Part shown: positions 1 through 64,000 of the stretch, in pieces
Position numbering within the stretch: position 1 is the first letter of the stretch
How the letters are laid out: each line of letters starts with the position of its first letter
Assembly: GCF_036237275.1 (NCBI RefSeq)
Contig: NZ_CP108352.1
Span: 2,170,001-2,234,000 of the forward strand
Source: Streptomyces sp. NBC_01353
GTDB lineage: Bacteria > Actinomycetota > Actinomycetes > Streptomycetales > Streptomycetaceae
Direction: 5' to 3'
DNA length: 64,000 bases
The notes under the pieces: model-generated
The model's input: only the letters and a program-made list of their open reading frames with translations
Databases searched by the model: none
What the model was told of the DNA's origin: nothing
Translations under genes and position numbers: made by a program

Positions 1-1
1 A

Positions 2-907
2 CACCGGGCTCTGGCCCAGCGGTTGCTGACCGAGCTGCTGCCGCACAGCGGGAAGGCACGCCGGATCGGGATCAGCGGCGTGCCGGGGGTCGGGAAGTCG
101 ACGTTCATCGACGCGTTCGGCACGATGCTGACCGGCCTCGGCCACCGGGTCGCCGTCCTCGCCGTCGACCCCTCGTCGAGCCGCACGGGTGGCTCGATCC
201 TGGGCGACAAGACGCGGATGGAGCGCCTCGCCGTGGACCCGGCGGCCTTCGTGCGGCCGTCCCCCACCGCGGGAACACTGGGCGGGGTCGCCAAGGCGAC
301 GCGTGAGTCGATCCTGGTGATGGAGGCGGCGGGCTACGACGTGGTCCTCGTCGAGACCGTCGGTGTCGGCCAGTCCGAGACCGCCGTCGCCAACATGGTC
401 GACTCGTTCCTGCTGCTCACGCTCGCGCGGACGGGTGACCAGCTGCAGGGCATCAAGAAGGGCGTCCTGGAGCTGGCGGACGTGGTCGCCGTCAACAAGG
501 CGGACGGACCGCACGAGCGCGATGCCCGCACGGCCGCCCGTGAGCTGTCGGGTGCCCTGCGGCTGATGCAGAGCCGGGACGCGGCCTGGTCCCCGCCCGT
601 CCTCCACTGCAGCGCCCGCGAGTCGACCGGCCTGGACACCGTCTGGGAGCGCCTCGAACAGCACCGCACCCTGCTCGACTCGACCGGCAGCCTCGCCGCC
701 CGCCGTCGCGACCAGCAGGTCGACTGGGCGTGGACGATGGTCCGCGACGACCTCCTGGGCCGCCTCCACGCGGACCCTTCCGTCCGCGCCCTGGCCCCCT
801 CCCTCGAACAGCAGGTCAGAAACGGCCAGTTGACGGCAACCCTCGCCGCGGAACGCATCCTGCGCGCGTTCGAGACTGCCGGAGGGACCGCCCTGGAGGA
901 CGCGTGA
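2..907 (+). CDS. meaB: Methylmalonyl-CoA mutase-associated GTPase MeaB, 5'-truncated
   Basis: G3E-family P-loop GTPase that protects methylmalonyl-CoA mutase and gates adenosylcobalamin loading in the cytoplasm. The frame is open to the left edge, so the N-terminus lies outside the window. Visible motifs are the Walker A loop GVPGVGKST, the switch region around VETVGVGQSE, and NKAD as the base-recognition motif. The helical C-terminal tail is present and the frame ends at a TGA at 905-907. The mutase large subunit is normally immediately upstream and would lie off-window. This is primary metabolism and marks the core-genome side of the window. Family assignment is secure; the exact start cannot be seen. 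Confidence 0.95.
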   Translation, partial: HRALAQRLLTELLPHSGKARRIGISGVPGVGKSTFIDAFGTMLTGLGHRVAVLAVDPSSSRTGGSILGDKTRMERLAVDPAAFVRPSPTAGTLGGVAKATRESILVMEAAGYDVVLVETVGVGQSETAVANMVDSFLLLTLARTGDQLQGIKKGVLELADVVAVNKADGPHERDARTAARELSGALRLMQSRDAAWSPPVLHCSARESTGLDTVWERLEQHRTLLDSTGSLAARRRDQQVDWAWTMVRDDLLGRLHADPSVRALAPSLEQQVRNGQLTATLAAERILRAFETAGGTALEDA

Positions 908-975
908 CCGCGAGCCGGGCCGCCCCGGAGAACGCCTGAGACGGGCGTACGACCGAGACGGCCCTGCTCGCGGCG

Positions 976-1650
976 TCAGCGCTCCTGGCCGTAGTCGGGC
1001 CTGGCCACGGCAAGGTGCTCCGCCACCGACTCGAGCCAGGCGCCGACGGAGAGCGGGGCGGGCGGCTCCATCTCCATGCCGAGTTCGGCGACACCCATCA
1101 CGTATTCGTGGTCATCGAGGTCCAGTGCCAGCAGTTCATGGATCTCGCCGACCAGTCGGGCGACCAGCTGGGGATCGGTCGAGGCCTTGTAGTCCTGGAC
1201 CGCGGCGTCGTGGTCGGCGAACTCGTCCGGCATGTCCTGCGAGAACCAGCCGCCGAGGAACTGTCCGAGTTCTCCGAAACGGGCATGCCATTCCCAATGC
1301 GTCCGGGGAGTGGCGGGCGGAGGCACGTCGCCGGACTCGATGCTGCGCTTGATGTGGTCGGCCATCTCGAACAGCCAGCTCTGTGTGCCGGCCTCCGGCA
1401 GCCCCACGTCCGGAACCGGATAGAACTCGCCGAGCCGCAGACGGAGACGGCCGGGTGGGTTCCGGGCGTACTCACGCAGCTGCTGCTCGGCGACGGACAG
1501 GGCCCAGGGCCTGGTGTGCCAGGTATGGCGGAGGTACGCCTCGAGCGCCGGCGGCGGCGTCTCCTCCGTGACGGAGGGATCCTGCCCGACGAAGGCTGAG
1601 ACGACGACGTCGAGTTCGCCGTACCGACGGTCGAACTCGAGGGGCTTCAT
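976..1650 (-). CDS. CdiI-type immunity protein (putative)
   Basis: Acidic soluble protein of 224 aa. The start is the ATG at 1650 (MKPLEF), since upstream in-frame codons overlap the neighbouring coding sequence. Two segments, roughly residues 5-50 and 125-160, resemble the CDI-immunity family pattern in which a hydrophobic-aromatic helix precedes a D-rich segment (LGGWFSQDMPDEF, then DHDAAVQDY). It lies 16 bp downstream of an RNase A-like toxin fragment on the same strand, the usual place for an immunity gene. It would be expected to bind and block a cognate toxin in the cytoplasm. Assignment rests on remembered family patterns plus position; the cognate partner is inferred. Confidence 0.6.
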   Translation of the reverse strand: MKPLEFDRRYGELDVVVSAFVGQDPSVTEETPPPALEAYLRHTWHTRPWALSVAEQQLREYARNPPGRLRLRLGEFYPVPDVGLPEAGTQSWLFEMADHIKRSIESGDVPPPATPRTHWEWHARFGELGQFLGGWFSQDMPDEFADHDAAVQDYKASTDPQLVARLVGEIHELLALDLDDHEYVMGVAELGMEMEPPAPLSVGAWLESVAEHLAVARPDYGQER

Positions 1651-1666
1651 GGACACTGCGACGCCT

Positions 1667-1981
1667 TCAGAGGTAGATCGGGTAGGTGGCATGGACGACG
1701 AATCCGTGCGGGCTCGAGTCCTCGCGTCGGAGCGTCACCCGCGCGGCTCGGACATCGACGGGCTCGTGTCCGGCGAGCATCATCCCCTGCAACAGGACGC
1801 GGCCGACAGGCTCGTCACGCGACGGCCAGGCGGCCTCGATGGTGAGCCGCTGCCGCGTGCCCTGCGCCAGCCAGCGGTGCACGGCCTGCTCGTTGCGGGT
1901 GACGACCTGCTGGGTGCACCACTGCGCGGTCTCACGGTCTGGATAGGTGGAGGAGCGGGTACGCACTGCCAAGTCCTTCAA
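1667..1981 (-). pseudogene. Orphan C-terminal fragment of an RNase A-like toxin domain
   Basis: About 104 residues resembling the C-terminal two thirds of the bacterial RNase A-like (CdiA-CT) toxin domain: a YPDRETAQWC helix, a RNEQAVHRWL segment, then beta strands ending GFVVHATYP. The first segment of this domain, which carries the catalytic His and Arg in the full-length homologue nearby (2576-4252), is missing. The C-terminal Thr and Tyr of T-x-Y-P are kept. The only in-frame start is a TTG that overlaps the stop of the upstream gene (TTGA), with no convincing ribosome-binding site. I read it as a displaced toxin cassette kept with its own immunity gene (976-1650), as is common in polymorphic toxin loci. 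It could be expressed only after recombination onto a full-length carrier. Confidence 0.6.
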
Positions 1982-2538
1982 TCGATGATAAAGCCCCAGA
2001 AGACACCGACTTCGGTGTCCGACACAGCGATCACGCCGCAGTCCACGGTGTAGTCGGTGAAGCCCTCGTAGGAGCCTTCGTGCCGGAACATGTCAGCATG
2101 CGGATCGTCGCGCGCAGCCGACATGTTGGTCAAGTAGCGAGCACTTTCGCCGAACCGGCCGAGAATGACCGAAGCATCATCCAGCAAGGAATCCTTCCTC
2201 GCGTCGAAGTCGTCGATTCCGCTCGTCGTGAACCATTCGCCTTGCAGAGTCACGAGGATCTGTTCGGCCGATCGTCTCGACACGTCGAATACCCAGTCGA
2301 AATCATCCACCACACGTGACAGAAAAGGCCTCTCAGGGCTGCACTCAAGATGCGAGCTCGGACCCGGCGCATGGTTGATCGAGAGCCATCCTCGCGGATC
2401 TTTGCTCTTCAGCTCCATGATCGAGATGACGTCTCGGCGCCAATCGTCGTTCTTTCGCGCACCGACTGCCGCGAATGAGAGTTCACAGAAGATGGACCGT
2501 ACGGCCTGATCCCACGAACTCCGAGTCACTTCCGCCAT
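1978..2538 (-). CDS. Hypothetical protein, probable immunity protein for the adjacent RNase A-like toxin
   Basis: A soluble protein of 186 aa that I do not recognise at family level. The ATG at 2538 is preceded by GGGAGG at 7 nt spacing, which decides the start. It is mixed alpha/beta, rich in Asp/Glu and aromatic residues, with no signal peptide or membrane segment. Its stop lies directly at the orphan toxin fragment and its start is 37 bp after the stop of the full-length RNase A-like toxin. An unrecognised acidic cytosolic protein immediately 3' of a polymorphic toxin is usually the cognate immunity protein; that role is inferred from position only. Confidence 0.55.
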   Translation of the reverse strand: MAEVTRSSWDQAVRSIFCELSFAAVGARKNDDWRRDVISIMELKSKDPRGWLSINHAPGPSSHLECSPERPFLSRVVDDFDWVFDVSRRSAEQILVTLQGEWFTTSGIDDFDARKDSLLDDASVILGRFGESARYLTNMSAARDDPHADMFRHEGSYEGFTDYTVDCGVIAVSDTEVGVFWGFIID

Positions 2539-2575
2539 CAACCGACCTCCCGCCGAGGCGCCCCAGCCCATGTCA

Positions 2576-4252
2576 TCACTGTGGAATCCTGTCCGACGGC
2601 ATGGAAGTCAGCACGACATAGGGAGGGTGCCCCCCTGGCCGGGGCTTCAGAATGACGAGAACCTTCTTGGTGTCGTGAGCGGCATTGTCACCCCTGGTCC
2701 AGGTTCTTCCCACGACGTCCGGCACCTCGATGCCAAGCTCCTTCCGCGACCTCGGACCAGGATTCTGCGCCAGCCAACTCGTGATCTTCACCTGGTTTCC
2801 GGGATCGTCCAGAGTGGCTTGCGTATAGCGCTGAGCCCCTGCGAGATCGGTGAACGTGGAGGCGGCCTTGGGGCCGACGGATCCGGTGCTGGAGACAGTC
2901 ATCTGGTCCCTCAACCGCTGCTCCAGCTGTTCGTCCGTCTTGCCGACGTGCTTGTCCACGACATGGGACCCGAGCATCCCCTCCTGGTTGGCCAGGTCGA
3001 CAGGATACTTGTGGTTGGCCTCGTCATCTCCTGGGACGGTATAGAGGGGATCGCCCTTGAATTCTGTAAGTGCGCGGGCTCCGAATGACTCCGCCCGCGC
3101 CGACTCGGCGTCGAAGGTGGGGGCACTGAGATACGCCTCGTCCAGGGCGTCGTGCAGTTTGTTGATCTCCACGACCTGCCGCCGGACGCGGTTATTGTAC
3201 GCCTCGACCGCGGCATTCATGGCTTCTTGGTCGACCTCCAGCGCGAAACCCTGAGCAAAGCCTTTTCCTATGTTGAGGAATCCCTTGCCGATGCTCTTGA
3301 GGTCCTTCATCCCGATGCCGTCGCTTCTGTCGATGTGCGGCAGCGCTTTTATGACGGCTTCGTAGTAGAGCCCACGGAGGTCGTCCCGTACGTCCTCCGC
3401 GGCTGCCGCCCAGGCACGCAACGCGTCACTCATGACATCGCACGTCTGGAGCATCACGTCCATGATGGGGTGGCTTACACGCCGACCGGGTTGGGCCTTG
3501 TCGTGACCCCAGTCATGCCCTTCGCGACTCTTCCCCCAGTCGCTCGTGCCCCAGACGGCACTGCAGAACTGACGCATCGCCACGTTCCACTCACCGTTCG
3601 ACCGATCGGTGTAGTTGTGGAGAGCACTGCTCAGGTTTCCGTCGGTGCTACTGACCACCGTGCCTGCATACACCCAGGCAATGGACATGTTGTCCAGGCC
3701 GAGATAGTCGGGCAACGGCATGATCTGTGCGGCCTTGTCCATACGGAAGGCATCGTCCAGCAGGGGCCTGATGATAGCGAGCATGCCCGCCTCGACCGCT
3801 TCCAGCGCCCGCTGGAAGATATCCTGGCTCTGGTCGATGTCCGCCCACTTGAGGTCCGTGACGGACCGGTAGTTCGGCGGCGTGTCGATCACCGCCGGCG
3901 GCTGCCGGGTCTGAGCGGGGGCACCCGAGGGATCCGTGGCGGCGTCGGCGGCCGCGTAGTTGTTGGCGGTGGTCGTGAAGCCGACGGCGGCACCGCCGAC
4001 ACTCGCGACCGACTTGGCCCAGACGTCGAAGAAGCGATTGCCGACCTTCTTGTAGGCAGCGGCGAACTCCCAGGCGGCGGTTCCGTAGCCCCCGCAGTCC
4101 GGGTATCGACCGAGCTCGTCGAGCAGGTGATTGGCACCCTTGTTCAGGCCGTCCTGCAGATGCGCCACATAGCCCGAGAGCATGTACAGCGCCGTCGGTG
4201 TGACGTCGATCTCGCCGTTCTTCATCGGGGGCGGCGGCGGGGGCATGGTCAT
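2576..4252 (-). CDS. WXG/ESX-type polymorphic toxin with C-terminal RNase A-like domain
   Basis: The protein has 558 aa. The ATG at 4252 overlaps the upstream WXG100 stop (TGATG), so the two are translationally coupled. Residues ~1-330 are a helical, WXG-like/LXG-like N-terminal region beginning with a proline run (MTMPPPPPPMKNGEID), typical of type VII secretion substrates. Residues ~330-420 are a helical linker. Residues ~435-558 form an RNase A-like toxin domain with SHVVDKHVGKT (catalytic His), the EQLEQRL helix (Arg) and the terminal strand YVVLTSMP (Thr). The usual T-x-Y-P tyrosine is Met here. It would act on RNA of competing or recipient cells after export. The downstream gene is its probable immunity gene. 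Confidence 0.75.
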   Translation of the reverse strand: MTMPPPPPPMKNGEIDVTPTALYMLSGYVAHLQDGLNKGANHLLDELGRYPDCGGYGTAAWEFAAAYKKVGNRFFDVWAKSVASVGGAAVGFTTTANNYAAADAATDPSGAPAQTRQPPAVIDTPPNYRSVTDLKWADIDQSQDIFQRALEAVEAGMLAIIRPLLDDAFRMDKAAQIMPLPDYLGLDNMSIAWVYAGTVVSSTDGNLSSALHNYTDRSNGEWNVAMRQFCSAVWGTSDWGKSREGHDWGHDKAQPGRRVSHPIMDVMLQTCDVMSDALRAWAAAAEDVRDDLRGLYYEAVIKALPHIDRSDGIGMKDLKSIGKGFLNIGKGFAQGFALEVDQEAMNAAVEAYNNRVRRQVVEINKLHDALDEAYLSAPTFDAESARAESFGARALTEFKGDPLYTVPGDDEANHKYPVDLANQEGMLGSHVVDKHVGKTDEQLEQRLRDQMTVSSTGSVGPKAASTFTDLAGAQRYTQATLDDPGNQVKITSWLAQNPGPRSRKELGIEVPDVVGRTWTRGDNAAHDTKKVLVILKPRPGGHPPYVVLTSMPSDRIPQ

Positions 4253-4557
4253 CAGGCCGCCCCCCATCCACGCAGCACGGCGGCGTGGGCGGCCGCGTAG
4301 TTGCTCTGCCCCGTTGTGACGATGCCGTGGAGCCAGGCCTGAGTTTCCTGAAGGTCCTGAGCGGACCTGTCCCACTCGTCCAGCTTGTCGATGAACGCCT
4401 CTCGCGTCTCCCCTTCCCAGGTGAGAACGACCTTCTCGACACGGCCGTGCAGTGTCTGAACCTTCTCGTTGAGCGCCTTGAGTATGTCCTCCAACTGCCC
4501 GGAGAGAAGCTGGAGGGTGGCGAAGTCGACACCTATGCTGCCGTCGCTCTCAGTCAT
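4252..4557 (-). CDS. WXG100-family (ESAT-6-like) protein
   Basis: Helical hairpin protein of 101 aa with the turn motif TWEGET at about residues 46-51 (W-x-G), the hallmark of WXG100 type VII secretion partners. Heptad-like hydrophobics occur on either side of the turn. It overlaps the toxin gene by one base (TGATG) and follows a second WXG100-like gene by 12 bp. Small WXG proteins encoded directly upstream of an LXG/WXG toxin usually act as export partners or chaperones. Family assignment is strong; the specific partner role is inferred from the operon. Confidence 0.85.
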   Translation of the reverse strand: MTESDGSIGVDFATLQLLSGQLEDILKALNEKVQTLHGRVEKVVLTWEGETREAFIDKLDEWDRSAQDLQETQAWLHGIVTTGQSNYAAAHAAVLRGWGAA

Positions 4558-4569
4558 GCGTCCCCGTTT

Positions 4570-4971
4570 TCAAAGTGCGAGTATGCGGCTGCCCCCCGGA
4601 ACGGGGGGCTGGCCTGCCGTGTTGGGGGTCGAAAGCTCAGCGGCTTCCTTGTCCACGTCCACCGTCATCTGGATCCGCCTGAAGGCGCCCAGTGCGTCGA
4701 GCTCCTGCTCGGTGAACCCGTCCCGGCTCATCCGGACGGCCGCCTCGATCAGCTTCATGATCTCGCGAATGCGAACCGCGTCCTTGGCCGCTTCGCGATG
4801 CTGCCGGCGGTACGCCTTGGCCGCCGGCCCTCGCCAACGGGCCTCGATCGCGTCGACGATCGCGTCCATGCGCTTGACCTGCTGGTCCAAGTGACTCTGC
4901 ATGTCGCCGAGTTCATCGGCGAGTTTGGTCAAGTTCTCGTCGGTGACCGCCAGATTGGGATCTGTCGCCAC
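4570..4971 (-). CDS. WXG100-like protein, first gene of the toxin operon
   Basis: Helical protein of about 133 aa with the motif ARWRGPAAKAY near residue 45, matching the WXG turn and the following helix. A Pro/Gly-rich C-terminal tail follows. I chose the GTG at 4971, which has a GGGGG ribosome-binding site 8 nt upstream; GTG codons at 4980 and 5019 are possible but have no credible ribosome-binding site. It heads the minus-strand operon that continues with the ESAT-6-like gene and the RNase A-like toxin, and is likely to take part in export of the toxin through an ESX/type VII system. Confidence 0.75.
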   Translation of the reverse strand: MATDPNLAVTDENLTKLADELGDMQSHLDQQVKRMDAIVDAIEARWRGPAAKAYRRQHREAAKDAVRIREIMKLIEAAVRMSRDGFTEQELDALGAFRRIQMTVDVDKEAAELSTPNTAGQPPVPGGSRILAL

Positions 4972-5096
4972 ATCCCTCACCCCCGTGAGTGTTCTTCGAT
5001 CAGTTGTGATCGCAAACACTCTAACAAGCCACTTCGACGGACAGCATGTGCGACTGCGCCAGTTCTCCCGAGGAGGCGTGGAGCTGGGTCCTTACG

Positions 5097-6644
5097 TCAT
5101 CCCGTCGCCGCCGTCGCGATCGGCGGGTCGGGGAGGGGGAGTTCGATGCGGAAGGTGCAGCCTTCGCCGGGGGCTGTGTCGAGAGTGATGTGGCCGCCGT
5201 GGGCGGTGACGAGGGCTTGGGCGATGGCGAGGCCGAGGCCCGAGCCGCCGGTGGTGCGGGTGCGGGAGTCGTCGGCGCGGTAGAAGCGGTCGAAGACCCG
5301 GTCGCGGGCGGCGGGGGTGAGACCGGGGCCCTCGTCGGCGACTTCGAGGACGGCGTGGGTTCCCGCGGTGCCGACGCCGATACGGATCGGGGTGCCGGCG
5401 GGTGTGTGGGTGACGGCGTTGCCGATGAGGTTGGTGACGACCTGGCGGAGCCGGGCCTCGTCGGCGACGGCGGGGGCGGTGGACGGCTTTCCGCCACCGG
5501 GACCGGTCAGGGTCACCGGCCGGGTCGTGTCCAGGGCGCGTACGTCGTGGAGGGCGTCGGCGGCCAGGGTGCGCAGGTCCATGGGGGCGAGGTCGAGGGC
5601 GAAGGCCGGTCCCCGGTCGGCGTCGGCGCCCGGGTGGGTGTCCTCGTCGAGGCGGGCGAGGAGCAGCATCTCCTCCACGAGCCGGGTGAGGCGTTCGGAC
5701 TCCGCGGCGATCCGGGTCATGGTCTGGTCGACGTCCTCGCGGGTGGGAAGGGCACCCATGCGGTAGAGGTCGGTGTAGCCCTTGATACCGACGAGGGGCG
5801 TGCGGAGTTCATGGCTCGCGTCGGCGAAGAAGCGCCGCGTTCTCGCTTCGGCCTCCGCGCGGGCCCGGAAGGCCGTGTCGATCCCGCTCAGCATCTGGTT
5901 CAGACAGGCGGTCAGGCGCCCCACCTCGGTGTGGGGGGCGGCCAGTTCGGGGACGCGGTGCGAGTAGTCGCCGGCGGTGATGGCCGTCGCGGTCTCCTCG
6001 ATTCGGGTCAGGGGGCGCAGTCCGGAGCGGACGGCGAACCAGCCGGCGACGGCCAGAGCCGCGAGCAGGGCGGTGCCCACCGTCAGCGAGAGGTTCCGGG
6101 TCTTGGCGATCGTACGGTCGACCTCGTCGAGGGAGGTGGCCACGAGGACGCTGCCCCGGGCGTCGGACCGTCCGGGCGGGAAGACCTGGGCGGGCTGGGT
6201 GAGGGCGATGACCCGCCAGCTGTGGTCGCCGTCGTGCGCGGGCACGGTGAAGGGGCGGCCCTCGTGGGCGACGACGTCGGCGCGGTCGAGGGCGGGCAGG
6301 TCCGGGCCACCGCCCGGTGGCGCGGTGCTCGCGTCGAACGACCTGCGGGTGGCACCGTCGTCGTCCAGGTAGGTCACGGTCCTGTCGCCGAGGACGCTGA
6401 GCGCCTGCACGCCGGGCGGGGTGCCGGTGCCGGAGGGCGGTGACAGACGGGCGGCGATCTGCCCGGTCAGGACGAGCCGGTCGTCGACCCGGTCCAGGAG
6501 GTAGCCGTGCAGGGCCGTGGTGACGAACATGCCCGTGCCGAGGAGACCGACGGCGACCAGGGCGATGGACAGGCACAACAGGCGGGTACGGAGCGACAGC
6601 CGGCTCGGCCGGGGCCGGGGCGGCGACAGGCTCGGGCTCTTCAC
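5097..6644 (-). CDS. Two-component sensor histidine kinase
   Basis: Membrane kinase of 515 aa. A transmembrane helix at residues ~22-45 is followed by a Pro/Gly-rich extracytoplasmic sensor to ~185. A second helix at ~187-207 and a HAMP segment at ~208-262 come next. The HisKA motif ADASHELRTPL carries phosphoacceptor His278. The ATPase domain shows an N box (NLIGNAVTHTP), G1 (DEGPGL) and G2 (GGSGLGLAIAQALV). It starts with a GTG overlapping the stop of the response regulator (GTGA), so both are translationally coupled. The ligand is unknown. Confidence 0.93.
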   Translation of the reverse strand: MKSPSLSPPRPRPSRLSLRTRLLCLSIALVAVGLLGTGMFVTTALHGYLLDRVDDRLVLTGQIAARLSPPSGTGTPPGVQALSVLGDRTVTYLDDDGATRRSFDASTAPPGGGPDLPALDRADVVAHEGRPFTVPAHDGDHSWRVIALTQPAQVFPPGRSDARGSVLVATSLDEVDRTIAKTRNLSLTVGTALLAALAVAGWFAVRSGLRPLTRIEETATAITAGDYSHRVPELAAPHTEVGRLTACLNQMLSGIDTAFRARAEAEARTRRFFADASHELRTPLVGIKGYTDLYRMGALPTREDVDQTMTRIAAESERLTRLVEEMLLLARLDEDTHPGADADRGPAFALDLAPMDLRTLAADALHDVRALDTTRPVTLTGPGGGKPSTAPAVADEARLRQVVTNLIGNAVTHTPAGTPIRIGVGTAGTHAVLEVADEGPGLTPAARDRVFDRFYRADDSRTRTTGGSGLGLAIAQALVTAHGGHITLDTAPGEGCTFRIELPLPDPPIATAATG

Positions 6645-7381
6645 GGTCGGGGCTCGCGCATCACGTAACCGACGCCCCGGATGGTGTGGATGAGCTTGGG
6701 CTCCCCGGTGTCGACCTTGCGGCGCAGATAGCTGATGTACGTGTCGACGATGCTGGGGTCACCGCCGAAGTCGTACTCCCACACGCTGTGCAGGATCTGG
6801 TTCTTCGTCATGGTCCGTTCCGCGTTGGCGACCAGGAAGTGCAGGAGGCGGAACTCGGTCGGGGACAGCTTCACGGTCCGGCCCGCCCGGGTGACGTGGT
6901 GGCTGTCGGGTTCGAGTTCCAGATCGCCGACGGTCATCCGGGCCGGCTGCTCGCCCCGGGTGCGGCGCAGCACCGCATGGATCCGGGCGATCAGCTCTTC
7001 GAGGTCGAACGGTTTGGAGACGTAGTCGTCGCCACCGAGGCGCAGACCGTGCAGCCGGTCCTGGCGGTCGTCGCGTGCGGTGACGAAGAGGACCGGCACG
7101 TCGCCGCCCCGTCCGAGCCGGGATGAGCGGGGTTGGGCGCGCAGCCGGCGGATCACCTCGAAGCCGTCCATGTCGGGGAGCATGACGTCGAGCAGGACGA
7201 GATCGGGGGTGTGCCGGGCGGCCAGGTCGAGGGCTTCCCGGCCGGTGGCGGCGGCGTCGACGTCGAAGCCGGCGTAGCGCAGCGCGGTGCGCAGCAGTTC
7301 CCGGACGGTGGGTTCGTCGTCGACGACGAGCAGATGGTCCGGGCGCGCCACGGTACGGGAGGGAGGTGTCGGTGCCGCCAT
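6641..7381 (-). CDS. OmpR/PhoB-type response regulator
   Basis: DNA-binding regulator of 246 aa. The receiver domain has the acidic pair in VVDDEPTV, the phosphoacceptor Asp in LVLLDVMLPDMDGFEV and the conserved Lys in DYVSKPFDLEELI. The winged-helix domain follows, with EFRLLHFL and the terminal wing RGVGYVMREPRP. The ATG at 7381 is chosen because AAGGAGGAG lies 9 nt upstream; an upstream GTG would bury that site in coding sequence. It is the partner of the overlapping kinase gene. Direct repeats just upstream could be its own binding sites. Confidence 0.94.
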   Translation of the reverse strand: MAAPTPPSRTVARPDHLLVVDDEPTVRELLRTALRYAGFDVDAAATGREALDLAARHTPDLVLLDVMLPDMDGFEVIRRLRAQPRSSRLGRGGDVPVLFVTARDDRQDRLHGLRLGGDDYVSKPFDLEELIARIHAVLRRTRGEQPARMTVGDLELEPDSHHVTRAGRTVKLSPTEFRLLHFLVANAERTMTKNQILHSVWEYDFGGDPSIVDTYISYLRRKVDTGEPKLIHTIRGVGYVMREPRP

Positions 7382-7414
7382 GGTGTGGATCTCCTCCTTC
7401 ACGGACACAGGCTG

Positions 7415-7449
7415 GGCTGACAGGGCTGAGGGCTGACAGGGCTGACAGG
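7415..7449. promoter_or_regulatory. Direct repeats upstream of the response regulator
   Basis: The motif GGCTGACAGG occurs at 7415-7424, 7431-7440 and 7440-7449, with a degenerate copy (GGCTGAGG) at 7425-7432. The array sits 34 bp upstream of the response-regulator ATG and between it and the 3' end of the streptophobe gene. Tandem half-sites near one helical turn apart are how OmpR-family regulators bind, so autoregulation is plausible but not shown. Confidence 0.4.
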
Positions 7450-7474
7450 GCTCCTCAGGAGATCACACGGGCCT

Positions 7475-9010
7475 TCACGTGGCCGAGTCGGACGAGACCC
7501 GGGATGCGGACCGGGCGAGGGCGGATCCTGCCGGGCGCCGGAACGCGGTGCCGGGCGTTCCGGCAGCGCTGTTACGGCCCCGGGCCCGCCGGCCGTGCAG
7601 GCGGCTGCCGCCGTAGGCGGCGAGGGTGGCCAGAACGCACCCGGCGAGCGCGGACAGCCCAGGACTTCCTTCCAGGCCGGCGGCGACGCCACCCAGCTCG
7701 CCGTCCATGACGCTGATGCCGATCCGCAGCGACCCGCGCGCCAACAGCGGGAGCACCAGCATCGAGACGCCGACCGCGATGCCCATGCGCAGGGCGATGT
7801 CCGCGTGGCGGCCGAGCAGGGACTCTGAGTCCTCCCGCGGAGTGCGCGCCGGGGTACGGGCGGCAGCGACGTACCCGGCGATCACCAGCAGGAGCAGCAT
7901 GAGCAGCAGGGCGATCAGCCACACCGGTACGCCGGCGCCCGACCAGCCGCCGAGGTCCACGGACCTGTCCGCGCCTGCTGCGTCGCCTTGGGGCCCCGCG
8001 CCGATCGTGCCGAGCAGCCCGCCGCTCTCGGACTGCAGGCGGTGCACGCCGACCTCCCAGGAGGTGCCGAGGCCGGAGCTGAGCAGCGCGGCGATCAGGT
8101 TCGGGCCGATGAGCAGCAGCATCCCCGCTGTCTCGGCGGCCCGCTCACGGCCGGTCAGGGCAGCGGCGCCCGCCACAAGTGCGGCAGCCAGGGCCGAACA
8201 GCACAGCACGGCCGCCAGCCCGGTCAGGGTGGAGGCGACGGCGTTCCACTTCCGCCGCAGCCGGCCCAGGGCGATGGGGCGCGGCAGCGCCGTACGACGG
8301 GCCGCGACGCAGCCGACTGCGAGGACGACGGCCACCCACAGCAGGCCGAAGAAGACGGTCGCGGCGGTATCGGTCTCGAAGGTGACCGAGAACAGCCCCG
8401 GGACGAGGTCACCGGCGCCCCCGTCACCACCGCTGGTGAAGCGGCCGAACGCCCCGGACGAGGGGCCGTCGCCGAACCGTTCCGTCACGCTCTCGGGCAG
8501 CCGGGCCGTGCCGTGGGCCATGCCGGCGAGGACCGGGAGGGTCACCGCCGCAGTCGCCAGTGCGCCGCCGCACCGGACCCACAGCATCGCCGGGGCGGGT
8601 CGCGGCCGCCGGTGCAGGGGCCGGAAGAAGACGATCGCGAGGACCGCGGTACCCAGGAAGGTCAGGGTCAGCGGGGTCATCGCCGCCTCGCCGCTCAGGC
8701 CGAGATCGAATCCCCCGCCAAGGCCCGCGAGCAGGCCGCCGAGGCCGCCTCCGTCGGCGAACTCGGCCTCGGACTCGGTCTCGGCGGACGTCGCCGACTC
8801 CACGGTGACGCCGCCGCCGACGGCCATGCCGACGGCCGTCGGCACCAGGCGGGAGACCGGCGCGATGGCGCCGGCGCCGAGGACGGCCAGTGCCGCCCAT
8901 GCGGTGGCGGCCATGACCACGAGGGCGGTCGCGACGGAGAGGGCCCCTTCGAGGGCGTGACGCCATGGTGTGACGGGAGAAGTGGAGTGCGGCGGCGGGG
9001 CTGCGGACAT
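7475..9010 (-). CDS. Streptophobe-family integral membrane protein
   Basis: Very hydrophobic protein of 511 aa with about ten predicted membrane helices. It begins at the ATG at 9010 (MSAAPPPHST), followed by WRHALEGALSVATALVVMAA as the first helix. A much longer in-frame reading upstream is only the shadow of the MMPL gene. The N-terminal WRHALEGAL pattern and alternating Ala/Leu-rich helices with glycine-rich loops match the actinobacterial proteins annotated as streptophobe, whose function is unknown. It lies 119 bp downstream of the MMPL exporter on the same strand. Confidence 0.7.
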   Translation of the reverse strand: MSAAPPPHSTSPVTPWRHALEGALSVATALVVMAATAWAALAVLGAGAIAPVSRLVPTAVGMAVGGGVTVESATSAETESEAEFADGGGLGGLLAGLGGGFDLGLSGEAAMTPLTLTFLGTAVLAIVFFRPLHRRPRPAPAMLWVRCGGALATAAVTLPVLAGMAHGTARLPESVTERFGDGPSSGAFGRFTSGGDGGAGDLVPGLFSVTFETDTAATVFFGLLWVAVVLAVGCVAARRTALPRPIALGRLRRKWNAVASTLTGLAAVLCCSALAAALVAGAAALTGRERAAETAGMLLLIGPNLIAALLSSGLGTSWEVGVHRLQSESGGLLGTIGAGPQGDAAGADRSVDLGGWSGAGVPVWLIALLLMLLLLVIAGYVAAARTPARTPREDSESLLGRHADIALRMGIAVGVSMLVLPLLARGSLRIGISVMDGELGGVAAGLEGSPGLSALAGCVLATLAAYGGSRLHGRRARGRNSAAGTPGTAFRRPAGSALARSASRVSSDSAT

Positions 9011-9129
9011 GGGTGGGCTCCTTGTGGAGAGGCGTTCGGGGCGGGCCGGCGCGCGGCGGGCGGAGCAGGGCTGCGTATCGCGTGCGCCCGGGTGGCGAAG
9101 GCGCTCCGGCGCCGGCCGGGCGGGGACGC

Positions 9130-11424
9130 TCAGCTGCCGGAGGGGCGGCTGCCGCCGCTTCCCGCGGTCTGGACGACGGAGTGCGGGACACCGGACGCGG
9201 TCGACACCGCCGTCGTCTCGCGCGGGGCTCGTTCGAGCCGTTCGCCTTCGACGTCGAGGTCGGGGACGAGTCGGTCCAGCCGGGCGGGCAGTTGCCAGGC
9301 GCGCCGGCCGAGCAGGGCGAGGACCGCCGGTACGAGTGCCATGCGGACGACGAACGCGTCGAAGAGGACGGCAACGGCGAGCCCGAAGCCGACGGTCTTG
9401 AGCATCTGCTCGTCGGAGCCCAAGAAGGCGGCGAAGACCGAGATCATGATCACGGCCGCGGCGGTCACCACCCGCGCACTGTGCTCGAACCCGCTGATCA
9501 CGGAGTCCGACGGCGACTGCCCGTGCACGTACGCCTCGCGCATCCTGGTCACCAGGAACACCTCGTAGTCCATGGCGAGACCGAAGACCACGCCGACCAT
9601 GAAGATCGGCATCACCGACATCACCGGCCCCGGTACCGCGACCCCGAAGACGGAAGCCGACCAGCCCCATTGGAAGACCGCGACCACCGCGCCGAGCCCG
9701 GCCAGGACCGACAGCAGGAAACCCAGTGCCGCCTTGAGCGGCACGAGGAGGGACCGGAAGACGACGATCAACAGCAGGAACGCCAGACCGACGACGAGTG
9801 CCAGGTACGGGATCAGCGCGTCGGACAGTTTCTGCGAGACGTCCACGTTCATCGCCGTCGTACCGGCTACGAGGACCCGGGCGTCGCTCGCGCTCGCGAG
9901 CGCCGGGTCGCGCAGCGCGTGCACGAGCTCTGCCGTCTCCTCGCCTGCCGGCGAGGTGGCCGGGACGACGTTGAGGACGGCGGTGTCGCCGGACCGGCTC
10001 AACCGCGGCTGCCCGACGGCGGCGACGTCCTTCCTGCCGCGGATCTGCTCGCCGACGCTCTTCGCGGCCGCCTGGGCGCTGCCGCCGCCGACGGCCTGGA
10101 CGACCACCGTCAGCGGGCCGTTGAAGCCCGGGCCGAAGCCCTCGGCGATCAGGTCGTAGGCCCGGCGCTCGGTCGTCGACACCGACTTGCTCTCGTCGCC
10201 GGGCAGTCCCATCTCCAGGGAGGCCGCGGGGACCGCGACCACACCGAGCAGGACGACACCACCGAGGAGTACGGCCACGGGCCGCCGAACGACGAACCGG
10301 GCCCAACGCACACCCATCCCGGCCGGCGGAGCGCCACCGGCGTCGCTCCCCCGGCCTGCGTCACTCCCCACGCCCGCGCTCCTCCCCCGGCCCGCGCCCC
10401 TCCACCGCCGCCGCGGACGCGCCGGGCCGATGCGACGGCCGCAGATCCCGAGCAGCGCGGGAATCAGGGTGACGGCGATCAATACCGCGATGACGACCGT
10501 GCCGGCCGCGGCGAGACCCATCTGCGTCAGCAGCGGGATCCCGACCACGCACAGCCCGGCAAGGGCGATCACCACGGTCAGACCGGCGAACACCACCGCC
10601 GACCCCGCGGTCCCCACCGCGTGCGCGGCCGCCTCCTCACGGTCCCGGCCACGGGCGAGTTCGGCACGGTATCGAGAGACCACGAACAGGGCGTAGTCGA
10701 TGCCGACGGCCAGCCCGACCATGGTGGCGAGACCGGACGTCGTCGAGCCCAGACCGAGCGGCTCCGCCAGCACCCGGATCGCCAGCCCGCCGACGCCCAC
10801 TCCGAGTACGGCGGTGAGCAGCGGAAGTCCGGCCGACAGCAGCGAGCCGAAGGTGATGACGAGCACGACGGCGGCCACCGCCAGCCCAACGGCCTCCGAG
10901 GAATGCCCACCGGCCACCGCGTTGACGGCGTTGCCGCCGACCTCGACGGCCAACTCCCCCGAGCCCGCCTGCTCGACGGTGTCCCGCAGCGCGGTGCGGG
11001 AAGCCTCCTCGAGCTCCGACGCGGGCACGGGGTAGGAGACCTGTGCGTAGGCGGTGGTGCCGTCCTCGCTCACCGATCGGGCGGCGAACGGCTCGGTGAC
11101 CCGCGCGACCTGAGGATCGTTCCCGAGAGCTCGGACCGTCTCCCCGATCGCCTTCTTCGCCTCGGGGTCGGTGACCTTGCCGTGCTCCGCCCGGAACACC
11201 ACGCGGGCGGTCGCCCCGTCGGCGTTCAGCTGCGGGAAACGCTCCTCCAGCAGGTCGTACGCCTGCTGCGCCTCCGTACCGGGCATCGAGAAGTCGTTCG
11301 GCGGCGGGGCCGGCGCCCTCCCGGCCAACACCCCCGTCCCCACGAGCAGTACGACCCACAGCAAGGCGACCAGCCGGCGCCTCCGGAAGGAGAGGCGGCC
11401 AAGACCGCAGAGGAATGTGGCCAC
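9130..11424 (-). CDS. MMPL-family RND transporter
   Basis: Membrane exporter of 764 aa with the two-fold MMPL layout: a first helix (LVALLWVVLLVGTGVLAG), a periplasmic-type domain (~residues 40-175) and five helices, then a repeat of the same order (helix ~360, loop to ~530, helices to ~690). Signature segments are GLAVGIDYALFVVSRYR and the second-half GLAMDYEVFLVTRMREA. These proteins export lipids or hydrophobic small molecules using the proton gradient. The start is a GTG at 11424. No regulator is adjacent, and it need not belong to the PKS cluster. Confidence 0.92.
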   Translation of the reverse strand: MATFLCGLGRLSFRRRRLVALLWVVLLVGTGVLAGRAPAPPPNDFSMPGTEAQQAYDLLEERFPQLNADGATARVVFRAEHGKVTDPEAKKAIGETVRALGNDPQVARVTEPFAARSVSEDGTTAYAQVSYPVPASELEEASRTALRDTVEQAGSGELAVEVGGNAVNAVAGGHSSEAVGLAVAAVVLVITFGSLLSAGLPLLTAVLGVGVGGLAIRVLAEPLGLGSTTSGLATMVGLAVGIDYALFVVSRYRAELARGRDREEAAAHAVGTAGSAVVFAGLTVVIALAGLCVVGIPLLTQMGLAAAGTVVIAVLIAVTLIPALLGICGRRIGPARPRRRWRGAGRGRSAGVGSDAGRGSDAGGAPPAGMGVRWARFVVRRPVAVLLGGVVLLGVVAVPAASLEMGLPGDESKSVSTTERRAYDLIAEGFGPGFNGPLTVVVQAVGGGSAQAAAKSVGEQIRGRKDVAAVGQPRLSRSGDTAVLNVVPATSPAGEETAELVHALRDPALASASDARVLVAGTTAMNVDVSQKLSDALIPYLALVVGLAFLLLIVVFRSLLVPLKAALGFLLSVLAGLGAVVAVFQWGWSASVFGVAVPGPVMSVMPIFMVGVVFGLAMDYEVFLVTRMREAYVHGQSPSDSVISGFEHSARVVTAAAVIMISVFAAFLGSDEQMLKTVGFGLAVAVLFDAFVVRMALVPAVLALLGRRAWQLPARLDRLVPDLDVEGERLERAPRETTAVSTASGVPHSVVQTAGSGGSRPSGS

Positions 11425-11592
11425 AGCAGCGGCTCCAAGTCAGGTCGACGCTCATCGGAAGACGGCACCGACGCTGTCAGCCCTCCCTGACCGCACCCGG
11501 AGAGATCCTGGGAGCTCTCTGAGAACTCGGGCCACCCGCCACACGGCGGAAGCGGCTCCAACCGGACATACCGCCGACCTCCGCTCCGTGAT

Positions 11593-12660
11593 TCACAGAA
11601 AGCTCTTCGAATGGCTGCTCAGCCCAGCGAGCCGAGGTGGACGCCGATCGGACGGGCCCGGCGCCGCAGCGCGGTTCCAGGCCATTCGGGACCAGGGGAG
11701 GGTCAGTTCGCTCTGGTCGGTGACCTCTCGGGGAGCCAGGTCCGGGAGTGGGGTGGCCTCGTGGTGGCGGGCGTAGACCGTGTCGATGTAGCGGTGGCCG
11801 GTGTCGGGGGCGAGGAAGAGGACCGTTCGCTCGGGGGCACGGTCGCGTTCGTGGCGAGCGGCCAGGTAGCCGGCGCCGGTCGAGAGGCCCGCGAAGAGCG
11901 CGTGCCGGCGGAGCAGGTCGATGCTGCCGGCCAGGGCCGCGTCGAAGGAGATCCAGTGCAGGGTGTCGTACAGCTCGTGCGAGACGTTCTCGAAGGGGAT
12001 GGAGCTGCCGATCCCGGCGATGATGATCTCGGGGTCCGCGACGTGCTCGGCGCCGAAGGTGACGCTGCCGTACGGCTGGACGCCCACGAGTTCGACGTCG
12101 GCCTGGCCGTCGGGGGCCGCACGCAGATAGCGGGCGAGGGCGCCCGTCGAGGCTCCCGAGCCGACCCCGCCGACGACGGTGAGGCCGTCCGCGCCTGTCG
12201 CCTCCCGGATCCGGTCGGCGATCGCGCGGTAGCCCAGGTAGTGGATGTCGTCGTGGTACTGCCGCATCCAGTGGTACTCGGGGTGCTCGGCGAGGATCTC
12301 GTGGATCCGCTCCACCCGCCGCTTCTGATCGAGCTTGAGGTCGCTGCACGGCTCCATCTGCTCCGACGTCGCCCCCAAGATGGAGAGTTGGGTACGCAGA
12401 GTGTGGTCGACCGTCGTCGAGCCGACGATGTGACAGCGCATGCCGTGCCGGTGACAGGCCAGGGCGAGCGCGTACGCGTAGATGCCGCTGGAGCTGTCGA
12501 GCAGGGTGTCCCCGCGCCGTACGACTCCGGTGTCGAGCAGGTGGCGCACCGCCGCGAGCGCGGAGACCACCTTCATCGTCTCAAAGCGCAGGCAGACGAG
12601 CCGGTCGTCGAGCCGTATCAGGTCCGGCCGGCCGATCGCCTCCGCGATGTGCTGGTCCAT
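11593..12660 (-). CDS. PLP-dependent enzyme of the cysteine/threonine synthase fold
   Basis: Fold type II PLP enzyme of 355 aa. Lys30 (FETMKVVSALAAV) aligns by spacing with the cofactor lysine of cysteine synthases, 15 residues before the Gly that starts the next strand. DSSSGIYAYALAL replaces the substrate-binding SSGN loop, and GGVGSGASTGAL is the phosphate-cradling loop. It overlaps the upstream GHMP kinase gene by about 80 bp and is the last gene of the metal operon. By analogy with SbnA in staphyloferrin B biosynthesis and EDDS-type pathways, it may replace the phosphate of an O-phospho-amino acid with a nitrogen or sulfur nucleophile. The substrate is inferred. Confidence 0.75.
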   Translation of the reverse strand: MDQHIAEAIGRPDLIRLDDRLVCLRFETMKVVSALAAVRHLLDTGVVRRGDTLLDSSSGIYAYALALACHRHGMRCHIVGSTTVDHTLRTQLSILGATSEQMEPCSDLKLDQKRRVERIHEILAEHPEYHWMRQYHDDIHYLGYRAIADRIREATGADGLTVVGGVGSGASTGALARYLRAAPDGQADVELVGVQPYGSVTFGAEHVADPEIIIAGIGSSIPFENVSHELYDTLHWISFDAALAGSIDLLRRHALFAGLSTGAGYLAARHERDRAPERTVLFLAPDTGHRYIDTVYARHHEATPLPDLAPREVTDQSELTLPWSRMAWNRAAAPGPSDRRPPRLAGLSSHSKSFL

Positions 12661-13612
12661 TCAGGATCTCCTTGAGGGTGGTGAAAGTCGTGAAGGCCCG
12701 CGCGGCGGGGATGCCGTGGGCGTCCAGGGCGCGCAGGCAGCTGCGCACGCGGTGCCGCAGGCCCGGCGCGGCGGCGTCGAACAGCACGCCCGCCACCGCG
12801 CCGCTGTGCGCGATCTGCACGCCCGCCGCCCCGACCCGCTGGGCGACGGCCGTGAGTGCGTCGAACTCCGGGTGGCCCAGGACCTGTTGGCCGCGTCGGG
12901 CGCTGGCGGTGGCGACCTCGCCGAGGAGCTGGGCGTCGCCGGTCGCCACGGCCCGGCGCAGCAGCGTGCGCAGCAGCTCGAAGTCGCGGATGTCGGCGTC
13001 GGCGGCCTCCCGCACGGGCAGGGCGAGGGTGTCGACCGGCGCCCCTCCGCCGAGGGTGCAGCCCACGACGACCAGGGGCGGCAGCGCCGGGCCGAGGACC
13101 TCCAGGACCCGGCCCTCCCGCTGGGCGAAGAGCACCGGCCGCCCGTCCGACATCAGCGGATCACAGGCCAGTTCGGCGCGCACGGCGAGCCGGGCCACCG
13201 TCTCGGGGGCGAGCCGGAGCCCGTACGCGTCGGCCACCGCGCGCACGGTGGCGATCACATCGCTCGTGGAGCTGCCCATGCCCAAGCCCACCGGAATGTC
13301 GCAAGAGATCCGCAACTCCCCTCCACAGGGAGGAAGTCCGGTCCTCTCCGCGCACTCGGCGACCGCGAGGACCGCGGCCTGCGCGGCCTTCGTGCGGTCG
13401 GCGGGTACGACGGTGATCACCTCGGGCGCGGTACCCGGGTGGCGGACGAACTCGGCACTGCTGCCCGGACCGGCCATGGGGAGGGTGACGAGGCCCGCGC
13501 ACCGGCGTCCGTCGGCGTCGAGGAAGACCCCCTGGAGGATCTCGCCGTGGTGGCAGGGCGCGCACCCGGTGCCGGTGGTGACGGGTGGGGCCGGGCGGGC
13601 GGTGGGAATCAT
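12581..13612 (-). CDS. GHMP kinase related to PduX (L-threonine kinase-like)
   Basis: Cytoplasmic kinase of 343 aa. The N-terminal GCAPCHHGEILQG matches the start of PduX-type threonine kinases. The ATP-binding GHMP motif is IPVGLGMGSSTSD near residue 103, and the C-terminal motif region is GVQIAHSGAVAGVLFD. Its ATG overlaps the upstream DUF364 stop (ATGA). Its 3' end runs about 80 bp into the PLP-enzyme gene. PduX phosphorylates a free amino-acid hydroxyl, and the next gene has the fold that consumes O-phospho-amino acids, so the pair probably performs two consecutive steps. The amino acid (Ser or Thr) is not determined. Confidence 0.75.
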   Translation of the reverse strand: MIPTARPAPPVTTGTGCAPCHHGEILQGVFLDADGRRCAGLVTLPMAGPGSSAEFVRHPGTAPEVITVVPADRTKAAQAAVLAVAECAERTGLPPCGGELRISCDIPVGLGMGSSTSDVIATVRAVADAYGLRLAPETVARLAVRAELACDPLMSDGRPVLFAQREGRVLEVLGPALPPLVVVGCTLGGGAPVDTLALPVREAADADIRDFELLRTLLRRAVATGDAQLLGEVATASARRGQQVLGHPEFDALTAVAQRVGAAGVQIAHSGAVAGVLFDAAAPGLRHRVRSCLRALDAHGIPAARAFTTFTTLKEILNGPAHRGGDRPAGPDTARRPARLPAL

Positions 13613-14445
13613 GCGCCGCCCACCGTCCGGTAGCGGTACAGAGCCGTCTTCTCGGCGCTGAACTGGGAGAAGGGGAACGGCTCCGCGGACAGGGCGGTCA
13701 CGCCCGAGCCGAGGAAGGCACGCGCGACGGCGCTGCCGGTCTGCGCGTACACGATCACCGGGACGCCCCGGGACCGGCAGCGCTCCAGGACGGTGTCGAA
13801 GGAGCCGTTGCTCAGCGTCATCCCGGTGACGACAACCGCCTCGGCCCGGTCGAGCACCTCGTGCATGTCGTCCGTGACGGGGTCGCCCCACTGGGTGGCC
13901 TTGAGGTTGAAGTCGCAGGGCAGCGGTTCGCCGCCGCGCTCGCGGATCGCCGCGACCAACGGGTTGACGACACCGATGAGGCCGACCTTCGCGCCCTCCT
14001 CGATGTCGAGCAGGCCCGCGATGGCCGCGTCGCGGGCCTTCGCGCGGACCTCCGGGGTACCGGCGGGGAGTGTGACGGGCTCGGCGTCGCCCTCCTCGGC
14101 GGCCACGCGGTGCGGGCGGACCTCGGAGAGGTATGCGTCGAGGGCGGCGATCCGCAGCGGCCGCGGGGCCTCGCGCAGCAGGACGTCGAGCGGGGTGCCG
14201 GAGGAGTCGTGGCAGATCGAGGGGTCGATCTCGCCGGCCTCGAAGGCGCAGCCGCCGAAGGAGCCGCCGAGGCGGACCAGGACGTACTGGTTGAGGTACG
14301 TGGTGTCGCCGCCGGCCAGACGGGTGCCGTGGTGGATCCAGAACACACTGGTCGCGACGAGTTCGGAGGGGAGCGGGCCGTGTTCGCCGGCCAGGACCGC
14401 CTCGATGAGCGCGTCGACGGAGAGAACGGGGGTGGTCACAGTCAT
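13609..14445 (-). CDS. DUF364/Rossmann-like (putative heavy-metal chelation) protein
   Basis: Soluble protein of 278 aa. The ATG at 14445 has AAAAGGA about 6 nt upstream. The N-terminal half is the DUF4213-like part (SVFWIHHGTRLAGGDTTYLN). The C-terminal half is the DUF364 Rossmann-like part, seen in KVGLIGVVNPLVAAIRE, EAVVVTGMTLSNGSF and VIVYAQTGSAVA. The family is found with metal transporters and is labelled a heavy-metal chelation domain, but no biochemical role is established to my knowledge. It overlaps the kinase gene and follows the ABC ATPase by 21 bp, placing it in the metal operon. Confidence 0.7.
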   Translation of the reverse strand: MTVTTPVLSVDALIEAVLAGEHGPLPSELVATSVFWIHHGTRLAGGDTTYLNQYVLVRLGGSFGGCAFEAGEIDPSICHDSSGTPLDVLLREAPRPLRIAALDAYLSEVRPHRVAAEEGDAEPVTLPAGTPEVRAKARDAAIAGLLDIEEGAKVGLIGVVNPLVAAIRERGGEPLPCDFNLKATQWGDPVTDDMHEVLDRAEAVVVTGMTLSNGSFDTVLERCRSRGVPVIVYAQTGSAVARAFLGSGVTALSAEPFPFSQFSAEKTALYRYRTVGGA

Positions 14446-14466
14446 GGGATTCCTTTTCACAGGGCT

Positions 14467-15260
<794 letters not shown>

Positions 15261-15264
<4 letters not shown>

Positions 15265-16403
15265 AGCTCACCCCGCTTGCGCAGGACGAGGAGGAAGAGC
15301 GGTACGCCGAGCAGGGCGGTGATCACGCCGACGGGAACCTCGCGGGGCGCGAAGGCGATGCGTGCCAGCGCGTCCGTCCACACCAGGAACACCGCGCCCG
15401 AGAGCGCCGCGTACGGCAGCAGCACCCGGTGCAGCGGTCCGACGAGGAACCGCACCCCGTGCGGGACGATCAGCCCGACGAAGCCGATGGCACCGACGGT
15501 CGCGACCGCCACCGCGGTCAGCGCGGCCGTGACGACGAGCAGGAGCATCCTCGTGCGCCGTACGCCGATCCCGAGGGAGGCGGCGGTGTCGGTGCCGAAC
15601 GCGAGCCCGTCGAGGGCGTTCGAGCAGAACCAGGCGACCGCGAGACCCAGCGGGGTGACGATCGCGCAGACCATGACCGTGTCCCAGCGGGCGGGCGCCA
15701 TCGAGCCGAGCAGCCAGTGGGTGACGGCACGCGTGGTGTCCGCGTCCGCCGAGGCCATCAGCACGAGCGAGGTCAGCGCCGTGAAGAGCTGACCGACCAC
15801 GACGCCGGTCAGGACGATACGTACGGAATCCAGGCCGGTACGCCGCAGCAGCAGAAGGAGCAGCCCGAAGGAGAGCAGCGCGCCGGCGAGCGCACCGCCG
15901 GTGACCCCGAGGGTGCTCGCACCGACCCCGAGGACGACGACGGTGACGGCTCCCGTCGACGCGCCGGAGGAGACACCGAGCAGGTACGGGTCGGCGAGCG
16001 CGTTGCGGGTGACCGCCTGGAGCACCGTGCCACACACCGCGAGCGAGGCGCCGACGAGGGCGGCCATCAGCACGCGCGGCAGCCGCAGGTCCCAGATGAG
16101 CGAGTCGACCAGGGGAGGCAACGGCTGTACGTCCAGGCCGAGATGGGCGCCGAGGACTCGGCCGAGGTCCGTCCAGCCCACGTCGGCGACACCGATACGC
16201 ACGGCAGCCGCCACCGAACCCGCCAAGGTGCCCGCGGCGAGGAGCAGCAGGACCACGTGGCCCCCTCCGGACCGAACGGACCGCCCGGACCGCCCTGACT
16301 GCCCGGCCGGCCCGCGGACGGAGCCCTCCGTCACCACCCGCCCGCGTGCCGCCGGCAGCAGCAGATCCGCGGACCCGCTCCGAGTGTCCGGTTCAGCGGA
16401 CAT
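15261..16403 (-). CDS. FecCD/BtuC-family ABC transporter permease
   Basis: Membrane protein of 380 aa. A Gly/Ser/Arg-rich cytoplasmic N-terminus of ~45 residues precedes about ten helices. Family segments include DLRLPRVLMAALVGASLAVC, ADPYLLGVSSGASTGAV and GFVGLIVPHGVRFLVGPLHR, the last being the ATPase-coupling loop. It overlaps the binding-protein gene by 11 bp and the ATPase gene by 4 bp. It translocates a chelated metal across the membrane. Confidence 0.93.
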
Positions 16404-17415
16404 ACCCGAGGTCCTTCATGCCCTGGGCCAGCAGCCCGAGGGCGTGTACGGAGCGTACGGACGGGTCCAGCTCGATGCCCGGCACGGTGAGGATCTTGTT
16501 GTCACGGACCGCGGCCAGCCGGGAGATCACCGGGTGTCGGGTCATCGTGGCGCGCTTCTCGGCGGCGCTGTCGCCGGGCCTGCCGCGCTCGGACAGGTCG
16601 CCGATCACGATGAAGTCCGGGTCGCGCTCGGCCACTTCCTCCCAGGAGACCTCGGGCCAGTCCTCGTCGACGTCGTCGAAGGCGTTCTTCGCGCCGACGA
16701 TCCGGCTCATCTCACTGGGCAGGCCGGTCTTCCCCGCCACGTACGGCATCCCGTTGAAGACGGAGTAGAGGTAGACCACGGTCGGCCGGTCCGCTCCCTG
16801 GGGAACCTTGGGGGCGTTCTCCCCCGCCGTGGCGACGGCGGCGCGCTGGTCGGCCGCGAGCTTGCCGGCCCGCTCCTCGGCGCCGAAGACCTTGCCCAGG
16901 TTCTCGTAGTCGGAGAACAGCAGCTCGAAGGGGGTCTTGCCGGCCGGGTTCTGCTGCGGGCAGTCCACGGCGCTGACGAAGGTGGGGACCTTGAGGGTTT
17001 CCAGCTCCTCGCGGGTGCCGGCGCGGTCCTTGGTGTAGAGGTCCGCGGATCCCGCGGCGACGAAGTCGGGTGTGGCGGCGCGCAGTTGCTCGCCGGTGGC
17101 GATCTTCGGGGCGACGACCGGGACCGTGGCGTACGCGGCCTCGTACTGCGCGGGGATCTTCGTCTTGAGGTTGGCGGTTCCCGCCATCCGGTCCTGGAGA
17201 CCGAGTTCGAGGAGGGTCTCGGTCGAGGTCTGGTCCAGGGCGACGGCGCGCTGCGGCGGCTCGGCGAAGGACAGCTGACGGCCGCAGCTGGTGACGGCGG
17301 CCGCCTGGGCGGCGGGCTTGGTGTCCGCTTCGGGACCGCCGCCGGCCGCCGTGGAGCAGCCGGCGGTGGCGAGGGCGAGGGTCAGGGCGATGCCGAGACG
17401 GGCGGGGTGGCGCAT
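16393..17415 (-). CDS. Metallophore ABC transporter substrate-binding lipoprotein
   Basis: Lipoprotein of 340 aa. The ATG at 17415 starts a signal peptide with lipobox ATAGC (lipidated Cys20). The mature protein is a type III (FepB/BtuF-like) binding protein: QRAVALDQTSTETLLELGL, then a second lobe with DFIVIGDLSERGRPG, ending in the helix SVHALGLLAQGMKDLGYV. Such proteins capture metal chelates outside the membrane and deliver them to FecCD permeases. It is the first gene of the operon, 67 bp from a Zur-like box. The ligand could be a zinc or iron chelate; the operator points to zinc. Confidence 0.88.
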   Translation of the reverse strand: MRHPARLGIALTLALATAGCSTAAGGGPEADTKPAAQAAAVTSCGRQLSFAEPPQRAVALDQTSTETLLELGLQDRMAGTANLKTKIPAQYEAAYATVPVVAPKIATGEQLRAATPDFVAAGSADLYTKDRAGTREELETLKVPTFVSAVDCPQQNPAGKTPFELLFSDYENLGKVFGAEERAGKLAADQRAAVATAGENAPKVPQGADRPTVVYLYSVFNGMPYVAGKTGLPSEMSRIVGAKNAFDDVDEDWPEVSWEEVAERDPDFIVIGDLSERGRPGDSAAEKRATMTRHPVISRLAAVRDNKILTVPGIELDPSVRSVHALGLLAQGMKDLGYVR

Positions 17416-17481
17416 GGGTTCTCCGGTCTGAGGGGGCAGGGCGCTGCACCGGGCTGGAGTGCCGCGTTCGAAAGGGTACTG

Positions 17482-17502
17482 TAACGACAATCATTTTCAT
17501 TA
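17482..17502. promoter_or_regulatory. Zur-like 21-bp palindrome between divergent metal-uptake and MFS genes
   Basis: A 10-1-10 inverted repeat with two mismatched pairs, TAACGACAAT and ATTTTCATTA around a central C. On the other strand its core reads TGAAAATGATTGTCG, close to the actinobacterial zinc-box core TGAAAATnATTTTCA and unlike the DtxR/IdeR iron box TTAGGTTAGGCT. It lies 67 bp from the binding-protein ATG and 57 bp from the MFS start, so one bound repressor could control both directions. Zur is inferred from the motif; other Fur-family proteins cannot be excluded. Confidence 0.65.
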
Positions 17503-17558
17503 ACCACCTCAGGGTGCGTTTCCCGAACCGCACCCCCTCCCCAAGGAGCAACCCCACC

Positions 17559-18857
17559 GTGGCCACCACACCCACGCCGACAGCCCCCAAGTCCGCTGCC
17601 CCGCCGCCGCGTTCGGTCCTCCGCGACCCCGCCTTCCTGCGCCTGTGGGCGGGCACCACCGCCTCCGGGCTCGCGACCTGGGCCCTGCCCTTCGTCCTCG
17701 GACTCGCCGTACTCCACCGCGATCTCGGTGCCGCCGGCCTCGGCCTGGTCCTCGCCGCCCGTACCGTCGGCTTCCTCGTCGCCGTCGCCGTCGGCGGCGT
17801 CCTTGCCGACCGGCACTCCCGCCGCGCGGTCGTCCTCTGGTCCGCCCTCGCCGCGGCGATCGCCGCGCCCCTCCTCGCCGCCGGTCTGGGGCGTTCGCTC
17901 GTCCTGATGACGGCCGCCGCCGTTCTCGCCGGCGCCGGACAGGGCGCCTGCCGCCCGGCCTTCCAGGCGCTCACCGCCGAGATCGTCGACCCCGAGCGCC
18001 GTCAGCAGGCGAACGCCGCGATGACCATGGCGGTACGGAGCTCCACGCTCGCCGGACCCGCACTGACCGCGCTGCTCGCGGCCTTCCTCGACGTCTGGAC
18101 GCTGCTGCTCGGCATCGGCCTGCTCTGGCTGGTCGCCGCGCTGGTCCCGGGCAAGGGCGGCGCCGGGCGCGCCACGACGGAGGACCCGGCCACCGCGCCC
18201 ACCTCACACGCCGGCTTCCGTACGGAGTTCCTGGAGGGCATACGCGAGGCGCGCCGCCACCCCTGGTTCCTGGCGGGACTCGGCGCCCTCGTCGCCGTCA
18301 TCGCCCTCGGCTACTCCGCCACCAGCGTCGCGCTGCCCCTGATCAGCCGGGACCGCTACGACACCGAGTGGGTGCTGGCCGCCGCCATGACGGCGTACAC
18401 CGTGGGCGCGCTCGCCGGCGCCCTGGTCATCGCCCGTTGGCGACCGCGCTCCCAGGGCTGGGCGGCCTTCGCGGGGCTGGCCGCGTACGGCGTCGCACCG
18501 CTGAGCCTGATGCTGCCCGTGCACCCCGTCGTGGTCGTCGCCGCGTACGCCGTCGCCGGGATCGGGATCGAGCTGTTCAACGTCCCCTGGTTCACGGCCA
18601 CCCAGCGCGAGGTCGCCCCGGACAAGCTGGCCCGCGTCTCCTCGCTGGACTTCCTGGTGTCCTACGGCCTCGCGCCGATCGGTCTCGCCCTGATCGCCCC
18701 GGCGATATCCCTCTTCGGGGTCACGACCGTCCTGGCCGTCTGCGCCGCCGCCTGCTTCCTCGTACCGGCCGCGGCGGCCCTGGTACCGACCGCCCGCCAC
18801 TTCGGCCGTACGCCCACGCCCACGGCCACGGCCACGGCCACGACCACGACGGACTGA
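17559..18857 (+). CDS. MFS transporter, probable metallophore exporter
   Basis: Twelve-helix MFS protein of 432 aa. The GTG at 17559 is chosen because AAGGAG lies 10 nt upstream; an earlier GTG at 17514 sits next to the operator. Visible features are FLRLWAGTTASGLATWALPF as the first helix and the A-motif loop GGVLADRHSRRAVV, as in Enterobactin exporter-like (EntS) MFS proteins. A Thr/Ala/Pro-rich tail ends the protein. It diverges from the uptake operon across a Zur-like box, the usual arrangement of an exporter and importer for a metallophore. That substrate is inferred. Confidence 0.8.
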   Translation: MATTPTPTAPKSAAPPPRSVLRDPAFLRLWAGTTASGLATWALPFVLGLAVLHRDLGAAGLGLVLAARTVGFLVAVAVGGVLADRHSRRAVVLWSALAAAIAAPLLAAGLGRSLVLMTAAAVLAGAGQGACRPAFQALTAEIVDPERRQQANAAMTMAVRSSTLAGPALTALLAAFLDVWTLLLGIGLLWLVAALVPGKGGAGRATTEDPATAPTSHAGFRTEFLEGIREARRHPWFLAGLGALVAVIALGYSATSVALPLISRDRYDTEWVLAAAMTAYTVGALAGALVIARWRPRSQGWAAFAGLAAYGVAPLSLMLPVHPVVVVAAYAVAGIGIELFNVPWFTATQREVAPDKLARVSSLDFLVSYGLAPIGLALIAPAISLFGVTTVLAVCAAACFLVPAAAALVPTARHFGRTPTPTATATATTTTD

Positions 18858-18973
18858 AACGCGACCGATCCGGACGACGCCACCCCGGGCCTCCGACACG
18901 GGTCGCCCGTCCCGCCGACGGCGAAGTACCGTGTGCGCATGGCTTCAAGAGGCCGTGGACGGGGGGCACAACG

Positions 18974-19564
18974 ATGACGAACGGGGTTCGCGCACAGCAG
19001 CGGGAGCAGACGCGGCACACCTTGCTGCGGGAGAGCCGACGGCTCTTCTCGAAGCTGGGTTACGCGTCCGTGGGTCTGTCGGAGATCGTCGGGGCCGCCG
19101 GAGTGACCAAGGGCGCGCTGTACCACCACTTCGACAGCAAGGCCGAACTCTTCCGGGCCGTCCTGGAGCAGGTGCAGCAGGAGGTCGCGGCGCACATCGC
19201 GGCGACGGCGGATGCCCAGGAGGACGCCTGGGACCAGTTCACCTACGGCTGCCAGGCGTTCCTCAGCGCCTCCACCGACCCCGCGATCCAGCGCATCATG
19301 CTCGTCGACGGGCCGGCGGTGCTGGGCTGGCGGGACTGGCGGGCGATGAACGAGGCCACCTCGGGTCGCCACCTGGCGCAGGCTCTGACCGTCCTGATCC
19401 ACGAGGGCACCATCCCCGCACAGCCGGTCGCGCCTCTCACGCATCTGCTGTCGGGGGCGATGAACGAGGCGGCGTTGTGGCTGGCGACGTCGGAGGACTC
19501 CTCCGATCTCGAGGACACCCGACAGGCGCTGGCACGGATGTTGGAGGCACTGCGGTCGAAGTGA
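18974..19564 (+). CDS. TetR/AcrR-family transcriptional regulator
   Basis: Regulator of 196 aa with the TetR helix-turn-helix: RESRRLFSKLGYASVGLSEI followed by GVTKGALYHHFDSKAELF. The C-terminal domain is of the type seen in YxaF/LmrA-like regulators. The ATG at 18974 has a GGGGGG stretch upstream. It follows the MFS gene by 116 bp on the same strand and may regulate it in response to a small ligand. No clear palindromic operator was seen in the short gap between them. Confidence 0.88.
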   Translation: MTNGVRAQQREQTRHTLLRESRRLFSKLGYASVGLSEIVGAAGVTKGALYHHFDSKAELFRAVLEQVQQEVAAHIAATADAQEDAWDQFTYGCQAFLSASTDPAIQRIMLVDGPAVLGWRDWRAMNEATSGRHLAQALTVLIHEGTIPAQPVAPLTHLLSGAMNEAALWLATSEDSSDLEDTRQALARMLEALRSK

Positions 19565-19567
19565 CCA

Positions 19568-19592
19568 GGCGCGCGCTGTGATCACGCGCGCC
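19568..19592 (+). terminator. Hairpin terminator after the TetR gene
   Basis: Arms GGCGCGCG (19568-19575) and CGCGCGCC (19585-19592) form a perfect 8-bp stem with a 9-nt loop, starting 4 bp after the TGA. There is no U tract, as is usual for Streptomyces terminators. Confidence 0.5.
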
Positions 19593-19733
19593 GTGGCCAC
19601 GGTCCTGTGACCACGCCCGCTGTGGCCGGCCAAGGCTCCGCGCCGCGCTCCGCCCGGCGGCCGTGACGGGTGCCGGGGAGCCGGGCCCAAGAGGCCTGGC
19701 GGCCCGGCCCCCGCCCGAGGCTCGATGCGCCGC

Positions 19734-20318
19734 CTACCGGGCGCGCCAGGCGCAGGTCAGGCAACCGCCCTGCCCGCGCCGTATGTTGTTGAGAGTCGGC
19801 GCGCCGACCTGGCCGCACCGCACGCACCGACATCGCCACGGGTCACGCACGCGGCCCGGGAAGGGTTCCAGCGGCTGCAGGCCGATCGCCCGCATCTCCT
19901 CCTCGGCCACGGCCGCGTCCACCGGGGCCCGCCCTGCACAGGCCAGGCAGCCGCCGCCGGCTCGTATCCTGAACAGCCGCGGGTGGACGACGCGCCCGCA
20001 GACCAGGTGGCGGCAGCGCCATCGCACCCCGGCTCCCGGATAGGGCTCCAGCGGCTCGAAGCCCGCGCCGCGCATGGCCGCCTCGGCCCGCTCCCGGCCG
20101 GCGGCGAGTCGCCGCTCACCGGCGGCGGCCCGGCCGCACAGGCGGCATCCGGAGGTGATGCCGGAGCGCACCGAGCCGAAAGTGGGCGCGACCCTGTGGA
20201 CGCCCTTCAGACAGCGGCAGTTCCAGGCCACGCCCGATCCGGGATAGGGCTCCAGCGGCTCGAGTCCGGCGGCGCGCATGACCGCCGCCGCCACATCGGG
20301 ATCGACTCTCCTGGGCAC
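19734..20318 (-). CDS. Protein of three tandem zinc-ribbon-like repeats
   Basis: Protein of 194 aa starting at the GTG at 20318 with GAAGGGGGAAG upstream. It consists of three ~55-residue repeats. Each has a helix ending in G-[LF]-[EQ]-PLEP[YF]PG, then W-x-C-x-C/H, then a turn and ...GC-x2-C. Repeat cores are PGSGVAWNCRC...GCRLCGRA, PGAGVRWRCRH...GCLACAGRA and PWRCRCVRCG...GCLTCAWRA. The paired cysteines suggest one zinc per repeat in a ribbon fold, as in DNA- or RNA-binding ribbons found with mobile or restriction-related proteins. No catalytic domain is attached. Function is unknown. It lies beside the VOC gene at the distal end of the PKS cluster. Confidence 0.65.
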   Translation of the reverse strand: MPRRVDPDVAAAVMRAAGLEPLEPYPGSGVAWNCRCLKGVHRVAPTFGSVRSGITSGCRLCGRAAAGERRLAAGRERAEAAMRGAGFEPLEPYPGAGVRWRCRHLVCGRVVHPRLFRIRAGGGCLACAGRAPVDAAVAEEEMRAIGLQPLEPFPGRVRDPWRCRCVRCGQVGAPTLNNIRRGQGGCLTCAWRAR

Positions 20319-20365
20319 GGCGCGACTTCCCCCTTCGACGTGCGGTCCCTGAGGTCTTCCAGCGG

Positions 20366-20716
20366 TCAGACCGGTGCGACGACGTCGATCCGGACCCCGT
20401 TGGGGTCGGTGATGACGAGGCGCCTGAGATCCGGGCGTCCTGCCGCCCCGAGGGCGGCGATCCGCTCCCACTCCTCTGCCGTGTCGTCCACCGCGAGGGT
20501 GAGCCGCACCGCGCGCACCGGCCGTCGGAGCGCCTCCGGCAGCGCCGGATGGGCGTGGTCGAGCAGGGCGAGTTCGTGCTGTCGCCCCCCGGGCCGGCTG
20601 AGACCGGCGTACCACTGGGTCGTGTACGTGGCGGTGAAGCCGAACAGTCTGCTGTAGAAGCTGCGGGACTCCCCCAGCCGTGAGGTGCAGATCACCGGAC
20701 AGAAGCTGGTCAGCAT
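20366..20716 (-). CDS. VOC (glyoxalase/bleomycin-resistance) family protein 1
   Basis: Protein of 116 aa with one VOC half-repeat: TSFCPVICTSRLGESRSFYS, then LFGFTATYTTQWYAG, and the closing strand ITDPNGVRIDVV. The ATG at 20716 has GGAG at about 10 nt. It is a clear paralogue of the 21631-22071 protein on the other side of the PPTase gene, sharing the order SF-P-CT-RL-ES-FYS-LFGF-TYT-WY. VOC proteins bind metals or sequester small molecules such as bleomycin. Here a resistance or tailoring role is possible. A perfect inverted repeat lies just upstream. Confidence 0.8.
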   Translation of the reverse strand: MLTSFCPVICTSRLGESRSFYSRLFGFTATYTTQWYAGLSRPGGRQHELALLDHAHPALPEALRRPVRAVRLTLAVDDTAEEWERIAALGAAGRPDLRRLVITDPNGVRIDVVAPV

Positions 20717-20739
20717 GGGGTGCCATCTCCGCTCACGTA

Positions 20740-20778
20740 CCAACGGTATGCGAACTGAACCTAGTGACATACCGTTGG
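20740..20778. promoter_or_regulatory. Perfect 11-bp inverted repeat upstream of VOC protein 1
   Basis: CCAACGGTATG (20740-20750) and CATACCGTTGG (20768-20778) are exact reverse complements separated by 17 bp. The element spans the short gap between the end of the PPTase gene and the VOC start, the region expected to hold a promoter. The inter-arm spacing is longer than in an ordinary terminator loop, so an operator bound by a dimeric regulator is more likely. The regulator is not known. Confidence 0.5.
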
Positions 20779-20782
20779 CATG

Positions 20783-21538
20783 TCAACCTGGTCCCCTCGT
20801 CTCCAACGACCCCACGCCGCCCAGGACATGGCCGTACGACGACCAGTTCAGCTCGCCCGGTCCGACGGGCACCCGCACCCGCCGCGGAACGGCCAACGCC
20901 GCGGCATGCGTGCGGTCCTGCGGGCCGCAGGACAGGTTGACGACGCTCCAGCCCGCGGGCCGCCCCTCTCCCCCCGCTCCCAGATAGTCCCGGTCCAGCC
21001 CTCGGCCGAGTCCGGTCCCCAACGCCTTCAGGTAGGCCTCCTTGCGCGTCCACAACCGGCAGAATTCCAGGGGGCGTACGGCCCAGGGAACCCGGAGCAG
21101 CTCCTCTCGTTCGCGCGGATGCAGCCGCGCCAGGCACAGTTCGACCGTCCGACGGCCGGGCAGCCGCTCCACATCGACCCCGATGAGCACATCGGCAACG
21201 CCGATGAGGGTGATGCCGGCGCAGTGGGAGAGGGAGAAGTGCAGACCGCCAGGGCCGTCGAGGAGGACCGGCCGGCCGTCCGGCCCGCCGCAGTGCGCGC
21301 ACCGGTCACGGCCGAACCGGAGGTCCCGGGGGTGGACGCCGAGCCGGTCGGCCAGCAGCAGCCGCAACCCCACATGCGCCGCGAGGTACATCGACCGGTC
21401 GCGCCGGTGGATGAAGGAGGCGGCCTTGGCCCGCTCCTCCGTGTCGAGCAGGGAGAGCGAGAGGTCTTCCCGCCACGGGGGCGCCTGCCGCACCGCCCAC
21501 ACCCGGGCTTCGCCCACCGGGCGCACCGCAGATGTCAT
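20783..21538 (-). CDS. Sfp-type 4'-phosphopantetheinyl transferase
   Basis: Enzyme of 251 aa that transfers phosphopantetheine from CoA to the carrier-protein serine. Motifs are LHFSLSHCAG, the metal-binding GVDVERLPG and FCRLWTRKEAYLKALGTGL, in the order and spacing of Sfp/EntD enzymes. It lies at the distal end of the PKS cluster and is the only PPTase in the window, so it probably activates the PCP and five ACPs of the assembly line. It is flanked by two paralogous VOC genes. Confidence 0.92.
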   Translation of the reverse strand: MTSAVRPVGEARVWAVRQAPPWREDLSLSLLDTEERAKAASFIHRRDRSMYLAAHVGLRLLLADRLGVHPRDLRFGRDRCAHCGGPDGRPVLLDGPGGLHFSLSHCAGITLIGVADVLIGVDVERLPGRRTVELCLARLHPREREELLRVPWAVRPLEFCRLWTRKEAYLKALGTGLGRGLDRDYLGAGGEGRPAGWSVVNLSCGPQDRTHAAALAVPRRVRVPVGPGELNWSSYGHVLGGVGSLETRGPG

Positions 21539-21630
21539 GTCGACCTGCCTTCGATCCGGCGGACGTGACGCGGGGGTGGATGCCTCGTTGAGACGCTACG
21601 ACCGCGAACCCGCCCCAGAACGGTGCTGTG

Positions 21631-22071
21631 ATGACGCCCTCTGCCGTGACCAGCTTCTATCCCGTGCTCTGCACCGAACGGCTCAGTGAGTCCGTAGCGT
21701 TCTACAGCACGCTGTTCGGATTCGAGACGACGTACACGAGCGACTGGTACGTCAGCCTGCGGCGGCCCGAGCCGCCGCATTACGAGCTCGCCCTTGTCGC
21801 CGCCGGGCACGAGACCGTGCCGGAGGCCTTCCGTCGGCCGGCCCAGGGTCTGCTCCTCAACTTCGAGGTGGCCGACGTCGACGCCGAGTACGCACGCCTC
21901 GTGACGGGCGCCGGCCTGAGGACCGAACTCCCCCTGCGCAGCGAGGCGTTCGGTCAGCGTCACTTCATCGTGGCCGCCCCCGACGGCGTACTGATCGACG
22001 TCATCACGCCGATCGCCCCCGCGGCGGAATACACGGACGCCTACCAGGACCTGTCCGGCGCCTCGGTGTGA
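21631..22071 (+). CDS. VOC (glyoxalase/bleomycin-resistance) family protein 2
   Basis: Protein of 146 aa, VOC fold: [33 protein letters not shown], then [13 protein letters not shown] and the closing strand [17 protein letters not shown] at 21628 and ATG at 21631 are adjacent start candidates. It is paralogous to the protein at 20366-20716 and is divergent from the PPTase. It converges on the DHA2 exporter gene with a strong hairpin between them. A drug-binding resistance role is possible but unproved. Confidence 0.82.
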
Positions 22072-22078
22072 CCGGTGC

Positions 22079-22102
22079 GGCCCGCGTCGCACGACGCGGG
22101 CC
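22079..22102. terminator. Bidirectional hairpin terminator between convergent genes
   Basis: GGCCCGCGTCG (22079-22089) is followed by CA and then CGACGCGGGCC (22092-22102), a perfect palindromic stem. It lies between the stop of VOC protein 2 (22071) and the end of the DHA2 exporter (22145), so it can terminate both transcripts. Confidence 0.7.
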
Positions 22103-22144
22103 CCAGCGGCGGCCGGGCGGGCCCGGCAAGGACGGCGGAGTGCG

Positions 22145-23719
22145 CTAGCCCTCCACATTGACGGCCGGAACGGCGCCGTCGGCCGAACCCTCGGAACCGT
22201 CGGCGCCATCGCCCGCTCCGGTGGCCGGAATCTTGATGACCACCGCCACCAGCACGGCGGAGGCCAGCGCGACGAACGCCCCGATGCCCCCGATGACGTT
22301 CATGCCGTCGGTGAAGGCCTCCCGGGCTGAGTCGAGCAGGACGGTCGCCACGTCCGAGGACACGCCCTGCGCCGCCTCGACCGCTCCGGCAAGCGTGTCA
22401 TCCGCGCTCGCCGCCACCCCCTCGGGGACTTCGACCCCACCGCGGTACACGGCGGCGCCGAGGCTGCCGAGCAGGGCGACGCCCAGCGCCATGCCGAGTT
22501 CGGTGCTGGTCTCCGAGAGGGCCGCGGCCGACCCGGCCTGCTCGGGCTGGGCCGATCCGACGACGATGTCCGTGCCCAGAGCGATGAGCGGGCCACCGCC
22601 GGCGTAGACGAACGCGAAGCCCGTCACCACCTGAGCGATGCCCGACGAGCTGTCGGCCAGGCTCAGCATCACATGGCCGATACCCGACACGGCAAGCCCG
22701 ACGGCGACCACGTACGCGGGACGGAACCTGCTCGCCGCCATCGGGGACACCACGGCCGTCACGATCAGCGCGAAGGCCGCCGGCAGCAGGTACAGACCGG
22801 CCTTCATCGGGGACAGTCCGCCGACGAGCTGGAGGTACTGCGTCACCGTCAGATAGGTGCCGCCGGCCACCAGCATGCTGAGCAGCAGCGTCACCAGGGC
22901 CGTACGGAAGGTGGAGTTGCCGAAGAGGCCGAGGTCGAGGAGCGGGCTCTCCAGCGTGCGCTGCCGGCGGATGAACAGCACGCCGACGACCAGGCCGACG
23001 ACGATCGCCGCGAGCGGGACCGGGCCGACCCCGTCGTTGGCGATCTCCTTCAGTCCGTAGATCACCGGAAGGATCGTGGCGAGCGACAGCGCCACGCTGG
23101 TCAGGTCGAGCCGACCGGCCTCCTCGTCGCGGTACTCCGGCAGCAGGATCGGGCCCGCCACCAGCAGCACGCCCATGATGGGCACGCCGAGCAGGAAGAC
23201 CGAACCCCACCAGAAGTACTCCAGCATGGCGCCGCCGACCACCGGGCCGAGCGCGATGCCCACGGAGAACATGGTGACCCAGACCGCGATCGCCACGCCG
23301 CGCTGGCGCGCGTCGCGGAACATGTTGATGATCAGGGCGAGGGTCGAGGGCATCAGCGTGGCGCCGGCGATGCCCATCGCGGCCCGCGCCGCTATCAGCG
23401 TGGCCGAGTCGTCGGCGAAGACGGCGGCCAGCGACGCCAGGCCGAACGCGGCGGCGCCGATCAGCAGCAGCTTCCGGCGGCCGATCCGGTCGCCCAGGGT
23501 GCCCATGGTCACCAGGAATCCGGCGATCAGGAAGCCGTAGATGTCGATGATCCACAGCATCTGGGCGGCGGAGGGGTTCAGGCCCTCACTGATGTGCGGT
23601 ACAGCCAGGTGCAGCACGCTCACATCGATGGACAGCAGCAAGGTCGGCAGCGCCAGCACGGCCAGGCCCAACCACTCACGGGGTCCGGCCTGCGAGGTGG
23701 TATCGGCGGTGGTACTCAC
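22145..23719 (-). CDS. DHA2 (EmrB/QacA) family drug exporter
   Basis: Fourteen-helix MFS transporter of 524 aa. The GTG at 23719 has AAAGGA 5-6 nt upstream. Motifs include LLLSIDVSVLHLAVPHISEGL in helix 1 and the A-motif loop GDRIGRRKLLLIG. The motif C region in helix 5 is VGIALGPVVGGAMLEYFWW. It uses the proton gradient to expel hydrophobic or cationic compounds. It follows the thioesterase gene by 43 bp and is the last gene of the long PKS operon, so it is the likely product exporter and a resistance determinant. Confidence 0.9.
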   Translation of the reverse strand: MSTTADTTSQAGPREWLGLAVLALPTLLLSIDVSVLHLAVPHISEGLNPSAAQMLWIIDIYGFLIAGFLVTMGTLGDRIGRRKLLLIGAAAFGLASLAAVFADDSATLIAARAAMGIAGATLMPSTLALIINMFRDARQRGVAIAVWVTMFSVGIALGPVVGGAMLEYFWWGSVFLLGVPIMGVLLVAGPILLPEYRDEEAGRLDLTSVALSLATILPVIYGLKEIANDGVGPVPLAAIVVGLVVGVLFIRRQRTLESPLLDLGLFGNSTFRTALVTLLLSMLVAGGTYLTVTQYLQLVGGLSPMKAGLYLLPAAFALIVTAVVSPMAASRFRPAYVVAVGLAVSGIGHVMLSLADSSSGIAQVVTGFAFVYAGGGPLIALGTDIVVGSAQPEQAGSAAALSETSTELGMALGVALLGSLGAAVYRGGVEVPEGVAASADDTLAGAVEAAQGVSSDVATVLLDSAREAFTDGMNVIGGIGAFVALASAVLVAVVIKIPATGAGDGADGSEGSADGAVPAVNVEG

Positions 23720-23762
23720 ATGTTTCCTTTCGGGGACGGTGCACATCGGTGCCCGATGACGG

Positions 23763-24572
23763 TCATCGGGCGACGGGGTGTGGGAAGGACGGCTCCGACC
23801 GGGGGTGGTCGAGGCCGGGGATCAGCCGGGCGGCGACGGCTGCCGCGTTGGTGGGTGTGTAGAGGTAGAAGTGACCGCCCGTGAACGTCTGCCGGCTGAA
23901 GCCGCCCGACGTCTCCAGCGACCACAGGTGCATCCGCTCGTCGATGACGACCGGGTCGTCCACCGCGCCGAGCGCCAGGATGGGGACGCCGGTGCCGAAC
24001 GGCGGCCGCCTGTAGGTCTCCATCGCCTCCAGATCGGCCCTGATCGCCCGGAGCGACGACCGGACCAGGTCGGCACGGTCCACAAGCCCGGGAGACATCC
24101 CGCCCATGTCCACAAGATGGTCGAGGAGTGCCGCATCGCTCCTCAGGTGGGCGAACGGCGGCTCGCTGGGGAAGCACGGCGGCTGACGCGCCGACACCGC
24201 AAGCAGCGTGGGCGGCAGACCGCCGTGCTCCATCGCCCGGGTGAGCTCGTATCCGAGCACGCTGCCGAAGCTGTGCCCGATGACCGCGTACGGCATCGGA
24301 TCCAGCTCCGCCAGACCGCGAACGAGCGCGTCGACCAGCGGCTCGACGCGGGTCACCAGAGGCTCGTTGATGCGCGCGCCCCGGCCGGGCAGCTGGGCGA
24401 CGACACACTCGACGTCCTCGGGCAGCACCTGCCACCAGGAGCGGAACGCGGACGGCCACCCACCGGCGTGCGGCAGTGCCACGACCCGGAACCGGGGACG
24501 AGGCCGGGTCCCCGGCCCGGCGCCCGTCGTCCGACGCGCGCCGCTGCCCACCGTCATCCACCAGCCGCTCAT
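23763..24572 (-). CDS. Type II thioesterase
   Basis: Alpha/beta-hydrolase of 269 aa. The nucleophile elbow is GHSFGS, with LPHAGGWPSAFRSWW as the oxyanion/entry segment, the catalytic Asp region in ALGAVDDPVV and the final His in TGGHFYLYT. This set is typical of editing thioesterases that clear misprimed or stalled acyl chains from carrier proteins. The ATG overlaps the HDAC-family stop (ATGA). No type I TE domain exists in the PKS, because release is by the AOS domain, so this enzyme is likely for proofreading. Confidence 0.9.
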   Translation of the reverse strand: MSGWWMTVGSGARRTTGAGPGTRPRPRFRVVALPHAGGWPSAFRSWWQVLPEDVECVVAQLPGRGARINEPLVTRVEPLVDALVRGLAELDPMPYAVIGHSFGSVLGYELTRAMEHGGLPPTLLAVSARQPPCFPSEPPFAHLRSDAALLDHLVDMGGMSPGLVDRADLVRSSLRAIRADLEAMETYRRPPFGTGVPILALGAVDDPVVIDERMHLWSLETSGGFSRQTFTGGHFYLYTPTNAAAVAARLIPGLDHPRSEPSFPHPVAR

Positions 24573-25741
24573 CTCGGCCCCACGTCCTCGGGCGCGGGAC
24601 TCCCGGCCACCGCGGACCGACCGGCCGTGGGTGCCGCGCCCGCCAGCAGCGGGTGATGCGCTTCCAGGTGCGCGATCACCCGCTCCTGGTGACGTTGGAG
24701 ACGCTGACCCGGAAGGTGCTCGAGCGAGTGCAGGAACGGGTCCTGAGGGGCCGGCAGACCGGCGATCGCACTCGCCGTTCCCAGCACCAGCATCGGCTGG
24801 TACCACGCCGAGTAGCCACCCTCGTGGGCGAAGACGATCCTGCCCCCGGTCAGTTCGTCCGCGAGCCGGCACATCGTCGACGTCATCGTGTGGAAGGTGC
24901 GGCTGGTGCAGAGCATCCGGCCCATCGGATCGTGGCCGCTCGCGTCGACGCCCGCCGCCACCAGGATCAGATCGGGGTCGAAGGCACGGGCCGCCGGCTC
25001 CACGATCCGGTCCATCACCGCCAGATACGCGCCGTGTCCCGAGCCTGCGGGCAGCGGCACGTTGAGAGTGCTGCCCGCCCCCGCGCCCTCGCCGGTCTCC
25101 AGAACGAGACCGGACGCAGCCGGGAACAGCCCTTCCTGGTGCACCGAGATGTACAGCACGTCGGGGTCCTCGTAGAAGGTCCGCTGGATGCCGTTGCCGT
25201 GGTGCACGTCCCAGTCCAGGATCAGCACGCGGCGCGCGCCCTGGCGCTGCGCCGCACGGGCGGCCACCGCCAGGTTGTTGTAGAGGCACAGCGCCATCGC
25301 CCGGTCCGGCTCCGCATGATGGCCGGGCGGCCTCACCAGGCAGTACGCCCGGTCGAAGCGGCCGTCCAGGACGCCCGTGGCGGCCTGCACACAGGCCCCG
25401 ACGGCCAGCCTCGCGGCCTGTGCGCTGTGGTAGTTGACGTACGCGTACACACCGGCGTCGCCCGCGCCCGCCGCCGAGGCCGCCTCGACCCGCTCGATGT
25501 GATCGGGGACGTGCACGAGGAGCAACTCCTCGTCGGAGGCCGGCGTCGGGGTGAGAGGGGTGAACCGGTCCATCACACCGAGCGCCTTGACCAGCCCCTC
25601 GGCACGCCGGAGGTCCGGGTCGACCGCGAACTGGCGCAACGGCTCGACGCCAGGCCCGACCGGCACGTACCCCGATCCGGGACCGGGGTCGTGCCAGAAA
25701 CAGATCTCGTGGCTGAACCACGCGAGACGGGAGGTGCTCAC
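24569..25741 (-). CDS. Class II histone-deacetylase-family amidohydrolase
   Basis: Zinc amidohydrolase of 390 aa. It shows RPPGHHA (charge-relay histidines), DWDVHHGNG (zinc ligands Asp and His), AGVDASGHDP (third zinc Asp) and AHEGGYS (substrate loop). It matches the class II HDAC/acetylpolyamine aminohydrolase family, which cleaves N-acyl amides. Start and stop overlap both neighbours by 4 bp, tying it to the PKS operon. Since the assembly line begins with an N-formylated amino acid, removal of an N-acyl or N-formyl group from the product is a reasonable but unproved role. Confidence 0.88.
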   Translation of the reverse strand: MSTSRLAWFSHEICFWHDPGPGSGYVPVGPGVEPLRQFAVDPDLRRAEGLVKALGVMDRFTPLTPTPASDEELLLVHVPDHIERVEAASAAGAGDAGVYAYVNYHSAQAARLAVGACVQAATGVLDGRFDRAYCLVRPPGHHAEPDRAMALCLYNNLAVAARAAQRQGARRVLILDWDVHHGNGIQRTFYEDPDVLYISVHQEGLFPAASGLVLETGEGAGAGSTLNVPLPAGSGHGAYLAVMDRIVEPAARAFDPDLILVAAGVDASGHDPMGRMLCTSRTFHTMTSTMCRLADELTGGRIVFAHEGGYSAWYQPMLVLGTASAIAGLPAPQDPFLHSLEHLPGQRLQRHQERVIAHLEAHHPLLAGAAPTAGRSAVAGSPAPEDVGPR

Positions 25742-26046
25742 CAGCCGGACACACCCAGCGAGGCCCGGCTGATCCCCGCGACCTTCTCGATGTACTGGAG
25801 GTAGTACTCGCGCTCCTCGTCCGGTGTGCGCTTGGTGCGCAGCGTCGTCCCCAGGAGACCGAGCACCTCCTCGGCCTCGGTCGGCGTCAGTCGCCGGTCA
25901 CCGACCTCCTTCTCGACCGCGCGGATCCGCGCGGTCGGCTCCAGCACGCCGGACGCGTACGCGTCCTGGTCGGTGCCATGGTTACGGGTCGAGGCGATGG
26001 TCTTCAGGATCGCTCCGAAGAACGCCGTGGTGTCGATGTCGGTCAT
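25738..26046 (-). CDS. Small unknown protein of the PKS operon
   Basis: A charged protein of 102 aa that I do not recognise. It looks all-helical: residues ~5-30 (AFFGAILKTIASTRN), ~37-47, ~52-70 (TPTEAEEVLGLLGTTL) and ~75-95 (DEEREYYLQYIEKVAGI). There is no signal peptide, metal motif or carrier-protein serine motif. It overlaps the HDAC-family gene (ATGA) and lies 81 bp after the last PKS gene, so it is co-expressed with them. A docking, chaperone or small-subunit role is possible; nothing in the sequence decides it. Confidence 0.6.
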   Translation of the reverse strand: MTDIDTTAFFGAILKTIASTRNHGTDQDAYASGVLEPTARIRAVEKEVGDRRLTPTEAEEVLGLLGTTLRTKRTPDEEREYYLQYIEKVAGISRASLGVSGW

Positions 26047-26127
26047 GGTCGATTCCCCCTTGGTTGCCGTGCGATGGTCGGCGCACGGTGGTGTCCGGTC
26101 CGGTGGACCGCTCCGTCCGATCGGTGG

Positions 26128-29100
26128 TCAGCGGATCAGGCCGCAGACGCGGCCGGCTTTCTCCAGCGTCACGACGGCCGCGTCCAGATCGGCGTCGGAG
26201 TGGCTGAGGTTGACGATGGTCCGCAGCCGGGGCAGCGTCCGCGGCACGGCCGGGTAGACGATCGGCTGGACGAAGAGCCCGTCCTGCTGGCACAGCCGGG
26301 CCATCGTTCCCGCCTGCTCGGCGCCGGCGCAGATGATGGGCACCACCGGTGTCTCACTGGCCAGCGTGTCGAAGCCCAGGGCACGCAGCTGCTCGCGGTA
26401 CCGGGTCGTCTTCGTCCGCAGGTCCCGGGTGAGGGACGGGGCGGCCTCCATCACCTCGACCGCGGCCTTGGCCGCCGCGACCTGGGCGGGAGTCGCGGCC
26501 GCGGAGAACATCCAGCCCCGCGCGTTGTTCTTCAGGGCGAAGATCAGGTCGCTGGACCCGGCGACGTACCCACCCGCGCTCGGCACCGTCTTGGAGAGCG
26601 TGCCCATCTTGACGTCGACCCGTGCCGGATCGATGCCGAAGTGCTCGGTGATACCACGACCGGTGGCGCCGAGCACGCCCAGGCTGTGCGCCTCGTCGAC
26701 CATCAACGGGGCGTCGTACCGCTCGCACAGCTCCACGATGCCGGGCAGATCGGCCACGTCGCCGTCCATGCTGAACACGGCGTCGGTGACCACAAGGCGG
26801 CCCGCCTCACCCACCTTGCGCAGGGCGCGTTCCAGGTCGGCGAGGTCGTTGTGGGCGTAGGTGATGACCGACGCACCGGAGAGCCGGTACCCGTCCAGGA
26901 TGCTGGCGTGGTTGTAGACGTCGCCGATGACGACGTCGCCGGGGCCGACGAGAGCGCCGACCGTCGCCACGTTCGCCATGTAGCCGCTGGAGAAGACGAT
27001 GGCGTCCTCGGTGCCCAGGAAGCGGGCGAGCGCCAACTCCAGCTCCCGGTGCAGATGCAGAGTGCCCGCGAGGAGACGTACGCCGTGCGCGCCGGTCCCG
27101 TGCTTCTCCACGGCGCGCAGGACCTGGTCGTCGATGTAGTCGTGCCCGATGAGCCCGAGGTAGCTGTACGAAGCGAAGTTGAGGAACCAGCGGCCGTCGA
27201 ACTTGATCCGGGGGCCCGTGGCCTCCTCGATGACGGGTTCGTAGAAGTACTCGTCCTTGGCGACGATCAGGCGGTCCTCCGTCGACAGGGCGTCGATGCG
27301 CCGGTCGAGGAAGGTGCCGTGAGGGGCGTCGGCCAGCCGGCCCGGCAGGGTACGCCGCGGTACGCGCTCGGGTCCCGGGGTGGGACCAGGGGACGGCGAC
27401 GGGCTCGGGAACGGGGTACGGGTCGCGGTGGGGGCGGTGGTGGCCCGGGCGGGGGTACGGGGCGGCGACACCGGCAGGGTCGCAGCGGCGGGCGCCACGT
27501 CCCTGAAGCGGTCCCAGTCGGGGACGAAGGAGTCGGCGGTGGCCGGGGCCATGGAGGCCGACGGCCGTTCCACGACCGCGGCCGGTCGCTGCTGCGGCAC
27601 CGAACTGTGCGACGCCGGAGACGGAGGCGCCGCGGGCGTCTGCGGAGCCGGGGCTGGGGCGGGGGCCGGCGCCGGGGCTGGGGCGGGGGCCGGCGCCGGG
27701 GCCGGGGCTGGGGCGGCGGCCGAAGTGCCGCGCGGCAGTGATTCGAGGTGGGCGAGCAGGGCGCCGACGTTGGTGCGCTCGAAGAACACCATGGGGTCGA
27801 TGTCGAGCCCGTCGGCGGCCAGCGACGCCGCCAGCTCGACCGCCATCATCGAGTCGAGGCCCAGCTCCAGCAGATCGTCCTCGGCGGACACGCCATCCAG
27901 GTGCAGGACCTTCGTGAGCGCGTGGGTGAGCGACGGCCACAGCCCGGATTCCGGTGTGACAGCAGTCATGGGTGCATCCTTCGCTTTCGCGGCGGCGGAC
28001 AGGACGTAGTGCGCGGGGGGTCGGCCCAGGGCCGTACGGAGCAGGTCGATGCCGTCGTCCGCGGTGAGGGCCGGGATGCCGTGCGCGGCGGCCTTCGGGG
28101 CGATGGACTCGCCCATCCCGACGGTCCACAGACCCCAGCCGAGGCTGTACCAGGGGCGGCCTTCGGCGCGTTGGCGGGCGGCGTAGCCCTCCAAGTAGGC
28201 GTTGGCCGTGGCGTAGGCGCTCTGGCCGAGGTTCGCCCGTACGGCCGCGACGGAGGAGAACAGGGCCACGAAGCCAGGCTGTTCGTGCCCGGACACCAGG
28301 TCGGTCAGCGCGTGTGCGCCGCCGATCTTGGGCCCGAAGACGGTGTCCACCTGCTCCGGGGTCAGGCTGCGCGCCAGTCCGTCGCGCAGCACTCCGGCGG
28401 CGTGGAACACCCCGTCGTAGCGTGCGGCGCCGGCCAGGACGTCGCGAAGCGAGCGGACGTCCGCCGCCACGACCGCCAGATCGCAGCGGGCTTCGAGTCG
28501 GTCGAGGCGTTCCCGGGCCTCTCCCTGTTCCGGCACGGTCCGCCCGACCAGAGTCAGATGGGCGCAGCCCGCGTCCGCGAGGAACTCCGCGGCGCGCAGG
28601 CCGATGCCGCCCATGCCGCCGGTGATCAGGAAACGGCCGCCGTGGTATCGCACCGAGTCGGAGATGCTTGTGGGCTGCGGCAGCAGGGAGGGCTCGTACC
28701 AGGCGCCGTCGCGCCGGGCGAGTTCCGGCCGGTCCTGACCGAGCGCCTCCCACAGGACAGCGGCTTCGCCGGCTTCCGCGCCGATCGTGTGCTCGGGGCC
28801 GAGATCGACCAGCCGGACCCTGGTACGGGGATGCTCGACGCGCAGCGTGCGGCCGAGGCCCCACAGGGCGGTCATGAACGGGTCGACGACATCCCCCGCC
28901 GCCACCTCGTGTGCAACGGAGGTGACGATCAGCAGGTCGGACATCGGCGGGCGTGCCGCGAGCCGGCGCACCAGTGCGAAGACCCCCTGAAGGGCTTCCG
29001 TCACCTGCGCCTCGCCGCTCAGCCCGCGCGGTGCCACGTACACGACGTCCCGGAAGGGAGCGTCGGCCGGCAGCGTGTCGAGGCCGCTGTCGGAGAGCTG

Positions 29101-30108
29101 CGCCGGCGTCAGGTGCACACCCTGCCGGCCTGCCGGTGGACGGAGGTCGTGCGTGGACACGATCAGCACGGGCCCTGCGGCCACGGCCGGTGATCCGGGA
29201 GCGGCCTCGACCTCCCGCCAGACGACGGTCTCGATCAACGGAACCGCCGGCAGCCCCTGTTCCGGATCGGCGAGCGTCGAAGCGACCGTGGTGGCGGTCG
29301 GCGCGGCGGGCACTGGAGATGCCGCGGGCCTGGCGGCCTTGAGCGTGATGCGGTCCAGTTCCAGCAGGACCTCCCCCTGCTGATTGCAGACCGTGGCCCG
29401 TCCCCGTACCGCACCGCCCGTGCCCCCGGCCTCGCCCGGCTCGTCCCGCTCGACCAGGGCGATCACCGTGCCCGAGATCCTGCGGCGGGCCACCAGCCGA
29501 CCGACGTACCAGGGCAGACACGCCCCGGTGGCACCCCCGTCGAGCATCCCGAGCGCCTGGAAGACGCTGTCGAGCAGTGCCGGCGGTACGAAGGGAGGTG
29601 CCGACGCCGCGTCCGCATCGTCCCCGGCCCGGAGCATCAGCAGCATCCGGCCCGATCCCCGGTGCGCCGACCGGATCACCTGGTACGCCGGCCCGTACGC
29701 GATCCCGCTCGCCTCGCGCCACGCGGCCACGTCCGACAGCGGCACGTGCTCCGTGCAGCCGGTCCGCAGCGCGGCCACATCGACGTAGCGGGGCGGCGGC
29801 AACGGGCTGCCGGACACCCGGGCGGTGCTGTGCACGACCGGTTCGCCGTCTCCCGGCCGTACGCAACGGACCGCGCACCCGCCGTCCTCGGTCGTGTCGA
29901 TCTCGAGCTCCGCCTCGGGCCCCGCCACCAGCAGGGGCACCCGGAAGGCGACCTGCTCCAGGGTCCACCGGCAGTCGGGGCGCCGAACGTCGCAGGCGGA
30001 CAGCATGGCGTCGATCTGCGCGGCCGCGGGGAGGACCGGGATGCCTCCGATCCGATGGTGCGAGACCAGCGGATCGGTAGCGCTGAGGACCGTCCTGGCG
30101 CCACTCAT
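26128..30108 (-). CDS. PKS protein D: DH-KR-ACP with C-terminal alpha-oxoamine synthase
   Basis: Protein of 1326 aa that completes module 6, whose KS-AT part is on the previous PKS protein. Residues ~1-258 are a dehydratase (HHRIGGIPVLP with His18; Asp180 in ALLDSVFQ). Residues ~288-705 are a ketoreductase (TGGMGGIG, Ser619, Tyr632, VLRDG). Residues ~722-790 are an ACP (GLDSMM, Ser753). A run of alternating Ala-Pro at ~799-822 opens a disordered Pro/Thr linker. Residues ~935-1326 are a PLP-dependent alpha-oxoamine synthase (GTGAHGVRLLAGT, VDEAHSLG, GTLSKTVPSAGGY with Lys1173). This family condenses an acyl thioester with an amino acid with loss of CO2, so it probably releases the chain as an alpha-aminoketone. 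The ATG overlaps the AlkC-family stop (ATGA). Confidence 0.92.
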   Translation of the reverse strand: MSGARTVLSATDPLVSHHRIGGIPVLPAAAQIDAMLSACDVRRPDCRWTLEQVAFRVPLLVAGPEAELEIDTTEDGGCAVRCVRPGDGEPVVHSTARVSGSPLPPPRYVDVAALRTGCTEHVPLSDVAAWREASGIAYGPAYQVIRSAHRGSGRMLLMLRAGDDADAASAPPFVPPALLDSVFQALGMLDGGATGACLPWYVGRLVARRRISGTVIALVERDEPGEAGGTGGAVRGRATVCNQQGEVLLELDRITLKAARPAASPVPAAPTATTVASTLADPEQGLPAVPLIETVVWREVEAAPGSPAVAAGPVLIVSTHDLRPPAGRQGVHLTPAQLSDSGLDTLPADAPFRDVVYVAPRGLSGEAQVTEALQGVFALVRRLAARPPMSDLLIVTSVAHEVAAGDVVDPFMTALWGLGRTLRVEHPRTRVRLVDLGPEHTIGAEAGEAAVLWEALGQDRPELARRDGAWYEPSLLPQPTSISDSVRYHGGRFLITGGMGGIGLRAAEFLADAGCAHLTLVGRTVPEQGEARERLDRLEARCDLAVVAADVRSLRDVLAGAARYDGVFHAAGVLRDGLARSLTPEQVDTVFGPKIGGAHALTDLVSGHEQPGFVALFSSVAAVRANLGQSAYATANAYLEGYAARQRAEGRPWYSLGWGLWTVGMGESIAPKAAAHGIPALTADDGIDLLRTALGRPPAHYVLSAAAKAKDAPMTAVTPESGLWPSLTHALTKVLHLDGVSAEDDLLELGLDSMMAVELAASLAADGLDIDPMVFFERTNVGALLAHLESLPRGTSAAAPAPAPAPAPAPAPAPAPAPAPAPQTPAAPPSPASHSSVPQQRPAAVVERPSASMAPATADSFVPDWDRFRDVAPAAATLPVSPPRTPARATTAPTATRTPFPSPSPSPGPTPGPERVPRRTLPGRLADAPHGTFLDRRIDALSTEDRLIVAKDEYFYEPVIEEATGPRIKFDGRWFLNFASYSYLGLIGHDYIDDQVLRAVEKHGTGAHGVRLLAGTLHLHRELELALARFLGTEDAIVFSSGYMANVATVGALVGPGDVVIGDVYNHASILDGYRLSGASVITYAHNDLADLERALRKVGEAGRLVVTDAVFSMDGDVADLPGIVELCERYDAPLMVDEAHSLGVLGATGRGITEHFGIDPARVDVKMGTLSKTVPSAGGYVAGSSDLIFALKNNARGWMFSAAATPAQVAAAKAAVEVMEAAPSLTRDLRTKTTRYREQLRALGFDTLASETPVVPIICAGAEQAGTMARLCQQDGLFVQPIVYPAVPRTLPRLRTIVNLSHSDADLDAAVVTLEKAGRVCGLIR
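27648..27720. repeat. 24-bp tandem repeat encoding the Ala-Pro linker
   Basis: Two exact copies of a 24-bp G/C unit (begins GGGGCTGGGGCGGGGGCC) plus partial copies flank each other inside PKS protein D. On the coding strand they give the alternating Ala-Pro run between ACP and AOS. Such repeats expand and contract by slippage and make stiff interdomain tethers. Confidence 0.7.
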
Positions 30109-31226
30109 GTGTGCAGGTCGAATCGCTCGGTGGCCTGGACGAGCCCGTTCACCTGGATGTCGACGGTGTGCTCACCCGCGTAGTACTTGCGGGTCTGCAC
30201 CTCCTTGATCGCGTGGGTCTTCTCCAGCGACCGCCGCTCCCCGGGGCCGAGTTCGAGGGTGGTCAGCTTGAAGACCTTCGGGATGCTGCGCCCGTTCTTG
30301 CGCACGTGGTGCACCACGTAGTCGACCGCGATGCTGTGCGCCCGGGCGTCGGTGTTCTCGATGTCGAAGCTGATGACGAGGGTGTCCCCGATGGTCACCG
30401 ACCGGGGGGTGATGCTGAGCCGGGGTACGCGGACATGCTCGCCGCCCGTGGCCCCGAGGATGGCCAGGGCCTGCTGATCACCCTTCTTCACCAGGGTGCG
30501 CAGTCCGTGCTTGACGATCCAGTTGGTCTCAGGGGTGGGGCTCTCCTCCAGCCACCGCAGCGCGGTCGCGAGCGCGAGATCGGGGGCGTCCTTGGAGATG
30601 TCGTTGAGGTTGTTGGCGACGGACTTGCGCACATACTCCGAGGAGTCGCTGCGCAGTGGTTCGAGGATCTCCAGGACAGGCCGGGGGTCCTTGACGAACA
30701 TCGTCAGAGTCCGGGCCCAGGGCAGGCGGGAGCGGATTCCCTCGCTCGCCAGGCGCCGCACGTTGTGGCTCGGGCTCTGTGCCCACCGGGCGACGCGCTC
30801 CATCGTCGGCGCGTAGTGCTGTTCGAGGTAGGGCCGGATCGCGTACTCGCCCGTGTGCCGCCTGGTGATCTCCTCGATGGCGTCCAGCGACAGGTCGGGG
30901 TGGTCGAGCCCGTACTCCTCGACGAATCGCGCTACGGGCATGAGGAACCAGCTGGAGTTGAACATGCCCTCCCCCTCGGCGAGTTCGTCGCCGAGGATGG
31001 TGAGCAGGATCGGTACGGCGTCGGCGTAGTCGGCGGGCAGGCGGGTCCGCAGGCCCTCGGCCAGGACGAGGACGCGGTCCTTCAGCTCTTTGCCGGGAAT
31101 GCGCGACTCGGTCTCGGTCGCGTAGCTCTCCACGTCGAACTCGGGGTGGACGGCTCGGATCCTGTCGCCGATCAGGCGGGCCGCATCACCGTTGAAGTGT
31201 CGCTTGAGTCCGTATTCGCTAGCCAT
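30105..31226 (-). CDS. AlkC-family DNA alkylation-repair glycosylase with Ig-like domain
   Basis: Protein of 373 aa. Residues ~1-265 are alpha-helical HEAT-like repeats with AlkC-family wording: GLKRHFN at the start, FDVESY, ELKDRVLVLAEGL, DSSEYVRKSVANNLND and NWIVKHGLRTLVKKGD. Residues ~275-373 are beta-rich (LSITPRSVTIGDTLVISFDI ... RFDLHT), matching the C-terminal Ig-like domain of the AlkC subgroup that grips DNA. AlkC enzymes excise cationic alkylated bases without base flipping. The ATG overlaps the end of PKS protein C by 8 bp and its stop overlaps PKS protein D by 4 bp. AlkD homologues serve as self-resistance in yatakemycin-type clusters, so this is probably a resistance gene to a DNA-alkylating product. 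Confidence 0.85.
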   Translation of the reverse strand: MASEYGLKRHFNGDAARLIGDRIRAVHPEFDVESYATETESRIPGKELKDRVLVLAEGLRTRLPADYADAVPILLTILGDELAEGEGMFNSSWFLMPVARFVEEYGLDHPDLSLDAIEEITRRHTGEYAIRPYLEQHYAPTMERVARWAQSPSHNVRRLASEGIRSRLPWARTLTMFVKDPRPVLEILEPLRSDSSEYVRKSVANNLNDISKDAPDLALATALRWLEESPTPETNWIVKHGLRTLVKKGDQQALAILGATGGEHVRVPRLSITPRSVTIGDTLVISFDIENTDARAHSIAVDYVVHHVRKNGRSIPKVFKLTTLELGPGERRSLEKTHAIKEVQTRKYYAGEHTVDIQVNGLVQATERFDLHT

Positions 31227-34200
31227 GGTTCTGGTGCCTCTTCGTCTCGGTCTTCTGGTTCGACGTGGTGTCGTGCGGGCTGGAGGAGATCCAGAACCGC
31301 TGTCGGTGGAAGGGGTAGGTGGGGATGGTGGTGGTGCGCCGGCCCTTGCCCTGATGCAGACCGGCCCAGTCCAGATCGGCAGGGGTCTGGTTGACATACG
31401 CGGTCACCGCCGCGTGCAACTCGACCTGATCGGTCCGATCTCGCCGCAGGGTGCTGAGCCATGCCGGCTGTGTCTCGCCCCACGACGCCTTGGCGAGCGA
31501 GGTCAGCTGGGGGTGCGAGCCGATCTCCCACACCGATCCCGCACCGATCTCTCCGAGCACGGCCACGGCCTGGGTGAAGCGCACGGGCTCACGGATCGCT
31601 CGACCCCAGTAGCCCGGGTCGGCAGCCGTCTGGGCGGAATGCCAGTCGCCGGTCACGGTCGACGCGAACGGAATCACCGGAGCCGACAGTGCCGTACCGG
31701 CCACCGCCTCGACGAAGGGCGCGACCGCACCCTGCATCGCCGCCGAATGGAAGGCATGACTGACCGTCAGCGGCTGCGACCGAAGTCCGGAGTCCCGACA
31801 GAACCGGGTGACGGCATCGGCCGGACCGGTAATCGTCACGACACGGGGCGCGTTGAACGCGGCGATCTCCACCCCCGGATGGGCCGTGATCGCAGCAAGG
31901 ACTGCCTCGGCATCCGCATGAACCACCGCCATCGCACCCTGACCGGGCTGCGACTCCATCAACCGGCCACGAATCGCCGTCAGACGCAGCAGATCCGCCA
32001 GCCCCAGCACACCGGCCGCCCAAGCGGCCGACAGCTCACCCAGACTGTGACCCACCACAGCATCCGGGCGAACGCCCACCGACTCCAGCCAGCGCACCAG
32101 GCCCACCTGGACACTCACGATGGCCGGCTGCGCATACCCCGTCCGATCCAGCCGACCCGGCACATCACCGAACAGCAGATCCAGCAACGGCACATCCACA
32201 TGCCCCGCCAACAGCTCGGCACACTCGTCCAACGCAGCCCGGAACACCGGCTCCACCGCATACAAACCACGGCCCATACCCAGATACTGCGAACCCTGCC
32301 CCGTGAACATGAAGGCGGTCGGCGCGGGGGTACCACCCCGCCGGGACACAGAGCCCTGACCTGCGGCAACATCCCTCAAACCAGTAGCCAGTTCACGAGC
32401 GTCGCTGCCATGCACGACGGCACGCAGGCGGTGGGCGGCTCGGCCGGTGTTCGCCGTGAAGGCGAAGTCGCCCAACTCTTGGTCGGATGTGTCGGCCAGG
32501 GCTTCGGAGTAGGCGTCGGCGAGGGCTCGCAGTGCCGTCTCGTCCGCCGCACTCACCCGCACGACATACGAGTCCTGCGCCGGCGTCCCCCGCTCCGGCA
32601 GTACGGGCGGTTCCTCCACGATCACATGAGCATTCACCCCACCCATGCCGAACGCACTCACCGCAGCACGCCGAGGCTCCACACCCCGAGGCCACACCTG
32701 CGCACGATCCGCCAGATAGAACGGCGTCTCCTCAAACCGAATGTGATCATTCGGCCGCACCACATGCAACGACGGCGGAACCACCCCATGCTCCAACGCC
32801 AACAGGACCTTCACCAGCCCCGCCAACCCCGCCGCCGGCTCCAAATGACCGACATTCCCCTTCAACGAACCAATCGCACAAAACTGCGACCTGCCGGTGA
32901 GCCCACGCCACGCCCGCGTCAGACCCTCAACCTCAATCGGATCACCCAAAGACGTCCCCGTCCCATGAGCCTCCACCAACCCAATCGACTCAACCGACAC
33001 CCCCGCATCACCCAACGCCGCCGTGATGACAGCCGCTTGGGCGCGCGGGCTGGGTGCGGAGTAGCGGGTGGTGCGTCCGCCGTGGTTGACGGCGGCTCCC
33101 TTGATCACACCCCGGATCCGATCACCGTCCCGCCGGGCGTCGTCGTACCGCCGCAACACCACGGCCACGGCTCCCTCTCCCGGGACGAAGCCGTCGGCGG
33201 TGCTGTCGAAGGCCCGGCTGCGGTGCCGGGGCGACAGGGCCATCAGGTCCCCCATCGACCGGAAGTACTCCGGGCTGATGCCGGCGTGCACGGCCCCGAT
33301 GACCGCCGTGTCGATGTCACCGGTGCGCAGGTGCTGCAGCGCCGAGTGGATGGCGACCAGGGACGACGAGCAGAGGGTGTTGACCAGGCCGCTGGGGCCG
33401 TGCCAGTCCATCAGGTACGACAGCCGGTTCGCGATCATCGCCTCGAGACCGAGGCCACGCCCTTCGGGTACGCCGTAGCGCACCCGCTCCTCGTGGTAGT
33501 GGTCGTGGCTGTACGCGATCCACAGACCGGTGTTGCCGCCGTCGGCCCGCCTGCCGATCCGGCCGCCGTCCTCCAGGGCCTCCCAGATCGTCTCGTACAC
33601 GATCCGCGCCTGCGGATCGATCAGGGGAGCTTCGCGGGCCGAGATCCGGAAGGGGGCCGGGTCGAACTCGTCCACGCGGTCGAGGAACGAAGCGTACGGA
33701 ACCGGCCCGGCCACCTTGTCCCAACGGCCCTCGGGCAACGGGCGGACCGTGTCCCGTCCTTCGGCGAGCAGCTCGGCGAAGGCGGTCAGATTCTTCGCGG
33801 TGGGCAACCTGACCGCCGCACCCACGACGGCGATGTCACGCGGTCGTGATGCCGGGGCGGCTGAAGCCTCCTGGGGTTCGGTCTCGGGCCTTCGTGACGT
33901 GACGGTTGTCCGCGCCACGGGTGCGGGTTCCTCCGCCACAGCCGGGGCGACCTCCAAGGCCTGTTCGGCCGGGGCCGCCAGCGTGTCGACGAGCTCCGGT
34001 GCCTCGTCCACCAGGAAGTCGGCGAACTGCCGAGGGGTCGGGTACTCGAAGAACACCGTCGGGTAGAGGGACAGTCCGTACTCCTGAGAGATGCGCTCGC
34101 TCAGCGTCACCAGACCCACCGAGTCGAACCCGGCGGACAGGAACTCCGTATCGGTGTGCTCCTCGGAGGTGCCCGTCAACGCAAGGAACCAGGTGAGCGC

Positions 34201-37200
34201 CCGTGCCGACCGTGAGGCGGGGGCCGTCGGGGCCGCGGGACGAGGTGGTGTCGGTGCGGGCGAAGTCGGCTCCTGCGGCAGCGCGGCGACGGCCTCGGAC
34301 GGCGCTACAGGCACGACCGGCGCGGGCGTCACTACCGGCGCAACCGCCGCAACAGGCACCACTGCCGGCGTCTCCCCCGCCCGGAACGCCTGGACGGGAA
34401 CCCGCTTCGACGCCATGTCGCCGAAGACCAGCAGCGGCGTCCCCGCCTCATCGGTCACGGTCTGGGTCACCCGGCAGGCTTCGTCGTTCCAGAACGCGAT
34501 CTCCGTCCGCACGTAGGCGGCGGCGTCCAGCGGCCCGAGGACGTCCAGCCGGCCCACCGAGAGCGGGATGAAGGCGGACGCGTCCGCCGCGCCGAACACC
34601 GGGTTGGCCGGGTCGATCGCCGCGACGGTCACGCTGTCCAGGAGCCCGGGGAACAGCTGCACGCCGGGCGGGTTCATCTCCCGCTGCCGGGCGCCTTCGA
34701 TACGGGCGAGGGTGCCGCCGTCCGGCAGGCTCGCGACCCAGGAGATGTTCCGGTAGTAGCGGCCGTGGTGGTAGCCGATCCGCCGCAGCCACCGGTAGAG
34801 GCCCGAACCCGCATGCACGGCGGAGCCGGCGCAGTCGGCCAGCAGTGCGGTCAGAGGTACGCGAAGCGGCGGCTCGTGCGAGGGCCCGCCGGCGAGTCGG
34901 CCGGTGACGAAGAGTTCCCCGCTCTCGGGGTCCTCCACCCTGAACCGGTTCTCCGCGTCGACCCGGCCGACGACCCGGTGGGCGCCGGACGGGATGAGCG
35001 GGCGGTGGAAGAGGATGTCCCGCGCCCCGTGGAAGGGTTCGCCGCGCAGTGCGGCACCTTCGCGCAGGAAGTCGAACCACGCCACGCCCGGGAGCATGAG
35101 CGTGCGGTACACCGCGTGCTGGGCGATGGGTGCCTCGGCAGGACCGAACACACGGGAGAACGTGTATCCGGCCGTCCCCTCGTCCGACACCAGCTCCGCG
35201 GGCGCCCCGGGCTCGGCCGAACGCAGGGGCTCGGCCAGGTTGAGGGCGCGGCCGCGCGGTTGGGCGGCGGGCAGCAGGCGCTTGCTCCACGAGGTGCCCG
35301 TGGCCTGCTGGAACGCCGCCCAGTCGATGTCCTGCCCCGCTTGGAAGAGCTCGGCGGCGATCGCGGCGAGCACCACGGCGACCTCCCGCTCGTCGCGGGC
35401 TTCGGCCAGCCGTGCGCCGACGTCGTGACCGTCGGCACCGCCGTGGTCCCGCACGTCCTGCGCGGGCTCGCTGTCGCTCCGCAGGACGTCGGCCAGCGCC
35501 TGCTCCAGCGGGACGCGTCCTCGTACGAAGTCCCCGACCGCCCCCCAACCCGGAGGCAGGACCACCGCGCCTTCGGGCAGCCCCAGGTCGCGCAGCGCGA
35601 TCGCGAGGGCGACGCCGGACGAGATCCGCAGCAACTCGCCCGAGAACGTGGCCAGTTGGGTGCCGGTGGCCGTTTCGAACAGGCCGACGACCTCGTGAAC
35701 GGCCGGCGTGGAGCGGTCGAGGGCCGTCAGCCACGCGGGCGGGGCCGCAGCCGCCTCGGGACGTACGGACACGGCGGTACGGGCGCTGCCGACGCTGCCG
35801 GTCTCCGGTGCGCCGGCCCGCAGGAGCCATGTGCGCAGGGCGGTGGCCAGTTGATCCGCGTTCGCCCCGACGACGGCCAGCCGCTCGGTACGGTGCGGCC
35901 GGGCCAGGCGGGCCGTGGCGCACACGTCGCCGAGCTCGCCGTGCCCGTCCGCCAGGGTCGGCAGGAACTCCAGCCACTGGGCGACCAGTTCCCTCAGCGC
36001 GTACGGGCTGTCGGCGGACAGCGGCAGCACATGGACCGGCCACGGCTGCCCGCCGGCCCCCGTCGGCCCGGCAAGGGCGCCGTCCGTGCGGGGAGCGGCC
36101 TCGGCCACCACATGGGCGTTGGTGCCACCGAAGCCGAATCCGCTCACGGCGGCCCGGCGCACCGGAGCGTCCGGCCAGGGGAGGCGGGTGTCGGGCAGGT
36201 GGAAGGGGCTGTCGGCGAGGTTGAGCCGCGGGTTGGGCGACTCCACCGCCACGGCCGGGACGACGCCCTCGCGCATCGCCACGATGATCTTCGCGAGCCC
36301 GGCAAGACCCGACGCCGAGTGCAGATGGCCGATCCGGCGCTTGATCGAGCCGAGGGCGACGGAGTTCGGGGGCACACCGTGCCGGGCGAACACCTCGGTG
36401 AGCGCCCGCACTTCGATCGGGTCGCCGATGGCGGTGCCGGTGCCATGTGCCTCGACGTACTGGACGGTCGCCGGGTCGATGGTCTTGTACGCCCTGCCCA
36501 GCAGGTCGATCTGGGCTTCCAGGTTCGGTGTGGTGACACCCATGGTGCGGCCGTCGTTGTTGACCGCGACCCCGCTGATGGCTCCGAGTATCAGGTCGCC
36601 GTCGGCCAGCGCCGCCGGCATCGGCTTCAGCACCAGGGCGGCGGCTCCCTCCCCGGGCACATAGCCGTTGGCCCTGCTGTCGAAGGTGTGGCACAGCCCG
36701 TCCGGGGAGAGCGCCCCGGTGCGGGAGAGGAGTACGAACGTCAGCGGGTCGATCAGCAGGTCGACCCCGCCGACCAGGGCGAGCTCACAGGTCCCGGCCG
36801 CGAGGCTCTGGCAGGCGAGCCAGACCGCCGACAGCGAGGACGAGCAGGCGGTGTCGACCACCAGGCTCGGGCCCGCCAGGTCGAAGCGGTCGGAGAGCCA
36901 GGCCGCCATGAAGTTCTGCGACCGCCCCCACAGGGCGGCCGGCCCGGGGATTCCGACAGGGCCCTCCGAGCCGGGCGTAACCGTGCCTCGGCCCTGGTCG
37001 AATCCGTACGCGTTCATGCGCGCGGCGATGAACACGCCGGCGTCGAGCCGGCGGCGCACCCCCAGGTACCCGGAGTCCTCCAGGGCCCGTGCGCCGACCT
37101 CCAGCATCACTCGCTGCTGGGGGTCGAGGAGCACGGCGTCCTCGGCGGTCATGCCGAACGCCTCGTGGTCGAAGGAGAACGGGTCCACCAGGAAGCCGCC

Positions 37201-37416
37201 GCGGTGGTGCGTGCCCTGGTGGGGCCCCTCGCCCCGGTACAGCTCGCGGGCCCACCGGCTCGGCGGGACCTCGCCGACCTCGACCCCGTCGCGGCCCAGC
37301 AGGGCGGTCAGATCGACGAGGTCCTCGGCGCCCGGGACCCGTACCGCAAGGCCGATCACGGCGATGCGGGTGTCGAGCTCGCTCACAGCAGTCCTTTCGT
37401 TCGACTCTCCGGTCAT
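31219..37416 (-). CDS. PKS protein C: KS-DH-ACP-KS-AT
   Basis: Protein of 2065 aa. KS5 at ~15-440 (DTACSSS Cys191, HGTGT His324, IGHLHSASG His364, a deviant form of the NIGH motif). DH-like region at ~745-1010, where His767 (QHAVYRTLMLP) lacks the usual Gly and Asp927 is kept. ACP at ~1070-1137 (AGFDSV, Ser1099). KS6 at ~1192-1605 (NTLCSSS Cys1349, His1484, His1524). AT at ~1698-1985 (GHSLGE Ser1791, HAFH at 1887-1890, the malonyl-type motif). The first module has no AT and no KR. The second stops after AT and continues with DH-KR-ACP on protein D. The ATG overlaps the stop of protein B (ATGA). Confidence 0.93.
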   Translation of the reverse strand: MTGESNERTAVSELDTRIAVIGLAVRVPGAEDLVDLTALLGRDGVEVGEVPPSRWARELYRGEGPHQGTHHRGGFLVDPFSFDHEAFGMTAEDAVLLDPQQRVMLEVGARALEDSGYLGVRRRLDAGVFIAARMNAYGFDQGRGTVTPGSEGPVGIPGPAALWGRSQNFMAAWLSDRFDLAGPSLVVDTACSSSLSAVWLACQSLAAGTCELALVGGVDLLIDPLTFVLLSRTGALSPDGLCHTFDSRANGYVPGEGAAALVLKPMPAALADGDLILGAISGVAVNNDGRTMGVTTPNLEAQIDLLGRAYKTIDPATVQYVEAHGTGTAIGDPIEVRALTEVFARHGVPPNSVALGSIKRRIGHLHSASGLAGLAKIIVAMREGVVPAVAVESPNPRLNLADSPFHLPDTRLPWPDAPVRRAAVSGFGFGGTNAHVVAEAAPRTDGALAGPTGAGGQPWPVHVLPLSADSPYALRELVAQWLEFLPTLADGHGELGDVCATARLARPHRTERLAVVGANADQLATALRTWLLRAGAPETGSVGSARTAVSVRPEAAAAPPAWLTALDRSTPAVHEVVGLFETATGTQLATFSGELLRISSGVALAIALRDLGLPEGAVVLPPGWGAVGDFVRGRVPLEQALADVLRSDSEPAQDVRDHGGADGHDVGARLAEARDEREVAVVLAAIAAELFQAGQDIDWAAFQQATGTSWSKRLLPAAQPRGRALNLAEPLRSAEPGAPAELVSDEGTAGYTFSRVFGPAEAPIAQHAVYRTLMLPGVAWFDFLREGAALRGEPFHGARDILFHRPLIPSGAHRVVGRVDAENRFRVEDPESGELFVTGRLAGGPSHEPPLRVPLTALLADCAGSAVHAGSGLYRWLRRIGYHHGRYYRNISWVASLPDGGTLARIEGARQREMNPPGVQLFPGLLDSVTVAAIDPANPVFGAADASAFIPLSVGRLDVLGPLDAAAYVRTEIAFWNDEACRVTQTVTDEAGTPLLVFGDMASKRVPVQAFRAGETPAVVPVAAVAPVVTPAPVVPVAPSEAVAALPQEPTSPAPTPPRPAAPTAPASRSARALTWFLALTGTSEEHTDTEFLSAGFDSVGLVTLSERISQEYGLSLYPTVFFEYPTPRQFADFLVDEAPELVDTLAAPAEQALEVAPAVAEEPAPVARTTVTSRRPETEPQEASAAPASRPRDIAVVGAAVRLPTAKNLTAFAELLAEGRDTVRPLPEGRWDKVAGPVPYASFLDRVDEFDPAPFRISAREAPLIDPQARIVYETIWEALEDGGRIGRRADGGNTGLWIAYSHDHYHEERVRYGVPEGRGLGLEAMIANRLSYLMDWHGPSGLVNTLCSSSLVAIHSALQHLRTGDIDTAVIGAVHAGISPEYFRSMGDLMALSPRHRSRAFDSTADGFVPGEGAVAVVLRRYDDARRDGDRIRGVIKGAAVNHGGRTTRYSAPSPRAQAAVITAALGDAGVSVESIGLVEAHGTGTSLGDPIEVEGLTRAWRGLTGRSQFCAIGSLKGNVGHLEPAAGLAGLVKVLLALEHGVVPPSLHVVRPNDHIRFEETPFYLADRAQVWPRGVEPRRAAVSAFGMGGVNAHVIVEEPPVLPERGTPAQDSYVVRVSAADETALRALADAYSEALADTSDQELGDFAFTANTGRAAHRLRAVVHGSDARELATGLRDVAAGQGSVSRRGGTPAPTAFMFTGQGSQYLGMGRGLYAVEPVFRAALDECAELLAGHVDVPLLDLLFGDVPGRLDRTGYAQPAIVSVQVGLVRWLESVGVRPDAVVGHSLGELSAAWAAGVLGLADLLRLTAIRGRLMESQPGQGAMAVVHADAEAVLAAITAHPGVEIAAFNAPRVVTITGPADAVTRFCRDSGLRSQPLTVSHAFHSAAMQGAVAPFVEAVAGTALSAPVIPFASTVTGDWHSAQTAADPGYWGRAIREPVRFTQAVAVLGEIGAGSVWEIGSHPQLTSLAKASWGETQPAWLSTLRRDRTDQVELHAAVTAYVNQTPADLDWAGLHQGKGRRTTTIPTYPFHRQRFWISSSPHDTTSNQKTETKRHQNHG
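31641..32316. repeat. AT-domain block nearly identical to 46987-47662
   Basis: The AT-coding segment of protein C matches that of protein A with only scattered differences at a constant offset of 15,346 bp. The identity stops sharply at ~32316, resumes at ~32450 and continues to ~33022 in the KS. This is a sign of recent duplication or gene conversion. Confidence 0.85.
32450..33022. repeat. KS C-terminal block, copy in protein C
   Basis: Nearly identical to 47796-48368 (protein A) and, for most of its length, to 39547-40057 (protein B). Coding-strand codons here are T/G-ending (ATT, TTG, GGT, CAT, GTT), unlike the C-ending codons of the surrounding genes. Confidence 0.85.
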
Positions 37417-40400
37417 GCCTGCTCCCGTCCCCGCTGTCCGTCGTGGCCGAGCAGCGGACGCAGCAAGGCGCTCAGAGCGGAGGTGGGCACGTCCTCGTGG
37501 TCGGGGGTGGGCGGACGGTGGGCGGCGGGTGCCTCATGGGCGGCGAGGTCCGCCGCGATCTCGTCGGCCGTGCGTGCCCGCATCAGCAGCGACGGATCGA
37601 CGGTCAGGCCGCTGCGCTGCTCAAGGGCCGTGGTCAGCTCGGCGATCACCAGGGAGTCCAGCCCCAGCCTCTGGAGCGGACGGTCTCCCGGGTCCTCCCC
37701 GAGCACCTGAACGAAGGCGTCCCGGACGCGTTCGCGCATCCCGGCGACGTCCTGCGCGCCGCGCGCCGGTGCGGGGGGTGCGGAGGTCTCGGCCCGCACC
37801 ACCGTCGGCATGGACTCGACGGACTCGGTGGCGTCCGCCGTGGTGGCGGGGGCGCTTCCCGGGAAGATCACGGCGCCACCCGACCGCAGGTGGTCGAAGA
37901 AGGCGTCCAGTGCCTGTTCGGCGCTGATCGAGTGCGCGGCGGAGAAGGACGCGTCCGCCTTCATGCCGATGCCCGTCCAGTTGGGCCAGGCGTGCGCGGT
38001 GACCGTGGTGACGGAGTCGTTCTCCCGCTCGGCGAGGGCCAGTTGGTAGGCGTTGGCGAGGCTGTAGTCGACCAGGCCCCGGCCGGCCGGGGCCTGTGTG
38101 CCGGCGATCGAGGACACCAGGACGGCGAAGTCGGCGCCCTGTTCCTTGGCCAGCCGTACGACGTGCAGCGAGCCGGGGACCTTGGGGGCCACCACCTTGT
38201 CGGCGTCGCTCCACGTCCGGCGGTGCATCGCCCCGAACGGGTTGACCCCGCCGGAGGAGTGCACGACGCCGACCAGCCGGCCCCAGCGCCGGCCGAACTG
38301 CCCGGCCATGGCGGCGAGCGCGGCCGGGTCGGAGACGTCGCAGGGCAGGTACTCGACCTCGGCACGCCGCGCCAGCTCCCGCAGGGGCGGGGAGTGCTCG
38401 GCATCGACGACCGACCGGCCGATGATGCCGATGCGCTTGGCTCCCCGGTCGATGAGCCGCTCGGTCAGACGCAGTCCTACGGCGCCCAGTCCTCCGGTGA
38501 CCAGGTAGTACCCGGAGGTCGGCAGGGCATAGGGCGGGCCGGCCGGCGCGGGCACCGGTTCCGGGGTGTACCTGACGCCTTGCCGGTAGGCCGCGACCAC
38601 CGTGCCGGCGTCTGCCCCGGCCTCCGGACCGGTGCTGAGGGCGGCGTACTCGGCCGCCAGGCGGACGGCCTGCACCTCGGCCGGGTCGGCCGGGTCCAGA
38701 TGGACGACGGCGGTGGGCTTGCGGTTCTCGGCCCCGGCGGCCCGCACGGCCATGGCCATGGCGGCCCGCTCGGGGGACAGGCCGCCGCGCTCGTCGGGGT
38801 GCACGGCCACGCCGTGGAACCCGGCCCAGAGCAGCTTCCCGTGCGCGGGCAGCGTCTTCATCAGGTTGCCCAACTCGGCCCAGAAACCGCTCAGGTCGAG
38901 GGGCCCGCTGCCGCCCTGGTTCTGCTGACCGCTCAAGGTGTCGATCACGATGGTCGTGTCCGCCTGCCGGCCGGGCTCGACGACGGTCACGCTCCGGTCC
39001 CGGAGGGCCGTCGTCAGCGCACGCCCGATCTCGGGGTCGGCGACGACCAGGCGTACCGTGGCCGAGCCCGTCGCCGAGCCCGTCGCCGGCGCGGGCGCCA
39101 GTTCCCGGGCGCGCCACTCGGTGCGTACCGCCTCACCGCCCGCCGGTGCCGGGGCCGGCACGGCCGCGGTGTCGGTGGTGTGCCAGTACGACCCTCGCGC
39201 GAACGGATAGGTGGGGAGGTCCGTGACGCGGGCGCCCTTGGCCGAGAGCGAGGCCCAGTCCGTGTGCGCGTACCCCGCCCTGACCAGCTTGACGACATCG
39301 TCGGGCCGGGGCGCTGCCGCGATCGCCCCGGTTCGGCTCGCCGCCTCTTCGGCGGTCAGGTCGATGTCGACGCGAGCCACCGGAACGCTGCCGGCGGCGA
39401 CGGAGCGGAGCTCGGCGGCGAGGTCGGCGGCTGTGCGTCCGTACACCGCGGTCTGGAACTCCAGTGGGGAGCGGCCGGTGTTGGCGGTGTGGCAGAGGTC
39501 GGCGGTCTCCCAGTCGTCGCGTGCTGCCTCGAACCGCTCGGCGTAAGCGTCGGCGAGGGATCGCAGTGCGGTCTCGTCCGCCGCACTCACCCGCACCATG
39601 TGCGAGTCCTGCGCCGGCGTCCCCCGCTCCGGCAGTACGGGCGGTTCCTCCACGATCACATGAGCATTCACCCCACCCATGCCGAACGCACTCACCGCAG
39701 CACGCCGAGGCTCCACACCCCTCGCCCACACCTGCGCACGATCCGCCAGATAGAACGGCGTCTCCTCAAACCGAATGTGATCATTCGGCCGCACCACATG
39801 CAACGACGGCGGAACCACCCCATGCTCCAACGCCAACAGGACCTTCACCAGCCCCGCCAACCCCGCCGCCGGCTCCAAATGACCGACATTCCCCTTCAAC
39901 GAACCAATCGCACAAAACTGCGACCTGCCGGTGAGCCCACGCCACGCCCGCGTCAGACCCTCAACCTCAATCGGATCACCCAAAGACGTCCCCGTCCCAT
40001 GAGCCTCCACCAACCCAATCGACTCAACCGACACCCCCGCATCACCCAACGCCGCAGCAATCACCCCCTGCTGCGCCGCACTACTCGGCACCGTCAACCC
40101 ACTCGTACGACCACCATGGTTGACCGCACTCCCCCTGATCACACCCCGAACCCGGTCACCATCACGCAAAGCAGCACCCAACGGCTTCACCACCACCGTC
40201 ACCACACCCTCCCCCGGCACAAACCCATCCGCACCCGCATCAAACGGCCGGGATGCGCCCGAGGGTGACAGGGCACGCAGGTTCTTCATCGCGACGTAGT
40301 GCAGCGGGGACAGCGCGACCCGGACGCCGGCGACGATGGCCTGTTCGCACTCGCCCTCGCGGATGCTGCGCACCGCCGTGTGCAGGGCGACCAGAGACGA

Positions 40401-43400
40401 CGAACACAACGTGTCGATCGTCATGCTCGGACCGTGCAGATCCAGGAAGAAGCTCACCCGGTTGGCCAGGAAGGCGTTGTGATTGCCCAGGCCGCTGGGC
40501 GCGTCCAGCTCCGGCGGGATGTTGTAGTCCTTGTAGTGCTGGTAGCTGGCGCCCACGAACACGCCGGTGGAGGAGGCAAGTCGGCGCGGCGGGAGGCCGG
40601 CCGACTCCAGTGCCTCCCAGGTCGTACGGAGCAGCCAGCGGGCCTGAGGGTCGAGCACCTCGGCCTGCTTGGGGAAGAAGTCGAAGAACCGGGCGTCGAA
40701 CTCCTCCACGTTGTCCAGGAATCCTCCGACGTCGGGCTCGTTCCCGTCGCCGTACCGGCCCCAGCGGTGGGCGGGAGCCGGACGGATCTCCTCGCCCGAG
40801 TCGGCGAGCAGTGACCAGAGCCGTTCCGGGTCCGGGGCGCCGGGAAGCGCCAGGGCCAGACCGATGACGGCGATGTCCTGGGCGGCCGCGGTGTCGTCGG
40901 GGTCCCTGTCGCGGACCGTCGTCGCATCGCGGACCGTGGCCGGAGCGGTCGGCCTGTCGCCATGGCTCGCGCCCGGTTCGCCGGAGGGTCCCTCGTCGGC
41001 CGCGGGCGGGGCGAACACGTCGTCGCCCGCCAGTTCGGCGACATGCGCGGCGAGAGTGCGGCAGTCCGCGGCTTCCAGCACGTCCGTCGGGCTCAGCTTC
41101 ACCCCGTACGCCGCCTCGACGTCTGCCGCGACGGCGGTCGCCAGCATGGAGTCGAGACCCACGGTGGACAGTGAGGTGGTCGCGGTGACACCGGGGTCGT
41201 GGAGGACGTTCCGCACCACCGCGACGATCGCGGCCTCCGCCGCCGCGGCCTGCGACGCACGGCGGGCGGGCGCGGGCGCGGATACGCCGTTCCCGGCCAC
41301 GGTCCGGTACTCGACGTCGTCGAGCCGGACCAGCACCCGGCCGTCGGCGGCGAGCAGGGTCGCGTCGCCGCGTCGCGTGCCGTCGCTGTCGGGCTCGGCG
41401 CCGTCGAGCAGAACGTACGCCGCCTGCGCCGCGTCCGCCCAGCGCACCGCCCGGCCGATGGAGACCGGCAGATAGGTGGCCGACGGGGCGCTGGGATCCG
41501 CCAGCGTGAGTACGGCCATGGCCTGCAGGGCGGCGTCGAGTGCCACCGCCTCCGCTTCCAGCGGGCTGCCGTCGGCCGGGACGTCGATCCGCGCGAGTAC
41601 CCGGCCGGGCCCGTAGTGCACCTCGGCGATGGACCGCAGCGGGGCGGTGAGTTCCATGCCCTTCGCCGCGAACCAGGCGTAGAGGCCTGCCGGTTCCAGC
41701 GTCCGGTCGAGGACGGCCCGCAGACCGTCGAGGTCCGCGGCGGCAGGCGGCGGCCCGGCCGGGGCTTCGGCGGTGGTGAGCCGGGCGACGACCCGGTCGG
41801 CGTGCCGGAAGGTGACCGGCCCGGTACGGGCGGGGTCGTCCAGATCGCTCGTGAAGGGATGGTCTCCGGTCCCCCGGCCGGTGAAGGTTATCTTCCGCAG
41901 GGCACCGCTCGTCAGCAGACCGAGCGCCACCGGCACCGCTCCAGGCACGGTCTCCTCGCCCAGAACCCGGTGGGCGCGCGAGAGTCGCCGTACGACGTCG
42001 GTGGTGTCCTGAGCGGCCTGCGCGGTCGATGGTGCCGGTGTGGCCTCCCCCGTGGGCGTCACGGCCACCTCTGGCCGCGAGCCGAACGGATAGGGCGGGA
42101 GGGCAGGGCGGCGGTACGCCGGCGGGCCCGGGTACACCGTGGCCCAGTCGACGGTGCCACCGCCGACGTAGCGGAAGGCCGGGACGCTGAGCCCGGTCGA
42201 CGTGCTCTCCAGCACCGTTCCACCACGTACGACGGTGCCGGGTGCCCGATCCGCCAGGCGCAGCGCCTCGGCCAGCCCGGCGCTCAGCTCGTCGGCCGTG
42301 GCTCCCAGGACCGCGACCCGGTACGCCTGGTGGTCGCGTCCGACCGCGCTGGAAAGGCACAGCGCGCTCAGGCTTGCCGCGTTCTCCTGCTGCAGCAGAG
42401 GCCGGACGTCCGCAACGCGCCGGGCCAGGGCGTCCGGGGTGTGCCCCGACAGGACCAGCAGGTGCTCCTCCGGTACGGCGGCGGCCGTACGGGTGTCTTC
42501 GCCGGACGCCTCGTGCCGGAACTCCCCGACGTACTCCTCCACGACGATGTGCGCGTTGGTCCCGCCCATGCCGAAGGAACTGACTCCCGCCCGGCGCGGC
42601 CCGTCCGAGGTCCACGGCCGCGGCTCGACGGGGATCACGAACGGGACGGCGGACAGGTCCAGATGGCTGCTGGGGGTCTCGAAGCCGGCGACGGGCGGGA
42701 TCTCCCGATGCCGCAGGCACAGCAGGACCTTCAGCAGGCCGGCGAGTCCGGCCGCAGGCTCCAGGTGCCCGATGTTGCCCTTCACGGTGCCGATGTGGCA
42801 CGGCTCTTCGCGGTCGGGGTCACCTCCGAACACCTCGGTCAGCGCGGCGATCTCGATCGGGTCGCCGAGCCGGGTCGCCGTACCGTGCGTCTCGATCAGG
42901 GAGACGTCCGCCGGGGCCAGTCCGGCGTCGTCCAGTGCCGCCCGGACGACCGCGGCCTGAGCCTCGCTGCGCGGCACCGGCAGGGCGCTGCCGCGGCCAC
43001 CGTGGTTGACGGCCGTACCGCGGATGACGCCCCAGATCCGGTCACCGTCCCGCTCGGCGTCCGCGAGCGGCTTCAGCATCACGGCCAGCGCGCCCTCGCC
43101 GGGGAGGAATCCGTCGGCCCGCTCGTCGAAGGGGCGCGGCCGGGTCTCGGACAGGGCGCCGAGCTGGCTCAGGCTGCGGTAGTACCACGGAGTCAGTCCG
43201 ACCTGGCAGGCCGCCACGATCGCGGCGCCGCAGTGGCCCGCGCGCAGCCCGGCGACCGCCTGCTGGATGGCGACGAGGGACGACGAGCACAGGGTGTCGA
43301 CGGTCTGCGAGGGGCCGGTCAGGTCCAGTGCGTACGAGATCCGGTTGGCCAATACGGCGTTCATGGAGCCGAGCGCGGTGTGCGGTCCGACGGTCTCCAG

Positions 43401-46400
43401 CCCCTGCGCGTCGCGGTGATGGGTGTAGGTGGCGCCGACGAAGACGCCGATGTCACGGCGGCCGGCGAGACCGCTGTCGTCCCGCACCGTCCAGGCGTGT
43501 TCCAGCAGCAGCTTCTGCTGTACGTCCATCTCCTCGGCCTCGCGTACGGAGATGCCGAAGAAGGCCGGGTCGAAGCGGTCGACACCGGTGACGAAGGCGC
43601 CGGTACGGCAGTAGGTGCCCGTCATTCGCGGACCGCGCGGCTCGAAGTGGGCGTCGATGTCCCAGCGTTCGGCCGGCACCTCGGTGAACGCGTGACCGCC
43701 GGAGCGGAGCAGGGGCCACAGCTTCGCCGCACCGCCGACCGCGCCCGGGAGATCACCGGACACGGCGACGATCGCGACGTCCGCGTCGCGACCGGCGGCC
43801 GTGTGCCGCCGCGGCTGCGGGCGCGGGTGCGGGTGCGTCGGGGTGTCGGTCGCCTCCGTGGTCTCTACGGGCTCGGCGGTCTCTACGGGCTCCGCCGTCC
43901 TTACCGGCTCGGCCGCCTGGGTGGTCTCCGGCGCCGCGACCGCGACGGCCGCGCCGTAACGGCCGGTCAGGGCTTCGACGAGCTCGGCGAACTCGCCGTA
44001 CTCCAGGAAGAGTGTCGCCGGGAGGTGGATACCCCACCTGCGGGACAGTTCCTCCGACAGCTCGACGCTCATGATGGAGCTCATGCCGTAGTCGGACAGC
44101 GGGGTGTCGCGGTCGAAGGACGTGACACCCAGCCGCTCCGCCAGGAACCGCTCCAGCGCGTCCGCGACACGCTCCCCGGCGCCCTCACCGGTCGAGCCTT
44201 CGGCATCCTGTACGGCGTCACGTGCATCGGCGCGTACGTCGAAAGGTGCGCCGGGCTGCACGCCTCCGTCTTCGAGCTCGACGACCACGTCACCGGCGTC
44301 GGGGTGCGCGACGACCACCTGACGGGGGTCCTCTTCCGCCCCCAGTACCGCGATCAGGGCGTCCAGGCCCTCCGCGGTGTCCAACGGCCGGACACCGCGC
44401 CGTCGCAGCTGTTCCGCGACGGCCGTGCCCATGCCCACCTCGCCCCACAGGCCCCAGGCAACGCTCAGCCACGGCGAGCCGTGCGCCTGCGCGAAGGCGT
44501 CGAGGTAGGCGTTGGCCGCCGCGTATCCGCCCTGCCCGAGGTTGCCGAACGTGCCGGAGACCGACGCGAACAGCACCGCGAAGTCCAGGTCCTGTCCGGC
44601 CACCGCGGCGGCCAGCTCCCGGACGCCGTCGGCCTTCGGCCGCATCACCGCCGCGATGTCCTCGGCGGTGGCGCTGCGGATCAGCCCGTCCTTGAGCGTG
44701 CCGGCTGCGTGGACCACGCCGTGCAACTCGCCGAACTCCGCACGGAAGCGTTCCACCACGGCCGCAAGGGCACCGGGGGTGGTGACGTCCGCGCTGTAGG
44801 ACGCGACCTCACACCCGCGCGCGCCGATCGCGGCCGTCCGGCCGTGGTCGGCACCGGCCGCTCCGGAACGGCTGACCAGCGCGACGACGCCGGCCCCCTC
44901 CCGCGCGAACCGGTCGGCGACCTCCAGACCGAGACCGCCGTGCCCGCCCAGGACGAGGTAACGGCCACCCTTCCTGATCGGCGCCTTCTCGCCGTGGGGC
45001 GCGGCATATGCCGAACGGTCGCGGACCCGGACGGGGACGTGGCGTACGCCCCGCCGGTAGCCGACCTCGGTGGGGCCGTCGCCGGCACCGAGCTCCACCA
45101 GGACCGCGCGGAGCGCGTCGTCGGAGAGCCGGTCGATGTCGAGGAGGCGCGGGTGGAGGCCCGGATACTCGATGGCGGCGGTGCGGACGAAGCCCCACAG
45201 GGCGCCGCGCGCGGGCACCGGCCGGTCGCCGTCCGCGACCGGCTGTCCGTCCCGGGTCACCACGAAGAAGCGGGACTTGCGCTGCCGCTCGCCGAGGGTC
45301 CGCAAGGCGGCCAGGCAGCCGTACAGGCCGAGGCGGAGCTCCGTCTCCTCGCCGGGAGCGCTGTCGGGCGCGTCGCCGGCGTTCCACAGGTGCACCACAC
45401 CCGCGACCGGGTCCCTGACCTCCTCCCAGAGCCGCCGGAACGCTTCCTCGTCCGGCTGCGCAAGCATCCGCCGATCGCGGTCGTGCGCCTGTGCCTGTGC
45501 TTGCCTCCGTGTCTGCTCCTGCGCCCCGAAGGGGCCGACGCCGACCTCCACCACGCGGGCGCCCTCGGCCCGCAGTTGACAGGCGGCGCGATCACCCAGG
45601 CTGCCCGTACCGCCGTTGTGCAGCAGCACCCAGGTTCCGGTCGCCGGGTCGTGCCGCTCGTCGGTCGCCGACGCGGGCCGCCAGTCGATCCGCGTGATGG
45701 GCAACATGGCCGCCCGTGGCGGGGCCGGGGCGACCGCCGGTCGCGACACGGCGGCCGTGCGCCGCATCCGCAACCCCTCGAACTCCGCCACGACCTCGTC
45801 CGAGGGCCCCAGCAGCAGGGCGTCCGCGGTCGCGTACGCGCCCTCGACACCGGTCCGGCGCACCAGGACCGTCACGCCGGTCGACAGAACCGAGAGATCG
45901 GCGAGGACCGCGACCCTCGCGACGCCGATGGGCAGCATGGGATACGGGCCGACCTCTCCCGTGAGGTCCTGGAGCGCGCAGCTGACGACCTGGAACACGC
46001 CGTCCACCAGCAGCGGATGGGCGTACCAGGGCACGGGCTCGGCATCGGACCGCAGCATGGCCCTGGCCACACCGCCTTCTCCGACGGCGAGTTCCCGGAC
46101 GGTACGGAAGTCGGGCCCGTACTGCAGCCCTTCACGCGCCCAGCTCTCGTACAGCCGCTCCGAGGTAATCGTCCGCGCGCCCGTCACCTGCCAGTCGGTG
46201 TCGCCGGGCGGGGCCGGGGCGACGCCCGGGAGCAGCCTGCCGGTACCGGTGGACAGCGGCTTGCGGTCGCCGGCCACCACGGTGCTCAGCTCGAAGCGGG
46301 TCTGCGGGCCGAAGGCCACGTCAAGCCGGACAGGAGCTGCCGCGTCGTCGGCGATGGTGAGGGGTCGCAGGAACGTCACATCGGTGAGCTCCAGCGGGGC

Positions 46401-46547
46401 GAACGGCCGACGCCGGGCGACCCCCACCATCGCCATCTCCAGCTGCACCGCGGCGGGCAGCAGCCCGGTACCCGCAGAGCGGTGCTGGGCGATGAAGGGC
46501 TCCTGGCCCGTGAACGTCTTCTCGTAGGTCTCGGCCGGGTACGTCAC
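37413..46547 (-). CDS. PKS protein B: DH-KR-ACP-KS-DH-ACP-KS-KR-ACP
   Basis: Protein of 3044 aa. DH ~1-265 (QHRSAGTGLLP His22; Asp182). KR ~285-755 including its structural half (GGHGGLG; Ser662, Tyr675; TLKDG suggests B-type). ACP ~790-865 (GMSSIM Ser824). KS3 ~920-1340 (Cys1087, His1221 in HGTAT, His1261). DH ~1520-1752 (HRVLGEETVPG His1526; Asp1671). ACP ~1765-1840 (Ser1800). KS4 ~1888-2300 (Cys2048, His2183, His2223). KR ~2675-2870 (TGGLGAVG; Tyr2828). ACP ~2930-3005 (Ser2965). The N-terminal DH-KR-ACP completes the KS-AT started on protein A. Modules 3 and 4 contain no AT. The ATG overlaps the stop of protein A (ATGA). Confidence 0.93.
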   Translation of the reverse strand: MTYPAETYEKTFTGQEPFIAQHRSAGTGLLPAAVQLEMAMVGVARRRPFAPLELTDVTFLRPLTIADDAAAPVRLDVAFGPQTRFELSTVVAGDRKPLSTGTGRLLPGVAPAPPGDTDWQVTGARTITSERLYESWAREGLQYGPDFRTVRELAVGEGGVARAMLRSDAEPVPWYAHPLLVDGVFQVVSCALQDLTGEVGPYPMLPIGVARVAVLADLSVLSTGVTVLVRRTGVEGAYATADALLLGPSDEVVAEFEGLRMRRTAAVSRPAVAPAPPRAAMLPITRIDWRPASATDERHDPATGTWVLLHNGGTGSLGDRAACQLRAEGARVVEVGVGPFGAQEQTRRQAQAQAHDRDRRMLAQPDEEAFRRLWEEVRDPVAGVVHLWNAGDAPDSAPGEETELRLGLYGCLAALRTLGERQRKSRFFVVTRDGQPVADGDRPVPARGALWGFVRTAAIEYPGLHPRLLDIDRLSDDALRAVLVELGAGDGPTEVGYRRGVRHVPVRVRDRSAYAAPHGEKAPIRKGGRYLVLGGHGGLGLEVADRFAREGAGVVALVSRSGAAGADHGRTAAIGARGCEVASYSADVTTPGALAAVVERFRAEFGELHGVVHAAGTLKDGLIRSATAEDIAAVMRPKADGVRELAAAVAGQDLDFAVLFASVSGTFGNLGQGGYAAANAYLDAFAQAHGSPWLSVAWGLWGEVGMGTAVAEQLRRRGVRPLDTAEGLDALIAVLGAEEDPRQVVVAHPDAGDVVVELEDGGVQPGAPFDVRADARDAVQDAEGSTGEGAGERVADALERFLAERLGVTSFDRDTPLSDYGMSSIMSVELSEELSRRWGIHLPATLFLEYGEFAELVEALTGRYGAAVAVAAPETTQAAEPVRTAEPVETAEPVETTEATDTPTHPHPRPQPRRHTAAGRDADVAIVAVSGDLPGAVGGAAKLWPLLRSGGHAFTEVPAERWDIDAHFEPRGPRMTGTYCRTGAFVTGVDRFDPAFFGISVREAEEMDVQQKLLLEHAWTVRDDSGLAGRRDIGVFVGATYTHHRDAQGLETVGPHTALGSMNAVLANRISYALDLTGPSQTVDTLCSSSLVAIQQAVAGLRAGHCGAAIVAACQVGLTPWYYRSLSQLGALSETRPRPFDERADGFLPGEGALAVMLKPLADAERDGDRIWGVIRGTAVNHGGRGSALPVPRSEAQAAVVRAALDDAGLAPADVSLIETHGTATRLGDPIEIAALTEVFGGDPDREEPCHIGTVKGNIGHLEPAAGLAGLLKVLLCLRHREIPPVAGFETPSSHLDLSAVPFVIPVEPRPWTSDGPRRAGVSSFGMGGTNAHIVVEEYVGEFRHEASGEDTRTAAAVPEEHLLVLSGHTPDALARRVADVRPLLQQENAASLSALCLSSAVGRDHQAYRVAVLGATADELSAGLAEALRLADRAPGTVVRGGTVLESTSTGLSVPAFRYVGGGTVDWATVYPGPPAYRRPALPPYPFGSRPEVAVTPTGEATPAPSTAQAAQDTTDVVRRLSRAHRVLGEETVPGAVPVALGLLTSGALRKITFTGRGTGDHPFTSDLDDPARTGPVTFRHADRVVARLTTAEAPAGPPPAAADLDGLRAVLDRTLEPAGLYAWFAAKGMELTAPLRSIAEVHYGPGRVLARIDVPADGSPLEAEAVALDAALQAMAVLTLADPSAPSATYLPVSIGRAVRWADAAQAAYVLLDGAEPDSDGTRRGDATLLAADGRVLVRLDDVEYRTVAGNGVSAPAPARRASQAAAAEAAIVAVVRNVLHDPGVTATTSLSTVGLDSMLATAVAADVEAAYGVKLSPTDVLEAADCRTLAAHVAELAGDDVFAPPAADEGPSGEPGASHGDRPTAPATVRDATTVRDRDPDDTAAAQDIAVIGLALALPGAPDPERLWSLLADSGEEIRPAPAHRWGRYGDGNEPDVGGFLDNVEEFDARFFDFFPKQAEVLDPQARWLLRTTWEALESAGLPPRRLASSTGVFVGASYQHYKDYNIPPELDAPSGLGNHNAFLANRVSFFLDLHGPSMTIDTLCSSSLVALHTAVRSIREGECEQAIVAGVRVALSPLHYVAMKNLRALSPSGASRPFDAGADGFVPGEGVVTVVVKPLGAALRDGDRVRGVIRGSAVNHGGRTSGLTVPSSAAQQGVIAAALGDAGVSVESIGLVEAHGTGTSLGDPIEVEGLTRAWRGLTGRSQFCAIGSLKGNVGHLEPAAGLAGLVKVLLALEHGVVPPSLHVVRPNDHIRFEETPFYLADRAQVWARGVEPRRAAVSAFGMGGVNAHVIVEEPPVLPERGTPAQDSHMVRVSAADETALRSLADAYAERFEAARDDWETADLCHTANTGRSPLEFQTAVYGRTAADLAAELRSVAAGSVPVARVDIDLTAEEAASRTGAIAAAPRPDDVVKLVRAGYAHTDWASLSAKGARVTDLPTYPFARGSYWHTTDTAAVPAPAPAGGEAVRTEWRARELAPAPATGSATGSATVRLVVADPEIGRALTTALRDRSVTVVEPGRQADTTIVIDTLSGQQNQGGSGPLDLSGFWAELGNLMKTLPAHGKLLWAGFHGVAVHPDERGGLSPERAAMAMAVRAAGAENRKPTAVVHLDPADPAEVQAVRLAAEYAALSTGPEAGADAGTVVAAYRQGVRYTPEPVPAPAGPPYALPTSGYYLVTGGLGAVGLRLTERLIDRGAKRIGIIGRSVVDAEHSPPLRELARRAEVEYLPCDVSDPAALAAMAGQFGRRWGRLVGVVHSSGGVNPFGAMHRRTWSDADKVVAPKVPGSLHVVRLAKEQGADFAVLVSSIAGTQAPAGRGLVDYSLANAYQLALAERENDSVTTVTAHAWPNWTGIGMKADASFSAAHSISAEQALDAFFDHLRSGGAVIFPGSAPATTADATESVESMPTVVRAETSAPPAPARGAQDVAGMRERVRDAFVQVLGEDPGDRPLQRLGLDSLVIAELTTALEQRSGLTVDPSLLMRARTADEIAADLAAHEAPAAHRPPTPDHEDVPTSALSALLRPLLGHDGQRGREQA
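39547..40250. repeat. KS C-terminal block, copy in protein B
   Basis: Colinear and nearly identical over 704 bp with 47859-48562 in protein A (constant offset 8,312 bp). The match breaks off at ~40250 and returns at ~40321-40470 around the KS cysteine. Codon usage differs from flanking DNA as in the other two copies. Confidence 0.85.
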
Positions 46548-49500
46548 TGTCCCTCGCTCTGGTGCTCGTAGTGACGGTCGAACAGCGGGTGGCTGGGGGC
46601 GCTCGTCCTGGTGCCGCTGCGACGAGCGGGCGGCGCAGCCAGCTCCTGTCGGTTGAAGGGGTAGGTGGGGATCGTGGTGGTTCGCCGGCCCTTGCCCTCA
46701 TGCAGACCGGCCCAGTCGAGGTCGGTGCGGGTGTGGTTGTAGTGCTCGGCCACCGCGCCGTGCAGCTGAACCTGATCAGTACGGCCCCGCTGCAGAGTGG
46801 TGATCCACACCGGCTGTGTCTCGCCCCACGACGCCTTGGCGAGCGAGGTCAGCTGGGGATGCGAGCCGATCTCCCACACCACAGCCGGGCCGACGTCGGC
46901 CAGCGTCGTCAACGCCTGCGAGAAGCGGACCGGTTCACGGATCGCCCGTCCCCAGTAGCCCGGGTCGGTGGCCGTCTGGGCGGTGTGCCAGTCGCCGGTC
47001 ACGGTCGACGCGAACGGAATCACCGGAGCCGACAGTGCCGTGGCAGCGACGGCCTCGACGAAGGGCGCGACCGCACCCTGCATCGCCGCCGAATGGAAGG
47101 CATGACTGACCGTCAGCGGCTGCGACCGAAGTCCGGAGTCCCGACAGAACCGGGTGACGGCATCGGCCGGACCGGTAATCGTCACGACACGGGGCGCGTT
47201 GAACGCGGCGATCTCCACCCCCGGATGGGCCGTTATCGCAGCAAGGACTGCCTCGGCATCCGCATGAACCACCGCCATCGCACCCTGACCGGGCTGCGAC
47301 TCCATCAACCGGCCACGAATCGCCGTCAGACGCAGCAGATCCGCCAGCCCCAGCACACCGGCCGCCCAAGCGGCCGTCAGCTCACCCAGACTGTGACCCA
47401 CCACAGCATCCGGGCGAACGCCCACCGACTCCAGCCAGCGCACCAGGCCCACCTGGACACTCACGATGGCCGGCTGCGCATACCCCGTCCGATCCAGCCG
47501 ACCCGGCACATCACCGAACAGCAGATCCAGCAACGGCACATCCACATGCCCCGCCAGCAACTCGGCACACTCGTCCAACGCAGCCCGGAACACCGGCTCC
47601 ACCGCATACAAACCACGGCCCATACCCAGATACTGCGAACCCTGCCCCGTGAACATGAAGGCCGAAGCCTGGGCCTTGCCACCCTTCCGGGACAACGCGC
47701 GGCGACCCGTCACGACATCGTTCAGCCCGGCAGCGAGTTCGCGAGCGTCAGCCCCCTGCACCGCCACGCCGTAGCGGTGACCGGCCCGACCGGTGTTCGC
47801 CGTGAAGGCGAAGTCGCCCAGCTCTTCGTCGGATGTGTCGGCCAGGGCTTCGGAGTAGGCGTCGGCGAGGGATCGCAGTGCCGTCTCGTCCGCCGCACTC
47901 ACCCGCACGACATACGAGTCCTGCGCCGGCGTCCCCCGCTCCGGCAGTACGGGCGGTTCCTCCACGATCACATGAGCATTCACCCCACCCATGCCGAACG
48001 CACTCACCGCAGCACGCCGAGGCTCCACACCCCGAGGCCACACCTGCGCACGATCCGCGAGATAGAACGGCGTCTCCTCAAACCGAATGTGATCATTCGG
48101 CCGCACCACATGCAACGACGGCGGAACCACCCCATGCTCCAACGCCAACAGGACCTTCACCAGCCCCGCCAACCCCGCCGCCGGCTCCAAATGACCGACA
48201 TTCCCCTTCAACGAACCAATCGCACAAAACTGCGACCTGCCGGTGAGCCCACGCCACGCCCGCGTCAGACCCTCAACCTCAATCGGATCCCCCAAAGACG
48301 TCCCCGTCCCATGAGCCTCCACCAACCCAATCGACTCAACCGACACCCCCGCATCACCCAACGCCGCAGCAATCACCCCCTGCTGCGCCGCACTACTCGG
48401 CACCGTCAACCCACTCGTACGACCACCATGGTTGACCGCACTCCCCCTGATCACACCCCGAACCCGGTCACCATCACGCAAAGCAGCACCCAACGGCTTC
48501 ACCACCACCGTCACCACACCCTCCCCCGGCACAAACCCATCCGCACCCGCATCAAACGGCCGCAGGGCATGGGTGGGAGAGAACGACCGGAGCCGTGCGC
48601 CCAGTTGGAAGTACTGCGGTGACATCGCCATATGCACTCCGGCGACGATGGCCTGCTCGCACTCGCCGTCGCGGATGCTGCGCACCGCCGTGTGCAGGGC
48701 GACCAGAGACGACGAACACAACGTGTCGATCGTCATGCTCGGCCCGTGCAGATCCAGGAAGAAGCTCACCCGGTTGGCCAGGATCGCGTTGTGGTTGCCG
48801 AGGCCTGCAGCCGTCTGTACGACGTCCCCGACGACCATGTCTCGGTAGTGCTGGTAGCTGGCTCCCACGAACACACCGGTGGACCGCTGCGTGTGCCCGG
48901 CGAGGCCGGCGTCCTCCAAGGCCCGCCAGGCGGACTGGACGAGATGTCGCTGCTGCGGGTCGATCCATTCCGCCTCGGCGGGCGACAGCCGGAAGAACCC
49001 GGCGTCGAAGTCGTTCAGCCCTTCGACGAAGCCGGCGCGCCTGAGGTAGACGGTGCCGGGCTTGCCCTCCGTGCCGTAGTACGAGTCGATGTCCCAGCGG
49101 GATGCGGGCACCTCGCTCAGGCAGTCCACGCCCTCCAGCAGGACCTGCCACAGCTCCTCGGTGTTCGCGGCGTTCGGGAACACCCCGTCGAAGCCGATGA
49201 CGGCGATGTCGTGCAGCTCCGCGTCACCTCGCACCGGAGCGACGGACGGCTCGACCGCCTGCACTTGGGCGGGGACCGACGGCACGTCCGGGGCCCGAGC
49301 CGGCTCCGGAGCCACGTCCAGCGCCCGAGCCGCCTCCGAAGCCGGCTCAGGGTGCTGCTCGCTCACGGCGGCCCGCGGAGCACCGCCCGCCGCCTCGGAA
49401 CCCGCGTCTGCGGGGGCCGCGGTGACGCCGTACTCGTCCCTCAGCTCGGCGGCCAGGCGATCGACCGTGCCGACCTCCAGGACCAGCGTCACAGGGATGT

Positions 49501-52500
49501 CCACGTCCAGCCTGGCCCGGATGTCCTGGGCCAGCGAGACCGCGAGCATCGAATCGAGCCCCTGCTCCTGCAGCGGTCGGTCCGTCTCCAGCTCGTCGAC
49601 GTCCAACTCCAGTGCGGCTGCCACCCATTCGGCCAGGGCCGCGTCGAGACCTCCGGCCGACGAACGGCCGGGGGCCGGCATCGGACGGTGGCCGTTGGAC
49701 ACGTGCGCCGGGGTCGGTGCCGGGGTCGGAGTCGGCACGGCACGGTGGCCGTTCCGCGTGTCGCCTCCCGCGGCCTCCGACGACGGCGCCGGGGAGAGTC
49801 GCTTCCAGGTGATCCCGCGGGCTTCCAGTACGGGTTCGTCGCCGTCGAGGATCACCAGGCTCGCAGTCAGCAGACCGGAGTCCGGCCCGGCGTCGCGCTC
49901 CCGCCGGGCGTACACACGGGCGGTGTCGGGAAGTCGGCCGAGGACGGTGAGCCGCTCGATGGTGAACGGCACGTACAGCCCCTGCGCTCCGCACGCGGCG
50001 AGCGCGATCTGGAAGGCGCCGTCGAGGAGCCTGGCGTCCACCGCACCGGTGGTCCGCCCGTCGCCGCGCAGCACACCCATCGCCTGCCCGGGCGCCACGG
50101 ACAGCGTGGACACGGTCCGGAAGCCGGCGCCGTAGCTGAGTCCGGCGCGTTCGAACGCGTCGTACATCGCGTCGAGGGCGACGGAGGTGAGGCCGTCGGA
50201 GGTGGCCGGAGCGGTGAGCGTCATCTGCTCGGTCCCGGTCAGCTCGGCGTTGCAGACGAGGGCGCCGGTGCCGTCGCGGAAGGCGACGGTGGCGTTGCCG
50301 CGTTCGGCCGTGAGGGTCGCGGGGGCCTCGACGGCGGCCCTGAAGGTGAGGTCCCGCAGACCGAAGCGGTCCTGGCCGAGGAGCTCGGCGACCTTGCCGG
50401 GGTACCCGGCGCCGGGCAACGTCGGCTTGCCGAGCACCAGGTGTTCAGCGGCCTCCGGGTGTTCCGTCCACGTGCTCTTCGTGGATCCGGACGCGCCGTC
50501 GTCACGCGCGGGCGGCTCGTTCGGCTGCTCGGCGGGTTCCAACCAGAGGTGCTTCTCCGCGTGCGGCGCGGTCGGGAACCGTACGCCCGCCCGGCGCCGC
50601 CTCCCGGCGGGCAGGGCCGCGCCGGCGACGAACGCGCGGGCCGCCTCGGCGAGAGCCTCCCTGCTCGCTCCTGCGCCGATCGGCTCCGTGGCACCGGTCT
50701 CGGATGCCACCCCCACATGGAGGGAGCGGATGTCCGCGACCCCGGCCAGGAACAGCTGCAGCTTGTCCTCCAGCTGCTCGACGCTGTCCGCCACGCAGGC
50801 CAGCCGGTGTGCCGCGGCGGGCCGCCGCCGGCTCGCCTCGCTCAGCTCGTCCAGGGACGGGCAGTACGCGGAGCGCAGCATCAGCACGAGCCGGTGGGCA
50901 AGGGTGCGCAGCGCCTCGTCCGATCCCGCGGAGAGGACCAGTAGCCGCGGGCCCGTCTCCGTACCGTCCGGTGCGCGGACGGGTCCCGCCTCGACCACCG
51001 CGTGGGCGTTCGCGCCGCCGAAGCCGAAGCTGCTGATTCCCGCGACGCGCGGGCCGCTGCCCCACGGCAGCAGCCGGTCGGCCACGAACAGCGGCGAAGC
51101 GTCGAAGTCGAAGGACTTGTTCGGCGTGCTGAAGTTCAACGACGGCGGGATGTGCGCCGCTTGGAGCGCCAGGATCGTCTTGATCAGTCCGGCGATGCCC
51201 GCCGCGGGCTCCAGATGCCCGATGTTGGTCTTCACCGAGCCCAACGCGACCGGCCTCCGGTCCGCCGGCTCGCCCAGGACCGCGTGCAGGGCTTCGAGTT
51301 CGATGAGGTCGCCCAGCTGCGTTCCTGTGCCGTGCGCCTCGATGTAGCCGATGTCGGCCGCGGTACGCCCGGACCCGGCCAGCGCCTTGCGCAGTACGGC
51401 TTCCTGGGCCGGCCTGCTGGGTGCCGTGAGGAAGCCGGCGCTGCCGCCCGTGTGGTTGACGGCGGTGCCTCGGATCACGGCGAGGACGGGGTCCCCGTCG
51501 CGTTCGGCGTCGGCGAGGCGCTTGAGGACGACGGCGCCGGTGCCCTCTCCTCGTACATAGCCGTCGGCGGCGTCGTCGAAGGTGCGGCACATGCCCTGGG
51601 GGGACAGCATCCCGTTGCGGGCGAAGGAGCGTGTCTTGGTCGGGGTGAGAACCAGGTTCGCGGCCCCGACCACGGCGGCGTCCACATCGCCCGCCCGCAG
51701 ATGCATGGCCGCCTGGTGCAGGGCGACGAGGGAGGACGAGCAGGCCGTGTCGACGGCGAAGCTCGGTCCCGACCAGTCGAAGACGTGCGAGAGCCGGTTG
51801 GCGACCATGGAGGCAGCCGTGCCCGTCGCCACATGCGGGTCCCGGTGGCCGATGCTCCGCTCTACGATCTCCGGGAAGTCGCTCGCGATGGTGCCGATGA
51901 AGACGCCAGTGGCGGCGCCCAGGGAGACGTGGTCGTGGCCACAGCTCTCCAGGGCCTCGGACGTCACGCTGAGCAGGGTCCGCTGCAGGGGGTCCATACG
52001 GCGGGCCTCGCGGTCGGTCAGTCCGAAGCGGGCGGCGTCGAAGTACTCGACACCGTCCACCCAGGCCATCGGCACATCGTCGGCGCCGGCCTCGGACCAC
52101 AGGTGGGCCCAGCCGCGCTTGCCGTCCGGGGCGTGCCCGACACTGGACACCCCGCCGACGAGGTTCTGCCAGAACTCGTCCGGTGTGGCGGCGCCAGGGA
52201 ACCGGCACGCCATGCCGATGACGGCCAGGGCGCCGTCGTCGGCGGCCGGCCGGGCGGACTCCGCCGGCACGGGCTCCGCGGTGATCGGTACGGCGGGGGT
52301 CGAGACCGCGGGGGCCGATGCGGCGGAGGAGGTCGCCACGGGCTCGGGATCGGCCGACTCCCGTACGGTGACGGCGACCTCGGCCTCCGGTTCGAGCAGC
52401 CGTACGACGCCCTCGGCGCCCAGCAGCCGCGCCAGCTTCAGCGGGGTACCGGAGGCGAAGATCGACGGGGCGGTGACGGTCGTGCCCAGCTCTCGGCCGA

Positions 52501-55500
52501 GCTGTACGGCGGCGAACGTGACGTTGACCGAATCGCCGCCCAGATCGAAGAAGTTGGCGTGGACGCCGAAGCCGGGGTGGTCCAGTGTGGCCGCGAACAC
52601 CCGCGCGATCGACTCTGCCAATGCTTCCACCGTCACACCGGTCGCAGCCGTCGCACCGGCCACCGTCGGCTCCGAAGGCTCCACGGACCCCACGGACTCC
52701 ACGGACCCCACCGGCGTCGCGGCGGGCTCAGGGGTGGCCGAGGGGATGATGGTGTCCCTCGTCGGCAGGGGCAGCTTGGCGCGCGCCACCTTGCCGTTGT
52801 CGGTCAGCGGCAGGGCGTCGAGGTCGACATAGGCGTCGGGCACCATGTAGCCGGGCAAGGAGGCTCCGACGAACGCGTCGAGCTGGGACTTGGTCGGCGT
52901 ACCGTCGCCCACCAGGTAGGCGGTCAGCCTCGGTTCGCCGCGTCCCTCGAACCGCGCCGCGACGACCACGGCGGCCGTGACGCCCTCGAACTTCTCCAGC
53001 ACCCGCTCGATCTCCGCGGGCTCTATGCGATTGCCGCGCACCTTCACCTGGGCATCGCCGCGCCCGAGCCACTCGATCGCGCCGTCCGCGTGCAGACGTA
53101 CCTCGTCACCGGTCCGGTAGAGCCGCACACCGGTCACCGGATGGACGATGAAGACGTCCTTCGTCAGATCCGGCCGGCCGGCGTAGCCGCGGGCCAGTCC
53201 GGCGCCGGAGAGGTACAGCTCGCCGGTGGCTCCGGCCGCGCAGGCCTCCAACTCCCCGTTCAGAACGTGGAGTTCCATGTTCGGCAGGGGTTCACCCAGC
53301 GGCAGGAACGAGCCCACAGAGGTGACCTGGTGGCACGAGGCCCAGATCGTCGCCTCGGTGGGGCCGTACAGGTTCCACAGGGCACGCGCCGGTCCGTGCA
53401 GTCGCTCGGCGGTGGCCGGCGGCAGGGCCTCGCCGCCGGAGAGCACGGTGAGTTCCGCATGCGGGGTCCAGCCGGTGCCCAGCAGCAGGCGCCACAGGCT
53501 CGGCGTCGCCTGAGCAAAAGTCACATCGCCGATGAGTTCGGCCAGTCGGGCCGGGGCGCCCGCGGTCTCACGGGAGGCGAGGACCACCGTCGCGCCGACC
53601 GTCAGCCCGAGGAAGAGCTCCAGCAGGGAGATGTCGAAGGCCACGGTGGTGTGTGCGAGCAGGGTGTCGTCGGGCGAGACGCCGAGTCGTTCACCGATCC
53701 CGGTGAGGAAGTTGGCGAGCGCTCCGTGCTCGACCTCCACGCCCTTGGGGTTGCCGGTCGAGCCGCTGGTGAAGAGGAGGTAGGCCAGGTCGGAGGCGGT
53801 GACCAGGGGCGGTACGGCCTGCGCCGAACCGTCCGGCTCGGGCACGTTCAACGCGGGGCCGAGGGACGCGCCCAGGGCGTGGGTACGGGTGTCGGTGACG
53901 ATCAGGTCGCACTGCGAGACCTCCACGTACCGTTGCAGCCGCTCCACGGGATATCCCGGGTCCAGGGGAAGGAAGGCCGCCCCGGCCCGCAGGATTCCGA
54001 GCATGGCCGGGAGCAGCGGGAGGTCCCGCTCCATGAGGACGCCGACCACCGAACCGGACTCGATGCCCTGGTCGTGCAGACGGGCGGCGACAGCGTCCGC
54101 CCAGGCGTCCAGGCCGGCGTAGTCCAGCGTGCGGGTGCCGCTGCGGACAGCGGTGGCTCCCGGCCGGTCGGCGACCGTGGCCGCGAACAGGTCCAGTACC
54201 GTCCCGGCCGCCGACGGGGTGGCGGAGCTGTCCGGCTGCCCGATGAGCGGCTCCGGGGACTGCGCTTCGGACGGGGACTGGGACTCGGGGTGGGGCTGGG
54301 ACTGGGACGGGAACTCGGGCTGGGGCTCCTCGCCGTGGAGCAGGGCCGTCAGGACCAGCTCCTCCACTTGCTCGGTGAACTCCAGGGCCTCGTCCTCGCC
54401 CATCGCGGTCTCGCGCACGAAGACCGTGGGCGGACCGTCCTGCAGGCACAACAAGGCGATCTCGGTGTGCGGTTCGGCGGACGCCTCTTCCCCCGCGCTG
54501 CGGTCCAGCACCATGACGCGGGTGAAGCTCGGCTCGTCGGAGCCGAGCGGGCGACCGGCCAGGCCGAGCCGGAGTTCGAGGTCGCTGGCGTAGCCGTGCC
54601 GGGTGGCCGCCTCGTCCAGCTTGCCCCGCAGGGACCGGGTGGTGTCGCCGTCGAACCGTACGGGGAATCGCGCGGCGGCGATGCCATGGGTCTGCTCCCC
54701 GAGGACCCGCGCGGCCGGCGGCGACCAGGCGAAGTCGAAGGTCTGCTCGCCGGTGCGCTCGGCCACGACGGTGAGGAAGGCGCGGACGACCGCGACGGCC
54801 TCCTCGCGCGAGCCGGGGACGAAGGCCAGCTCGTAGCGGCCGTAGTGGGCACCGGCGGCGGAGAAGTCGTCGGCGGGCAGTGGCGCGGGGCGCAGCTCCT
54901 CCAGCCGTGCGCGCCACCACGGTTCGTGTGCCCGCAGCGCCTTCTGGGCGGCGGCGATGTCCGCCAGCCGCTCCGCCGATACGGCGGGCAGCGGCGAACC
55001 CACGGCGATGCCGAGCCGCTGCGCGGCGGCCTGACCGCTCAGCGCGCTCCCGTCGATCGCGGTGCAGTCGCTCAGCACGAGGTCGGCGTCCGGGGCGGAC
55101 AGGGTGATGGCCGAGGTCGTCACCGACAGCACGGTGGTCTCGGTACGGGGGTCCTCGCGCGGGATCAGCCTGACCTGCCGGGTGAAGACCGCGCCCTGTT
55201 CGGTGACGAGGGTCGGCACCCCGAGCGGGTTCGGGAAGGAACCGTAGTCCAGCGCCTTGGAGAGCCGTACGGCCTCCACGGCAGGGGTGCCCGCGTGGAT
55301 GAGGCCGCCGGACGCCATCCGGGCGGACCGTCGGTAGAACCGCCGCTCGCGGTCGCTCGTGTCGATCGGCTCGGGCAGGGTTCGCGCCACCACGTGCGGT
55401 ACGAGATCGGCGAAGAGCTCGATGCCCACCTCGGCCGTCTCGTACGTCAGCGACAGGGCGGTGGAGTGGTCACGGACCGGGAACCAGCGCTCCAGCAGCA

Positions 55501-55897
55501 CGCCGCCGGCGTCCACGGCCTCCGTCATCCGATGCCAGGTCGCCGCGTGCCGGGAGGCGCCCTCGTACAGCGCCCAGGCGGGGACATGGCTGCCGGAGTA
55601 GCGGGGCAGCGGCCCGTCGTGGAAGTTGATCGCGGCCGTTGTCGGCAGGTCGAGGATCGAGGCGGGCAGGATCCGGAAGTTGACCATGCTGAACAGGTAG
55701 TCGAACGGCTGCGCCGAGAGCGTCGCGGACAGGTCGCCGTGCGGGTCGAGCACGGGGATCGCGTGCACGCCCGCCCAGGCCGATACGGCCGGGTCGTCGC
55801 TGAACACTCCCTCGATCCGCACGCCCGCGTCGAGGAGCTGTGCGGCGCACTGGGTGAGGACCCGGGTGCTGCCGATGATGAAGCAGTTGGCTGCCAT
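46544..55897 (-). CDS. Hybrid NRPS-PKS protein A: FT-A(Gly)-PCP-KS-DH-ACP-KS-AT
   Basis: Loading and first-extension protein of 3117 aa. Formyltransferase ~1-320 (INFHDGPLPRYSG with Asn91/His93; Asp129). A condensation-like remnant at ~340-520. A domain ~565-1045, with core LLFTSGSTGNPKG; reading the ten pocket residues gives D-I-L-Q-L-G-L-I-W-K, the glycine code. PCP ~1088-1160 (Ser1123). KS1 ~1222-1640 (Cys1386, His1522, His1561). DH ~1808-2030 (HLVLGKPTLP His1819; Asp1959). ACP ~2080-2155 (Ser2116). KS2 ~2226-2650 (Cys2394, His2529, His2569). AT ~2744-3040 (Ser2836, HAFH). Module 1 lacks an AT. A GTG at 55903 overlapping the Rieske stop is an alternative start. The inferred starter is N-formylglycine, as in oxazolomycin- and conglobatin-type loading modules. 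Confidence 0.93.
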   Translation of the reverse strand: MAANCFIIGSTRVLTQCAAQLLDAGVRIEGVFSDDPAVSAWAGVHAIPVLDPHGDLSATLSAQPFDYLFSMVNFRILPASILDLPTTAAINFHDGPLPRYSGSHVPAWALYEGASRHAATWHRMTEAVDAGGVLLERWFPVRDHSTALSLTYETAEVGIELFADLVPHVVARTLPEPIDTSDRERRFYRRSARMASGGLIHAGTPAVEAVRLSKALDYGSFPNPLGVPTLVTEQGAVFTRQVRLIPREDPRTETTVLSVTTSAITLSAPDADLVLSDCTAIDGSALSGQAAAQRLGIAVGSPLPAVSAERLADIAAAQKALRAHEPWWRARLEELRPAPLPADDFSAAGAHYGRYELAFVPGSREEAVAVVRAFLTVVAERTGEQTFDFAWSPPAARVLGEQTHGIAAARFPVRFDGDTTRSLRGKLDEAATRHGYASDLELRLGLAGRPLGSDEPSFTRVMVLDRSAGEEASAEPHTEIALLCLQDGPPTVFVRETAMGEDEALEFTEQVEELVLTALLHGEEPQPEFPSQSQPHPESQSPSEAQSPEPLIGQPDSSATPSAAGTVLDLFAATVADRPGATAVRSGTRTLDYAGLDAWADAVAARLHDQGIESGSVVGVLMERDLPLLPAMLGILRAGAAFLPLDPGYPVERLQRYVEVSQCDLIVTDTRTHALGASLGPALNVPEPDGSAQAVPPLVTASDLAYLLFTSGSTGNPKGVEVEHGALANFLTGIGERLGVSPDDTLLAHTTVAFDISLLELFLGLTVGATVVLASRETAGAPARLAELIGDVTFAQATPSLWRLLLGTGWTPHAELTVLSGGEALPPATAERLHGPARALWNLYGPTEATIWASCHQVTSVGSFLPLGEPLPNMELHVLNGELEACAAGATGELYLSGAGLARGYAGRPDLTKDVFIVHPVTGVRLYRTGDEVRLHADGAIEWLGRGDAQVKVRGNRIEPAEIERVLEKFEGVTAAVVVAARFEGRGEPRLTAYLVGDGTPTKSQLDAFVGASLPGYMVPDAYVDLDALPLTDNGKVARAKLPLPTRDTIIPSATPEPAATPVGSVESVGSVEPSEPTVAGATAATGVTVEALAESIARVFAATLDHPGFGVHANFFDLGGDSVNVTFAAVQLGRELGTTVTAPSIFASGTPLKLARLLGAEGVVRLLEPEAEVAVTVRESADPEPVATSSAASAPAVSTPAVPITAEPVPAESARPAADDGALAVIGMACRFPGAATPDEFWQNLVGGVSSVGHAPDGKRGWAHLWSEAGADDVPMAWVDGVEYFDAARFGLTDREARRMDPLQRTLLSVTSEALESCGHDHVSLGAATGVFIGTIASDFPEIVERSIGHRDPHVATGTAASMVANRLSHVFDWSGPSFAVDTACSSSLVALHQAAMHLRAGDVDAAVVGAANLVLTPTKTRSFARNGMLSPQGMCRTFDDAADGYVRGEGTGAVVLKRLADAERDGDPVLAVIRGTAVNHTGGSAGFLTAPSRPAQEAVLRKALAGSGRTAADIGYIEAHGTGTQLGDLIELEALHAVLGEPADRRPVALGSVKTNIGHLEPAAGIAGLIKTILALQAAHIPPSLNFSTPNKSFDFDASPLFVADRLLPWGSGPRVAGISSFGFGGANAHAVVEAGPVRAPDGTETGPRLLVLSAGSDEALRTLAHRLVLMLRSAYCPSLDELSEASRRRPAAAHRLACVADSVEQLEDKLQLFLAGVADIRSLHVGVASETGATEPIGAGASREALAEAARAFVAGAALPAGRRRRAGVRFPTAPHAEKHLWLEPAEQPNEPPARDDGASGSTKSTWTEHPEAAEHLVLGKPTLPGAGYPGKVAELLGQDRFGLRDLTFRAAVEAPATLTAERGNATVAFRDGTGALVCNAELTGTEQMTLTAPATSDGLTSVALDAMYDAFERAGLSYGAGFRTVSTLSVAPGQAMGVLRGDGRTTGAVDARLLDGAFQIALAACGAQGLYVPFTIERLTVLGRLPDTARVYARRERDAGPDSGLLTASLVILDGDEPVLEARGITWKRLSPAPSSEAAGGDTRNGHRAVPTPTPAPTPAHVSNGHRPMPAPGRSSAGGLDAALAEWVAAALELDVDELETDRPLQEQGLDSMLAVSLAQDIRARLDVDIPVTLVLEVGTVDRLAAELRDEYGVTAAPADAGSEAAGGAPRAAVSEQHPEPASEAARALDVAPEPARAPDVPSVPAQVQAVEPSVAPVRGDAELHDIAVIGFDGVFPNAANTEELWQVLLEGVDCLSEVPASRWDIDSYYGTEGKPGTVYLRRAGFVEGLNDFDAGFFRLSPAEAEWIDPQQRHLVQSAWRALEDAGLAGHTQRSTGVFVGASYQHYRDMVVGDVVQTAAGLGNHNAILANRVSFFLDLHGPSMTIDTLCSSSLVALHTAVRSIRDGECEQAIVAGVHMAMSPQYFQLGARLRSFSPTHALRPFDAGADGFVPGEGVVTVVVKPLGAALRDGDRVRGVIRGSAVNHGGRTSGLTVPSSAAQQGVIAAALGDAGVSVESIGLVEAHGTGTSLGDPIEVEGLTRAWRGLTGRSQFCAIGSLKGNVGHLEPAAGLAGLVKVLLALEHGVVPPSLHVVRPNDHIRFEETPFYLADRAQVWPRGVEPRRAAVSAFGMGGVNAHVIVEEPPVLPERGTPAQDSYVVRVSAADETALRSLADAYSEALADTSDEELGDFAFTANTGRAGHRYGVAVQGADARELAAGLNDVVTGRRALSRKGGKAQASAFMFTGQGSQYLGMGRGLYAVEPVFRAALDECAELLAGHVDVPLLDLLFGDVPGRLDRTGYAQPAIVSVQVGLVRWLESVGVRPDAVVGHSLGELTAAWAAGVLGLADLLRLTAIRGRLMESQPGQGAMAVVHADAEAVLAAITAHPGVEIAAFNAPRVVTITGPADAVTRFCRDSGLRSQPLTVSHAFHSAAMQGAVAPFVEAVAATALSAPVIPFASTVTGDWHTAQTATDPGYWGRAIREPVRFSQALTTLADVGPAVVWEIGSHPQLTSLAKASWGETQPVWITTLQRGRTDQVQLHGAVAEHYNHTRTDLDWAGLHEGKGRRTTTIPTYPFNRQELAAPPARRSGTRTSAPSHPLFDRHYEHQSEGQ
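46987..47662. repeat. AT-domain block, copy in protein A
   Basis: Partner of 31641-32316; same orientation and reading frame, colinear without indels. Differences cluster in a few codons only. Confidence 0.85.
47796..48562. repeat. KS C-terminal block, copy in protein A
   Basis: Shared with protein C up to 48368 and with protein B from 47859 to 48562. The segment uses T/G-ending codons on the coding strand, whereas upstream and downstream sequence is C-ending. The boundary at 48562 is abrupt. Confidence 0.85.
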
Positions 55898-55899
55898 GA

Positions 55900-57168
55900 T
55901 CACCCCGTGGCCTTCCCGGTCTCGGAGGCGTCCGCGCCGTCCTCGGCGTTCGCGGCGGTGTCGGCGCCGTCCTCGGCGTTCGCGACGTTGCCCGAAGCAT
56001 CCTTGGAGTCCGCGACGGTGTCCGAACCCTCCGCCGTCTCGGCGGCGACCCAGGAGTCGATCTGCGAGACGACCTCCTCGTCGAGCGAGAGCTGCCCGGG
56101 CGTCCAGAGCGGGTTCGACAGGCCGCGATGGGTCCGCTCGCACATCTCCCAGTCCTCGTAGTTCGCCTTGTCCCACAGCGCGAACACGGCCTCGTGGGAG
56201 AAGTCGCTCTTGGCGGTCTCGGAGGGGTGGAAGAGCCAGAAGTGCCGGACGAAACAGGTGCCGGGGCTCTCGGGCCAGACCCACTGCATCATCACGTAGT
56301 CGGCCGTGAAGCCGAACAGCAGATTGGGCAGGATCGTGATCCAGTTGATCTTCCGCCGGTCCGCTTCGGGGACCAGCTCCATCGGCGTCCGGCCACTGCG
56401 CCCGGTCATGGAGACGGAGTTGTAGCCGTTACGGATCGACTGCCACGCGCCGACGATGTCGCCCTTGAGGTCATAGGTGCCCGCGTCGTCGAAGTCGGTG
56501 ATGCGGTGCAGGTCCTTGTGGGCCGTGGGGAAGTGCAGGCTCTCGTTGACGTTGTGCGCGACGAGCTTCCAGTTCGAGGCGACCGGGTAGTCCTTCGCCT
56601 CGACGCACTCCAGGTCGGCGAGCTCGTAGACGCGCGCGAACTCGCCGAACTCACCCAGTGAGGCGTCGAGATCCGGGGCGTCGTCGGACAGGGCGATGAA
56701 CACGACCCCGAACCGGACCTCGGTCCGCACCGGCAGCAGTCCGTTCTTCTCCTTCTCGAAGAAGTGGTCGAAGTAGGTGCCGTTGAGGCTCTTGAGCTTG
56801 CCGTTCCGGTCGTACACCCAGCAGTGGTAGAGGCAGACCAGGCTCTGCCGCTTGCCGCTGGCCTCCTCCACGAGCTTGTAGCCCCGGTGCCGGCAGTAGT
56901 TGTGGTACGCCTGGATCCCGTCGTCCCCGTGGATGATCAGGACGGATCCGGTGCCGATGTTCAGCGTGGTGTAGGCGCCCTTGTCCTTCAACCGGGAGAC
57001 GTGGTCCACCGGGAGCCAGCGTCGGCCATAGATGCGGGACATCTCCCGGCGGTACTGCTCCTCGCCGGTGTAGAACTCGTGCGACCTGCCGATTCCGCCC
57101 GTCTCGAAGTAGGGCCTTTCATCGTCCTGGTCACTGATGAGATCGAACATGCTGGACGCACGCGTCAT
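55900..57168 (-). CDS. Rieske non-haem iron oxygenase
   Basis: Oxygenase alpha subunit of 422 aa. The [2Fe-2S] Rieske ligands are C-x-H in YCRHRGYK and C-x2-H in VCLYHCWVYD. The mononuclear iron site has H-x4-H in NESLHFPTAHKDLH, and the third ligand is probably the Asp in YEDWEMCERTHRGLSN. It resembles the choline/carnitine-oxygenase and related single-component alpha subunits. The ATG at 57168 has GAGGGAG 8 nt upstream. It leads the PKS operon and probably hydroxylates or desaturates the product or starter unit. A 45-residue tail rich in Ala, Asp and Glu with a repeated NAEDGAD unit is unusual. No reductase partner is encoded nearby. Confidence 0.92.
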   Translation of the reverse strand: MTRASSMFDLISDQDDERPYFETGGIGRSHEFYTGEEQYRREMSRIYGRRWLPVDHVSRLKDKGAYTTLNIGTGSVLIIHGDDGIQAYHNYCRHRGYKLVEEASGKRQSLVCLYHCWVYDRNGKLKSLNGTYFDHFFEKEKNGLLPVRTEVRFGVVFIALSDDAPDLDASLGEFGEFARVYELADLECVEAKDYPVASNWKLVAHNVNESLHFPTAHKDLHRITDFDDAGTYDLKGDIVGAWQSIRNGYNSVSMTGRSGRTPMELVPEADRRKINWITILPNLLFGFTADYVMMQWVWPESPGTCFVRHFWLFHPSETAKSDFSHEAVFALWDKANYEDWEMCERTHRGLSNPLWTPGQLSLDEEVVSQIDSWVAAETAEGSDTVADSKDASGNVANAEDGADTAANAEDGADASETGKATG

Positions 57169-57543
57169 CTGCTGGTCTCCCTCAGAGGGTCAAGCGCATG
57201 GAATGCAGTGCGGGAATGCCGATGGCGTCGGGGCCTGCGGGAAGGCCGCACCGAGCCGCGGGATTGGTGGGACTGCATGAGGAGTGATGGCTGAGAAGCG
57301 ATGCCGGGCCGGCCCGGGTGAGGCATGGGGCCCGGCGGACGGGCGGGCGGCTGCCGGAAGGACACGGGCGGGCGAGCCGACCGCCTTCGAAGGGAACGAG
57401 GAAACGACTCACCGGAGCACGCACGGCTCTCTGTGTGAGGGGTGCGCGAAGCACCGGCGTGAGGGCCGGTGACGGCACGCTCAACGCACGGCGCTTGGCA
57501 TGGTGTACCCCTGGTCGGGGCATGTGCGGCGAACCGCCGGCGG
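57169..57543. other. Non-coding gap between Rieske and flavin genes
   Basis: The 375 bp contain no convincing gene. Two overlapping hairpins compete for the same CACC: GGTGC/GCACC at 57441-57455 and CACCGGC/GCCGGTG at 57452-57471. They could end the flavin-gene transcript or attenuate it before the PKS operon. A promoter for the Rieske-PKS operon probably lies here, but I cannot place its boxes. Confidence 0.4.
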
Positions 57544-58785
57544 TCATCCGGCCGGGTCGTAGATCCGCTTCTCCTCCGGCACGCCCGCGGCGTCGTAGAG
57601 ACGCTCCAGGGCATCCGGTGCGTAGACCTCGTAGTCCGGGACGACTCCGCCGATCAGGCCGAGCATCTTGTTGGTCCACTCCTCGGTCGCGCTCATCGCG
57701 GACATCGTCGCCTCGAAGAACGGTGGGAGTTCGGTGAGTTCGCCGAGCGTCGTCGTGAAGTCGTAGACGCCCGCGCTCTCCTCGTCGCGCAGCTTGTTGT
57801 ACTCGGCCAGCGCCTCTTCCATCGGGCGCTCGCCGGCCAGGCCCTGGTGGACGCGCTCGGCGAGGAGTTCACCGTGGATGAAGGCGTCGGTGATGCCCCA
57901 CCCGGTGTAGGGGTCCTTGTGGTAGCCGGCGTCACCGACCAGCGCCCAACCGGGGCCGTGGGCGCGGCGGTAGTAGTTGTCCGGGTAGCGCATGGGCTTG
58001 AAGGCCTCTTCGCGCCTGCCCTGCTCACGCAGCTGCGCGCCCATCTCCGGCGAGACGTCGTCGAAGACGGCCTGGAAGCCGGCCTCGACGTCCTGGCGGA
58101 ACTCCTTGAGCTGGCGCTTGGTGCAGATGACGGCGAGCATGCTCACGCCGTCGTTGGTCGGCCAGGTGCCGAACCACTTCTCGTTGAAGCCGGTCTTGTG
58201 GTGCAGGCCCCAGTCGAGACCGCTGTAGTACGAGTAGTAGATGAAGCCCGCGGCGGGGCGCACGTTGTACAGCTCCGCGCCGACCTTCTTGGCGACCGTG
58301 GAGTGGAAGCCGTCGGCACCGATGACCACCTTGGCCCGGAACTCCCGCTCCGGCCCGTCCCCTTCGCGTCCACGGATGCCTGTCACGCGGCCGTCGGTGA
58401 AGACGAGGTCGGAGACGGTGAACCCTTCGATCACCTCGGCGCCGGCGCGGCGGGAGGCGTTGACGAGGATCTCGTCCAGCACGGTGCGGCGCGGGCAGTA
58501 GACGGCGTCGATGCCGTCGACGGGGTCGGCGAACCCGTTGAGTTCTATGCCCCGGTAGGAGTAGTGCATCTTCCGGAGCGCCGGGGTCTTGGCCGCGATG
58601 ATCTCGTCGAGCAGACCCCACTCCTGGAGCTTCAGCAGCCCCGCCTGGTGGATGTAGTGGGTCGACACCGTGTCACTGGGGAACGAGGCCCGATCCACCA
58701 CGAGGACCCGGTGCCCCTGTCGCGCCAGCAGCATCGCAACCGGCGATCCGGCGCAGCGTCCACCCACAACAATGACGTCGTACAT
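57544..58785 (-). CDS. FAD-dependent monooxygenase (group A fold)
   Basis: Flavoprotein of 413 aa, starting at the ATG at 58785 (MYDVIVVGG). The dinucleotide fold is VVGGRCAGSPVAMLLARQGH, with the DG motif in VIGADGFHSTVAKK and the GD motif in ALVGDAGYHKDPYTGWGITDA. The latter places it with geranylgeranyl-reductase-like and PHBH-like NAD(P)H/FAD oxidoreductases. It lies upstream of, and in the same direction as, the Rieske-PKS operon. It is a tailoring candidate for hydroxylation, epoxidation or reduction of the polyketide. Epoxidation would produce an electrophile, but nothing in the sequence fixes the reaction. Confidence 0.9.
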   Translation of the reverse strand: MYDVIVVGGRCAGSPVAMLLARQGHRVLVVDRASFPSDTVSTHYIHQAGLLKLQEWGLLDEIIAAKTPALRKMHYSYRGIELNGFADPVDGIDAVYCPRRTVLDEILVNASRRAGAEVIEGFTVSDLVFTDGRVTGIRGREGDGPEREFRAKVVIGADGFHSTVAKKVGAELYNVRPAAGFIYYSYYSGLDWGLHHKTGFNEKWFGTWPTNDGVSMLAVICTKRQLKEFRQDVEAGFQAVFDDVSPEMGAQLREQGRREEAFKPMRYPDNYYRRAHGPGWALVGDAGYHKDPYTGWGITDAFIHGELLAERVHQGLAGERPMEEALAEYNKLRDEESAGVYDFTTTLGELTELPPFFEATMSAMSATEEWTNKMLGLIGGVVPDYEVYAPDALERLYDAAGVPEEKRIYDPAG

Positions 58786-59240
58786 ACGAGCCCCCGTCAA
58801 TTTGGTTTGAGGTACTGACGCACCGTGGTCAGCGGCGCAAGCACGATTTGGAGGCTATGAAAATCGACAGATGAAGGTCAAGCATCGGTAATGGAGGGGC
58901 AATGCACCGGCATCGACATCTCGCCACTCGAATGATCCATTCCGCCCAACTGCCGTACGACATGCCCCACTTTGCCCACCGCGAGTGAGGGGAGTTTGTG
59001 CCATGCATCACAATCCGACACGAGTGCGAATCCAGCCAGCTGCGGCAAGAGATTCAGCCCTTCTGGCAAAGGGAGGTTATTTTGTTCTGAACTAAATAAC
59101 GGCCTGACGTGGACACGCCTTGGATAATTCACCAGGTCACAGGTTTCATGATCTTGACCACGAGAACACCTGCGCCCCAACCGCCTCTCACTCCATCCAC
59201 ACCCCACCGGACTCCGCCCGGCGCCCGGTGAAGGCGGTGT
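58786..59240. promoter_or_regulatory. AT-richer regulatory gap upstream of the cluster
   Basis: This stretch of about 450 bp has no supportable gene and is the most AT-rich non-coding DNA in the window. It holds the 25-bp palindrome at 59076-59100 and is the probable promoter region for the flavin gene. Exact -35 and -10 boxes could not be assigned. Confidence 0.5.
59076..59100. promoter_or_regulatory. 25-bp near-perfect palindrome (operator candidate)
   Basis: Outer arms GTTATTT (59076-59082) and AAATAAC (59094-59100) flank inner arms GTTC (59084-59087) and GAAC (59089-59092) around a central T. Eleven of twelve base pairs match. It lies about 290 bp upstream of the flavin monooxygenase start. 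Length and symmetry fit a dimeric repressor or autoregulator-receptor site, but it does not match any box I can name. No regulator gene for it is intact in the neighbourhood. Confidence 0.6.
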
Positions 59241-59249
59241 CACTTCCCC

Positions 59250-59620
59250 GGTGGCCGGCTCCACCTGGACCTGCGCGGCTTCGCCCCGGGCCGGGAACGG
59301 GTCGAGCCCGCCGAGGCGCTGCGCGTGCTGCTGACGGCTCTGCTACCCGGTGGCGAACAGAGCTTCGTCGCGGTCACCATCCGCCGGTGGCAGGTGCAGC
59401 TCGACGGCGTGCGGCCGATCTCGCTGGAACGTCCTGTCGGCCCAGGAGGCGGCGGCGCGTTCGTCGAATCCGCGGGCGGGGCTCGTCCCGGCGATGTCGG
59501 CGAGGTGCTACGCCGATGCGCGAACCTGCCGTTGGCCATCCGGGTGGTTGCCGCGCGGCTGCGGCACCGGCCCGGAGAGCGCTGGCGCCCGAACAGCAGG
59601 CCGCCCGGCATGAACCGGCG
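59250..59620 (+). pseudogene. Remnant of an AfsR/SARP-type regulator (NB-ARC part)
   Basis: One forward frame still reads LHLDLRGFAPGRERVEPAEA, the region after the P loop in AfsR-like regulators. It then jumps, with the intervening NTPase core missing, to VAVTIRRWQVQLDGV (the VTSRR strand). A shifted frame gives NVLSAQEAAARS, and the first frame returns with CANLPLAIRVVAARLRHRP. The segment has an internal deletion and at least one frameshift, lacks a start and cannot be functional. It may be the lost pathway-specific regulator of this cluster or of a former neighbour. Confidence 0.6.
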
Positions 59621-59623
59621 TCA

Positions 59624-59783
59624 CCAATGTCCATGTGCCCCACGGCCAGGGGCAGCACGGTGACTGGGGCCTCGGAATGGCGGGGCGCACCTACCGCGGC
59701 GACTACGCTCCCATCGGCCAGTTCGGCTGGGACGGCGGATCCGGCATCTCGACCTATGCCGACCCGGAGAACCGGCTCACCTG
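59624..59783 (+). pseudogene. C-terminal remnant of a serine beta-lactamase-like hydrolase
   Basis: A forward frame reads WGLGMAGRTYRGDYAPIGQF, then GWDGGSGISTYADPENRLT and a stop. It resembles the end of class C/esterase-type serine hydrolases (fGWdGG-G-s-yvDP). No upstream part of the gene is present, and the segment abuts the AfsR-like remnant. It is a fragment left by rearrangement. Confidence 0.55.
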
Positions 59784-59797
59784 ACGCCCCGAGAATG

Positions 59798-59856
59798 CCC
59801 GTGACGATCAACGGAGCCCCACCATCCAATGGTGGGGCTCCGTTGATCGTCACGGG
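59798..59856. terminator. Perfect 28-bp inverted repeat hairpin
   Basis: Arms 59798-59825 and 59829-59856 are exact reverse complements with a 3-nt loop (CCA). The left arm begins CCCGTGACGATCAACGGAGC. It lies just beyond the stop of the minus-strand SUKH gene (59917) and after the plus-strand remnants, so it can serve as a bidirectional terminator. No U tract is present. Its perfection and length exceed those of the other terminators in the window. Confidence 0.7.
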
Positions 59857-59916
59857 GAACTCTTCACACGGTGGTATCCCCTGTCGCCAGGGCAGGAGAT
59901 ACCACCGCGTTCATTG

Positions 59917-60438
59917 TCAGGGCAGGAATTCCCAGAACGGGCCGTCAGGCGCGCGGTTGCGAGAACACAACGTCACGTCTCTGCCCTTGAGATACGCCAG
60001 CAACCACTCACTGAACGTCATCTCGTAGAGCGTCCACGCCGGACTGTCGAACTCCTGGACCACGACGCGCCAGGGCGACGAAGGGTCATCGGGAACGCGA
60101 AGGAAGACCGCCTCGCCAGTCGTGGCCGTCGCCACCGGCATCAACTCGCCGGGGTTCGCCCCTACCGGACTCGGCAGGAACTCCGCCATGTCCTCCTCGC
60201 GCCAGAGCTCGAGATCCCTCCTGATCATCGTTCCCAGATCGTGCAGAAGATGGCCGGCGGGATGCTTCAGATACAACTGGTTGTTGATCAGGACCGAGCC
60301 ATAGGCGTCGACGATCTCATGGAAGTCTGCAGGAAATTCGATGCCGAGTTCCTGCTCCAGTTCGATCCACGGTGCCGGATCCGACCAGTTGAACCGGGTT
60401 TCGCCCAACAGGGCTCGAATCTCTGAAAGCGTTGCCAC
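59917..60438 (-). CDS. SUKH (SMI1/KNR4) family immunity protein
   Basis: Protein of 173 aa. The GTG at 60438 with AAGGGG 8 nt upstream is preferred over longer readings that enter the toxin gene. SUKH features are IELEQELGIEFPADFHEIVDAYGS at residues ~25-48 and later WRVVVQEFDSPAWTLYEMTFSEWLLAYL. SUKH proteins are the commonest immunity proteins of bacterial polymorphic toxins, including nuclease toxins. It starts 14 bp after the stop of the RHS toxin on the same strand, which makes it the cognate antidote. Confidence 0.88.
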   Translation of the reverse strand: MATLSEIRALLGETRFNWSDPAPWIELEQELGIEFPADFHEIVDAYGSVLINNQLYLKHPAGHLLHDLGTMIRRDLELWREEDMAEFLPSPVGANPGELMPVATATTGEAVFLRVPDDPSSPWRVVVQEFDSPAWTLYEMTFSEWLLAYLKGRDVTLCSRNRAPDGPFWEFLP

Positions 60439-60451
60439 GCCTATGCCCCTT

Positions 60452-63400
60452 CTAGCACGTCGAGCCCCTGCCACTCAGGGAGTTGATCGCAGTACACGAG
60501 AATGTATTGACGATGTCTCCCTGGGGTCCATACGTGGTGATCCCCACCTGAACGGTCGTGGGAACGGCCGAACGCGGGTCTCCGTAGATGGGAACGACCG
60601 ACATGAACAGTTTGTTGCTACCGGTCAAGTGCGTCCAGCCGTAGCGCTCTACCTTGCTGGCCATCCTTCGGTTTGCACTTCCGTACATGGCCACCAGGTT
60701 TCGGACATCCTGGCCAGTTCCCCCGCCCCAATAACCTATCAGGTGGCCGGCCTGAGCCTCTCCGCCCGCTGCCCGTATTTGATTCATTCCGTCCGGATCA
60801 ACGGACGGGTCGCATGTGGGGCACGTGGGCAGCCCGCCCGCCCCGGTGCGCGACCTTCGGTCGGACTGGTCGAGGAACGCCCAGGCGCCGGTCGCCCTGC
60901 AGCCCTTGTTCCCCTGGTGATCCGTGTACTCCTCGAGGCCCCCGTAGACCCGTCCTCCGTCGATCAGAGGCAGGGTGTTGCACTGGGGGTTGTTGGTGTC
61001 GGTGGTCCGCGGCGCAGGCCTGGGCTGGGGGTTCGGCGACGGCTGGGGGGTGGGACCCGGGCGCGGTTGGTTGTCGGACGAATCGCTGGAATCGACGTCG
61101 TCCGCGGACGGCATCAGCATGCTGCCCAGGGCCGCCCCCGCGTCCGCCAGACTCTGCTGGCCCTGCGGAGTCGACGCGGCAGCGGCGGTGGCGAAGGCCC
61201 CCGCCAGCGCCCAATAGACGACCGGAATCCCGAACCAGACGAGATGACCGTCCAGTTCGACGCCGCTCACCGGGTTGCCGCCGGTGAAGGCGTAGCGGTT
61301 GCTGGTGTACGGGTCCGCACCCAGGCTCATGTCGTCGAGGGCGCCGTTGTACATGTCCCGGGTGGTGAAGCGGTTGAGGCCCGGGCTGTAGTCGCGGAAG
61401 CCCATGTCGTACGTGCCGGACTGGGCGTCCCAGCGCTTGGCGTTGAAGCGGTAGGGGTTGTACTCCTCCTTGTCCGGCTGGCCGGCCTCGGGCTTGTCGA
61501 TGCCGGTGAACTCGGTGGCGTCGTTGTTGCCGTAGGCGGTGTAGCCGTAGGTGGCCTTGGTGTCGCCGTTCTTGTCGGTCAGGGTCTCGACGTCGGTGTG
61601 GCTGTTGTAGCCGTAGTAGCCGTCCTCGGTCGTCCCGTCGGTGTTGTGCTTGCTCTGCGACAGGCGCTCGCCCCAGGGGCTGTACTGGAACGACTTGGTC
61701 AGCGCGCCGGCGACCTTCTCGTCGAGGACCTCGCCGGACAGGCCCAGGTACTCGAAGTCGGTGGTCTTGCCGTCCGCCGTCTTCGACGCGGTGCGGTCCA
61801 GCGGGTCGAACGTGTACGTCGTCGACTTCATCGCGCCGCCGGCGTCCATCTTCTGGGACTCCACGACGTGGTCGAAACCGTCGTACACGCTCCGCTCGAT
61901 GACCTTGCCGCCGGAGATGACCGACTGCTGGCGCCCGAACGGGTCGTAGGTGTAGTTGGCGGCGACGCCCGACGACGTCGCGGTCAGCAGCCTGTTCCGG
62001 TCGTACTGGAACGTGGTTCCGGCGCCCTTGACGGTCTGGCTGATGACGTTGGCGTTGTCGTCGTGGATGTACGTCTCCGTGCCGGCGCCGTTGCCCGTCT
62101 TGACCGACTTGGTGAGCCGGTCGGCCGGGTCGTAGGTGAAGTCGGTCGTGGAGTCGAGGTACGCCGAGCGGTTGTCGGCGTTCATCTTCTTCGCGACGTC
62201 CTGCGCCTTGTTGCCGTTGGCGTCGTAGGCGTAGGTGTGGGAGGCGACCAGTGTGGTGCCGTCGGCCTTCTTCTCCGTCGTCGACTTCAGCGCGGCGTCG
62301 AGGAAGTAGGTGTAGTCGATGGTGTTGCCGTTGGCCTTGGTCTCCTTCAGCTTCTGACCGCGGTCCGTGTACGTGTACGAGGTGACCTTGGGGGTGCTGT
62401 CCGTCGCGGACTTGCCGACGGACACCGTCTTGACCTTCTCCCGCAGGTCGTAGGTGTACTTGGAGAACTGGCTGGGGTGGGCGACCGTCTCCGACTGCCC
62501 ATTGGCGTCGTACGTGTACGACGTCGCCTTCTTCTCCACGCCGGACAGCGACTCCGTCACCTTCCGGACCTGGTTGAGGTCGGTGTAGGCGATGGCGTAG
62601 GCGTCGACCTTCGCCCCGGACGACGTGTCGTCGATCGACGTCAGGTTGCCGTTGACGTCGTAGACGTAGGTGAAGGTCCGCTTCTCGGTGTCGGTCTCCG
62701 CGGAGTTGTCACGGACCAGCTTGACACCGTCCGCGACCACGACGCCGGAGCTGTTCTGCTCCAGCTTCACCTTGGTGTCCTCGCCCTGCTTGAGGGCGTA
62801 GTTGCCGAGGCTGACCCAGGTGCCGCTGCCGGCGTTCTGGTCCTTCGTGACCGCCGGTTCGGTGGTCGTGCCGTGCGAGAGCGTGTACTTCGCGGCCGTG
62901 GCGGCCCCGGTCACCTTCGGGTACCTCACGTACGCGGTGTACGTGCCGTCCTTCGGGATGTCGAGCGTCCACGTGAAGGTGTCCGTGCCCGTGCCGGCCG
63001 CGTGGGTGCGGTGGTCGTAGCCCTGCTGCCCGGTGATGTCCCCGGTGGCCCAGGTGCCCGTGGCGGAGGTGTGCTGGGTGTCGGAGTTGTCCACCAGGGC
63101 GACCGACTTGCCCACCGGAACACCGTCGTCGGAGCGGGACTTGACCTTTCCGTCGGGGTGGAACGACCACGTCATCGTGCGGTTGGAGGAGCCGCCCGCC
63201 GACGTCAGAGTCCTGACCGTCTGCTGGCCCACGTCGTTGTAGTCGTAGGTGGCGGAGATGTCCCACGGGTCCGTGGAGCTCTTCGTCCAGCCGTTGTCGA
63301 AGTAGGTGAACTCCGTGTCGTTGCGGACCGTCTGCCCCTCGGAGGGCGGCATCGAGGTCTTCGCGACCCGGCCCGCGGCGTCGTACACGGTCTCGGTGTA

Positions 63401-64000
63401 GACGTTGGGGTCGTTGTGGCGGGAGTCCGCCGGGTCGTACGGCTGGTACTGGCGCTTGGGCCGGTTCAGCGCGTCGTACTCGGTACGGGCGGTGAACGCC
63501 GTGGTCGTCCCCGCCTCGACGGCGCGCGGGGTGATCACCTTGGTGGTGTTGCCGACCTGGTCGTAGTCGTACCGGGTCGTGCGGTAGATGATCGGCGAGG
63601 TGCCGCTGCGCGGGACCTTGACCTCGGTCTGCTTGCCGCGCTCGTCGTAGCTGACGAGCGTCGTGTTGTTCTCGGCGTCCGTCGTGGAGACGACGAGGGA
63701 GTCCTTGTCGTAGGCCTTCCTGGTGGTCTTGCCGGCAGCGTCCGTGACCGTGGTGACCCGGTGGTTCAGGTCGTAGGCGGTCAGGGTGGTGTAGTCGGCC
63801 GTGTCGGCCGTGAGGTTCTTCTTCGGGTCGACGACCTTGGTCGTGTTGCCGACGTTGTCGTACTCGTAGCTGACCTTGTCCCCGTTCGCGTTGGTGACGG
63901 AGGTGAGCTGGTAGATCTCGTTGTAGTAGTTGGTCGTGACGAAGTCCGTCGCGTCCGCCGTGGTCAGCGTGCCCTTCGGCTCGGTCGTCGTCTTGAGGTT
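60452..64000 (-). CDS. RHS-repeat polymorphic toxin with DNA/RNA non-specific endonuclease tip, 5'-truncated
   Basis: At least 1182 aa, open to the right edge, so the secretion signal is off-window. Many YD repeats (for example YDALNRPKRQYQPYD, YTYDPFGRQQSV) span most of the length. At about residues 310-440 they are interrupted by a golvesin-type beta-sandwich module (FTWTLDIPKDGTYTAYVRYP). The RHS core is YDMGFRDYSPGLNRF to NRYAFTGGNPVSG. A short hydrophobic segment and a Pro-rich linker follow. The C-terminal ~150 residues carry QAGHLIGYWGGG and RNLVAMYGSANRRM, the H-containing core of DNA/RNA non-specific endonuclease toxins. It is likely to be a surface or secreted toxin used in contact competition. 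Confidence 0.9.
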   Translation of the reverse strand, partial: NLKTTTEPKGTLTTADATDFVTTNYYNEIYQLTSVTNANGDKVSYEYDNVGNTTKVVDPKKNLTADTADYTTLTAYDLNHRVTTVTDAAGKTTRKAYDKDSLVVSTTDAENNTTLVSYDERGKQTEVKVPRSGTSPIIYRTTRYDYDQVGNTTKVITPRAVEAGTTTAFTARTEYDALNRPKRQYQPYDPADSRHNDPNVYTETVYDAAGRVAKTSMPPSEGQTVRNDTEFTYFDNGWTKSSTDPWDISATYDYNDVGQQTVRTLTSAGGSSNRTMTWSFHPDGKVKSRSDDGVPVGKSVALVDNSDTQHTSATGTWATGDITGQQGYDHRTHAAGTGTDTFTWTLDIPKDGTYTAYVRYPKVTGAATAAKYTLSHGTTTEPAVTKDQNAGSGTWVSLGNYALKQGEDTKVKLEQNSSGVVVADGVKLVRDNSAETDTEKRTFTYVYDVNGNLTSIDDTSSGAKVDAYAIAYTDLNQVRKVTESLSGVEKKATSYTYDANGQSETVAHPSQFSKYTYDLREKVKTVSVGKSATDSTPKVTSYTYTDRGQKLKETKANGNTIDYTYFLDAALKSTTEKKADGTTLVASHTYAYDANGNKAQDVAKKMNADNRSAYLDSTTDFTYDPADRLTKSVKTGNGAGTETYIHDDNANVISQTVKGAGTTFQYDRNRLLTATSSGVAANYTYDPFGRQQSVISGGKVIERSVYDGFDHVVESQKMDAGGAMKSTTYTFDPLDRTASKTADGKTTDFEYLGLSGEVLDEKVAGALTKSFQYSPWGERLSQSKHNTDGTTEDGYYGYNSHTDVETLTDKNGDTKATYGYTAYGNNDATEFTGIDKPEAGQPDKEEYNPYRFNAKRWDAQSGTYDMGFRDYSPGLNRFTTRDMYNGALDDMSLGADPYTSNRYAFTGGNPVSGVELDGHLVWFGIPVVYWALAGAFATAAAASTPQGQQSLADAGAALGSMLMPSADDVDSSDSSDNQPRPGPTPQPSPNPQPRPAPRTTDTNNPQCNTLPLIDGGRVYGGLEEYTDHQGNKGCRATGAWAFLDQSDRRSRTGAGGLPTCPTCDPSVDPDGMNQIRAAGGEAQAGHLIGYWGGGTGQDVRNLVAMYGSANRRMASKVERYGWTHLTGSNKLFMSVVPIYGDPRSAVPTTVQVGITTYGPQGDIVNTFSCTAINSLSGRGSTC

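Follow-up and report, generated by a model that had tools for sequence, protein, structure and literature searches.

A DNA glycosylase gene inside a polyketide synthase operon

The window, meaning the whole 64,000-nucleotide stretch of Streptomyces sp. NBC_01353 analyzed here, holds a polyketide synthase (PKS) cluster in which the gene for an AlkC-type DNA glycosylase sits between two PKS genes (Table 1). The overlaps of this gene with both neighbors, to which an earlier note on this DNA had drawn attention, are borne out at 8 bp with PKS3 and 4 bp with PKS4. From the Rieske oxygenase gene through the MFS exporter gene, all genes lie on one strand and either overlap slightly or are no more than 81 bp apart, and on this basis we infer that AlkC is co-transcribed with the PKS genes.

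Table 1. Genes and features of the AlkC-containing cluster (window positions)
Feature	Position	Strand	Remark
FAD oxidoreductase, monooxygenase/halogenase fold, without W-x-W-x-I-P motif	57544..58800	-	
Rieske non-haem iron oxygenase	55900..57168	-	upstream of PKS1 in clusters with upstream DNA examined
PKS1: formyltransferase-adenylation(Gly code DILQLGLIW)-PCP-KS-DH-ACP-KS-AT	46544..55897	-	start set by homologues
PKS2: DH-KR-ACP, KS-DH-ACP, KS-KR-ACP; no AT domain found	37413..46547	-	domain counts; order from motif positions
PKS3: KS-DH-ACP-KS-AT	31219..37416	-	8-bp overlap with AlkC
AlkC-type DNA glycosylase, 373 aa	30105..31226	-	ATG start; full-length AlkC match and fold
Span with residues aligned to P. 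fluorescens AlkC active site: E127, E162, W170, D209	30600..30848	-	
C-terminal Ig-like domain of AlkC, residues 265-372	30111..30434	-	model beta strands and beta-sandwich matches
PKS4: DH-KR-ACP-alpha-oxoamine synthase (BioF/serine palmitoyltransferase-like)	26128..30108	-	4-bp overlap with AlkC
Conserved 102-aa protein of unknown function	25738..26046	-	no Pfam match
Histone-deacetylase-like amidohydrolase	24569..25741	-	
Type II thioesterase	23763..24572	-	Pfam Thioesterase in frame
MFS exporter	22145..23746	-	
4'-phosphopantetheinyl transferase	20783..21538	-	in some related clusters
VOC-family (glyoxalase/bleomycin-resistance superfamily) protein	20366..20770	-	kept beside AlkC in S. termitum relic
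Cysteine-rich repeat protein	about 19734-20330	-	no Pfam match

Across PKS1 to PKS4 (26128-55897) there are six KS domains, four of them in PKS2 and PKS3, versus only two AT domains, both of which fall in split modules of the form KS-AT // DH-KR-ACP. PKS1 carries a loading unit (Formyl_trans_N, AMP-binding, and PP-binding domains) whose adenylation code, read by eye from motif positions with the tenth position unread, we take to be a glycine code. The same code occurs in all four other clusters with an orthologous adenylation domain in hand; a fifth match, 30% identical, is a different domain, and three further loci have no such domain. The flavin enzyme was rejected as a halogenase, since the halogenase motif W-x-W-x-I-P is absent, yet the solved proteins that match it best carry the name halogenase. 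We identified no enzyme in the cluster that would obviously form a warhead. Many relatives likewise carry the VOC and cysteine-rich repeat genes at the end of the cluster, and the products of these genes are possible further resistance proteins; the query "orf19734" combines a shadow frame of the VOC gene and the cysteine-rich protein and is credible only in its C-terminal part. A thioesterase frame at 23716-24573 likewise proved to be a shadow and was replaced by the true frame in Table 1.

The earlier note had recognized HEAT repeats and a C-terminal Ig-like domain of AlkC in the window protein, and this identity now rests on Pfam, on the strands of the model, and on a full-length fold match. 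The structure prediction that the note had proposed returned an AlkC fold over the entire length, with beta strands in the Ig-like domain. The protein is therefore of the long AlkC type, a HEAT-like repeat body followed by an Ig-like domain; its closest match was not an AlkD/YtkR2-type fold lacking the latter, and Pfam (E 0.001) found no HTH_42 domain, only DNA_alkylation and sub-threshold HEAT. Residues E127, E162, W170, and D209 show no variation across the alignment of AlkCs (91 of 91) and correspond to positions E121, E156, W164, and D203 of P. fluorescens AlkC (offset to PDB numbering set by alignment with that protein), reported as active-site residues by Shi et al. 2018. The P. fluorescens enzyme (PDB 5VHV, 5VI0) is 34% identical to the window protein and resembles it over the whole length, in HEAT body, Ig-like domain, and active-site residues, but only the window protein is placed in a PKS operon. 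An insertion near residues 82-87 is common to the window protein's own clade and absent from most of the 60 other AlkCs. Thirty-seven residues, including the start methionine, are fixed in cluster copies and rare among those 60, and many of them are already present in stand-alone relatives. No second AlkC was found in the window's genome, which holds two further DNA_alkylation-family genes encoding 252 and 272 aa (L036/L037, at G000:C1:7309534 and 8163470).

AlkC is a constant component of the cluster across genomes

Mapping AlkC in the genus, we found matches in 41 of 295 genomes, 11 of which (own included) show at least 80% identity and the others at most 46%. The cluster deacetylase is found at 82% or more in the same 11 of the 295 genomes, with the next best match at 41%. 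In all 10 other cluster-type genomes, AlkC is followed by PKS4, and the end of the gene before it is closer in bit score to the PKS3 end than to the PKS1 end (10/10, with only a few dozen residues before the contig end available in G076). One locus of genome G266 (L042, 1-10948) has before AlkC a gene that is PKS1-like in its body and PKS3-like at its end and that lacks PKS2 and the front part of PKS3 in between. Here the draft assembly may have collapsed, or the assembly line may truly have been rearranged and shortened.

Beyond the genus, 44 of 293 genomes drawn from the order match AlkC (three genomes are shared with the genus draw), and all eight cluster-type genomes besides the window have AlkC inside PKS genes. 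Among 394 genomes drawn from the class, 30 match. One genus of another family includes a genome with the cluster (AlkC 67% identical) and three genomes (55-60%) without it within the 15-20 kb viewed. A scan of named genomes listed at least 19 loci, comprising 16 in the cluster, one relic, one broken stand-alone copy, and one copy from a MAG (38%). By record title, the cluster is found, among the matches listed, in S. niveus, S. chryseus, S. albidochromogenes, S. rimosus, S. albidoflavus, and S. neyagawaensis and, outside Streptomyces, in Micromonospora haikouensis, M. wenchangensis, and Nonomuraea pusilla. The record titled Microtetraspora glauca (L112) was taken to be G076, a genome of the window's genus, and does not count as a further genus. 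In Streptomyces sp. NBC_00158, the cluster is carried on a linear plasmid.

Counting duplicate loci (e.g., G114 and L110) as one genome, AlkC is conserved inside the cluster across producers in 26 copies, placed in PKS genes as far as the contigs allow. All 25 cluster or relic junctions measured (own included) keep the 4-bp overlap with the gene downstream. The 8-bp overlap with the gene upstream is kept in 19 of them, and two of the remaining six lie at contig ends. The cluster AlkC of WAC08241 has its frame broken at several points, perhaps through sequencing errors. At 17 loci with other kinds of AlkC (11 and 6 viewed), the cluster was not found, the weak matches there being one to an adenylation domain (25%) and three to MFS proteins (31, 32, and 53%). 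The last of these belongs to a locus of G703 (L165, 9149-13022), where the gene for another kind of AlkC (40%) is found near that for an MFS protein 53% identical to the window exporter, without PKS genes.

Cluster-linked AlkCs form one clade and co-diverge with the cluster

In a midpoint-rooted tree of 91 AlkC sequences, a single clade with support of 96/97 unites the 26 copies from clusters with a relic copy from S. termitum; the long row of G716 is weakly placed within it (86/47). The tree omits the frame-broken L099/L124 (one genome), L126, the fragments L148-L152, rows without loci, and duplicates. Because the relic is nested inside the clade, a label test restricted to the 26 cluster copies requires two changes. 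The sister of the cluster clade is a stand-alone copy of G317, followed by three stand-alone copies of the other genus, and these 31 AlkCs are separated from the 60 others by a long branch. The earlier note had taken grouping with housekeeping AlkCs as the pattern that would speak against its reading; in the tree, the nearest stand-alone AlkCs are sister lineages and are not interleaved with cluster copies, the S. termitum relic being the sole exception.

Amino acid distances among AlkCs track those of the alpha-oxoamine synthase domain, the deacetylase-like protein, and the MFS exporter (r of 0.949, 0.919, and 0.952; n=22), correlations reached by 0 of 2,000 permutations. Since genes traveling together are expected to co-diverge, this alone is no proof of function. 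The dN/dS of the window's AlkC versus 21 others is about 0.2-0.4. Chance or housekeeping placement of AlkC was rejected on the co-occurrence in the same 11 genomes, the PKS neighbors, the kept overlaps, the single clade, and the co-divergence.

The closest relative outside the cluster clade, 69% identical to the window protein, is encoded in G317 between GNAT and beta-lactamase-family genes (L096, 10325-11437), and G317 also holds a full cluster with its own AlkC. Together with the copies in three genomes of one genus, this second copy suggests that the protein is useful without the cluster. It could then be argued that AlkC performs general repair of ordinary methylation and is merely carried along in a mobile cluster, unlinked to its product. 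Such a role would fit the stand-alone members of the wider clade, one of which (L160) lies beside the housekeeping genes for PEP carboxylase and carboxyltransferase, as well as the occurrence of the cluster in records of several families and on a plasmid. However, AlkC is found in every cluster viewed, with overlaps largely kept and sequences co-diverging, and three cluster genomes already have an AlkC elsewhere, namely the stand-alone gene of G317 and an additional long AlkC of another kind in G266 and G416, so that the cluster copy there does not merely fill a repair gap. We therefore regard general repair as improbable.

AlkC outlasts the cluster in S. termitum

In S. termitum JCM 4518 (L114, 9733-13095), a decayed copy of the cluster retains PKS scars, an intact AlkC of 373 aa (82% identical to the window protein), and the VOC and cysteine-rich genes. 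AlkC is flanked by a KS-AT scrap with the last part of PKS3 and by a PKS4 scrap of about 130 bp, beyond which follow the genes for the VOC and cysteine-rich proteins and then more of the cluster end. The genome has neither the cluster deacetylase (best match 35%) nor the cluster oxoamine synthase (best match 41%). The dN/dS of this AlkC is 0.29-0.36 versus its nearest cluster relatives, compared to 0.14-0.20 for three pairs of intact-cluster copies among those relatives, so constraint is weaker yet visible, and part of it predates the loss of the cluster. Here, resistance seems to have outlived production under natural conditions.

This retention bears on the proposal that AlkC acts within the PKS, as a structural or tailoring component, and not on DNA, being positioned between the KS-AT and DH-KR-ACP halves of a split module. 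AlkC does lie exactly at such a split, and its overlaps are conserved. However, the PKS1/PKS2 junction is equally split with no AlkC between, every active-site residue is kept, the nearest relatives are stand-alone genes, and an intact AlkC after cluster loss favors protection over a PKS role. A part in the assembly line is thus quite unlikely.

Retention without the cluster is not universal, as S. verrucosisporus CPB1-1 (L099/L124) has a stand-alone cluster-type AlkC (about 73%) with its frame broken near residue 232, in a genome without the cluster deacetylase or oxoamine synthase (best matches 32% and 40%). On plasmid pTHAF33_a of Ruegeria sp. THAF33 (L169, 1-1738), TetR, VOC, and short AlkC genes adjoin one another and may form an alkylation-response group. 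This AlkC is without the Ig-like domain and 49% identical to the window protein, and the VOC protein is 30% identical to that of the window cluster (E 5e-19). No VOC gene like that of the window was found in 23 AlkC loci outside the cluster (E 1e-3).

A predicted self-resistance gene and its product

The recurrence of the AlkC-in-cluster arrangement in many related species suggests a DNA-damaging product against which the enzyme protects the maker. We consider it likely, judging from comparative sequence evidence, that AlkC is the cluster's self-resistance gene against its own, putatively DNA-alkylating product. This reading, first put forward in the earlier note, is favored by the standing of AlkC as a fixed cluster member in its own clade, by co-divergence, by the kept catalytic residues, and by the intact gene in one genome without the PKS.

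In the pathway that we propose, the assembly line would build a polyketide from N-formylglycine, and the terminal alpha-oxoamine synthase would free the chain as an alpha-amino ketone, which the Rieske and flavin enzymes would then oxidize. The finished or activated compound would alkylate DNA bases and be exported by the MFS protein. AlkC, probably translated from the PKS transcript, would find the cationic alkyl-base in the producer's DNA and cut its glycosidic bond, leaving ordinary base-excision repair to finish. In B. cereus, AlkC and AlkD act specifically on alkylpurines that carry a positive charge (PMC4433238), so a lesion excised here would be a cationic base adduct. B. cereus AlkC was one of the enzymes that gave no detected excision product with trioxacarcin (PMC8934636); the adduct here would therefore be small, or the cluster enzyme adapted. 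Alternatively, AlkC might remove damage that arises within the pathway, from a reactive intermediate, from a shunt product, or from a by-product of oxidation such as an aldehyde or epoxide, with the final product hitting another target. The two oxygenase-type enzymes and the amino ketone chain end would suit this alternative and nothing specific speaks against it, and sequence alone cannot separate it from self-resistance to the final product; we nevertheless judge it very unlikely.

Comparison with known self-resistance glycosylases and assembly lines

Self-resistance by glycosylases of the AlkD and AlkZ types is already established. YtkR2 and C10R5, AlkD-type enzymes that confer self-resistance in the yatakemycin and CC-1065 clusters (PMC8626424), are HEAT-repeat alkylbase glycosylases encoded within a gene cluster, as is the window AlkC. 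AlkZ, HedH4, TxnU2/U4, and LldU1/U5, of the HTH_42 (AlkZ/YcaQ) type, belong to the azinomycin, hedamycin, trioxacarcin, and LL-D49194 clusters (PMC9040887 and PMC8934636) and share with the present proposal glycosylase self-resistance by cluster linkage, but their protein family is unrelated to the window AlkC, which has no HTH_42 match. The earlier note knew of no biosynthetic cluster using an AlkC-type enzyme in this way, and our search, which covered open-access literature, agrees in finding no description of one, so that novelty is provisional. In the available portions of PMC9040887, PMC8626424, and PMC8934636, AlkC appears only as a comparison enzyme or cited reference.

AlkD and AlkZ self-resistance glycosylases mark clusters of known genotoxins. 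With somewhat less confidence than in self-resistance itself, we favor the view that AlkC is a third glycosylase type, recruited once for this purpose, and that it marks widespread, uncharacterized DNA-alkylating polyketides that are formylglycine primed and alpha-oxoamine synthase terminated, a new chemotype that probably forms small or minor-groove cationic adducts. If this is true, the AlkC-linked cluster family would provide a new enzyme family for resistance-guided mining and an orphan polyketide class predicted to damage DNA. The loading unit of PKS1, with its formylation and glycine selection (code read by eye), is like those of oxazolomycin and conglobatin, in which a glycine-specific unit with formylation precedes PKS modules (PMC4504003). 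Unlike those assembly lines, that of the window ends in an alpha-oxoamine synthase and is accompanied by AlkC, a histone-deacetylase-like amidohydrolase, and a Rieske oxygenase.
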